DNA of 36,539 bases from Thermotogae bacterium (lineage in GTDB: Bacteria; Thermotogota; Thermotogae; Petrotogales; Petrotogaceae). The notes below the pieces were generated by a model. That model was not told where the DNA came from, ran no database searches, and was given only the letters and a program-made list of their open reading frames with translations. A program made the translations under genes and the position numbers. Location of the stretch: NCBI GenBank assembly GCA_022704305.1, contig JAKJGQ010000008.1, forward strand, positions 1 through 36,539, written 5' to 3'. This document shows, piece by piece, positions 1-36,539 of this stretch (within the stretch, counting starts at the first letter, position 1; each line of letters starts with the position of its first letter).

Positions 1-299
1 GACAGTTCGGTCCCTATCTGCTGTGGGTGAAGGAAGCTTGAAGGGAGTCGCTTCTAGTACGAGAGGACCGAAGTGAGTGTACCTCTGGTGAACCAGCTGT
101 CAGGCCAATGGCAGGAGCTGGGTAGCTAAGTACGTAACAGATAACCGCTGAAAGCATCTAAGCGGGAAACTGACCCTAAGATGGAGCTTCCCATTCGTAA
201 GAAGTAAGGGTTGTTCGAGACTAGGACGTTGATAGGTCGCAGGTGTAAGTGCAGCGATGCATTGAGCCGAGCGATACTAATAGCCCGAGGCTTTGGACT
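1..299 (+). rRNA. rrl: 23S rRNA, 3' end (partial)
   Basis: This is the last ~300 nt of a large-subunit rRNA whose 5' part lies before the window. The universally conserved sarcin-ricin loop AGTACGAGAGGACC is at 56-69. The terminal domain with GATACTAATAGCCCGAGG is at 272-289, close to the usual 3' end. The exact mature end is placed by eye near 299. Confidence 0.97.
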
Positions 300-332
300 T
301 GTTTTCTCCTATGTAGTATTGAGTGAACTTTT

Positions 333-449
333 AGGGGTGAGGATACCGTGTCGGGATACACCCAGTTCCATCCCGAACCTGGCCGTTAAGCCGTCACGGG
401 CCCATGGTAGTACGTTGGCAACTTCGTGCGAGAGTAGGTATCGCCCCTT
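333..449 (+). rRNA. rrf: 5S rRNA
   Basis: It begins about 33 nt after the 23S rRNA with no tRNA between them, as is common in bacterial rRNA operons. The conserved block CCCAGTTCCATCCCGAACC is at 361-379. The terminal helix pairs AGGGGTGA (333-340) with TCGCCCCTT (441-449). Its length of about 117 nt is normal. The ends are set by the terminal helix and could be off by a few bases. Confidence 0.95.
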
Positions 450-456
450 CACTTTT

Positions 457-491
457 CCCCAGTCTGAAAAAGACTGGGGTTTCCTTTTTTT
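457..491 (+). terminator. Rho-independent terminator of the rRNA operon
   Basis: A perfect 9-bp GC-rich stem pairs CCCCAGTCT (457-465) with AGACTGGGG (471-479) around the loop GAAAA. A T-rich tail follows (TTTCCTTTTTTT). It sits 8 nt after 5S rRNA and should end the rRNA transcript. Confidence 0.95.
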
Positions 492-520
492 ATTCCGTTT
501 TTTCGTGTTTTGGTTCTTAA

Positions 521-558
521 TAAAAAATCAACCTGGATTTTTTATTATTCCAGGTTGA
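521..558 (-). terminator. Terminator of the purA/SdpI-like transcript
   Basis: A perfect 10-bp inverted repeat pairs TCAACCTGGA (528-537) with TCCAGGTTGA (549-558). The run of A at 522-527 becomes a U-tract when read on the minus strand. It lies just past the stop of the minus-strand membrane-protein gene and faces the rRNA terminator, so the two units converge. Confidence 0.9.
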
Positions 559-570
559 AAAATATTTACT

Positions 571-951
571 TCAGTAATCATTGTCAGATTTTTTTTCGCC
601 AGTTTTATAAAATTTCTTTCTAAGAGCAATTTCTGTAAAAGGTATAACCAAAAGCAGTACGGCTATTTGGACATATATCATCGCAAACATAAGCTTCTGG
701 TAAATACTTATGGGCTGAAGCGCAAAAGCAAGAATTATTGATACAGCAGCTGTTATAAATCCACTTTTTATCCAAAACCTTCCTGAGTACTCATTAGCAA
801 ACTTCCAAGTATCCAGGTTTTTAGTCGACATTGGAGACCTGTAACCGATGAGAGAATTGATTCCTTTCGGAGTCTTTTTTGATAGCATATATCCGAATCC
901 AATCATTGTCAGCGAAATCAGTACAGTAAATATGAGGGATATAATAAGCAT
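571..951 (-). CDS. SdpI/YhfL-family membrane protein
   Basis: A small integral membrane protein (126 aa). It has an N-terminal membrane helix, then the family-like stretch INSLIGYRSPMSTKN followed by W and FAN, then two more hydrophobic helices and a charged tail. SdpI of Bacillus subtilis gives immunity to the SdpC toxin, but most distant relatives have no known role, and I infer no immunity function here. The frame is open to a GTG at 963. That GTG is part of the ribosome-binding site GTGGAGG, which sits 6 nt before an ATG at 951, so I place the start at 951. It lies 24 nt after purA and is probably co-transcribed with it, ending at the 521-558 terminator. Confidence 0.85.
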   Translation of the reverse strand: MLIISLIFTVLISLTMIGFGYMLSKKTPKGINSLIGYRSPMSTKNLDTWKFANEYSGRFWIKSGFITAAVSIILAFALQPISIYQKLMFAMIYVQIAVLLLVIPFTEIALRKKFYKTGEKKSDNDY

Positions 952-975
952 TTTATCCTCCACACATAAATAATA

Positions 976-2208
976 TTATCTTTTGAATATTTCATCGGTT
1001 TTTGGACCATATGAGACAAACTCTACTTTGATTCCCAGATTTTTTTCTATGAATAAGAGATACTCTTCGAAAGTTTTATCTTTCAGGTCGTGCCAGCCTT
1101 TTAAATTAACATATACAGGTTTGGCAATAGAAAAATCTTTTGTAGAGTAGGGAATATCTTGGTTTTTATTATCGATTTCATAGTGGGTGCAGATCTTAAC
1201 CTCGTCAAAGCCATTTAGAACATCTGCTTTTGTTAGTACAAGCTTGGTTATTTTAGATTTTAGTATAGCATAACGAAGAGATGGAAGATCAAGCCATCCT
1301 GTTCTTCTGGGCCGTCCTGTGGTAGCGCCGAACTCTAGTCCTTTTTCACGTAAGATGGTTCCTTTGTCAGAACTATCCTCTGTAGGAAAAGGTCCTTCGC
1401 CTACTCTGGTTGTATAAGCCTTTACAACGGCATAGACCTCATCAAGTTCTGTTACGCTCAGTCCAAAAGAGTTTACTCCGTGAGCAGTACATGTGCTTGA
1501 AGTGACAAACGGATAAGTGCCGCAGTCAATATCAAGCATGACCCCCTGTGCACCTTCAAAAAGTATTGACTGCGTATCAAGCATATGGTAGAGTTCAATA
1601 CTGGTCATCAGATTTACTTTTAAAGACTTTATAAAATTAAATCCTTCCATGAGTTCGTCATAAACCTGCATATCGCTGGAAGTGATTGCTTGACCGTAAA
1701 GCTTTTTTTTCATTGAATATAGTTCCGAAAGCTTTATTTTAAGTCTGTTTATATCTAGAAGATCGTAGACTCTTAATCCTTCTCTGGATGTTTTATCAGT
1801 ATAAGCAGGACCAATTCCACGTTTTGTTGTACCAACAGGTTCTGAGCGTTGACTTTCAAAGAATTCATCTTCCTGTTTGTTCCAAGGTAAAACTAAAGAT
1901 GCTTGCAGATCAAGGTAAAATCGTGCAGAAATACCCTGAAAATCCTTTTCCAGAGTTGACAGTTCTTTTCCCATCTGTACTAAGTCAATGACCATACCAC
2001 TCCCAAGGTATCCTTTGGACTGTGTCTCCAAAGAAATAGATGGAAGAAGATGATTAACGTATTTTTTATCTTTAAAAAAGATTGTATGCCCGGCATTAGA
2101 ACCTCCTGAAAACCGTGCAACCCAATCATAATTCTTCGAAAAGTAATTAACTATCTTTCCTTTTCCCTCATCGCCCCACTGGGCTCCTATGACTGCAATT
2201 TTCTTCAT
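976..2208 (-). CDS. purA: Adenylosuccinate synthetase
   Basis: A cytoplasmic enzyme that joins IMP and aspartate using GTP, the first step from IMP to AMP. The 410-aa protein shows the phosphate loop WGDEGKGK (residues 11-18) with catalytic Asp13, NAGHT with catalytic His41, the IMP-binding stretch GTTKRGIGPAYTDK, and GRPRRTGWLDL. It is slightly shorter than E. coli PurA (432 aa), with no missing motif. The frame extends upstream to 2238, but AGAGGTGAG at 2212-2220 is a clear ribosome-binding site 3-4 nt before the ATG at 2208, and the protein then starts MKKIAVIGAQWGDEG as the family does. It is transcribed from the leftward promoter at 2243-2271. Confidence 0.97.
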   Translation of the reverse strand: MKKIAVIGAQWGDEGKGKIVNYFSKNYDWVARFSGGSNAGHTIFFKDKKYVNHLLPSISLETQSKGYLGSGMVIDLVQMGKELSTLEKDFQGISARFYLDLQASLVLPWNKQEDEFFESQRSEPVGTTKRGIGPAYTDKTSREGLRVYDLLDINRLKIKLSELYSMKKKLYGQAITSSDMQVYDELMEGFNFIKSLKVNLMTSIELYHMLDTQSILFEGAQGVMLDIDCGTYPFVTSSTCTAHGVNSFGLSVTELDEVYAVVKAYTTRVGEGPFPTEDSSDKGTILREKGLEFGATTGRPRRTGWLDLPSLRYAILKSKITKLVLTKADVLNGFDEVKICTHYEIDNKNQDIPYSTKDFSIAKPVYVNLKGWHDLKDKTFEEYLLFIEKNLGIKVEFVSYGPKTDEIFKR

Positions 2209-2242
2209 TTTCTCACCTCTGATGAATTTCATGAACAATAAT

Positions 2243-2271
2243 ATTATACATCAAAACCTCTATAAAGTGAA
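2243..2271 (-). promoter_or_regulatory. Promoter for purA
   Basis: On the minus strand, TATAAT (2243-2248) lies 17 bp from TTCACT (2266-2271), which matches 4 of 6 bases of the -35 consensus. It is 35 nt before the purA start. Its -35 element is one base from the -35 of the rightward promoter, so the two are back to back. Confidence 0.7.
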
Positions 2272-2272
2272 A

Positions 2273-2301
2273 TTGACAAAGACAACTTATAGTGTTATAA
2301 T
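2273..2301 (+). promoter_or_regulatory. Perfect sigma-70 promoter for the glycolipid operon
   Basis: TTGACA (2273-2278), a 17-bp spacer and TATAAT (2296-2301) give an exact consensus promoter. Transcription should start near 2308, leaving a leader of about 80 nt that is very AT-rich with no evident structure. It probably drives the genes from 2390 to mutL. Confidence 0.88.
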
Positions 2302-2389
2302 ATAGTATAACACAAGAACAATAATTTTTTTTAGATATAAATGATATAATATATATGAAAATTTTAAAAGTGTGAAAGGTAGGAAAAAT

Positions 2390-3439
2390 ATGAAAGTAAA
2401 TATTCTTTCCTCTGCGGGGAAGTTTCCCGGACAGGGCGTTTATTCGGCGTACATGGACTGTGTTTATGTACTCAAATCTACAGGTAAGGTTGAAATTACT
2501 GAGAATGTTTGGAACAGTGATGCGGTGGTTCAGCATTCGCATACTCCTGACCCTAAGGTTTTTCTACAGACACTTTTCAACAGGAGGAAATCTTTAAATG
2601 TTGTAACAGCGCATGTGCTTCCTGATTCTATAAGGGGAAGTATAAGAAATTCATGGATTCTGGCACCTCTATTTGGAATATGGCTTAAATGGCTTTATAG
2701 TCTTAATGATGTTGTACTTGCTGTCAGTGAAGATGTTGCAGTTGAGCTTCAGAAAAAACTTAATATAAAAAAAGAGAAAATTTATGTTTTTCCAAATTTT
2801 GTCCGGGAAGATTTGTATCTAATTCCCGACGAAAAAATTAAAAGTGAAAAAGTAAGACTGAGAAAGGAGTTGGGCTTTAAAGATGAAGATTTTATAATAA
2901 TCGGTGCAGGACAGGTTCAGCCGCGAAAAGGAATAAAAGATTTTGTAGAGGTAGCTGAAAAACTTCCACAGTTTAAATTTGTATGGGTTGGAGGAAATCC
3001 TTTTAAAGATTATACAGAGGGTTATCATGAGATGAAAAAGATAACCGAAAATCATCCTGAAAATGTTTTTTTTACGGGTACAGTTTCCAGGGAAAAGGTA
3101 CGAGATTACTATATGTTGTCAGATATAATGTTTTTGCCTTCTTATCAGGAGACTTTTGGTCTGGTAATTGTTGAAGCTGCAGGGAGCGGACTGCCTTTGT
3201 TACTTAGAGATATTCAAGTGTATACTACAATATTTGATGATTGTTATCTTAAGGCATCTGACAATGAGAAGTTTGTAGATTATATCAACAGGCTGAGCAA
3301 GGATAAAGATTTGTATTGCGAAATGTCTTGCAAAGCCAGGAAATTATTTGAAAAGTATAGCAGTTCAAGGGCAGGTATAAATCTTTTGAATATATACTCT
3401 AAGTACTACTATAAAAAATTTGGAAAGAAACTGTTTTGA
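2390..3439 (+). CDS. GT4 glycosyltransferase, probably glycolipid-elongating
   Basis: A 349-aa GT-B fold glycosyltransferase of family 4. The C-terminal half has the nucleotide-sugar site: GAGQVQPRKG, FFTGTVSREKVRDYY, and the E-x7-E motif in ETFGLVIVE followed by AAGSGLP. The N-terminus (VNILSSAGKFPGQGVYSAY) loosely resembles enzymes that add a second sugar to glycosyl-diacylglycerol in Firmicutes (LafB/CpoA type). The neighbours, a flippase-type protein and two LafA-like glucosyltransferases, make a membrane glycolipid role plausible; sugar and acceptor are inferred. The frame opens at GTG 2372, but the ribosome-binding site AAAGGTAGG at 2376-2384 selects the ATG at 2390. It is the first gene after the perfect promoter. 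Confidence 0.88.
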   Translation: MKVNILSSAGKFPGQGVYSAYMDCVYVLKSTGKVEITENVWNSDAVVQHSHTPDPKVFLQTLFNRRKSLNVVTAHVLPDSIRGSIRNSWILAPLFGIWLKWLYSLNDVVLAVSEDVAVELQKKLNIKKEKIYVFPNFVREDLYLIPDEKIKSEKVRLRKELGFKDEDFIIIGAGQVQPRKGIKDFVEVAEKLPQFKFVWVGGNPFKDYTEGYHEMKKITENHPENVFFTGTVSREKVRDYYMLSDIMFLPSYQETFGLVIVEAAGSGLPLLLRDIQVYTTIFDDCYLKASDNEKFVDYINRLSKDKDLYCEMSCKARKLFEKYSSSRAGINLLNIYSKYYYKKFGKKLF

Positions 3440-3453
3440 GGTGAGTAAAAATT
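3438..3453 (+). promoter_or_regulatory. Strong ribosome-binding site pointing to an ATT start
   Basis: GAGGTGAG (3438-3445) is followed after 5 nt by ATT (3451-3453), AAA, AAC, AAA. No ATG, GTG or TTG exists in this frame between the in-frame TGA at 3442 and the ATG at 3496, and 3496 has no Shine-Dalgarno sequence. The site therefore suggests initiation at a non-canonical codon. Confidence 0.6.
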
Positions 3454-4464
3454 AAAAACAAAAAAAATATTTTTAATTTCATTTTTGCTGTTATAATGGG
3501 TCTTCTGGTGATATTGCTTATAGGCAAGATTACTGATACAAATGTTCTTGAAGAAATTTTTAAAATAAGTCCGCTTATGATGTTTTTCGGATTCCTGATA
3601 TTCTGTACAGGGTATGTGGTAGACAGTATAAGAACTATAATTGTATTGAAGGTTTTAGGATACAAAATAAATTTTTTTGATGCTTTTTATAATAATGTCA
3701 TAGGGTGTTTTTTCTCAAATATAACTCCTTTCGCCGCCGGAGGACAACCGCTTCAGGTTTATCATCTTTCTTCCCTGGGGGTTCCTTCTGAGAAAGGTAC
3801 AAATTTTGTTATGTCAAGATTTTTGGAAAGTATGGTGACTAATCTTGTAGTATCCTTTATTTTTTATAAGCCTGTTATTTCTGTTTTACAGGGTAAAGGT
3901 GTTACTTCAAAGCTTATAACAGTAGGATTGGTGCTTTCGGTTAGTATTGCTGTGTTTTTCTTTGTGCTTTTCCTTAATTCGAATATCATTGCAAAGTTTG
4001 TAAACTTTCTTGAAAAATCAAAAATTCTTAAGAAAAGGGATCTCAGTGGAAAAATATTCAAATGGAGCGAAGAGCTTAACGGGAGTATCACGTTCTTATG
4101 GAAGGAAAAAATTTATGTCATGGTTCTGGATTTTCTGCTTGGGCTTGCTACACTTGTAATCCAGGCAGGAGTATTGTTTTTTTTCATAGTGATGCTTACT
4201 AAGGTAATGTATACTTTTAATACATTTATGAATATATTTGGCGGGATGACTCTTTTAAATATGGTTGTATATTATATTCCCACTCCAGGCGCAAGCGGAG
4301 GCACCGAGCTTTTCTATCACTGGTTTGTTGGGGATATCGTGAAAGATTCAGCCATGAGTCTTCAGGCAGTATTTGCATGGAGGTGGAGTACATACTATCT
4401 GCAAATATTTTTCGGTATGGGAACAATAGTGTTTTACAAACTACTCAGAAAAAGGAAATCATAA
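3451..4464 (+). CDS. Flippase-type membrane protein (LPG synthase TM domain family)
   Basis: A polytopic membrane protein with about eight hydrophobic segments. It belongs to the family named for the membrane half of lysylphosphatidylglycerol synthase (YbhN/AglD-like). Diagnostic pieces are FSNITPFAAGGQPLQ early and YIPTPGASGGTELFY near the end. The MprF aminoacyl-transferase half is absent, so no lipid lysylation is expected; family members are thought to move lipid-linked molecules across the membrane. The first ATG is at 3496, but starting at ATT 3451 gives a typical MKNKK leader before the first helix and uses the strong Shine-Dalgarno; I prefer it with moderate confidence. It overlaps none of its neighbours and lies between glycolipid glycosyltransferase genes, suggesting a glycolipid substrate. 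Confidence 0.85.
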   Translation: MKNKKNIFNFIFAVIMGLLVILLIGKITDTNVLEEIFKISPLMMFFGFLIFCTGYVVDSIRTIIVLKVLGYKINFFDAFYNNVIGCFFSNITPFAAGGQPLQVYHLSSLGVPSEKGTNFVMSRFLESMVTNLVVSFIFYKPVISVLQGKGVTSKLITVGLVLSVSIAVFFFVLFLNSNIIAKFVNFLEKSKILKKRDLSGKIFKWSEELNGSITFLWKEKIYVMVLDFLLGLATLVIQAGVLFFFIVMLTKVMYTFNTFMNIFGGMTLLNMVVYYIPTPGASGGTELFYHWFVGDIVKDSAMSLQAVFAWRWSTYYLQIFFGMGTIVFYKLLRKRKS

Positions 4465-4465
4465 A

Positions 4466-5632
4466 ATGAATATAGGTATGTTTTCAGATACATATTATCC
4501 GCAAAGAAATGGGGTTGCGACTTCATTAAAACTTTATAAAACAGAGCTTGAACGTATGGGCCATAATGTCTATCTTTTTATTCCTAAACTATCCAAAAAT
4601 GTAGTAAAGGAAGAAAAAACTTATCAGTTTCCGGCAATAAAATTTGCGTTTGAAAAAGATCAGAGATTAGCAATTCCTATAAAGCTTGATGTTCTCAGGG
4701 AAAATAAGTTAAGCCTGGACATAATTCATACCCATACTCCTTTTTCTGTAGGGATAAAGGGTATGTTTACAGCTCATGATTTCAATATTCCCTGTATAGG
4801 TACACATCATACTATGTATGAACATTACAGGCACTATCTTCCAGTATTTATACGTCCAAGTCTAAAACAGACTCAAAAGGGTATAAAATACTGGTGTGAA
4901 AAGTTGAATAAGGTCATTGCCCCTACGGAAAATATAAGAAAAGTGCTTGAAAGCTATGGCGTTCCAAATGAGCACATAGTTACTGTTCCAACCGGAATAG
5001 ATACTTATTCTTTTCGTGATGCTGTAAAATGGGATATACACAAAGAGCTAAGCATACCTTCAGAGAATAAAGTGTTGCTCTTTGTAGGAAGACTTGCAAA
5101 AGAAAAAAACATAGATTTTTTAATTAAAGTATTTCGAAAAGTTCATTCTGAGATTTATAAGTCAACCTTTGTCATAATCGGCGGAGGGAATGAAACTGAA
5201 ACTCTCAGACAGCTGGCTTTTGATTTAGGATTGGAAAAGGATGTAGTATTTACTGGTTCTATGTCAAGAGACAAGGTTATTGACGCATACAAAGGCTCTG
5301 ATGTCTTTGTTTTTGCATCTTATACCGAGACACAGGGTCTTGTGGTTCTTGAATCCATGGCTGCCGGTACGCCAGTAGTTGCGCTAGGAAAGATGGGGGT
5401 TTACGATATACTTTCAAACAATGAAAGCGGCGGTATCATGTTGGAAGATCTAAATGAAGATGATTTTACAGACAGTATTCTTAAGATACTAAAAGATGAA
5501 AAAATAAAGGATTCATTAGAGCAAAGATGTATTAAATTTGTGGATGATTATTACTCAATTGCTTCAACAGCAAAACAGATATCAATGGTTTATTCCGAAT
5601 TAATTGAGAAAAAAGAAAAAATAATCGGCTGA
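4466..5632 (+). CDS. 1,2-diacylglycerol 3-glucosyltransferase-like GT4 (copy 1)
   Basis: A 388-aa GT4 enzyme resembling Firmicutes LafA and mycoplasma monoglucosyldiacylglycerol synthases, which transfer glucose from UDP-glucose to diacylglycerol at the inner membrane face. Visible signs: N-terminal MFSDTYYPQRNGVATSLKL (acceptor loop), DIIHTHTPFSVG, GTHHTMYEHYRHY, VPTGIDTYSF, LLFVGRLAKEKNIDFL, and the E-x7-E motif in ETQGLVVLE with AAGTPVVALG. The start codon is 1 nt after the previous stop, with AGGA about 10 nt upstream. It is a tandem paralogue of the next gene; well over half of aligned residues look identical by eye. The exact donor and acceptor cannot be told from sequence. Confidence 0.92.
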   Translation: MNIGMFSDTYYPQRNGVATSLKLYKTELERMGHNVYLFIPKLSKNVVKEEKTYQFPAIKFAFEKDQRLAIPIKLDVLRENKLSLDIIHTHTPFSVGIKGMFTAHDFNIPCIGTHHTMYEHYRHYLPVFIRPSLKQTQKGIKYWCEKLNKVIAPTENIRKVLESYGVPNEHIVTVPTGIDTYSFRDAVKWDIHKELSIPSENKVLLFVGRLAKEKNIDFLIKVFRKVHSEIYKSTFVIIGGGNETETLRQLAFDLGLEKDVVFTGSMSRDKVIDAYKGSDVFVFASYTETQGLVVLESMAAGTPVVALGKMGVYDILSNNESGGIMLEDLNEDDFTDSILKILKDEKIKDSLEQRCIKFVDDYYSIASTAKQISMVYSELIEKKEKIIG

Positions 5633-5645
5633 TAAGGAGAAAATC

Positions 5646-6806
5646 ATGAATATAGCGATGTTTTCAGATACATATGTTCCTCAGAAAAACGGTGTCGCAA
5701 CTGCTCTTAAACTTTATAAGGAATCTATGCAGAAGATGGGACACAGAGTATATATGTTTGTTCCAAAACTTGGTATTGATTCAAAGAGACATGAAGATGA
5801 TGTTTTTGAGTTTCCAGCATTTAAATTTACCGCTGAAAAGGATCATCGCATAGCTCTTCCCATTTCTACTGACATATTTAAAGCCAACAAGCTAGATTTG
5901 GATGTTATTCATTCACACAGCCCTTTTTCAATGGGAATAGCAGCCGATCTTGTGGCCAAAGCTCTTGATTTGCCTTATGTTGGAACTCATCACACCATGT
6001 ATGAATACTATAGGCATTATGTTCCTTTTATATTCAGACCTTCTCTTAAGCAGGCTCAAAAGCTTATAAGAAATTGGTGTATCAAACTTGATAAGGTTAT
6101 TGCACCAACAAAGGATATAAAAGATGTTCTGGTGCAGTACGGCGTTCCCGCAGAACATATAGCGGTTATTCCGACCGGTATTGATACCTATTCTTTTGAC
6201 GGACCGGTTTTATGGGATATACGAAAAGAGTATTCAATTGGGGAGGAAGAAAAAATTCTCCTCTTTGTAGGAAGACTTGCCGAAGAAAAAAATATTGTCT
6301 TTCTTATAAAAATGTTCAGCAAGCTTATAAAACAAACTGATCAGAAGTATAAGTTCGTCATCGTTGGCGATGGACCGGAAAGGGAGAAACTCGAAGAACT
6401 TTCCATAGAGCTTGATCTTCATGATAGTATAATATTTACCGGTGGACAACCTAGGGAAAAGGTTATAGATGCTTATAAGCAATCTGATCTCTTTGTTTTT
6501 GCATCTTATACTGAAACACAGGGATTGGTTGTTCTGGAAGCTATGGCTGCTTGTACTCCGGTTGTAGCGCTTGGGAAAATGGGAGTAAGAGATCTTCTTT
6601 CGCAGAAAGATGCAGGCGGGATAATGATTGATGAACTCAATGAGAATGAGTTCATTGATAGTATTATTAAGCTTACGCAAAACAAAGAATTATATGAGAA
6701 GTATTCTGAAAAGGCCTGCAATTTTGTCAGAAACAATTACTCAATTAACGTTACTGGTCAGAAGATAGTAGAGGTTTACAGCCAGGCTATTAGAGGGATC
6801 AACTGA
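5646..6806 (+). CDS. 1,2-diacylglycerol 3-glucosyltransferase-like GT4 (copy 2)
   Basis: A 386-aa paralogue of the preceding gene with the same order of motifs: MFSDTYVPQKNGVATALKL, DVIHSHSPFSMG, GTHHTMYEYYRHY, IPTGIDTYSF, LLFVGRLAEEKN and E-x7-E in ETQGLVVLE. A notable difference is AACTPVV where copy 1 has AAGTPVV, next to the donor-phosphate site. The ribosome-binding site AAGGAGA lies 5 nt before the ATG. It probably makes a second member of the same glycolipid pathway, either a different sugar or a second addition; which is unknown. It shares a base with the start of the next gene, so the two are translationally coupled. Confidence 0.92.
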   Translation: MNIAMFSDTYVPQKNGVATALKLYKESMQKMGHRVYMFVPKLGIDSKRHEDDVFEFPAFKFTAEKDHRIALPISTDIFKANKLDLDVIHSHSPFSMGIAADLVAKALDLPYVGTHHTMYEYYRHYVPFIFRPSLKQAQKLIRNWCIKLDKVIAPTKDIKDVLVQYGVPAEHIAVIPTGIDTYSFDGPVLWDIRKEYSIGEEEKILLFVGRLAEEKNIVFLIKMFSKLIKQTDQKYKFVIVGDGPEREKLEELSIELDLHDSIIFTGGQPREKVIDAYKQSDLFVFASYTETQGLVVLEAMAACTPVVALGKMGVRDLLSQKDAGGIMIDELNENEFIDSIIKLTQNKELYEKYSEKACNFVRNNYSINVTGQKIVEVYSQAIRGIN

Positions 6807-7471
6807 TGAAGAAAAGTTTAATAAGCATACTTGTTTTTCTTTTTTTGCAAATGTCTTTATTTGCAGAAGGTCTGGACGGTATACAGTATCGGGATGATAC
6901 TGACAATAAGATTTCTATATATACCTTAAAGATCCAGAATGCTGATCAGAATCTTCAGATTCATTATTTTTCAGATTACGAGTATTATACGGTTACTAAC
7001 GCACAATCTGAAACAGTAAGTATGAATTTCAGAAACAGTATATATGATTCTGAGTATAATGCCGTAAGGAAATCAGATATAATAAGTATTTCGGGGAAGA
7101 TAAACGGTAAAATAGCAGATAAAGAGATAAAAATAGACAGTGGCTCATGGTATCAGGCTGCCGAATATTTGCTTATGAATTTTGTGTTATCTGGAGAAAA
7201 GAGTTGTAAGTACTGGCTTGTTTCTCCGGCCGATCTTAAAGCTACCAAGTTTGTAGCATATAATGAAGGGATTGAAACTATTACACTAAATAAATCAAAA
7301 GTTCAGGCATATAGAGTAAGAGTTACTCTGGACAATTGGATGTCGGTTTTTTGGAGTGTAAATTATTGGTTTAGAGCTTCCGATGGCCTTTATATAAAAT
7401 TTGAAGGTGCTAGAGGTGCCCCTGGAACTCCTAAAACATTAGTTGAAATAATTGGAGAACAGGAAATATGA
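6806..7471 (+). CDS. Exported protein of unknown function (DUF3108-like, tentative)
   Basis: A 221-aa protein with a clear N-terminal signal peptide (MKKSLISILVFLFLQMSLFA, probable cleavage after A20). The rest is soluble and beta-rich with alternating aromatic residues (YFSDYEYYTV, VFWSVNYWF, GLYIKFEGARG). That pattern recalls the DUF3108 periplasmic beta-barrel proteins, but I see no decisive motif. There is no lipobox cysteine. It overlaps the last base of the glucosyltransferase stop and the first four bases of the next gene, so it belongs to the same operon and may act in the envelope with those lipids. That role is inferred from position only. Confidence 0.8.
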   Translation: MKKSLISILVFLFLQMSLFAEGLDGIQYRDDTDNKISIYTLKIQNADQNLQIHYFSDYEYYTVTNAQSETVSMNFRNSIYDSEYNAVRKSDIISISGKINGKIADKEIKIDSGSWYQAAEYLLMNFVLSGEKSCKYWLVSPADLKATKFVAYNEGIETITLNKSKVQAYRVRVTLDNWMSVFWSVNYWFRASDGLYIKFEGARGAPGTPKTLVEIIGEQEI

Positions 7472-7896
7472 TTCATACTCTTCCGTCATTATTCGGTCAT
7501 TTTCCGATATCAGGTTTCTCAGAGATACCTGTAGACAGTCTTGCGTATATAGGAGATGCTGTTATAGCTTTGAGATACAAGCTTTATATACTAAAGGACG
7601 GAAGGATCAAAACTAATACACTGAATAATGCTTCCAAAAAATATCTGACTGCACAGGCGCATTCATTTTTTATAGACAGACTTAATGAAAAAAAAATTTT
7701 TGATGAAATAGAAGAAGGCATTTTTAAGCGGGGCTATAATTCCAAAGGTGCCAAGAAAAGAGGAAATGATGAAGAGTACAGAAAATCTACAGGTCTTGAG
7801 GCCGTTATCGGATATCTGTACCTAAGCGATAATTACAAGAGACTTGAAGAAATTTTTGAGGTGATAGAGACATGTACATATATGGGAGAAATGTAA
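7468..7896 (+). CDS. mrnC: Mini-ribonuclease III
   Basis: A 142-aa RNase III catalytic domain without the double-stranded-RNA-binding domain. It is the enzyme that trims 23S rRNA ends in Bacillus. The first signature is LAYIGDAVIALR with catalytic Asp30 and the second is TGLEAVIGYLYL with Glu111. Length is typical of the family. Its ATG overlaps the previous stop (ATGA). The following gene is a TrmH-family methyltransferase, the same pairing as yazC-yacO in Bacillus, which supports the assignment. The 3' end overlaps that gene by 25 nt. Confidence 0.95.
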   Translation: MIHTLPSLFGHFPISGFSEIPVDSLAYIGDAVIALRYKLYILKDGRIKTNTLNNASKKYLTAQAHSFFIDRLNEKKIFDEIEEGIFKRGYNSKGAKKRGNDEEYRKSTGLEAVIGYLYLSDNYKRLEEIFEVIETCTYMGEM

Positions 7897-8594
7897 TAAA
7901 AGAAATAATTTCTGTAAGATATTCTGTTAAACAGGTATATGTAAGCAATTCCAAAAATACAGATAAAGAACTTGCCAGTATTGTCCAGAAAGCAAAGTCG
8001 AATGGTTATTCTGTTTCGTATGTATCAGATGATAATCTTAAAAATCTTGTAAATTATGATAAGCATCAGGGAGTTGTAATAGATATTGGAAAAGATTATG
8101 AATATTATGACACAGATTATCTTGAGAAAAAAAAGGAAAATGCTTTTATCGTGATGCTTGATCAGATACAGGATCCGCAAAACTTTGGGGCAATAATCAG
8201 ATCAGCTGTGGCATGTGGTGCCGATGCTATTGTTATTCCCAAAGATAACTCATGTGAAGTAACTGCTGCCGTTATAAAAGTTTCTGCAGGACAGATATTT
8301 AAAATTCCAATCATAAGAGTGGTTAATCTTTCCCGTACTGTAGAGTACCTGAAAGAAAAAAATTATTGGATATTTGCTGCTGATATGAACGGAAAAAACT
8401 ACTATGATAACGATTTTAAAGGAAATATATGTCTCATCTTAGGAAATGAAGGTTCTGGTATAAGAGAAAAACTAAGGGAAAAAGCTGATTTTATTGTATC
8501 TATTCCTATGTATAACAGTGTAGAATCGTTAAATGTATCGGTAAGTGCCGGGATAATAATGTTTGAGGCTGCAAAGCAGCGTCATGGCATATGA
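7872..8594 (+). CDS. rlmB: TrmH/RlmB-family RNA 2'-O-methyltransferase
   Basis: A 240-aa SPOUT methyltransferase. The N-terminal substrate-binding domain (MYIYGRNVIKEI onward) is followed by the three SPOUT motifs: NFGAIIRSA, LILGNEGSGI and IPMYNSVESLNVSVSAG, which form the knotted S-adenosylmethionine site. RlmB methylates G2251 of 23S rRNA (E. coli numbering), but related TrmH-type enzymes modify other sites, so the exact target is inferred. The start at 7872 lies inside mrnC and is preceded by GAGGTGAT at 7857-7864 with 7-nt spacing. The stop overlaps the mutL start (ATGA). Confidence 0.92.
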   Translation: MYIYGRNVIKEIISVRYSVKQVYVSNSKNTDKELASIVQKAKSNGYSVSYVSDDNLKNLVNYDKHQGVVIDIGKDYEYYDTDYLEKKKENAFIVMLDQIQDPQNFGAIIRSAVACGADAIVIPKDNSCEVTAAVIKVSAGQIFKIPIIRVVNLSRTVEYLKEKNYWIFAADMNGKNYYDNDFKGNICLILGNEGSGIREKLREKADFIVSIPMYNSVESLNVSVSAGIIMFEAAKQRHGI

Positions 8595-10393
8595 AAAGTA
8601 TAATACACGAGCTTGCACAGGAAGTAGTTGTTAAGATTGCTGCCGGCGAAGTGATAACTGGTACTTTTGCAGTTATGAAAGAACTGCTTGAAAATTCTGC
8701 AGATGCTCATGCCGATGACATAAAAGCTGAGATAAAGAACGGCGGCAAATCCCTTATAAAGCTTTCTGATAATGGCTGTGGGATGAGTCTTGAGGATATT
8801 TATAAGTCTGTAAAGCCTCACGCTACAAGCAAGATTTCTTCAGCGGAGGATCTCTATAAAATACAGACATTCGGTTTCAGAGGAGAGGCACTTTCTTCAA
8901 TATGTCAGGTTTCAAGAATGAGTATAAGTTCAAGACCTTTGCAAGAAGAAGTAGGCCATAAAGTAATCTTTATTGCTGGAAAAGTTGTTTCTGAATCTGT
9001 TGTAAATATGAATCCAGGAACTGTTATTGAGATTGAGGATATATTTTTTAATATTCCTGCCAGAAGGAAATTTTTAAAGAGTGATTCTGCAGAAGGGCGT
9101 ATGACTACAGAAATAATTGAAAAATTTATTCTTTCAAATATGGTTTCTCTTTCGTATGTGCGTGATGGAAAGAGTATTTACGAGGTAAGAAAAGATGATG
9201 ACCTTCAAACAAGACTTAGAAAGGTTTTTCCAGAGCTGAAAGCTGATGATATTATTTTTTTTGAAGAAGAAGGACAGTGGATCAAGGCTCATGGCTACAT
9301 TACCAAACCAATAATAGCAAGGCTTAATAGAACAGGACAGATTTTTTTTGTAAATAACAGATATGTGAGATCTGCCGAACTATTCTCTGTTTTTGAAGGA
9401 GCTTATTCGGGTATGCTTCAAACAGGAAAACATCCGTATTGTGCTGTTTTTATTGACGTACTTCCTCAGGAAGTAGATGTAAATGTTCATCCGCAGAAAC
9501 TAGAAGTAAAGTTTTCTGATCAGGCAAGTGTTAATAAGCTCCTGATAAAAGCGCTTAAAAGTGCGCTAGAGCATAAAGTGAAGTTTACCCTGAATCTTAT
9601 AAAAGAAGATGTTCAGCCTTATATTCAGATTCAGAAACAGGAAAATGATTCTTCAGCAAATGTTTTAAAAACATCTGCCCCAGTAACCAATCATGAGCCA
9701 ATGCGGACACAAGAGAGGTTTTTTCAAAGGTCTTATGATAAGCTATCGGAAAGTAATACGTATGTAAGTAAAAATCAATCAGATATTATTCTTGCTCAGG
9801 CTTCAAAAACTCCAGAGTATGAACCAGAATATTCGCCCAAAATAATTGGATTCCTTTCAGAAAGATACATAATAAGCGAAGAAAATGGAAAAATGATTCT
9901 TACAGATTTTCATGCCGCACATGAAAGAATTTTATACGAAGAATTTAAAAAAGATTTTTTTGAGAAGGGAAGCATTTCCTGTCAGTATCTTATACTTCCC
10001 GAACAGATAGAACTTGACAAAACTTCCCTGGAGTATCTTGCAGAAAATGCAGCAAAAATAAAGAATTTTGGTATTGACTTGGATATACATGAAGATGGAA
10101 AGCTTTTAGTAAAAGCTCTTCCGCATTCGTTGGAAAAAAGAGATATTCAGGGACTTTTGGGAGAAGTGGTGGCTATTTTGCGCCTTCATGGAATTGAACC
10201 TATAGAGAAGATATTTGAAGATATTCTGGCGACAATGGCTTGTAGGGCTGCGGTAAAGACGAACGATGATTTCGTCGGGGCACAGACTCTTTTGGAGCAG
10301 GTACATAAAAGAGGGCTTAAGACATGTCCTCATGGAAGACCAATTAGCATGGAACTGGAAGTAAAAAAGATCGATTCCTATTTTGGAAGATAA
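8591..10393 (+). CDS. mutL: DNA mismatch repair protein MutL
   Basis: A 600-aa MutL. The N-terminal GHKL ATPase shows IAAGEV, KELLENSADA (general base Glu31, Mg-binding Asn35), DNGCGM, FGFRGEAL and IPARRKFLK. A variable linker covers about residues 335-415. The C-terminal endonuclease motif DFHAAHERILYE is at 439-450 (canonical DQHA-x2-E-x4-E, with Q replaced by F), followed by ACRAAVK and CPHGRP at 579-584. It should therefore nick DNA, like MutL of species without MutH. In the first motif TGTF replaces the usual RPA after GEV. The start overlaps the rlmB stop and has no good Shine-Dalgarno, so it is probably translated by coupling. No mutS is in the window. Last gene of the operon. Confidence 0.97.
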   Translation: MKSIIHELAQEVVVKIAAGEVITGTFAVMKELLENSADAHADDIKAEIKNGGKSLIKLSDNGCGMSLEDIYKSVKPHATSKISSAEDLYKIQTFGFRGEALSSICQVSRMSISSRPLQEEVGHKVIFIAGKVVSESVVNMNPGTVIEIEDIFFNIPARRKFLKSDSAEGRMTTEIIEKFILSNMVSLSYVRDGKSIYEVRKDDDLQTRLRKVFPELKADDIIFFEEEGQWIKAHGYITKPIIARLNRTGQIFFVNNRYVRSAELFSVFEGAYSGMLQTGKHPYCAVFIDVLPQEVDVNVHPQKLEVKFSDQASVNKLLIKALKSALEHKVKFTLNLIKEDVQPYIQIQKQENDSSANVLKTSAPVTNHEPMRTQERFFQRSYDKLSESNTYVSKNQSDIILAQASKTPEYEPEYSPKIIGFLSERYIISEENGKMILTDFHAAHERILYEEFKKDFFEKGSISCQYLILPEQIELDKTSLEYLAENAAKIKNFGIDLDIHEDGKLLVKALPHSLEKRDIQGLLGEVVAILRLHGIEPIEKIFEDILATMACRAAVKTNDDFVGAQTLLEQVHKRGLKTCPHGRPISMELEVKKIDSYFGR

Positions 10394-10400
10394 CTTTCTT

Positions 10401-10438
10401 AAAATAACGCGCACCTCTTATGAGGTACGCGTTATTTT
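10401..10438. terminator. Bidirectional terminator between mutL and the beta-glycosidase gene
   Basis: An 11-bp perfect stem pairs AAAATAACGCG (10401-10411) with CGCGTTATTTT (10428-10438). After one mismatch it continues with ACCTC/GAGGT around the loop TTAT. The AAAA and TTTT ends supply a U-tract on both strands. It also contains the stop codon of the converging minus-strand gene. Confidence 0.92.
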
Positions 10439-11703
10439 ATAAACTTAAGAGTACTTTCTTCAATTTTATTATCAGAAGCTATTTTTGAATATATCTTGGC
10501 AGAGTTTCTCATATAGAGCACATTGTTGTTATAATCTGTTTGCAGCAGACCAAACCGCATGCTGTTTCCCTCAACCCATTCAAAATTATCCATAAGTGAC
10601 CAATACATATACCCCATCACGTTTGCCCCTTCTTTCATGGCCTGGTTTATCGAATAAAGGGCACTGACAATATATGCTGTCCTGTACCTGTCCTCTGAAT
10701 CAGCTATTCCGTTTTCAGTTATCATGAGCGGCTTATGATAACGCTTACTGAATCTGTCAACTACTTCATAAAGACCCTGGGGATAGTAGTGCCAGCCGAT
10801 ATCTGTTTTCATTCCTTCTTTAGTTTTAGTTTCAATATTTTTCTTATTAATATGTATAAATCTTTTAGTATAGTAATTTATGCCTATAAAATCAAAATCA
10901 GAAGAAAAGGAGTACTTTTCGTTTTTACCAAAAGGTTTTGCAAACTTGCCATCAAGTATAGAATCAATGAAAGCATGGTCAAAGTATCTCTGGATAGTCC
11001 TACTAGCTATAATATCAATAGGGGAAAAAGAAAGATATGGGCGGTAAACAGCAGTATGCTTGGCAACAGATATTTTGGCATTAGGATTTATTTTTTTAAT
11101 TATTTTGTAAGCTTCATCATAAGCCACAAGAAGATTTCTGACAACTGCCATCCCGGCATTCCAGTCTTTTTTCCCTGGGGGCCAAGAACCATCAATATAA
11201 GAGGTGAAAGCATATACTATAGGTTCGTTTATAACAGTATAATACTGTACCTTTTCTTTAAAAGCAGAAACCATTTTTTCAACAAATTTTAGGAAAAAAC
11301 TTATGTTTTCAGGTTTTTCAAATGCACCTTTGTTATAAAACCACAAGGGGTTCACAAAATGGTGCAAAGTTACCACAGGTTCTATTCTTTTTGAAAGAAG
11401 TATATCAACTATTTTACAGTACCTCTGTAAATGATTCTCGCAAAAAGAATTCTCGTCAGGCTGTATTTTTGCCCATTCAACTGAAAATCTGTAGGCGTTG
11501 AGGTTCAGATCGGAAAGAAAAGTTATATCTCTTTCATAATACTTCTCCGACTGACAGCCCGGATCAGAAGAAGAGTTATCTTTTATCTTTCCTTTTTTTT
11601 CCCATTCATACCAATCACTGTTGTAATTAGCCCCTTCTATTTGATGAGATGCTGTTGCAGCTCCCCATAAAAACCCTTCTGGGAAGTGTACTGTAGCGGA
11701 CAT
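10432..11703 (-). CDS. Glycoside hydrolase family 1 beta-glycosidase
   Basis: A 423-aa GH1 enzyme, probably cytoplasmic as no signal peptide is seen. It hydrolyses beta-linked glucosides or galactosides by a retaining mechanism. The N-terminal FPEGFLWGAATASHQIEG is the family signature. The acid/base is Glu160 in TVINEP and the nucleophile is Glu330 in MITENG. YWSLMDNFEW is the aglycone-side motif near the C-terminus. Length is near the 420-450 usual for the family; substrate preference cannot be read. AGGGGGGAT precedes the ATG by 4-5 nt. A TATAAT on the minus strand at 11748-11753 could be its own promoter, but no good -35 accompanies it. Downstream of the DUF1576 pair on the same strand. 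Confidence 0.94.
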   Translation of the reverse strand: MSATVHFPEGFLWGAATASHQIEGANYNSDWYEWEKKGKIKDNSSSDPGCQSEKYYERDITFLSDLNLNAYRFSVEWAKIQPDENSFCENHLQRYCKIVDILLSKRIEPVVTLHHFVNPLWFYNKGAFEKPENISFFLKFVEKMVSAFKEKVQYYTVINEPIVYAFTSYIDGSWPPGKKDWNAGMAVVRNLLVAYDEAYKIIKKINPNAKISVAKHTAVYRPYLSFSPIDIIASRTIQRYFDHAFIDSILDGKFAKPFGKNEKYSFSSDFDFIGINYYTKRFIHINKKNIETKTKEGMKTDIGWHYYPQGLYEVVDRFSKRYHKPLMITENGIADSEDRYRTAYIVSALYSINQAMKEGANVMGYMYWSLMDNFEWVEGNSMRFGLLQTDYNNNVLYMRNSAKIYSKIASDNKIEESTLKFIK

Positions 11704-11747
11704 TCCAATCCCCCCTAATTCTCTATGAAACTCCCCAATATAATTTT

Positions 11748-11753
11748 ATTATA
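11748..11753 (-). promoter_or_regulatory. Possible -10 element for the beta-glycosidase gene
   Basis: TATAAT on the minus strand, 45 nt before the start codon, in an AT-rich spacer. At 17 bp the -35 position reads TATTAA, a poor match, and there is no extended -10. Tentative. Confidence 0.35.
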
Positions 11754-11799
11754 CTACATTTATCAAAAATTTAATAATCAAAAGTATAAGAACAATTTT

Positions 11800-12141
11800 T
11801 TATTTTTTCCGTACAAGTTTTATGACAAGTTCATTGTTTTCTGCTTTTACCTCAGCAGAGTCTATCATCAAACCTATAAGGTTAAGTTCATTTTCTTCAC
11901 TGTTGGTTCCTGCAAGATTCCAGTAGTAGTCGCTTATTTCTTCGTGCCTTCCTGGTGTAAGAAGTTTTTTTAATTCTGCAATATTTTCGGAGTTAATATG
12001 TGAGCATGCAGATCTTATAGTAATTTCGAATCCTAAAATATTCTCTTTTAATTCAAGGGTAAGAGCATGGGAGCATCTTAAAAACATGTAATTGAGGAGT
12101 TCGTTGGCTATTCGCAGTACTTTAATACGCTCAGTGTTCAT
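11800..12141 (-). CDS. Small protein of unknown function paired with the DUF1576 gene
   Basis: A 113-aa soluble protein that I do not recognise. It begins NTERIKVLRIANELLNYMF and ends with an alternating helix-strand pattern (ELNLIGLMIDSAEVKAENN, then LVIKLVRKK). That is vaguely like the small GHKL or anti-sigma-type folds, but no ATP-binding N or G box can be seen, so no function is proposed. The open frame reaches 12159, but AAAGGAGGGGA at 12145-12155 places the start at ATG 12141. It overlaps the end of the DUF1576 gene by 11 nt, so the two are translationally coupled and probably work together. Confidence 0.72.
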   Translation of the reverse strand: MNTERIKVLRIANELLNYMFLRCSHALTLELKENILGFEITIRSACSHINSENIAELKKLLTPGRHEEISDYYWNLAGTNSEENELNLIGLMIDSAEVKAENNELVIKLVRKK

Positions 12142-13393
12142 CTTTTCCCCTCCTTTCAAAAGCTTGTATTATAGGAAGCAAAAAGGCAGCAACTAATCCG
12201 CCGGAAAAACCGTTATTATATAAGTTCATTCCTCCATGTAGGTATCCGAGATTTGTAACCAGTGATGAATGAAGAAAACCTGCTATAATTCCCCAAAAGA
12301 TGCCGAATTCGCCTGCGATAGGGGCCAGAGTAGTTCCGAACAAAGCTGCGAGTACCATATTGGGATCATGAATATCATACATATTGGTGATACTTCCAAG
12401 AAAGACGCCTAAAAATATGGGAATTATATTGCGCAGATGTTTTCCAAAAGCACCAAAACCTACTATTGTAAATATTCCTCCTATAGTCGGACCATTTAGG
12501 GCGGCACCCGTAAGGAGAACGTATGAAGTAGCAGCTAATCCAACAGATCCCATATTTATAAGTGTTTTTTCCATTCCTTCAAGTAGAACAAAGTCAGTTA
12601 CAAGTCTGCCGGAATAAGTTGATATTTTTTTTACTCCGGAGAAAGAATTTTTATTGTATCTGTAACCCATGTATATCATTACTAAAAACAACACATAAAG
12701 ATAGATTCCTAATAGAACATTATTTCCGCTGGACCAGAGTATTCTTGGTTCGAAAGAATATCCGTATGCACGTAGAATAGATACTAAAAAGGTTGCTATT
12801 ATGCCAGCGGTGAATCCGACGTTGTATAGATTATATCCACGATGGAAGGAAAGAAAGTACGAAGAAAGCGGAGGCAACAAAAAACCTAGAAAGGTAGATG
12901 TGATGAAAGCAAGAATAAGATTTAAAAAGGATGGAAGTGCATCACTAAAAATTATCTGGGTTATTATCGGAGAAAGACTTGTACCAAAAAATGCAATATA
13001 AACATATTTTCTGAATGATTCTTTTCTAATTTTTGAATATATAAAAACTCCTATTATTACAAACCATACATTGAAAATATTTTTTCCAAATAATGAAAAG
13101 CCGCTTAAGGTCCATAAACTGGCAATAGAAACTCCTGTTATCTCGACTTTAGCTTTTTTAAGAATCATTATTGCAGCCATGGTGACTATTCCACAGTTCA
13201 AAAAAGCAGCACCAATACCTGACAGTTTTATGTAATCTACTATAAGGAAATCAGGTTCTGTAATTATTCTGAAGATATCATCAAAAAATGTCTCATAGTT
13301 GGAAAATAAGAGACCGAAGATAATAAATGAAAAGGCGTATGTTTTGAGGATGAAAAATCTTTTTTCATTGTCGATGTAAGTTTCGTCTGCCAT
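12131..13393 (-). CDS. DUF1576-family polytopic membrane protein
   Basis: A 420-aa integral membrane protein with roughly ten or more hydrophobic segments, matching what I know as DUF1576. Two similar blocks occur about 200 residues apart: HRGYNLYNVGFTAGIIA and HGGMNLYNNGFSGGLVA, each followed by a hydrophobic helix ending near a proline or isoleucine. This internal duplication suggests a transporter-like fold of two repeated halves. The substrate is unknown. The frame runs up to 13453, but TTTGGAGGTG at 13398-13407 selects the ATG at 13393, giving MADETYIDNEKRF. The small partner gene overlaps its 3' end. A weak -10 (TACAAT, 13427-13432) lies upstream; it may instead be read from the tRNA promoter. 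Confidence 0.85.
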   Translation of the reverse strand: MADETYIDNEKRFFILKTYAFSFIIFGLLFSNYETFFDDIFRIITEPDFLIVDYIKLSGIGAAFLNCGIVTMAAIMILKKAKVEITGVSIASLWTLSGFSLFGKNIFNVWFVIIGVFIYSKIRKESFRKYVYIAFFGTSLSPIITQIIFSDALPSFLNLILAFITSTFLGFLLPPLSSYFLSFHRGYNLYNVGFTAGIIATFLVSILRAYGYSFEPRILWSSGNNVLLGIYLYVLFLVMIYMGYRYNKNSFSGVKKISTYSGRLVTDFVLLEGMEKTLINMGSVGLAATSYVLLTGAALNGPTIGGIFTIVGFGAFGKHLRNIIPIFLGVFLGSITNMYDIHDPNMVLAALFGTTLAPIAGEFGIFWGIIAGFLHSSLVTNLGYLHGGMNLYNNGFSGGLVAAFLLPIIQAFERRGKDEH

Positions 13394-13499
13394 AAACACC
13401 TCCAAATTAAAGTTACTTTTTTCACAATTGTAACCAAAACTTAAAAAATACATTAATTTTCACATAACAGTAGACAGAAAACTATATTTAAACAGAAAC

Positions 13500-13576
13500 T
13501 GGCGTGCCTGGCCGGAATTGAACCGGCAATCTTTGGATCCGCAGTCCAATGCTCTATCCAATTGAGCCACAGGCAC
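13500..13576 (-). tRNA. tRNA-Arg (anticodon GCG)
   Basis: A 77-nt cloverleaf with CCA encoded (13500-13502). The acceptor stem pairs GTGCCTG with CAGGCAC, the D arm is GCTC/GAGC, and the anticodon stem TTGGA/TCCAA holds the loop CTGCGGA, so the anticodon is GCG. The T arm is GCCGG/CCGGC. The anticodon reads arginine CGC and, by wobble, CGU. Most bacteria instead use ACG with A34 deaminated to inosine. It follows tRNA-Ser by 14 nt in the same transcript. Confidence 0.95.
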
Positions 13577-13590
13577 GGACATATAAAAAA

Positions 13591-13679
13591 TGGCGGAGAG
13601 AGAGGGATTCGGACCCTCGGTAGGAAACTCCTACACTTGCTTAGCAGGCAAGCGCCTTCGACCTCTCGGCCATCTCTCC
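13591..13679 (-). tRNA. tRNA-Ser (anticodon GCU)
   Basis: An 89-nt type II tRNA with encoded CCA (13591-13593) and the long variable arm typical of serine tRNAs (TGTAGGAGTTTCCTACC). The acceptor stem is GGAGAGA/TCTCTCC. The anticodon stem CTTGC/GCAAG holds the loop CTGCTAA, giving GCU, which reads AGC and AGU. It is the first tRNA after the consensus promoter at 13699-13727. Confidence 0.96.
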
Positions 13680-13698
13680 GTCTGTTCAACACTTGAAT

Positions 13699-13727
13699 AT
13701 TATAACATCAAAGGTAGTTATTGTCAA
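13699..13727 (-). promoter_or_regulatory. Perfect sigma-70 promoter for the tRNA pair
   Basis: On the minus strand TTGACA (13722-13727), 17 bp, TATAAT (13699-13704): an exact consensus. It starts transcription about 10-15 nt before tRNA-Ser, and the transcript may continue into the DUF1576 gene since no terminator is seen after tRNA-Arg. Confidence 0.9.
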
Positions 13728-13742
13728 GACTCAGGAAATCTT

Positions 13743-15476
13743 TCAGTCTAAAATACTCGTAGGATTATAGCCATTAAGTTTCTCAATGGCAAAGTCTACA
13801 ATTTTATCAATATCGTCTATGCTAAGCATAAAACCTTGCTTTTCATTTCTTAGTTTAATTTCTACTTTTCCTTCTTTTACTCCTTTCCCTGCTATAATCT
13901 TAAGAGGAATTCCTATAAGGTCAATATCTTTAAATTTGAAACCTGGAGATTCTGTTCTATCGTCTAGTATGACATCTATGTTTTTTTCAAGCAGTGCACT
14001 GTAAATTTTTTCTGCTGTCTGTACCATGGCTGTATCGCTCATTGATACAGGAACAACAGCTATCTTATACGGTGCTATACTTACAGGCCATAAAATACCG
14101 TTTTCATCATGCAGCTGTTCTACAACAGCACCCATAGTTCTTGAAATTCCCCAACCATAACATCCCATTATGTAGGGATGGGGATTTCCTGTTTCATCAG
14201 TGTAATAGGCTTGCATGCTTGAGGAATACTTTGTTCCCAGTTTGAAAACCTGACCCACTTCAATACCGCGTGCCTGTTTGAGAGGTTTCTTACAATGAGG
14301 ACAATTTTCTCCGGCTTTAACTACACGTAGATCGCTATACTTGCCGACAGTGAAGTCTCTTCCGATATTAGCGTTGATAAAGTGCTTATCTTTTTCCATT
14401 CCTCCGACTACAAAATTCATGAGAGGTTTAACCGAATCATCTGCTATTATCTGTGGGCCTTTTAAGCCAACAGGTCCGATAAAACCTATTTCCACGCCAA
14501 AAGTATTTTTGATATCCATAGGATCACCCATATCTATAGTCTGATCCTGAAAAACGGCTCGTACTTTCGAGAGATTGATTTCATAATCCCCTCTTATAAG
14601 AGCAAGAACCCAGCCATTTCGGCCTTTAAGCAAAAGCGATTTTACAATTTTTTCAAGCGGGACGTTAAGAAAATGAGCAACCTGCTCAATGGTCTTAACA
14701 TTTGGGGTATCCTTAAGCTCGATGCTTTTCTTTTCTTCGTTTTGTGAAGAAAATTCTGTAATTGCAGTAGCTTTTTCATCGGTTGCGGAGTATCCACACT
14801 CGTCGCAATAAAAAATAGTGCTTTCACCAGTCTTGGCAAGAACCTGAAATTCATGTGAGCCGCTGCCTCCAATTGCACCAGAATCGGCTTCAACTATGGA
14901 GTAAGCAGCTCCAAGTCTTTTTACTATTCTTTCGTAAGCAGAATAAAAATCTTTATATGACTCATCAAGAGACTCCTGAGAAGTATGAAAGGAGTAAGCA
15001 TCTTTCATGATAAACTCTCTTGCTCTGAGCACTCCGAATCTCGGTCTTATTTCGTCCCTATATTTATTGGCAATTTGATAAAGACTTATTGGAAGCTGTT
15101 TATACGAGCGCAATTCGTTTTTTACTATATAGGTTATCATCTCTTCGTGGGTTGGACCCAAGGTAAAGTCCCTGTTATGCCTGTCATTAAGTTTCATCAT
15201 TTCAGGTCCGTAATCGTCCCATCTGCCCGTAGTTTTCCAAAGTTCAGCAGGCTGTATTATAGGCATCATAGTTTCCTGGCACTGTATGCTTTCCATTTCC
15301 TGTCTGACGATCTCCTCAATCTTCTTAATTACTCTAAAACCCAAGGGTAAATAAGTATACACCCCGGCGGCTACCTTACGTATAAAACCTCCCCGTATAA
15401 GAAGTTCGAGGCTTTTTATATCCGCATCTGCAGGAGCCTCTTTAAGTGTAGGTGCATATAGTTTGGAAAATCTCAA
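13743..15476 (-). CDS. proS: Prolyl-tRNA synthetase
   Basis: A class II aminoacyl-tRNA synthetase that charges tRNA-Pro. The 577-aa length, with a YbaK-like editing insertion in the middle (about residues 225-395), is the long bacterial type. Motifs: [14 protein letters not shown] at the start, motif 1 near [18 protein letters not shown], motif 2 [17 protein letters not shown], motif 3 [14 protein letters not shown]. The C-terminal anticodon domain begins near [13 protein letters not shown] at 15485 overlaps the Shine-Dalgarno AAGGGAG itself. TTG at 15476, 8 nt after GGGAG, is the better start and gives [13 protein letters not shown], which lines up with T. maritima ProS as I recall it. It is read from the leftward extended -10 at 15508. 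Confidence 0.96.
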
Positions 15477-15506
15477 ATTGCTCACTCCCTTAACATTTAT
15501 TTTTAC

Positions 15507-15543
15507 AATTATACCATAAGGGTATACACTTTATGGTATAATT
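15507..15543. promoter_or_regulatory. Perfect inverted repeat with divergent extended -10 promoters (proS/metG)
   Basis: AATTATACCATAA (15507-15519) and TTATGGTATAATT (15531-15543) are perfect 13-base inverted copies around an 11-bp centre. Each arm reads TGGTATAAT outward, an extended -10 (TGn-TATAAT), one toward proS (-) and one toward metG (+). Neither has a clear -35. The symmetry may be a regulator-binding site or simply two matched promoters. It is followed by no T-run, so it is not a terminator. Confidence 0.75.
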
Positions 15544-15588
15544 GTTTTAAAGAATTATAGCTTAAAAAGTTTATGGAGGTGAATCACA

Positions 15589-17565
15589 GTGGTTAAGAAA
15601 TTCTATGTTACCACTCCGATTTATTATGTAAATTCTGAACCGCATATTGGATCTTCCTATACTACAATAGTGGCGGATATAATTGCCAGATACAAAAGAA
15701 TGATGGGGTTTGACGTTTTTTTTCTGACGGGAACAGATGAGCATGGTCAGAAAGTTATGCAGGCGGCAAAAGAAAGCGGAGTAACTCCAAAAGAGCATGT
15801 GGACAGGCTTTCAGCAAAATTTAGAGACCTATGGGAAAAGCTGGAGATCACTAATGATATGTTCATAAGAACAACCGATGATTTCCATGAAAGAACAGTT
15901 CAAGCATTCATTAAAAAAATGATGGACAACGGTGATATATACAAAGGAAAGTATGAGGGATGGTACTGTGTTCCAGATGAAACCTTCTGGACTGATGAAG
16001 ATATAATATCAGAAAACGGTAAAAAGCTTTGTCCTCAATGTAAAAGAGAAGTAAAATGGGTTGAGGAAGAAAATTATTTTTTTAGACTATCAAAGTATAA
16101 TGACAAACTTCTTAAGTATTATGAAGAACATCCGGAGTTCATGGAGCCGGACTTCAGAAGGAATGAGATGCTTCAGATAATACGTTCTGGGCTTAAGGAC
16201 TTAAGTATAAGCAGAACCACTTTTGATTGGGGAATTCCTATGCCGGATGATCCCAAGCATGTTGTTTATGTCTGGGTTGATGCTCTTATAAATTATCTGA
16301 GTGCTCTTGGATATGCTGAAAATGATCAGAAATTTCATAATTACTGGCCTGCAGATCTTCACCTTATAGGAAAAGAAATAAACAGATTTCATTCAATAAT
16401 ATGGCCTGCAATGCTTATGTCGGCCGGATTAGAGCTTCCAACAAAGGTTTTTGCTCATGGATGGCTTACGGTAAATGGTGAAAAGATCTCTAAATCTCTT
16501 GGCAATGCCATAAGTCCTATTGAGCTTATGGATGTTTATGGTAGAGATCCTGTAAGATACTATCTTTTAAGGGATATTAATTTCGGAAGAGACGGTGATT
16601 TTTCAGAGGATAATCTGATAAGCCGTTTTAATGCTGACTTAGTCAATGACTTGAGTAATCTTGTACACAGAACCCTTTCTATGTGTGAAAAGTACTTTGA
16701 TGGTGTAATACCTGTGTTTTCAGGCAAAGACGATAGTCCAGACAAGGATCTTTACTCAATAATACAGAGTAATGTAAAAAAGTATAAAGATAACATGGAT
16801 CACTATCAATTTACCCAGGCTCTTGAATCGATATGGGAAATAATAAGATACGCAAACAAGTATATCGATCTTACCGAACCATGGAAACTGGATAAACAGG
16901 ATAATGGGCGCGAAAGACTTTCCAAAGTTATTTACAATCTTATAGATTCGATAAGGATAGTTTCAGTTTTAATAAGTCCTGTTATGCCAGACACATCTGA
17001 ACAGATTCTTAAAAAAATCGGATATGGCCAAGATCACCTTGCAGAAGAAAATTTTGAATTGCATAGACTTTCTTCTAATGTGAAAACAGATAAAGGGAAT
17101 CCTGTGTTTATGAGAATTGATACAGCCCAATGGGAAAAAGTTATAAAAATAAAATCACCAGATATTAAACAGAACAGCTTTGCACCTTCAATTAAGAAAG
17201 ATGAGACAGTTAACCAAGAAAAGAAAGACAACATTATTTCTCTGATTGAAATAGAAGACTTTAAAAAGGTAGACCTGAGAGTGGCACTTGTGAAAAGTGC
17301 TGAGAATATAATAAAGTCAGAAAAACTTTTGAAACTGTCATTGGATATGGGAGAACTCGGAATCCGGCAGGTAGTAGCCGGGATAGCAAAGTTTTATACT
17401 CCGCAGGAAATTACAGGAAAAAAAATTGTGGTGCTTTCAAATCTAAAACCTACGAAGCTTATGGGGATAGAGTCCTGTGGAATGCTTCTGGCAGCTAAAA
17501 TAAACGATAAGCTTTCAGTGCTGATTGCGGATAGAGATCTAGAGCCGGGAGCAAAAATATCATAG
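15589..17565 (+). CDS. metG: Methionyl-tRNA synthetase with C-terminal tRNA-binding domain
   Basis: A class I synthetase charging tRNA-Met, 658 aa. The HIGH-type motif is HIGS (residues 19-22) and the KMSKS-type loop is KISKS (299-303). One metal knuckle is visible (CVPDETFW, then CPQC). A region rich in lysine links to a C-terminal EMAP-II/Trbp111-like domain from about residue 555 (KKVDLRVALVKSAE, VVAGIAKFY, LMGIESCGMLLAA), which binds tRNA and usually dimerises. The start is GTG at 15589, 6 nt after GGAGGTGA. It is the first gene of the long rightward block, driven by the extended -10 at 15534-15542. In T. maritima, from memory, a metG-related gene also precedes gyrA. Confidence 0.97.
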   Translation: MVKKFYVTTPIYYVNSEPHIGSSYTTIVADIIARYKRMMGFDVFFLTGTDEHGQKVMQAAKESGVTPKEHVDRLSAKFRDLWEKLEITNDMFIRTTDDFHERTVQAFIKKMMDNGDIYKGKYEGWYCVPDETFWTDEDIISENGKKLCPQCKREVKWVEEENYFFRLSKYNDKLLKYYEEHPEFMEPDFRRNEMLQIIRSGLKDLSISRTTFDWGIPMPDDPKHVVYVWVDALINYLSALGYAENDQKFHNYWPADLHLIGKEINRFHSIIWPAMLMSAGLELPTKVFAHGWLTVNGEKISKSLGNAISPIELMDVYGRDPVRYYLLRDINFGRDGDFSEDNLISRFNADLVNDLSNLVHRTLSMCEKYFDGVIPVFSGKDDSPDKDLYSIIQSNVKKYKDNMDHYQFTQALESIWEIIRYANKYIDLTEPWKLDKQDNGRERLSKVIYNLIDSIRIVSVLISPVMPDTSEQILKKIGYGQDHLAEENFELHRLSSNVKTDKGNPVFMRIDTAQWEKVIKIKSPDIKQNSFAPSIKKDETVNQEKKDNIISLIEIEDFKKVDLRVALVKSAENIIKSEKLLKLSLDMGELGIRQVVAGIAKFYTPQEITGKKIVVLSNLKPTKLMGIESCGMLLAAKINDKLSVLIADRDLEPGAKIS

Positions 17566-17592
17566 AATTTATTTTGTACAGGAGGAATTTTT

Positions 17593-20091
17593 GTGTCAGA
17601 AAATGAAATGAATGAAAAAAACAATATTGATCCGCAGCATTTTGAGAATATAACAGAGAAAAGGTTTGTCGATGAAATGAAGAATTCATACCTGCTTTAT
17701 TCGATGAGTGTTTTGATAAGCAGGGCCATTCCTGATGCAAGAGATGGTTTTAAGCCTGTTCAGAGGAGAATTCTTTATGGTATGAATGAACTTGGACTTA
17801 AACACAATACTTCGTACAAAAAATGTGCCCGTATTGTCGGTGAAGTAATGGGAAAGTATCATCCGCATGGAGATGGTTCTATATACGACGCCCTTGTACG
17901 TATGGCGCAGGACTTTTCAATGAGATATATGCTTGTTGACGGACAGGGAAATTTTGGTTCAATAGATCGGGATCCGGCAGCAGCCATGAGGTATACCGAG
18001 GCTAAAATGCAGAGTATGTCAGAGTATATGCTCAATGACCTTGATAAGGATACTGTAAATTTTGTAGATAATTTTGATGGTTCTCTAAGGGAGCCGGAGG
18101 TACTTCCAACTAAACTTCCGAATCTTCTTATGAACGGTGCAAGTGGAATCGCCGTAGGAATGGCTACCAATATACCGCCTCATAATCTGGGTGAATTGGT
18201 TAAGGGATTCAAGTATCTTATTGAAAATCCTGACTGTCAAACTTCAGAACTTATGCAGTTTATTAAGGGACCTGATTTTCCTACCGGCGGAATAATAGTT
18301 GACGCGGAAAACATTTTAAGTATGTATGAGACAGGCAGGGGGAAGTTTACAGTTAGAGGCAGATATGAGATAGCCGAAGATAAGAGCGGTCAGGCTATAG
18401 TTGTTACTGAGATTCCCTATAATGTCTCAAAAGTTGATATAATAGAACAGATAGTTGCTTATGCTGAAAGAATGAGAGATAATAAGCAGGATTCTGGTAT
18501 AAGGGATATACGCGACGAATCTGACAGGCATGGTATGAGGCTTGTTATTGAGCTTAAAAGAAATGCGAATGTAAATAAGCTTACCAACGATCTCCTAAAA
18601 CATACATCTCTGCAGACGACTTTTGCTGTTCAGATGAATGTTGTGTATAACAGAAAACCTGTGATGATGACTCTTAAAGAGATTATGAATACTTTTGTTG
18701 AGCACAGAGTCGATGTAGTCACACGTAGGACGCAGTATGAGCTTAACAAAGCCAGAAAAAGGGCTCATATAGTAGAGGGTCTTATAAAAGCGGTACAGGG
18801 AATAGATACTGTGATAGATGTCATAAGAAATTCCGAAAGTGATGAAGCTATAATAAGTAATCTTATGAGTATCATAGGTGTGACGGAAGAACAGGCAAAA
18901 GCTATTGCAGATCTTAAACTCAAGAGTTTGTCAAAGTTGGAAATCAATAAGTTCAGGCAGGAGCTTGAGCAGTTGAATATTGAGATTTCGCGTTGCATAA
19001 AAGTACTTCAAGACAGAAGTTCTCTTATGCAGATAATTGAAAGTGAATTTGATGAAGTTGACCAAAAGTTTGGAGATGAAAGAAAAACTGAGATAATATA
19101 TGGAAAATCCGAATTAAAAAGTCCAGAGGAACTTATTGAAGATCAAGAAGTTGTGGTTGTCCTGACTCAGTGGGGATACATAAAGTCTATAAATTCAGTC
19201 GAATATAAGCTGCAAGGAAGGGGAGGTAAAGGCGCAAAAGCAATAAAGATAGGTGATAACGATACCATACTCCAGGTTATTCATACCAGAAGGCTTTCCA
19301 AACTGATGTTTATAACTTCTGCCGGCAAGGCATACCAAATACCAACGTATGAGATAGATATGAGTTCGAAAGATACAAAAGGTGTTCATATTGCTAACTA
19401 TCTTTCCATGCAGGAAGGAGAGAAAATTAAGACTATTGTAAGTATATCCCTAGACGGAGATTATGATAAAGATGTGATGATATTTACCAAAAAGGGAAAA
19501 GTGAAAAAAACATCTCTGCGGGAGTTTGCAAATTCCAAACGTTCTGGAGTGAGAGCAGTTAGCCTTAATGAAGATGATGCAGTTGTAGATTCGATAATAG
19601 TTGAAAAAGAGGAAGGAAAAATTCTGACTGTAACAAAGCACGGTATGGCGATATGTTTTAACATATCAGATGTAAGACTCATGGGAAGAACTGCAATCGG
19701 AGTCAATGCAATGAAAATAAGAAAAGATGACGAAATTGTCAATGCAGTCCTGATAGAGGACAGCAAAAAGCTTCTTATAATGACTCAGAACGGATATGCC
19801 AAGAGAGAGAGCTTTGATGAGTACAGAATACAGATAAGGGGCGGTATCGGAGTAAAAACTCTGAAAAATATAAAGAAAATAGGTCCTATAGTTTCAGCGA
19901 TAGCTGTTTCTGACGATAATCATCTGTTGGCATTTACGACCAACGGTAAAGCTATAAGATTTTCTGTCGATTCAATACCTGTTTTGAGCAGGGTGACACA
20001 GGGAGTAATTGCACTTAGGCTCGACGAGAACGATACTACCATGGGTTTGGCGATTGTAAAAGAAGAAGAAGAACTTTTAAAGGAGGAGTAG
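17593..20091 (+). CDS. gyrA: DNA gyrase subunit A
   Basis: The DNA-cutting subunit of gyrase, 832 aa. The catalytic tyrosine is Tyr134 in [10 protein letters not shown]. The drug-binding region reads [17 protein letters not shown] (residues 90-106). The C-terminal DNA-wrapping domain carries the GyrA box QGRGGKG (541-547), which supports gyrase over topoisomerase IV. The residue matching E. coli Ser83 is Gly95, and Asp87 is kept as Asp99. The start is GTG at 17593, 6 nt after GGAGGA, 27 nt downstream of metG. lexA follows after 2 nt. No gyrB is in the window; in many genomes the two are apart. Confidence 0.97.
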
Positions 20092-20093
20092 AA

Positions 20094-20708
20094 TTGAAAA
20101 CATTGACTAAAAGGCAGGAACAAATCCTGGAATTTATTAAGTCATATGTTTCAAAAAATGGTTATCCGCCTACCATAAGAGATATAAATCAGAATTTCTC
20201 AATGAAGAGTCCCAGAGCAGCTCATAAGCATCTTTTGGTACTGGAAAAAAAAGGCTATATAGAAAGAAACGGTGTGTCACGCGGAATAAAACTAACGGCT
20301 AAATCAGGAGATATATTTACAAAAGAAAAACTGGTTCCTATAGTTGGTAAAGTGGCTGCAGGAGAAGCGATAGAAGCGATTGAGAATGTTACCGATTTTA
20401 TACCTTTACCTGCAAATTTTTTTACAGAATCAGCGGATTACTTTGGTCTGAGGGTGGAGGGTACCTCGATGATAGAAGCGCATATTGTTACTGATGACTA
20501 CGTAATAATAAAAAAACAGGATTCTGCATCTGATGGCGATATAGTTGTAGCTCTCATAGACGATAACTATGCAACTTTGAAAAGATTTAAAGGTGGTACT
20601 GATATGATTCATCTTATTCCTGAAAACAAAAATATGGACATAATAGAAGTTGAACCCCAAAGGCTTAAGATTCAGGGGAAGATGGTTGGACTGATCCGAA
20701 AGCTCTGA
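20094..20708 (+). CDS. lexA: LexA repressor
   Basis: The SOS repressor, 204 aa. The N-terminal winged helix-turn-helix (TKRQEQILEFIKSYV, YPPTIRDI, RAAHKHLLVLEKKGYI) binds operators. The S24 peptidase-type C-terminal half self-cleaves at Ala89-Gly90 using Ser125 (GTSMIEAHI) and Lys163 (ATLKRF). The end VGLIRKL matches T. maritima LexA closely. The start is TTG at 20094, right after the strong site AAGGAGGAG that overlaps the end of gyrA. I found no obvious LexA operator in front of it, and it is likely read from the metG promoter. Confidence 0.97.
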   Translation: MKTLTKRQEQILEFIKSYVSKNGYPPTIRDINQNFSMKSPRAAHKHLLVLEKKGYIERNGVSRGIKLTAKSGDIFTKEKLVPIVGKVAAGEAIEAIENVTDFIPLPANFFTESADYFGLRVEGTSMIEAHIVTDDYVIIKKQDSASDGDIVVALIDDNYATLKRFKGGTDMIHLIPENKNMDIIEVEPQRLKIQGKMVGLIRKL

Positions 20709-20721
20709 ACTGGAGGTTATC

Positions 20722-21015
20722 ATGGAAATCATAACTAAGACGGTTGAAGACAGAAGTGTTGTTGTTCTTGATGGAGAACTTGAAATGAATAATGTATCGG
20801 AAGTAAAAAAACAGATTCTGGGATTTGATTTTAGGGAAATGATTATTGATTTTGAAAAAGTAACATATCTTGACAGCGCCGGAATAGGAATGCTTATAAG
20901 TCTGCATAAAACTGCCTTGTTAAAGGGAGGCCGTCTGGAGATTATAAATGTGGACAGCAAAATAAAAAAGTTGTTTGAGATGGTTGGCCTTACAAAGATT
21001 CTCAATATATCCTAA
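20722..21015 (+). CDS. STAS-domain anti-sigma factor antagonist
   Basis: A 97-aa single-domain STAS protein of the SpoIIAA/RsbV type. In partner switching the unphosphorylated form binds an anti-sigma kinase and frees the sigma factor. The regulatory serine is Ser52 in VTYLDSAGIGML, followed by LKGGRLEIINV and the C-terminal helix KKLFEMVGLTKIL. The start ATG is 6 nt after TGGAGG. T. maritima has a STAS protein, TM1081, between lexA and rpiB as I recall, the same place. The likely kinase partner is encoded at 25526. The controlled target is unknown. Confidence 0.93.
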   Translation: MEIITKTVEDRSVVVLDGELEMNNVSEVKKQILGFDFREMIIDFEKVTYLDSAGIGMLISLHKTALLKGGRLEIINVDSKIKKLFEMVGLTKILNIS

Positions 21016-21029
21016 GGAGGGTTTTCTTT

Positions 21030-21467
21030 ATGAAAGTTGCCATAGGCTCAGATCATGCAGGATATGATATGAAAGAGAATATAAAAAAATATCTGATATC
21101 GCAAAATGTCGAGGTTGTTGATTGCGGAACTCATTCTGACAGCAGTGTCGATTATCCTGACTATGCAAAGGCTGTCTGTACAAAAGTTTCGGATAAGGAA
21201 ACAGCTTTAGGAATCTTGGTCTGTGGAACCGGGATAGGAATGTCTATAGCAGCCAATAAGATTCATGGAATCAGAGCTGCTTTATGCCTTTATCCCACAA
21301 TGGCGGAACTTTCAAGAAAGCACAATAATGCCAATGTTCTTGTTTTGGGGGGACGCATAATGGGTACAGACATAGCAAGATGGACGGTTGATGCTTTTAT
21401 CCGAACTTCTTTTGAAGGAGGAAGACATCAGAATAGGCTCGATAAAATAGAGCGTATGGAGGAGTAA
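21030..21467 (+). CDS. rpiB: Ribose-5-phosphate isomerase B
   Basis: A 145-aa enzyme of the RpiB/LacAB family that interconverts ribulose-5-phosphate and ribose-5-phosphate in the pentose phosphate pathway. Motifs: AIGSDHAGY (Asp8, His9), VDYPDYA, and the catalytic cysteine Cys65 in VCGTGIGMSIAANK, then RAALC and HNNANVLVLGGR. Length is standard. AAGGAGGG precedes the ATG. Its relatives include allose-phosphate isomerases, but context (next to the STAS gene as in T. maritima TM1080-TM1081, from memory) favours RpiB. Confidence 0.95.
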   Translation: MKVAIGSDHAGYDMKENIKKYLISQNVEVVDCGTHSDSSVDYPDYAKAVCTKVSDKETALGILVCGTGIGMSIAANKIHGIRAALCLYPTMAELSRKHNNANVLVLGGRIMGTDIARWTVDAFIRTSFEGGRHQNRLDKIERMEE

Positions 21468-21470
21468 AAA

Positions 21471-22442
21471 ATGAAGATCGTTTATGATCCCAGGCATGTT
21501 TTTTACAGCCCCAAATCCGAGTTTGACAGGACCAGGATGGTAAATAATCCTGAAACACCCCAAAGAATAGAAGAAATAATAAAGGTTTTAAAATTTAAAT
21601 ATGGAAATTCATTTGTAAAACCTAAGGATTTTCCAAAGTCTTACATTTATCTTGTACATGATTCAAATTATATAAGTTGGCTTAAGAACAGATGTGATTC
21701 TCTCGAAGATATGCAGGAGTACTTTCCAAAGGTTTTTGGTTATGATAGGGTTTTTGATAACGGAACTCCTTTGATGAAAAATTCTTTCGAAATGGCTTGG
21801 ATGGGTGTAAAATGTGCTCTTACAGGAGCTTATGAGCTTCTTAATGGTGGAGAGGATATTGTTTATGTCGGGACAAGACCTCCTGGCCATCATGCCGGCA
21901 TAGATATGGGTGGCGGTTACTGCTATATGAACAATTCAGCTGTTGCTGCAAAGTTTCTTCAGATGAAATCTGGAGGTACTGTTGCGGTGCTTGACCTTGA
22001 TTTTCATCATGGAAACGGAACTCAGGAAATCTTTTATGAAGACAGTTCTGTCCTTTATATCAGTCTCCATGCGGATCCTGCACAGCATTTTCCTTTCATA
22101 AGTGGATACGAATGGGAGATAGGTGGGGGTGAAGGGAAAGGTTATAATATAAATTTTCCCCTTGCTGCCGGAACTGATGGAAGAACTTATCTTAGAACAC
22201 TTGAAAAAGCAGCGCAGGAGATACAGGATTATGATCCTTCGTATCTTATCGTATCGCTAGGAACAGATACCCATAAAGATGATCCCCTTGGTAATTTTAT
22301 GTTGGGAGATTCCGACTTTTTTGAAATTGGAAAGATACTTTCAGAACTTGATATATTTAAACTTGTTATTCAGGAAGGCGGCTATAATCCTATTGCAAAC
22401 GCATCTGCCGTTGATTCTTTTCTGGCAGGACTATTGATATAG
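21471..22442 (+). CDS. Histone-deacetylase-fold amidohydrolase, acetylpolyamine amidohydrolase-like
   Basis: A 323-aa zinc amidohydrolase of the histone deacetylase superfamily. Visible active-site parts: RPPGHHAG (His140, His141), GGYCYMNNSAVAA, zinc ligands Asp177 and His179 in DLDFHHGNGTQ, a third aspartate in SLGTDTHKDDP, and the catalytic tyrosine in QEGGYN. The stretch SLHADPAQHFPF, then EIGGGEGKGYN, is the form seen in acetylpolyamine amidohydrolases (AphA) and fits deacetylation of small polyamines better than protein substrates. Thermophiles make unusual polyamines, so a polyamine role is plausible but inferred. The start is 3 nt after the rpiB stop with GGAGGAG overlapping it. Confidence 0.88.
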   Translation: MKIVYDPRHVFYSPKSEFDRTRMVNNPETPQRIEEIIKVLKFKYGNSFVKPKDFPKSYIYLVHDSNYISWLKNRCDSLEDMQEYFPKVFGYDRVFDNGTPLMKNSFEMAWMGVKCALTGAYELLNGGEDIVYVGTRPPGHHAGIDMGGGYCYMNNSAVAAKFLQMKSGGTVAVLDLDFHHGNGTQEIFYEDSSVLYISLHADPAQHFPFISGYEWEIGGGEGKGYNINFPLAAGTDGRTYLRTLEKAAQEIQDYDPSYLIVSLGTDTHKDDPLGNFMLGDSDFFEIGKILSELDIFKLVIQEGGYNPIANASAVDSFLAGLLI

Positions 22443-22460
22443 TCTGAAAGGCTGATTTTT

Positions 22461-23456
22461 TTGAGAAGCATTTCATTTATCGGCAATGAAGGAAAAAAAA
22501 TAGAAATAACTATAGGATACGGACAGTACAAAAAAACAATAAAGACACTTTCACAGAAGTATGGGACCTATACAGTAGCTGATTCCAAAATAAAAACCAT
22601 GATGGAAAGCAAGTCTTTTATAAAGTATGTTCGTGGAGGCGAAGAAGCTAAGTTTATTGATAAATATCTTGAAGTTGCAGATAAAATTGTAAACAATGAT
22701 ATTTCAACACTTATTGGGATAGGTGGCGGAGCAGTTCTTGATTTATGTGGGTATACGGTAAATACAATAAATTGTAATGTTAAAAATCTGATACTTTATC
22801 CTACTACATTGAACTCCTTTATTCAGGCTAACATTAGCGGTTATTTTTTTCTTGATATGAATTATTCATATAATTATCTTAAAGTTAGAGGATATCCGGA
22901 TATTATATATATTGATCCTGAATTTCTTTCAAAAATTTCCGGACATATTTTAAGAAAAATGTTTTTTTCAGGCTATTTTCTTGGCTTTCTTTTTGATAAA
23001 AATTACTGTAAGCTTTCCATGAAATATGCGCATAATTTTTCAGGTCTTGACGTAGAAGAATACATATATGAAAATCTTATATTTTTAACCTATCTTTATA
23101 GTTCTCAGGAAATTTTTCTGCCCGGATCGAATTTAATAAAGTATTTTTATAGTAAGCCTGGGGATTTTAAGAAAGAGTACACTGTTGTATTTTCAAATAT
23201 CTTTCTTTTTTTAGCTTATATAAGTCTTTCAAATAGTTATATAAGCTATGAGCAGTATGTTTCAATCAAGAAAGATATGATTGAACTTGAACTTTATAAT
23301 AAAAATATTATGCAGTATATTGCATTTGATAAGATCGGTTCGGTTATAGAAGAAGTAGTTCCACATTCCCAGAGTTCTTTCAGGAAAGTGCTTCTGCATA
23401 AAGAAGAGTTAAAAGAAGTTCTTTTGGAGTTTATGCAATCTAACAGGGGTGACTGA
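22461..23456 (+). CDS. 3-dehydroquinate-synthase-like protein, probably not a synthase
   Basis: A 331-aa protein with the Rossmann-like half of dehydroquinate synthase/iron-alcohol-dehydrogenase folds: TLIGIGGGAVLDLCGYTVNT (NAD-binding GGG at 88-90, Asp94), LILYPTTLNSFIQA, and GYPDIIYIDPEFLSKI, each aligning with AroB blocks. The lysine of the AroB GGK motif is gone (ISGYFF), the zinc-ligand Glu region reads SGYFLGFLFDKN, and the two zinc histidines of the helical half (NFGHTFGHA in AroB) have no counterpart. I infer a pseudoenzyme or an enzyme of changed function. The start TTG at 22461 has only a weak GAAAGG site. It lies between an amidohydrolase gene and an envelope protein gene in the same operon. 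Confidence 0.75.
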   Translation: MRSISFIGNEGKKIEITIGYGQYKKTIKTLSQKYGTYTVADSKIKTMMESKSFIKYVRGGEEAKFIDKYLEVADKIVNNDISTLIGIGGGAVLDLCGYTVNTINCNVKNLILYPTTLNSFIQANISGYFFLDMNYSYNYLKVRGYPDIIYIDPEFLSKISGHILRKMFFSGYFLGFLFDKNYCKLSMKYAHNFSGLDVEEYIYENLIFLTYLYSSQEIFLPGSNLIKYFYSKPGDFKKEYTVVFSNIFLFLAYISLSNSYISYEQYVSIKKDMIELELYNKNIMQYIAFDKIGSVIEEVVPHSQSSFRKVLLHKEELKEVLLEFMQSNRGD

Positions 23457-23457
23457 G

Positions 23458-24192
23458 TTGAAGAAAAAGTATAACAAATCTTTTATCTTTTTTGTTATAA
23501 TCGTATTTATAGTACCCGTTCTAACTTTTATCCTCACAATTTATACCATATCTTTAAAAAACAAGATAAAGGATTTGAAACTTTCGATCAATGATCTTAG
23601 AAGTGAAGTTGTGCTGGATTCAATACAGTCTACACCGACAGAGAATATGCAGGGAGTGCCTTCTTATTCAATGACCGAGCCCAATGCTCCTAAGATAAAC
23701 TACGAGCTAAAAGATGTAAATTATTACAATCTTTTGGCGGTTGCCAGTATGAGTATAGAAAGTCAGTCTGGCGGACATGCCAGAACCATTGATGAAAAAG
23801 AAGCATATCTACAGGCAGTTCAGGCATATAAAAAAGAAATACCTTTTATGATTTCAAAAAATGGTGATGAGTATGTTCTTTATAGCAAAGAATTTACCAA
23901 CAATGATTTAAATAGTCTTTACTCCATACAACTTGCAACGTATTCCAATATTGAAGGAGCTTATGTTGCGTGTAATCTTTTAAGAAAAGAAGGAGTCGCC
24001 GCATATGTATATAAAGGATACTATGCTCAGTCAGGCAAAGAATACCATGCTCTGATGCTCGGCATTTTTACCTCTCGAAAAAGCGCCGATACAATTAATG
24101 CATCTCTTGATCTTGACAGTATCTACAAACTGATCGGGGTTGATGTAAAAGGCAGATATATAAGATTGATGGATTTTGAACCAAGGACATAA
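23458..24192 (+). CDS. SPOR-domain membrane-anchored protein
   Basis: A 244-aa protein anchored by one N-terminal membrane helix (SFIFFVIIVFIVPVLTFILT). A short coiled coil (NKIKDLKLSINDLRSEV), a serine- and proline-rich linker and a C-terminal SPOR domain follow (YSIQLATYSNIEGAYVAC, LRKEGVAAYVYKGYY, HALMLGIFTSRKSAD). SPOR domains bind glycan strands stripped of peptide side chains, typically at the septum, so a division or cell-wall role is likely. A GTG at 23449 is in frame but has no ribosome-binding site. AGGGGTGA (23445-23452) is 5 nt before TTG 23458, which I take as the start. The start region overlaps the previous gene. Confidence 0.85.
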   Translation: MKKKYNKSFIFFVIIVFIVPVLTFILTIYTISLKNKIKDLKLSINDLRSEVVLDSIQSTPTENMQGVPSYSMTEPNAPKINYELKDVNYYNLLAVASMSIESQSGGHARTIDEKEAYLQAVQAYKKEIPFMISKNGDEYVLYSKEFTNNDLNSLYSIQLATYSNIEGAYVACNLLRKEGVAAYVYKGYYAQSGKEYHALMLGIFTSRKSADTINASLDLDSIYKLIGVDVKGRYIRLMDFEPRT

Positions 24193-24197
24193 GTAAT

Positions 24198-24704
24198 ATG
24201 AAAAAGCTTTTTTTCACATTTTTAGCAGTATTTGCAGTAACTCTAATAGGTGTAATAGCGATAATAAATCAAACAGATAATGAGAAAGAAACTCAAGGAG
24301 TTTATCTTGTGGATATCTCATCAGCTGACATCAAAGAACTTATGAATATCCCATTCATAGGATACTCCAAAGCTTTGAATATAATTGAATACCGTGAACA
24401 ACACGGGTTTTCATGCATAGATGACCTTAAAAATGTAACTGGAATAGGCGATAAAACTTTTGAAAAAATAAGGAATTATGTAACCATATCAACAAAAAAG
24501 TTTGAATACCGGCAGACTAAAGTAAAGATCAATTCTGATTCTATACAAAAACTTGAAGAACTTGAAGGAATTGGCGAAAAGACCGCAAATATTATTTTAG
24601 AGTACAGAAAGATAAAAACTATTGAAAATATGGACGAATTGAAAAAAATTACAGGTATGAGCGATAAACAAATAGAAAAAATAAGGGGGTATATAGAATT
24701 TTGA
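24198..24704 (+). CDS. ComEA-like helix-hairpin-helix protein
   Basis: A 168-aa protein with an N-terminal membrane helix (LFFTFLAVFAVTLIGVIAII) and two tandem helix-hairpin-helix pairs. The first reads DISSADIKELMNIPFIGYSK, then VTGIGDKTFEKI; the second reads NSDSIQKLEELEGIGEKTA, then ITGMSDKQIEKI. ComEA captures transforming DNA outside the membrane. Usual ComEA has one HhH pair; this one has two. Uptake of DNA is inferred, as no comEC is in the window. It follows the SPOR gene by 5 nt and overlaps the next start by 4 nt. Confidence 0.85.
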   Translation: MKKLFFTFLAVFAVTLIGVIAIINQTDNEKETQGVYLVDISSADIKELMNIPFIGYSKALNIIEYREQHGFSCIDDLKNVTGIGDKTFEKIRNYVTISTKKFEYRQTKVKINSDSIQKLEELEGIGEKTANIILEYRKIKTIENMDELKKITGMSDKQIEKIRGYIEF

Positions 24705-25510
24705 AGCAGATGCTGGTACATGTCTGTTGTGTGCCGGATCTTCTTGCAGCAAGTAAAATTTTGGCAAATGAAGATCTAAAGGTGTATGTGTATTTCTATA
24801 ATCCCAATATCGATGACAGCAATGAGTACCTTCTGAGGAAAAGTCAGCTTAAAAAGATACCTTTGGAGTATGGATTTGAAGAAATTCAATCCCTGTACGA
24901 TCCAAACCGTTATCTTACATTTGTTTCAGAAAATATAGCTGGTATGGACAGATGCCAAAAATGTATTTATATGAGACTAGAAAAAACATTTGAGACTGCC
25001 GCTGAAAATGGTTTTTTGCATGTTACTACGACACTTACTGCAAGTCCGAGGAAAGAGCAGGAGTTTATAAGGCGTATTGGAGAAGCTATGGCGGTAAGGT
25101 ATAGAGTAGCCTTTGACTTTTATAATTTCCGCTCTGATAATGGTATTTCTTTTGGTGCAGATCTTTGCAGAAGATTTGGTATATATAGACAGACTTTTTG
25201 CGGTTGTTCTTTTTCAAAAAAAGAATCTGAAGAGCTTCATATTTTATCTCAAAAAAATAGATTCAAAGAACTTTCGGAGATTGTAGGAGAGTTGAAAGCA
25301 GAGAATCTTTTCAGATTCAACGGATCAGCTGAAATAAGAATTCCTTATGATATATGTCTTGAGGATATAAAAGAAGATCCTATGAAGATTTTAAAGAGTT
25401 TAAGGCCAAAAAGCATAGTTATTAATTCTTCTGAAGCTAAAGAGATAGGAATAACCAAAAGCGGTCGTATTAATATAGGAAATTGGCGTGCCAAATTCAT
25501 AGTCGTTTGA
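24701..25510 (+). CDS. queH: Epoxyqueuosine reductase QueH
   Basis: A 269-aa protein of the QueH (DUF208) family, which reduces epoxyqueuosine to queuosine at position 34 of tRNAs with GUN anticodons. Cysteine motifs expected to hold an iron-sulfur cluster and metal are LVHVCCVPD at the start, DRCQKCIYMRL, and YRQTFCGCSFS. A longer C-terminal region (about residues 185-269) follows the family core. The start TTG overlaps the comEA stop and has AGGGGGT about 10 nt upstream; ATG 24710 is an alternative three residues in. Other queuosine genes are not in the window. Confidence 0.9.
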   Translation: MKQMLVHVCCVPDLLAASKILANEDLKVYVYFYNPNIDDSNEYLLRKSQLKKIPLEYGFEEIQSLYDPNRYLTFVSENIAGMDRCQKCIYMRLEKTFETAAENGFLHVTTTLTASPRKEQEFIRRIGEAMAVRYRVAFDFYNFRSDNGISFGADLCRRFGIYRQTFCGCSFSKKESEELHILSQKNRFKELSEIVGELKAENLFRFNGSAEIRIPYDICLEDIKEDPMKILKSLRPKSIVINSSEAKEIGITKSGRINIGNWRAKFIVV

Positions 25511-25525
25511 CTTACGGGGGGGCTT

Positions 25526-25930
25526 ATGAGTCAGATAAGGGTGGAGATAGAGAGTAAAAGTAGTTATATTAAAGCCTTACGGCAGGTACTGAAGGAATTT
25601 CTAAGAGTTAATAATTATAATGAAGAAGATGAAATATTTATGTTCGAACTTGCACTAAATGAGGCAATAGCCAATGTTATAGAACATACATATAACTTTG
25701 AGGAAAATCATAGTATTAATGTTGAGTTTTCTATTGATGAGGAAAGAGTCTTTTGTATAAAAATAAGGGATTTCGGCAGAAAGGTTGATCCGCAGAAAAT
25801 ACAGCCCAGAGATCTTGAAGACTATAGGGACGGAGGTCTAGGAGTTTTTATAATTCAAAAGGTTTTCGGGAATATGAGATGGGATGATGTTCCAGAGGGG
25901 AACCTTTTATACTTATACAAAAAATTATAA
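25526..25930 (+). CDS. RsbW/SpoIIAB-type anti-sigma serine kinase
   Basis: A 134-aa GHKL ATPase domain alone, of the anti-sigma factor kinase type. The N box is ELALNEAIANVIEHTY, the G1 box IRDFGRKVD and the G2 box DGGLGVFIIQKVF. Such proteins bind a sigma factor and phosphorylate a STAS antagonist. The STAS gene at 20722 in the same gene block is the natural partner, though no sigma factor gene is in the window. A G-rich site (CGGGGGGG) precedes the ATG by about 4 nt. The next gene, fapA-like, follows after 16 nt. Confidence 0.92.
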   Translation: MSQIRVEIESKSSYIKALRQVLKEFLRVNNYNEEDEIFMFELALNEAIANVIEHTYNFEENHSINVEFSIDEERVFCIKIRDFGRKVDPQKIQPRDLEDYRDGGLGVFIIQKVFGNMRWDDVPEGNLLYLYKKL

Positions 25931-25946
25931 TCCGGGGGTTATCCAA

Positions 25947-27317
25947 ATGGCCAAACTCAAACTGAAAGTATCCGGGGACAGCATGGTTGCTTCGGTCAGT
26001 CTACTTGATGATGGAGTATACTTAAAAGTTGATGATGTCCTTGCTTTTCTTCAGAGTAACGGGATTTCTTACGGAATAAGCATGGAAACAATACGAGAGC
26101 TTTGTGCTAATGTAAAGTTTAACTCAGAAATTCCTGTAGCTTACGGAAAAGGTCCCAAAGTTGGTGACGATGGAAAAGTTAATATTTTGGTCAGAAGGGA
26201 AAAAGTGAATTACGATACCGAAAAAAAGGTTGACTTGAGAGAAGTCTTAAATTTTTTAATTGTTGAAGCCAATGAGAAGTTAGCTCAGATACTCCCGCCT
26301 GCAAAAGGAGAAAACGGTAAGGATGTTTATGGTAAGGAGATAGAAGGGCTTATTGGAAAAGAAGCTAAGTGTACTGTGGGGAAAAATGCTTTTATCCAGG
26401 ATGGATATATAATCGCAAAGGTTTCAGGTGAACTTGTTTTTAAACGTGAAGCAAATGACGCTTTGAATATTGATGTGTCGGAAGTAAAACGTATAGAAGG
26501 GGATATAGATTATAATATTGGTAATGTAAGATTTCCCGGTTCTCTTGTTATAAACGGGAATGTGAGGCCTGGATTTATAGTGGAAGCAGAACAGAGCATA
26601 GAGATAAAAGGCATAGTTGAGTCAGCCACAGTAATTGCTGGCGGTGAGATTACTGTTTCCGGAATAAAAGGAGCTGGAAAAGGGATTATAAGAGCTGACA
26701 CCGTTAAAGCTGCATTCATAGAAAATGCTGAGGTGGAGGCAAAAAAGAATATTTATGTAAAACAGGCTATAATCAATTCTAAGGTAAAAGCAGGCGAAAC
26801 TGTTGTTGTAATAGGAAAGAACGGAAGAATAATAGGAGGAAATATAATAGCCGGAAATAAGATAGAGGCAGATTTTCTTGGGAGTGAAATGACCGTTACC
26901 ACAAATCTTGAGGTCGGAGTTCAGCCAGAGCTAAACGAGGAACTTACGATATTGAGCTCCCAGATAGCAATTGATCTTGAAAATTTAAGGAAACTTAGCC
27001 TTATACTTAAAGGTATGGTAAAGCTTCAGAATGAAGGCAGACTTGATCAGGAAAAGATAGAACAGTACAAGAGAAGTCTTCAGACAGCAAAAACTCTTAA
27101 AGACAATCTTGAGAGCAATGAAAAAAGACTGGAAGAAATTAAAAAAATAATTGAATCTTCTGAGAATGACGGTTTTATTCTTGCAAAAGAATGTGTCTAT
27201 CCGGGAGCATCGATAACTATACATAAACGCAGATTTTTTCCTGACCGTGCGATGGTAAAGGTCATGTTCATGAGTATTGAAGATAAAATAGTTTTAAAAG
27301 GATATTCAAAAGATTAA
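25947..27317 (+). CDS. FapA family protein (DUF342)
   Basis: A 456-aa protein with the DUF342 layout: an N-terminal region (about 1-90), the family core with VGDDGKVNILV, PPAKGENGKDVYGKEI and IEGDIDYNIGNVRFPGSL. A right-handed beta-helix of short glycine- and valine-rich repeats covers residues about 190-310, and a coiled-coil helical hairpin about 325-410. The role of FapA/DUF342 proteins is poorly known; polymer or envelope localisation has been proposed in some bacteria. The frame opens at 25884 inside the previous gene, but CGGGGGTT and ATG 25947 give the natural start. Its place after the anti-sigma kinase suggests a signalling or envelope role. Confidence 0.88.
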   Translation: MAKLKLKVSGDSMVASVSLLDDGVYLKVDDVLAFLQSNGISYGISMETIRELCANVKFNSEIPVAYGKGPKVGDDGKVNILVRREKVNYDTEKKVDLREVLNFLIVEANEKLAQILPPAKGENGKDVYGKEIEGLIGKEAKCTVGKNAFIQDGYIIAKVSGELVFKREANDALNIDVSEVKRIEGDIDYNIGNVRFPGSLVINGNVRPGFIVEAEQSIEIKGIVESATVIAGGEITVSGIKGAGKGIIRADTVKAAFIENAEVEAKKNIYVKQAIINSKVKAGETVVVIGKNGRIIGGNIIAGNKIEADFLGSEMTVTTNLEVGVQPELNEELTILSSQIAIDLENLRKLSLILKGMVKLQNEGRLDQEKIEQYKRSLQTAKTLKDNLESNEKRLEEIKKIIESSENDGFILAKECVYPGASITIHKRRFFPDRAMVKVMFMSIEDKIVLKGYSKD

Positions 27318-27329
27318 CGGAGGCAACTA

Positions 27330-28478
27330 ATGAAAAAGCTTACAGTAGCGTTTTTTTTGGTATTTCTGACAGTTATAGCAGTCTTCGCTTCTTCTCTGGA
27401 CAGATATGTTTTTGTCTTTGATGATGAAAAGCTTGTTTCAGATTCAAAAGAGCTCAGTGTGCTTGGTTTTTATCTTAAATACTGGAAAAGTGGTTATGAA
27501 GAGTATAAAAGTACTGCCAACACGATATTTTCAGAAAACATGGATCTTTTTTTCCCTGACGATACAGCTGTTTTAGATATTTTTTCAAGCATCAATCCGC
27601 AGGAGTTCTTATCCCCAGGCAAAAAGTTCAGATCAGCAAAAGAAACTTATCCTCAGTCCATAATCATCAATGCTTTTTTCATTGAGTTTTTATATTCAGA
27701 CTGGGAGAGATCTGGAGAAATTCAGGTCGGTCAGGAAATAATAGATTCATGCAATAATCTTGAACAGCTTGCTGGAACCAATCCGCTTTCTTCTTTTTAT
27801 AAAGCCAAGGTTCTGTGGAAGTCAAAAGTAATTGGAGATAGTTCTCAGGCAATTCAGATAATAAAAGATATATATACTGAGTATTCTGATAATATAAAAA
27901 TTTTATATGAATATATTGTTATGAGCTATCAGAATGAAGATTATAAAAAGGCAACAGATCTATACGAAAACTACATAAAATTAGGTGAAAGTGCCGATGA
28001 GATACATCTCATTGCAGCAAAATCATACCTTAATTTAGAAAACAAAGATAAAGCCAGGGAGCTCGCATCAAGTATAACTAAAAGTTCGGGAAGAAAGAAT
28101 ATTTTAGCTTCTACATACGAACTTTTAGGAGATATTGCCCAGACTAATGTTCAAAAGATCAATTACTATAAGCTTTCTCTTGAGTATGATGAGAAAAACG
28201 GACTTATATGGAGTAAGCTGGGGGTTTCATATTTGCAGGAAGACAGAAAAGAAAATGCTCAGCTTGCAAGAGTCATACTCAATAAAGCACTTTCGTTATA
28301 TCCCAATCAGCCTGAGATTAGAGCAGAACTTGATAATCTGCAGAGGGATATAAAGATTAAAGGAGTCATGGTTTACATTCTTCCGCTTCTGGGGATAGTA
28401 ATTGGAGGTATAACGGTAATGATAGTACTGGAAAAACGCAAAAAAAACAAGGAGTATGAAGAAATGCTAAAAAAATAA
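27330..28478 (+). CDS. Exported TPR protein with C-terminal membrane anchor
   Basis: A 382-aa protein with a signal sequence (MKKLTVAFFLVFLTVIAVFA), a helical middle with tetratricopeptide-like repeats, and a C-terminal membrane helix (YILPLLGIVIGGITVMIVL) with a basic tail. The clearest repeats are LYEYIVMSYQNEDYKKATDL near residue 200 and LIWSKLGVSYLQEDRKENAQ near 300. TPR domains hold protein complexes, here outside the cytoplasm. ACGGAGG precedes the ATG by 6 nt. No specific function is assigned; the envelope location fits the SPOR and BamA genes of the same block. Confidence 0.82.
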   Translation: MKKLTVAFFLVFLTVIAVFASSLDRYVFVFDDEKLVSDSKELSVLGFYLKYWKSGYEEYKSTANTIFSENMDLFFPDDTAVLDIFSSINPQEFLSPGKKFRSAKETYPQSIIINAFFIEFLYSDWERSGEIQVGQEIIDSCNNLEQLAGTNPLSSFYKAKVLWKSKVIGDSSQAIQIIKDIYTEYSDNIKILYEYIVMSYQNEDYKKATDLYENYIKLGESADEIHLIAAKSYLNLENKDKARELASSITKSSGRKNILASTYELLGDIAQTNVQKINYYKLSLEYDEKNGLIWSKLGVSYLQEDRKENAQLARVILNKALSLYPNQPEIRAELDNLQRDIKIKGVMVYILPLLGIVIGGITVMIVLEKRKKNKEYEEMLKK

Positions 28479-28493
28479 GTGAGGTAGGCATTC

Positions 28494-29195
28494 ATGCAGG
28501 AGATAAAATGTAGTATTCTGGATAAAGGTTTTGTGACTCTTATAGATATGATGGGTGACGATTTTTCAGCCGTTAAAGCAGCAAGGGTTTCATATGCAAA
28601 AGAGCAGTCTTCTGATATTGAAAGAGACAGAGCACTGATAGAGTATCTTATGAAAAATAAGCACGAATCACCTTTTGAACACATAACGCTTACTTTTCAT
28701 GTGAAATGTCCTATTTTCGTTGCCAGGCAGTGGCTGAGACACCGAATAGGAAATTCTTACAATGAGATCAGCAGAAGGTATACTACCAAATACAGTGAGG
28801 AGTTTTACCTGCCTGACCACATAAGAGTACAAGACGAGGAAAACCGTCAAAGTTCATATATATGTGAGGATGATAACAAAAAAGAACAGGCTTTGTTGCT
28901 TATTGAAGAAAGTTATAAGAATGCATATGAAACATATCAGAAGCTTTTAAAATTGGGTATTGCAAGAGAAATGGCCAGAATAGTCCTTCCTGTGGGAGAG
29001 TATACTCAGTTTTATTGGACATCGAATATAAGATCGATTATGCATTTTTTAAATCTGAGGGCAGATGGGCATGCACAGTATGAAATCCAGCTGTATGCAA
29101 AGGCTATAGCGGAAATTTTTAATAAGGTATGTCCTCTTTCTTATACCGCCTTCTTAAAGTATTCCTATACAGGTAATATTCTCAAGGAGGTTTAG
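28494..29195 (+). CDS. thyX: FAD-dependent thymidylate synthase ThyX
   Basis: A 233-aa flavin-dependent thymidylate synthase that makes dTMP from dUMP with methylene-tetrahydrofolate and NADPH. It aligns along its length with T. maritima ThyX (TM0449) as I remember it: [52 protein letters not shown]. The signature RHR-x7-S appears as R82-H83-R84 with eight residues (IGNSYNEI) before Ser93, one more than the T. maritima spacing, while Glu91 and Arg95 are kept. GAGGTAGG lies 5 nt before the ATG. No thyA is in the window. It directly precedes the DRTGG module by 6 nt. Confidence 0.95.
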
Positions 29196-29201
29196 CCGAT
29201 C

Positions 29202-29585
29202 TTGAAAATACTTCAGATATTGAAACTACTTAATGCGGAAGCTGTCTTTATGCCTCCGGGTTCTGATGAGTATGAGATAGAGTATTCCGGTGCTGCAGAT
29301 CTTATGAGTGATTTTCTTGCTTTTTCAAGAGAACATATGCTTCTTATAACCGGACTTACGAGTCCACAAACCATAACTACCGCTGCAGTGATAGGTGCAA
29401 ACGGGGTTATTTTTGTGCGTGGAAAGGAAATACCCCCTGAAGTTTTAAAAACCGCTCAAGAGCTTGATATTCCTATTCTCAAGACAAGTATTTCAATGTA
29501 TATTGCATGCGCTATTTTGTATAAAAACGGCATTAAAGATGCTATGGGAACAGACAGGTTTTTGGATAATGGGGATACTTTATAA
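29202..29585 (+). CDS. DRTGG-domain protein 1
   Basis: A 127-aa single DRTGG domain: an N-terminal sensing helix (ILKLLNAEAVFMPP), YSGAADLMSDFLAF, LLITGLTSPQTITTAAVIGA, VIFVRGKEIPPEV, and AQELDIPILKTSISMYIACA. DRTGG domains sit next to CBS and other ligand-sensing domains in PtaA-like and hydrogenase-linked proteins; their ligand is not settled. The start TTG at 29202 has AAGGAGG 11 nt upstream. The stop overlaps the start of the CBS-ATPase gene (TAATG). It is related to the DRTGG protein at 30540, so the module has two paralogues flanking one gene. Confidence 0.85.
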   Translation: MKILQILKLLNAEAVFMPPGSDEYEIEYSGAADLMSDFLAFSREHMLLITGLTSPQTITTAAVIGANGVIFVRGKEIPPEVLKTAQELDIPILKTSISMYIACAILYKNGIKDAMGTDRFLDNGDTL

Positions 29586-30526
29586 TGCAAAATGATGTTG
29601 AAAAATTAGTTGAAATGCTTTCAAAGGTATTTTCGAACACAAAAATTAAAGAAATAATGACAAGGCCTCCTATAGTTGTTACTCAGGAGACCAAGATTAA
29701 GTATGTTAAGGATATAATGCGTATAAAAGGGATCTCAGGAATGCCTGTTATCGCACCTGGGTTTAAGCTGGTAGGTATAATAAGTATAGAAGATATAATA
29801 AGAGTATTTGAAAACGGAAGTTTTGATGACAGGGTAAATAAATGGATGACTCCGGATCCTGTGTATCTTAAGGAAGATGAAATGCTTCTTCACTTTCTTC
29901 AGGTTAATGAAGATCTGAAATACGGAAGATACCCGGTGGTAAACAATGACCACAAAGTAGTAGGAGTAGTTACAAAGCTTGATATTTTAAGCTGGATGTT
30001 TAAAAAGCTCGGGTATATATATGTTCATGATGAAAGAAGAGAAAAAGCTTTGAATAAGAAGTATATGTCAACCATAACCGGAGAGCTCCTTGATAAAGAA
30101 GGAGTCGATTTTTCATATAAAATAGACTACGATTCGGTCGAAATGATAGGAGCCGCCGCGACACGCCTTAAAAAATTTCTTAAGGAGAAAAAGATACAGG
30201 AAGATATAATAAGGAAAATATCAATTGCAACCTATGAGGCTGAAGCCAACGTTGTTATTCACAGCAGTTCGACGGGTAACGTATACTGTTGGATAAAGCA
30301 GGATCATATAAAAGTGTTAATAGAGGATTTCGGAAAAGGGATCGAAGATCTTGAACAGGCTATGAAAGAAGGATTTACCACAGCTCCGGATAACATAAAG
30401 GAAAAAGGGTTTGGTGCTGGAATGGGTCTTCCTAATATGAAAAGATTTTCTGACAGGATGACAATAGTATCAAGTATAGGTAAGGGAGTAAAAGTTGAAA
30501 TTTTATACTATATAAAAGAAAAATAA
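29585..30526 (+). CDS. CBS-pair protein fused to an anti-sigma-type ATPase
   Basis: A 313-aa fusion. Residues about 18-135 form two CBS repeats (IMTRPPIVVTQETKIKYVKD, ISGMPVIAPGFKLVGIISI; WMTPDPVYLKEDEMLLHFL, RYPVVNNDHKVVGVVT), which bind adenine nucleotides. Residues about 150-313 form a GHKL ATPase like RsbW: N box IATYEAEANVVIH, G1 IEDFGKGIEDLE, G2 GFGAGMGLPNMKRFSDR. It reads as a kinase or anti-sigma protein whose activity is set by nucleotide level. It overlaps the DRTGG gene before it by one base. Similar genes occur with [FeFe]-hydrogenase clusters in related bacteria, from memory. Confidence 0.88.
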   Translation: MQNDVEKLVEMLSKVFSNTKIKEIMTRPPIVVTQETKIKYVKDIMRIKGISGMPVIAPGFKLVGIISIEDIIRVFENGSFDDRVNKWMTPDPVYLKEDEMLLHFLQVNEDLKYGRYPVVNNDHKVVGVVTKLDILSWMFKKLGYIYVHDERREKALNKKYMSTITGELLDKEGVDFSYKIDYDSVEMIGAAATRLKKFLKEKKIQEDIIRKISIATYEAEANVVIHSSSTGNVYCWIKQDHIKVLIEDFGKGIEDLEQAMKEGFTTAPDNIKEKGFGAGMGLPNMKRFSDRMTIVSSIGKGVKVEILYYIKEK

Positions 30527-30539
30527 TCGGAGGGGGAAA

Positions 30540-30869
30540 ATGAAGCTTGAAAAAATAATAAAAGATCTTAATCTTAGGATTATTTCAGCTGGAAGCGACG
30601 ATATCGAAATTATAAACGGTAATATAGGGGATCTTCTCAGTGAGGTCATGCGTACCGCAAAACCAGACTCTGTTTGGATTACATATCAGACTCATCAAAA
30701 TATTATTGCTGTAGCAGAAGTTGTCGGAATAAAAGCAATAATTATTCCTTACGGGCTGCATTACTCTGAAGATACCGCTGAAAAAGCCTGTGAGCATGGA
30801 ATATATCTTTTGGAATCGGACGAATCAGCTTTTGCTGTGAGTGGAAAGTTGTACGGATTAATAAGTTGA
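30540..30869 (+). CDS. DRTGG-domain protein 2
   Basis: A 109-aa DRTGG-type domain, shorter than the first copy: KIIKDLNLRIISAGSDD, INGNIGDLLSEVMRTAK, VWITYQTHQNIIAVAEVVGI, AIIIPYGLHYSEDTAEKACE, GIYLLESDESAFAVSGKL. The order of strands and helices matches copy 1, though sequence identity is low. TCGGAGGGGG precedes the ATG by 4 nt. It lies between the CBS-ATPase and PHP genes and probably forms a signalling unit with them. Confidence 0.8.
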   Translation: MKLEKIIKDLNLRIISAGSDDIEIINGNIGDLLSEVMRTAKPDSVWITYQTHQNIIAVAEVVGIKAIIIPYGLHYSEDTAEKACEHGIYLLESDESAFAVSGKLYGLIS

Positions 30870-30870
30870 T

Positions 30871-31596
30871 ATGGCCCTTTTCAATGCATCTTTTCATAAT
30901 CACTCTGTTCTTTCACCATGCGCAGATATAACCATGACACCGGAAGTGTATGCCCAAAAGCTCACGTATGCTGGGATAGACTGGATAGCACTTACCGATC
31001 ATAACTCATGCAGGAATGTACGGATCTTTGAACGACTGCTTTCTGAGCACGGAATACAGGTGCTTCCAGGAATAGAGGTTCAGACTAAGGAAGAAATCCA
31101 CATTCTTTTTTATTTCAGCAGTTTTAAGGAGCTTGAGGAATTTTCAATGTATATTGAAGAAAGAGTCATTATCAAAGATTACGATCCTGAGAAGCTCGGA
31201 TATCAGATAGAACTGAACGAAGAAGGTGAGTTCAATAATATTCTTTCATATCCTTATCTTGGTAGCGCATGCGATCTTTCACTTGAAGATGCAGTAAGAG
31301 CAGCAAGAAAATACGACTCGCTATGTGTGCCGGCACACATATTCAGATCTTTTGGTCTTATAACCCAGTTGGGTATACCGCCTGAAATTGAATTTGACGG
31401 GGTGGAGGTAAAAAATCCAAGGGAATATGAGACAGCCAAAAAACTTGGTTTTTCAAGATTCCTGTTTGGAATGGATGCACATACTCCTGACGAACTCGAA
31501 GGAATAGCGTGCACAGTAGAAACTGAAAAAAGAGATTTTGAGCATTTAAAGACAGCGTTATATAAAGGTAAGGTGTTTCCGTTATGGCAACACTGA
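30871..31596 (+). CDS. PHP-domain metal-dependent phosphoesterase
   Basis: A 241-aa PHP-fold protein. Metal-binding residues seen are H-x-H in SFHNHSVLSPCADITMTPE, WIALTDHNS, LPGIEVQTKEEIHILFYF, CVPAHIF and MDAHTP near the end. Members hydrolyse phosphoesters such as histidinol phosphate or small RNAs; this subtype, standing alone in a DRTGG/ATPase cluster, has no assigned substrate. The start is 1 nt after the previous stop with no good Shine-Dalgarno, so it is probably coupled. It overlaps the next gene by 13 nt. Confidence 0.88.
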   Translation: MALFNASFHNHSVLSPCADITMTPEVYAQKLTYAGIDWIALTDHNSCRNVRIFERLLSEHGIQVLPGIEVQTKEEIHILFYFSSFKELEEFSMYIEERVIIKDYDPEKLGYQIELNEEGEFNNILSYPYLGSACDLSLEDAVRAARKYDSLCVPAHIFRSFGLITQLGIPPEIEFDGVEVKNPREYETAKKLGFSRFLFGMDAHTPDELEGIACTVETEKRDFEHLKTALYKGKVFPLWQH

Positions 31597-32126
31597 AGAC
31601 TATTGCCGATCATATTATGGATATTTGTGAGAATGCTGTCCGTTCAAAGAGCAAACTTTGTGAACTTTACATTGATGAATATGAAACATCCTTTTTTTTC
31701 AGGATATCAGACAAAGGTATAGGAATGGATGAGCAGGAAGTAAAAAAGGCGCTAGACCCGTTCTATACAACCAAAACCGAGCGCAGGAAGAAGTTCGGTA
31801 TGGGTCTTCCTTTTTTGAAGTTTTCCAGTGAACTTACAGGCGGCAATTTTAAAATAACTTCAGAAAAAGGCTATGGTACTGTCGTAGAAGTTCTTTTTAA
31901 AAAAGACAGCATTGACTGCCAGCCGGTAGGAGACATTGCTCAGGCGATTTTTTCTGTAGTATATCTTGACCACGATACAGATTGGTATATTAAGAGAACC
32001 AAAAATAGTGAAGCTTATGAGATAAACTCTTCAGATATGAAGAAAGAGTATGGAGAAACTTTTTTTTCGCCTTCATTTATGAAAAACATCAAAGATCTAA
32101 TCATTTCATTAGAAAATGAGTTCTAA
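31584..32126 (+). CDS. Histidine-kinase-type ATPase domain protein
   Basis: A 180-aa GHKL ATPase of histidine-kinase type standing alone: N box IADHIMDICENAVRS, G1 ISDKGIGMDEQE, F box DPFYTTKTERRKKFG, G2 MGLPFLKFSSELTGG. It lacks the histidine phospho-acceptor helices and any sensor domain, and carries an extra C-terminal region of about 65 residues with no known motif. It may modify or sense a partner rather than act in a two-component pathway. It is the last gene of the DRTGG/CBS/PHP module. Confidence 0.85.
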   Translation: MATLKTIADHIMDICENAVRSKSKLCELYIDEYETSFFFRISDKGIGMDEQEVKKALDPFYTTKTERRKKFGMGLPFLKFSSELTGGNFKITSEKGYGTVVEVLFKKDSIDCQPVGDIAQAIFSVVYLDHDTDWYIKRTKNSEAYEINSSDMKKEYGETFFSPSFMKNIKDLIISLENEF

Positions 32127-32186
32127 GGATTATTTAAGAACGCAGAGTTAAAATCAGATATCATCTATCAATAACGGGAGGAAAGT

Positions 32187-34451
32187 ATGACAAAAAAGAT
32201 ATTTCTTGTAGCAGTGCTCTGCCTTTCTGTGTTTACTGCTTTTTCGATAACTAAACTCCAGAAAATTGAGTACAGCGAAAATATTTCGTATGCAGCATCG
32301 GAAATTAGCAGAATTTTTGAAAACTATGAGATAAAAGAAGGTAATATGGTTGGTGAGATAGATGTAAAACTGGCAATAAAGCAGATAATGGATCTGGGAT
32401 ACTTTACATCCATGGACTTTGAACTCAATAACGATACGGGAGTATTGTTATTTAAAATTAAATCCAATCCCTTTGTAAAGGAATACAAGATAAAGTACAT
32501 CGGAGATAAACTGATTGAAGAAGCTGTTCTTGCCTCACTTATCGAAGTTAAGAAAAATCTGCCCCTGAATCTGAAAGAGTATAAAAACTCTCTTATAAAT
32601 ATTCAGACGGCATATCAGTCAAAAGGCTATCAGTTTATAAATCTCAGTTCGAACATTTTAATTGATGGAGAAAGCTTTACCATGCAAGCAACCTCCGTAA
32701 ATAATAAAATGAGTCAAGATGGTGAACTGGTATTCATTGTAGAAGAGCTTCCCCTTTGGGATATAGTGCTTGAAGGCGAGACATGTGCTTTAGATAAGTC
32801 TGCTTTAAAGAAAAAACTTGGATTTTCTTTCAGGAAAGATTATGAAGAAGCTTTTTTTCTTTTCAGACCACAGGCAAAAGAAACATATCCTACTATTGAA
32901 AAACTTCAGGCGTTATATTCGGCGCTTGTTCAGACCGGATATTTTGGAGAAGAAACAAGCGTAGACTTTGCAGCGACAAAGAATGAAAAAAGCGGAACAA
33001 ATGCCATAAATATAGTAATCGGAGGAAAACTCAGGCAGATAGTGGACCAAGATATACAGGTAAAAAATATAAAATTTTCCGGAAATCAATCTCTTGAATT
33101 TTTTAAACTACAGGATACAGTAAAAAAGAACATGAATATTGAAGATTCTGTATCAAACATTGAGCTTCTGAGAAGCCTTGATGCCATTAGAGAGTTGTAT
33201 AAAAGCGAAGGATATCTTTTTGTAGAGGCAGATGTTTCTTATGAGCAGAGTAATTCAGAACTTACATACATAATAACTGAAAAGCGTTACGGAGATATCA
33301 ATATCACAAAAGAAGCCACAAGTCAGACCAAAGACTACCTTCTAAATTCTTTTGTTAAGATAGGCAAGGGAGATAAGATAACCCAGAAATCTCTTCAGGA
33401 TACATATTATGGTTTTATGGGGACAGGTTTTTTTAAGAATGTCGATATAGTACCTGTATCAATGGATGAAACAACTGTTTCTTTCAAAATATCTCCATAT
33501 GAAAACGATAAGCCAAGTAAGATGATATTTAATTTTAACTGGACAAGTCCTGAGAATAAGCCTTTCTATTTCGGATTCAGCGGAGGTACAGAAATAAAAT
33601 GGGCTAATCTTTTCGGAGCCGGGCACACAGTCTCGGTAAAAGGTCAAGTTACACCTCTTTCAGAGTATTATGAAGGTTCTTTTGGCTATAATGTTATGAA
33701 GCTTAATCAGACCAAGCTTGATCTTGGTATTGAGATGGGAGCTTTATTCACACCCAAAGGAAAGTATGAAGATACTATAAACGCAACTGTTTCTGTTCAG
33801 ACGGGAATTAAGTTGTCTCCTAGTTATAATATTTCAGATTTTTCATATATTACCAATTATCTATCCTACGACCATTATATGATGCAAAATTCCCAGGTGA
33901 CCATTGACAGAGGCTCAGGTTCTTTAGGATACAGCTATATAAGACTTGACAGCCCAAGCAGGCCGTACAATGGAGAGTATCTCTCAATTGCTGGTTTTGG
34001 CGGATTTGACCTTGTTGATTTTTCGAAAAGCTACTATGGAGGCGGAATAGAAGGGAAACTCTTTAAAAGCCTTTATAAGTTTACTTTTGGAGCAAGGGTA
34101 AAAGTCGGACATGTTATAGATAACGGAGGCTTATACAGTTATTCGGTAGGTGGAATGAGTACTGTCAGAGGATATGATTTTGGTGAGCGAAAAGGAGACA
34201 GCACCCTATTATTTAACACCGAACTGGCTTTTGAACTCATAAAACAGCCTCTGCCTATAGATTTATTTGTTTTTTATGATATAGGAAATGCGGATAACAA
34301 CTACTCCAAACTAATTAACAACACCATCTCTTCAGCTGGTATAGGCGCTAAAATAACAGTACCCATGCTAGGACAGGTTAGATTTGAATATCTGTATAAA
34401 ATAAATGATAATAAATGGGTAGGTTCATTTGGATTCGGACCGGTTTTTTGA
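32187..34451 (+). CDS. bamA: Outer membrane assembly protein BamA (Omp85)
   Basis: A 754-aa Omp85 protein that folds and inserts beta-barrel proteins into the outer membrane. It has a signal peptide (KKIFLVAVLCLSVFTAFS), several POTRA domains up to about residue 420, then a 16-strand barrel. The barrel holds the loop motif VRGY (660-663) followed by DFGERKGDS, and ends in the outer-membrane signature FGFGPVF with a terminal phenylalanine. AACGGGAGGAAAG precedes the ATG. Its presence shows that the organism has an outer membrane. It follows the ATPase gene by 60 nt, the largest gap in the block, in which I see no clear promoter. Confidence 0.94.
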   Translation: MTKKIFLVAVLCLSVFTAFSITKLQKIEYSENISYAASEISRIFENYEIKEGNMVGEIDVKLAIKQIMDLGYFTSMDFELNNDTGVLLFKIKSNPFVKEYKIKYIGDKLIEEAVLASLIEVKKNLPLNLKEYKNSLINIQTAYQSKGYQFINLSSNILIDGESFTMQATSVNNKMSQDGELVFIVEELPLWDIVLEGETCALDKSALKKKLGFSFRKDYEEAFFLFRPQAKETYPTIEKLQALYSALVQTGYFGEETSVDFAATKNEKSGTNAINIVIGGKLRQIVDQDIQVKNIKFSGNQSLEFFKLQDTVKKNMNIEDSVSNIELLRSLDAIRELYKSEGYLFVEADVSYEQSNSELTYIITEKRYGDINITKEATSQTKDYLLNSFVKIGKGDKITQKSLQDTYYGFMGTGFFKNVDIVPVSMDETTVSFKISPYENDKPSKMIFNFNWTSPENKPFYFGFSGGTEIKWANLFGAGHTVSVKGQVTPLSEYYEGSFGYNVMKLNQTKLDLGIEMGALFTPKGKYEDTINATVSVQTGIKLSPSYNISDFSYITNYLSYDHYMMQNSQVTIDRGSGSLGYSYIRLDSPSRPYNGEYLSIAGFGGFDLVDFSKSYYGGGIEGKLFKSLYKFTFGARVKVGHVIDNGGLYSYSVGGMSTVRGYDFGERKGDSTLLFNTELAFELIKQPLPIDLFVFYDIGNADNNYSKLINNTISSAGIGAKITVPMLGQVRFEYLYKINDNKWVGSFGFGPVF

Positions 34452-34474
34452 TAATACTAAAAAATATATAAATA

Positions 34475-34609
34475 AGCATAATAAAGGGAAAACGGTTAAA
34501 TTCCGTTACGGTGCCGCCACCGTGTTTGAGGACGAACTCCACAATTGCCACTGCATAGGGAAGGCGTGGAAAGTAGAATGATCCATCAGTCGGGATACCT
34601 TTATATGCC
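34475..34609 (+). ncRNA. Cobalamin riboswitch (aptamer)
   Basis: A conserved B12 riboswitch core lies in the 236-nt leader ahead of btuF. Parts: closing helix GCATA (34476-34480)/TATGC (34604-34608), AAAGGGAA at 34483-34490, stem ACGGTG/CACCGT at 34508-34523 with loop CCGC, GCCACTGCATAGGGAAGGC at 34547-34565, and AGTCGGGATACCT at 34588-34600. It binds adenosylcobalamin-type ligands and normally shuts off expression when B12 is plentiful. The downstream genes for B12 import fit. Confidence 0.95.
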
Positions 34610-34616
34610 TGTACTT

Positions 34617-34664
34617 CGCCATTCCTACGCGCCATAGGGGTGGTAAAGTTTTTGGGCAATGGCG
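34617..34664 (+). promoter_or_regulatory. Riboswitch expression platform hairpin
   Basis: CGCCATT (34617-34623) pairs with AATGGCG (34658-34664). A second CGCCAT at 34630-34635 can compete for the same right arm. The loop holds GGTGG (34639-34643), able to pair with CCGCC in the aptamer loop at 34514-34518 as a kissing contact. No U-tract follows, so control is probably of translation; the btuF ribosome-binding site is GGAGGA at 34679-34684. Confidence 0.6.
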
Positions 34665-34687
34665 TAATACTTTATATTGGAGGATAT

Positions 34688-35566
34688 ATGAAAAAGTTTT
34701 TGGTATCTTTTTTTGTTGTCTTGCTGAGTGTTGTTACTGTTTTTTCTTCTGTTACCTATGTGGATGATCTTGCCAGGGAGGTGACCTTTGATACTCCTGT
34801 TAACAGGGTCATAGTTGCAGCCCCTTCAATTTCAGACTACTTAGTAACGCTTAAATGCGAAGGAAAAGTCATTGGAGTAACCGACTGGGATACTCATATA
34901 AAATCTGAAAAAATAGGTAATATGGTGCCGCTTAATCTTGAAAAAATAGTATCTTTGAAGCCGGATCTGGTATTTTTGACAGGCGGGTTTCAAGAACCTG
35001 AGGTAAAGAGGCTCGAAAATGCTGGTATAAAAGCTTTTGTAATAAATCCAGGAACCTTTACTGATATATATAAGTCGCTGATGACTATAGGAACTATACT
35101 CGGTCAGAAAGAAACAGCAGCCAAAACAGCCAATGATTTCAGAGAAAAATATGTGAATATATCAAAGCAGGCAACGAACAGAACAAATAAACCTAAAGTA
35201 CTTTATGCTTCGGTTTATAATACTGTTACGGAGATATGGACTGCAGGTACAGGATCAGTTGTAAATGAGATGATTGCATATGCCGGTGGTTTGAATGTAG
35301 CTGCGCCTTATACCGGAAATAATGGCTGGCTTTCTGTAGGTCCTGAATTTATACTTAGTACAAATCCTGATATAATAATTGTTCCATCATACTACGGAGA
35401 TACGGCAGGCAAGGAACTGCTTATGAAGACTCCTGGCTTAAAAGATGTCAAAGCCGTTAAAAACGGGAAAATATATATTGTTGATGAAAATATTGTTTCT
35501 CAGACTTCGCCATCTATAATTAAAGTTCTTGAAGAATTAAATAAAATTTTCGGAGAGAATAAATGA
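34688..35566 (+). CDS. btuF: Cobalamin ABC transporter substrate-binding protein
   Basis: A 292-aa periplasmic binding protein of the BtuF/TroA type. The signal peptide is KKFLVSFFVVLLSVVTVFSS; no lipobox cysteine is seen, so it is probably a free protein. The fold pieces are NRVIVAAPSISDYLVTLKCE, IVSLKPDLVFLTGG, AGIKAFVINPGTFTDIY and AVKNGKIYIVDENI. Such proteins can bind B12, haem or iron-siderophores; the riboswitch points to cobalamin. The frame opens at 34640 but GGAGGA at 34679-34684 selects ATG 34688. The stop overlaps the btuC start (ATGA). Confidence 0.93.
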   Translation: MKKFLVSFFVVLLSVVTVFSSVTYVDDLAREVTFDTPVNRVIVAAPSISDYLVTLKCEGKVIGVTDWDTHIKSEKIGNMVPLNLEKIVSLKPDLVFLTGGFQEPEVKRLENAGIKAFVINPGTFTDIYKSLMTIGTILGQKETAAKTANDFREKYVNISKQATNRTNKPKVLYASVYNTVTEIWTAGTGSVVNEMIAYAGGLNVAAPYTGNNGWLSVGPEFILSTNPDIIIVPSYYGDTAGKELLMKTPGLKDVKAVKNGKIYIVDENIVSQTSPSIIKVLEELNKIFGENK

Positions 35567-36539
35567 AATTTGTAAAACTTGACAGGAAGGGGTTTATACC
35601 CCTTACTGTCTTTTTACTAGGTCTTTCTTTTTTGTGTATTATTTTTTTCAGTTCCTTCGGGACAGTAAGAGTTCCTTTTTCTGATATTCTGAAAACATTT
35701 TTTGCAATGCCACCTGATAAGATTGAAAGCTCTTTGATTCTTAGGCTTAGGATTCCCAGAATAATAGGTAGCTTTTTGGCGGGCGCGGTGCTTGCTGTTG
35801 CAGGAAACTCTTTTCAGCTTGTGATACAGAATCCTCTTGCTGATCCATTTATAATAGGCATTTCTTCCGGTGCGAGTTTTGGAGCTGTATTGTTTACAGC
35901 GCTTACAGTAAATACTGCAATCAGGATTCCTTTTGGTATTGAAGGATCAGCTCTTTTCTTTTCAGTTTTAACTTCTGTGGTAGTATTTCTTTTAGCAAAA
36001 CAGGGAAGAAAAATTCCAATTCTATCTTTAGTTTTAAGTGGTGTAATAATAAGTTTTTTACTGAACTCTCTTACTACGATGATGTCTGTACTTTACTGGA
36101 AAAACGTTATCCATGTAAACATATGGCTTCTTGGAAGCACTGCTGACTTTGATTGGGCCGATATAACAGTAATTCTGTTGTTTTTGATTCTTCAGCTTTT
36201 AATAGTTTTTTTTCTTTCGCGGAAGTTGGATGTTCTTTCAATGAATGAGGATCTTGCTTTATATTCCGGGATCAATCCGGACAAGCTTAAGCTTGCCGTA
36301 CTTTCGGTCAATATAGCCGCAGTTTCTGTTGTTGTTTCAAAATCAGGCATAATAGGATTTGTCGGGCTTATAATACCTCATTTGGTAAGAAGTATTACAG
36401 GGCCATACAGCAGAATATCGACGTTTTACTGTATTTTTACCGGGGGGATATTTCTTAGTCTGAGTGATTTTGTTTCCAGAACATTTTTTGCCCCGACCGA
36501 ACTGCCTATAGGTGTAATGACATCTCTTGTTGGTGCACC
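35563..36539 (+). CDS. btuC: Cobalamin ABC transporter permease (partial at 3' end)
   Basis: The frame is open from ATG 35563 to the window end (about 325 codons), so only the last few residues are missing for a typical ~330-aa permease. It is a FecCD/BtuC family protein with many membrane helices. Signature pieces are LRLRIPRIIGSFLAGAVLA (first family motif), NPLADPFIIGISSGASFGAV, IWLLGSTADFDWAD and IIGFVGLIIPHLVRSITGP, the loop that contacts the ATPase. It is translationally coupled to btuF. The ATPase gene (btuD) presumably follows outside. Confidence 0.94.
   Translation, partial: MKFVKLDRKGFIPLTVFLLGLSFLCIIFFSSFGTVRVPFSDILKTFFAMPPDKIESSLILRLRIPRIIGSFLAGAVLAVAGNSFQLVIQNPLADPFIIGISSGASFGAVLFTALTVNTAIRIPFGIEGSALFFSVLTSVVVFLLAKQGRKIPILSLVLSGVIISFLLNSLTTMMSVLYWKNVIHVNIWLLGSTADFDWADITVILLFLILQLLIVFFLSRKLDVLSMNEDLALYSGINPDKLKLAVLSVNIAAVSVVVSKSGIIGFVGLIIPHLVRSITGPYSRISTFYCIFTGGIFLSLSDFVSRTFFAPTELPIGVMTSLVGA

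Follow-up and report, generated by a model that had tools for sequence, protein, structure and literature searches.

A conserved DRTGG, CBS-kinase and PHP gene set of Thermotogota and its proposed relation to a widespread signaling module of anaerobes

Several described systems share parts with the locus analyzed here. Among them are the gene neighborhoods of group D (M2e) HydS, a putative H2-sensing [FeFe]-hydrogenase, as in TamHydS of Thermoanaerobacter mathranii. Group D HydS has the hallmark Cx2Cx4Cx16C and is biochemically well studied, and its signaling route has been stated as an open question (PMC8163306). Group C HydS (T. maritima; R. albus HydS; HfsB) has a PAS domain (PMC10055695), and its H2 sensing is relayed by a Ser/Thr kinase according to a proposal as cited in PMC5707799. 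The RsbW/SpoIIAB partner-switch kinases are stand-alone GHKL proteins with no transmembrane sensor, an N-box E and N and a glycine-rich lid, and they work with STAS and PP2C proteins. In family II pyrophosphatases, a CBS-DRTGG regulator responds to AMP, ADP, ATP and diadenosine polyphosphates, including Ap4A (PMC10742508). Finally, hisK of the A. mobile hydABCSL operon bears a kinase name and lies in a bifurcating-enzyme operon without encoding any part of the enzyme itself (PMC9304861).

We analyzed a 36,539-nt stretch of a Thermotogota genome (the window). As an earlier note on this DNA had described, five packed genes lie on the forward strand at 29202-32126, between thyX and bamA. Adjacent ORFs are spaced by -13 to +13 nt, negative values being overlaps. 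The first (29202..29585) encodes DRT1, a DRTGG-domain protein of 127 aa, and has a TTG start with a Shine-Dalgarno-like AGGAGG upstream. ORF2 (29585..30526) encodes a 313-aa fusion of a CBS pair (two Pfam CBS matches) and a GHKL kinase domain resembling RsbW/SpoIIAB (Pfam HATPase_c_2/HATPase_c). It is followed directly, with no HydS gene between, by ORF3 (30540..30869) for the second DRTGG paralogue, DRT2 (109 aa), identified by its BLASTP relation to DRT1 and to DRT2 of other phyla. The set ends with a predicted PHP-family metal-dependent phosphoesterase (ORF4, 30871..31596, 241 aa) and HATP, a stand-alone GHKL ATPase (31584..32126, 180 aa; Pfam HATPase_c, 48 bits). The flanking thyX (28494..29195, forward strand; TIGR02170, 214.7 bits) and BamA/Omp85-like gene (32187..34451, forward strand; POTRA/ShlB Pfam matches) are the usual Thermotogota neighbors of DRT1 and HATP, and we do not consider them part of the signaling set. 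When every window ORF of at least 70 aa was scanned with profiles, no hydrogenase or NuoE/NuoF gene was detected, in line with the absence of a nearby hydrogenase noted earlier.

The module order recurs across Thermotogota and is thus far beyond chance. Its usual place is between thyX and bamA, and thyX is present in 21 of the 35 Thermotogota loci with full flanks. Of 103 Thermotogota genomes, 80 encode CBS-RsbW, DRTGG and PHP, and 19 have none of the three. The remaining four, with only part of this trio, are incomplete genomes (concordance 99/103), and among 82 good genomes the same 66 hold all three. One Thermotogota family has the set split into three unlinked pieces, every one of which is kept. 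This joint presence and absence, together with retention when scattered, upholds the proposal that the genes form one unit. HATP is sometimes absent beside the remaining module genes, as at a T. maritima-type locus.

The assumption that the module lies next to bifurcating hydrogenases in Thermotogota proved mostly wrong. NuoF or HydA lies within 8 kb in only 4 of the 35 loci with full flanks, and the module adjoins NuoE/NuoF in one Thermotogota family only (five loci). The window genome has two hydrogenase operons on other contigs. Neither carries module genes, and the window copy recurs in relatives; we thus did not find what the earlier note had named as evidence against its reading, a hydrogenase operon with its own copy of the module and no counterpart of the window copy elsewhere. 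These data support a module that does not need a hydrogenase neighbor.

Outside Thermotogota, the hydrogenase-linked form mostly has another architecture, with a bare RsbW and group D HydS, a point absent from the earlier note. The order DRT1-RsbW-HydS(group D)-DRT2-PHP-HATP is found, whole or partial, in dozens of loci of Clostridia, Bacteroidota, Spirochaetota and Chloroflexota. When the window was compared with the Subdoligranulum and Parabacteroides loci, BLASTP was significant for all five proteins and the gene order was the same. The HydS proteins have the group D hallmark and the invariant H-cluster cysteines. The window locus differs from this form in lacking HydS, in having the CBS pair fused to RsbW and in having no hydrogenase nearby. 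Among the sampled loci, which are a non-random draw, 70 have CBS only, 76 HydS only, 2 both and 8 neither, which makes CBS and HydS near-alternatives. Replacement of HydS by CBS is therefore not strict, and we dropped that stronger claim because of the two loci that carry both. Spirochaetota and Clostridia each include loci of both forms. A restriction of the CBS fusion to Thermotogota was likewise considered and dropped, since the fusion is present in about 80 of 393 genomes of Spirochaetota and about 11 of 399 of Bacillota_A.

No group D HydS was detected in Thermotogota, where the best score is 185 bits; each of the 79 group D proteins encoded at the sampled loci scores at least 300 bits, and no score falls between these values. 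The HydS model gave no match at 1e-20 in the window genome (80% complete). T. maritima-type genomes carry the CBS module as well as group C-like HydS, but the latter adjoins HydABC in Thermotogota, apart from the CBS module, and neither DRTGG nor PHP genes accompanied it at the four loci inspected. Literature searches linking DRTGG with hydrogenase or a CBS domain returned nothing relevant, and the searchable literature held no reports of binding, phosphorylation or interaction for the module proteins.

The residues expected for nucleotide binding are conserved in the CBS-RsbW protein. Among 71 homologues, the CBS motifs SxxD67-70 and TxxD130-133 are kept (S/T67 in 71, D70, T/S130 and D133 in 70 each), as are the N-box E218xxxN222 (both residues in all 71) and GFGAGxG. 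The CBS pair recognized earlier is thus predicted to bind nucleotides through both (S/T)xxD motifs; CBS domains in general can have other ligands or none. The nearest curated family to the kinase domain (Pfam HATPase_c_2, 40.6 bits) is anti-sigma F (SpoIIAB), and its nearest solved structure is likewise SpoIIAB. Neither the SpoIIAB cut-off (60.5 bits against 135) nor that of RsbW (26 against 145) was passed. The protein shares the GHKL hallmarks of the partner-switch kinases; unlike them, it has a fused CBS pair and is accompanied by DRTGG and PHP rather than STAS and PP2C, in a module without a sigma factor.

DRT1 matches Pfam DRTGG with 27.9 bits (cut-off 25.2). DRT2 scores 12.7 bits, under the Pfam cut-off, and matches DRT1 of the window (BLASTP E 9e-8) and a neighbor annotated as "DRTGG domain" in Parabacteroides (E 2e-21); by paralogy alone, we take it to be a true DRTGG paralogue. 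The AlphaFold2 model of DRT1 (pLDDT 91) has its best PDB fold matches in 2ioj (DRTGG) and 3l31/3l2b (CBS-DRTGG of pyrophosphatase). The window thus has the CBS pair and DRTGG fold of family II pyrophosphatases, but on separate polypeptides and with no pyrophosphatase, and DRTGG also occurs in CBS-less modules. D33 and S36 are invariant in all 135 DRT1 proteins, and D31, S34 and T48 in all 131 DRT2 proteins, so that the Asp and Ser are kept in 266 of 266 across both paralogues. Judged from this conservation, Ser36 of DRT1, in the motif D-L-M-S-D, is a candidate phospho-acceptor, with Ser34 as its DRT2 equivalent. The serine could also have a structural or ligand-binding role. In the DRTGG region of E. 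coli Pta, a low-confidence alignment places a proline opposite it.

ORF4 matches Pfam PHP with 30.8 bits (cut-off 26.4). Its H9, C17, D43, H44, E69, H77, H156, D202 and H204 are each conserved in 124-125 of 125 homologues and H11 in 123, and it carries an LSPC motif. The conserved His, Asp and Glu residues are putative metal ligands, an assignment taken from the family. The PDB yielded no useful match to PHP or DRT1 as single sequences, and profile searches gave more. The PHP protein is weakly similar to the 3',5'-nucleoside bisphosphate phosphatase and TrlF families, with all NCBIfam matches far below cut-offs, and (in profile searches of the PDB) to PHP exo/endonucleases. The HATP model (pLDDT 89) matches MutL/histidine-kinase/PDK-type ATPase folds. 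No phospho-acceptor histidine domain was found in HATP, which has a C-terminal domain of about 70 aa with the motif DxxPxGD (D111 and G116 in 108/108). A HATP cysteine (IDCQP) that is invariant in Thermotogota was dropped as a feature of interest, being poorly conserved elsewhere (37 of 108 homologues). Judged by position, hisK of Bfu/HydABC operons perhaps belongs to the HATP family, although the window HATP lies in a thyX-bamA stretch without NuoE/NuoF.

These data are best read as one shared switch of kinase, DRTGG and phosphoesterase that can take either H2 or adenylates as its input. We give a probability of roughly 0.5 to the window module being the CBS-sensor form of a widespread anaerobe signaling module, a proposed partner switch. 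Its core would consist of the RsbW-like kinase, the two DRTGG proteins, the PHP phosphoesterase and the second GHKL ATPase. The HydS form would take its input from the separate group D [FeFe]-hydrogenase, probably sensing H2; in the window form the input would be the CBS pair fused to the kinase, probably sensing adenine nucleotides, whether as energy charge or as a diadenosine alarmone. The CBS pair would set the activity of the RsbW domain, which would place phosphate on the invariant serine of DRT1, and the PHP enzyme would strip it off again. DRT2 and HATP may form a second, output-side pair. The scheme would resemble RsbW/SpoIIAB, with DRTGG replacing STAS and PHP replacing PP2C, and it would probably control redox or fermentation processes, with NuoE/NuoF-type bifurcating complexes in trans among its targets.

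A somewhat unlikely alternative is that the module is a dedicated regulator, in trans, of a hydrogenase or of NuoE-NuoF (Bfu-type) complexes, its thyX-bamA place being mere relocation. The family whose module adjoins NuoE/NuoF would fit this, as would HATP inside NuoE-NuoF-HydA operons of Clostridia and Spirochaetota and the [FeFe]-hydrogenase of 65 of the 66 good module-bearing Thermotogota genomes; NuoF homologues, found in 102 of 103 genomes, are uninformative since nearly every genome has one. However, 13 of the 16 good genomes without the module have hydrogenase genes, so the module is not required for hydrogenase, and the association is weak (Fisher p 0.02, uncorrected for phylogeny). 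The set is also kept by a genus that we take to be Mesotoga. Mesotoga has been reported to lack a bifurcating hydrogenase (PMC7795431).

A nucleotide-alarmone module, with CBS and DRTGG jointly binding AMP/Ap4A and PHP hydrolyzing a nucleotide rather than a phosphoprotein, seems unlikely. In CBS-pyrophosphatases, the part that responds to AMP/ADP and Ap4A does consist of a CBS pair with DRTGG (PMC10742508), and DRT1 and PHP have the fold and the weak similarities described above; yet modules without CBS keep DRTGG and PHP equally, and those PHP matches lie far below cut-offs. A little more doubtful still is a genuine anti-sigma role of the RsbW-like domain, with nucleotide-gated sigma capture and a STAS protein encoded elsewhere. 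SpoIIAB is its nearest match among curated families and known structures, and the N-box is conserved, but the score is far under the cut-off, no STAS, PP2C or sigma gene occurs among the module genes and their direct neighbors, and the recurrent partners are DRTGG, PHP and HATP. Operon inertia, that is, neighbors without joint function, is very improbable. The family with the split set still keeps the thyX-DRT1 and HATP-BamA links, which means that part of the adjacency reflects inheritance and not selection. Against inertia stand the concordance across genomes, the retention of every piece after dispersal, and the same set in several phyla with different flanking genes.

Beyond the proposed partner switch at the window, we put forward a wider and more tentative claim. 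The module may represent a new bacterial phospho-switch, in which GHKL kinases would phosphorylate the DRTGG serine and PHP would reset it, with group D hydrogenase (H2, gut anaerobes) or a CBS pair (adenylates, Thermotogota and many Spirochaetota), rarely both, as sensors; this would supply the output route that has been missing for group D sensory hydrogenases. For group D HydS signaling, the module offers five concrete candidate partners and a candidate phospho-site. Organisms with the same switch, a nucleotide sensor and no HydS provide a natural control, and the small soluble proteins, including thermostable ones from Thermotoga, make the pathway testable in vitro. Because the HydS form adjoins bifurcating hydrogenases in gut Clostridia and Bacteroidota, the switch bears on how gut anaerobes may tune their H2 output. 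In the bacterium of the window, it probably reports energy state.

All five module genes (29202-32126) lie on the + strand and encode, in order, the DRTGG protein DRT1 (127 aa), a CBS pair fused to an RsbW-like kinase (CBS-RsbW, 313 aa), the DRTGG paralogue DRT2 (109 aa), a PHP protein (241 aa) and the stand-alone GHKL ATPase HATP (180 aa). The junctions measure -13 to +13 nt, which bears out the tightly spaced unit described in the earlier note, and the module is flanked by thyX immediately upstream and a BamA-like gene immediately downstream. Searches of the window genome (2.04 Mb, 80% complete) turned up a single CBS-RsbW gene, two for DRTGG proteins and a single PHP gene of the module kind. 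This genome has two [FeFe]-hydrogenase genes, both outside the window. The neighbours of the one on contig C55 are NuoE and a NuoF of 407 aa; those of the one on contig C221 are NuoE, a protein of 131 aa and a NuoF of 602 aa. No module genes were found beside either, so the full second copy adjoining a hydrogenase, named in the earlier note as evidence against a separate module, is not seen. An AcuC-like (histone-deacetylase-family) gene lies on the module's strand ~7 kb upstream (21471-22442); in B. subtilis, AcuC is reported to be controlled in an Ap4A-dependent way (2026; PMC13039410).

The order thyX-DRT1-CBS-RsbW-DRT2-PHP-HATP-bamA is common to three Thermotogota families (f1, f2 and f3). 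The set is split into at least two pieces in f4 and f8, and into three in f10 (thyX-DRT1; CBS-RsbW alone; DRT2-PHP-HATP-BamA), as read from loci L203-L206 and L221-L230. Because the order is shared by f1-f3 and all pieces are retained where the set is split, we argue for a joint function of the module genes and for thyX-bamA as their ancestral location in Thermotogota. CBS-RsbW, DRTGG and PHP were each searched in the same 103 Thermotogota genomes: 80 had all three, 19 had none, and 4, each an incomplete genome, showed mixed patterns. Concordance was full among the 82 good genomes (66 with all three, 16 with none). Absences are confined to three families, f1 (genera g3, g4 and g8), f7 and f11 (g34, g35 and g38), so the module was probably lost at least three times.

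In the module-less f1 genera, NuoF homologue matches mostly start at query residue ~107-119, in frames of about 485-515 aa (locus L220 in genome G012; also genomes G003, G004, G008-G010, G014, G016 and G018), and two genomes have in-frame stops upstream. Judged from these alignments, the N-terminal thioredoxin-like domain seems to have been lost or split off, which may have been one shared event.

Outside Thermotogota, the module also takes another form. A Parabacteroides record matched by tblastn has the order DRTGG, RsbW (142 aa), [FeFe]-hydrogenase-like, DRTGG, PHP and HATPase, and a genome-wide scan gave 80 loci from Clostridia, Bacteroidota, Spirochaetota, Chloroflexota, Nitrospirota and one Coriobacteriales bin. 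These loci were chosen by similarity to an artificial RsbW consensus, and locus annotation used profiles made in the present analysis with ad hoc score limits. By this annotation, the usual order is [NuoE] DRT1-RsbW-HydS-DRT2-PHP-HATP-[..]-NuoF-HydA, or two halves back to back. In the hydrogenase-like protein (HydS), two 4Fe-4S motifs at the N-terminus are accompanied by the cysteines of the H-cluster and, at the C-terminus, by Cx2Cx4Cx16C, as published for group D (M2e) putative sensory hydrogenases; the authors of that description also pointed to a histidine kinase-like ATPase alongside and left the signal relay open (PMC8163306). Outside Spirochaetota, the HydS form lies near hydrogenase genes at 28 of the 36 loci with full flanks, and HATP is frequently found within NuoE-NuoF-HydA operons.

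CBS and HydS nearly alternate among the annotated loci: 70 have CBS without a nearby HydS, 76 a bare kinase (without the CBS pair) plus HydS, 2 both and 8 neither (Fisher p 4e-32, which describes only this similarity-chosen sample). Contig ends or duplicates account for some of the last 8; the bare RsbW modules from Nitrospirota (L076, L116 and L122) genuinely have neither. At L193 (genome G553) and L215 (G789), the only dual-input loci seen, a single module contains a group D HydS as well as the CBS-RsbW fusion. A genome-wide search of Thermotogota found no group D HydS-like protein: the best match scored 185 bits, against 300-683 bits for the group D proteins in the sampled set of loci (n=79), and no protein fell between 185 and 300. 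The top-scoring Thermotogota matches are 521-553 aa proteins adjoining HydABC (L208-L211), fitting the group C HydS type known from T. maritima (PMC10055695). At L219 (G093, around 5528-6671), a HydS-like ORF measures 301 aa versus about 526 aa in close relatives, which may reflect a frameshift or sequence error.

CBS-RsbW is not confined to Thermotogota, as it occurs in roughly 80 of the 393 Spirochaetota genomes and roughly 11 of the 399 from Bacillota_A; some Spirochaetota carry it together with a bare RsbW copy. In a phylogeny of 144 RsbW domains, the distribution of CBS-fused and bare forms takes 3 changes to explain (47 with shuffled labels), and the Thermotogota sequences plus one spirochaete form a single clade (SH-aLRT 100). 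The window kinase shares a clade with a Thermosipho locus, which places the window with Thermotogota. This tree, which has few columns and many forks without resolution, is compatible with a single origin of the fusion but does not demonstrate it. In the spirochaete genome G455, the CBS-RsbW at L178 nests in the Thermotogota clade and adjoins a large NuoE/NuoF/HydA cluster, and a second copy is of spirochaete type (L213); the placement of L178 suggests lateral transfer.

The expected functional residues are highly conserved: S/T-x-x-D motifs in both CBS repeats (70-71 of 71 homologues), kinase E218 and N222 (71/71), the PHP ligand positions (123-125 of 125) and the ATP-site residues of HATP. 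D33 and S36 of DRT1 are invariant (135/135), as are their equivalents in DRT2 (131/131); E. coli Pta, another DRTGG protein, has a proline opposite the serine in a low-probability alignment. In the DRT1 model (pLDDT 91), Ser36 stands at the start of helix 35-41, like the phosphorylated serine of SpoIIAA, which is at a helix start. We infer that the kinase, DRTGG and PHP proteins would form a putative switch.

In Thermotogota the module has no positional tie to hydrogenase. NuoF or HydA lies within 8 kb at only 4 of the 35 loci with full flanks, which goes against the earlier note's premise that such genes in Thermotogota adjoin hydrogenase genes, and f5 is the sole family with the module next to NuoE/NuoF. 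At L217 (G026), two tandem NuoE-NuoF pairs (7486-12400) have no HydA beside them and are possibly a non-hydrogenase enzyme of the NuoE/NuoF-type bifurcating (Bfu-type) kind. Hydrogenase genes occur without the module in thirteen good Thermotogota genomes, and in one good module-bearing genome no [FeFe]-hydrogenase was detected. We therefore tentatively rank control of redox or fermentation first as the module's output; hydrogenase or Bfu-type complexes would be one of the possible targets.
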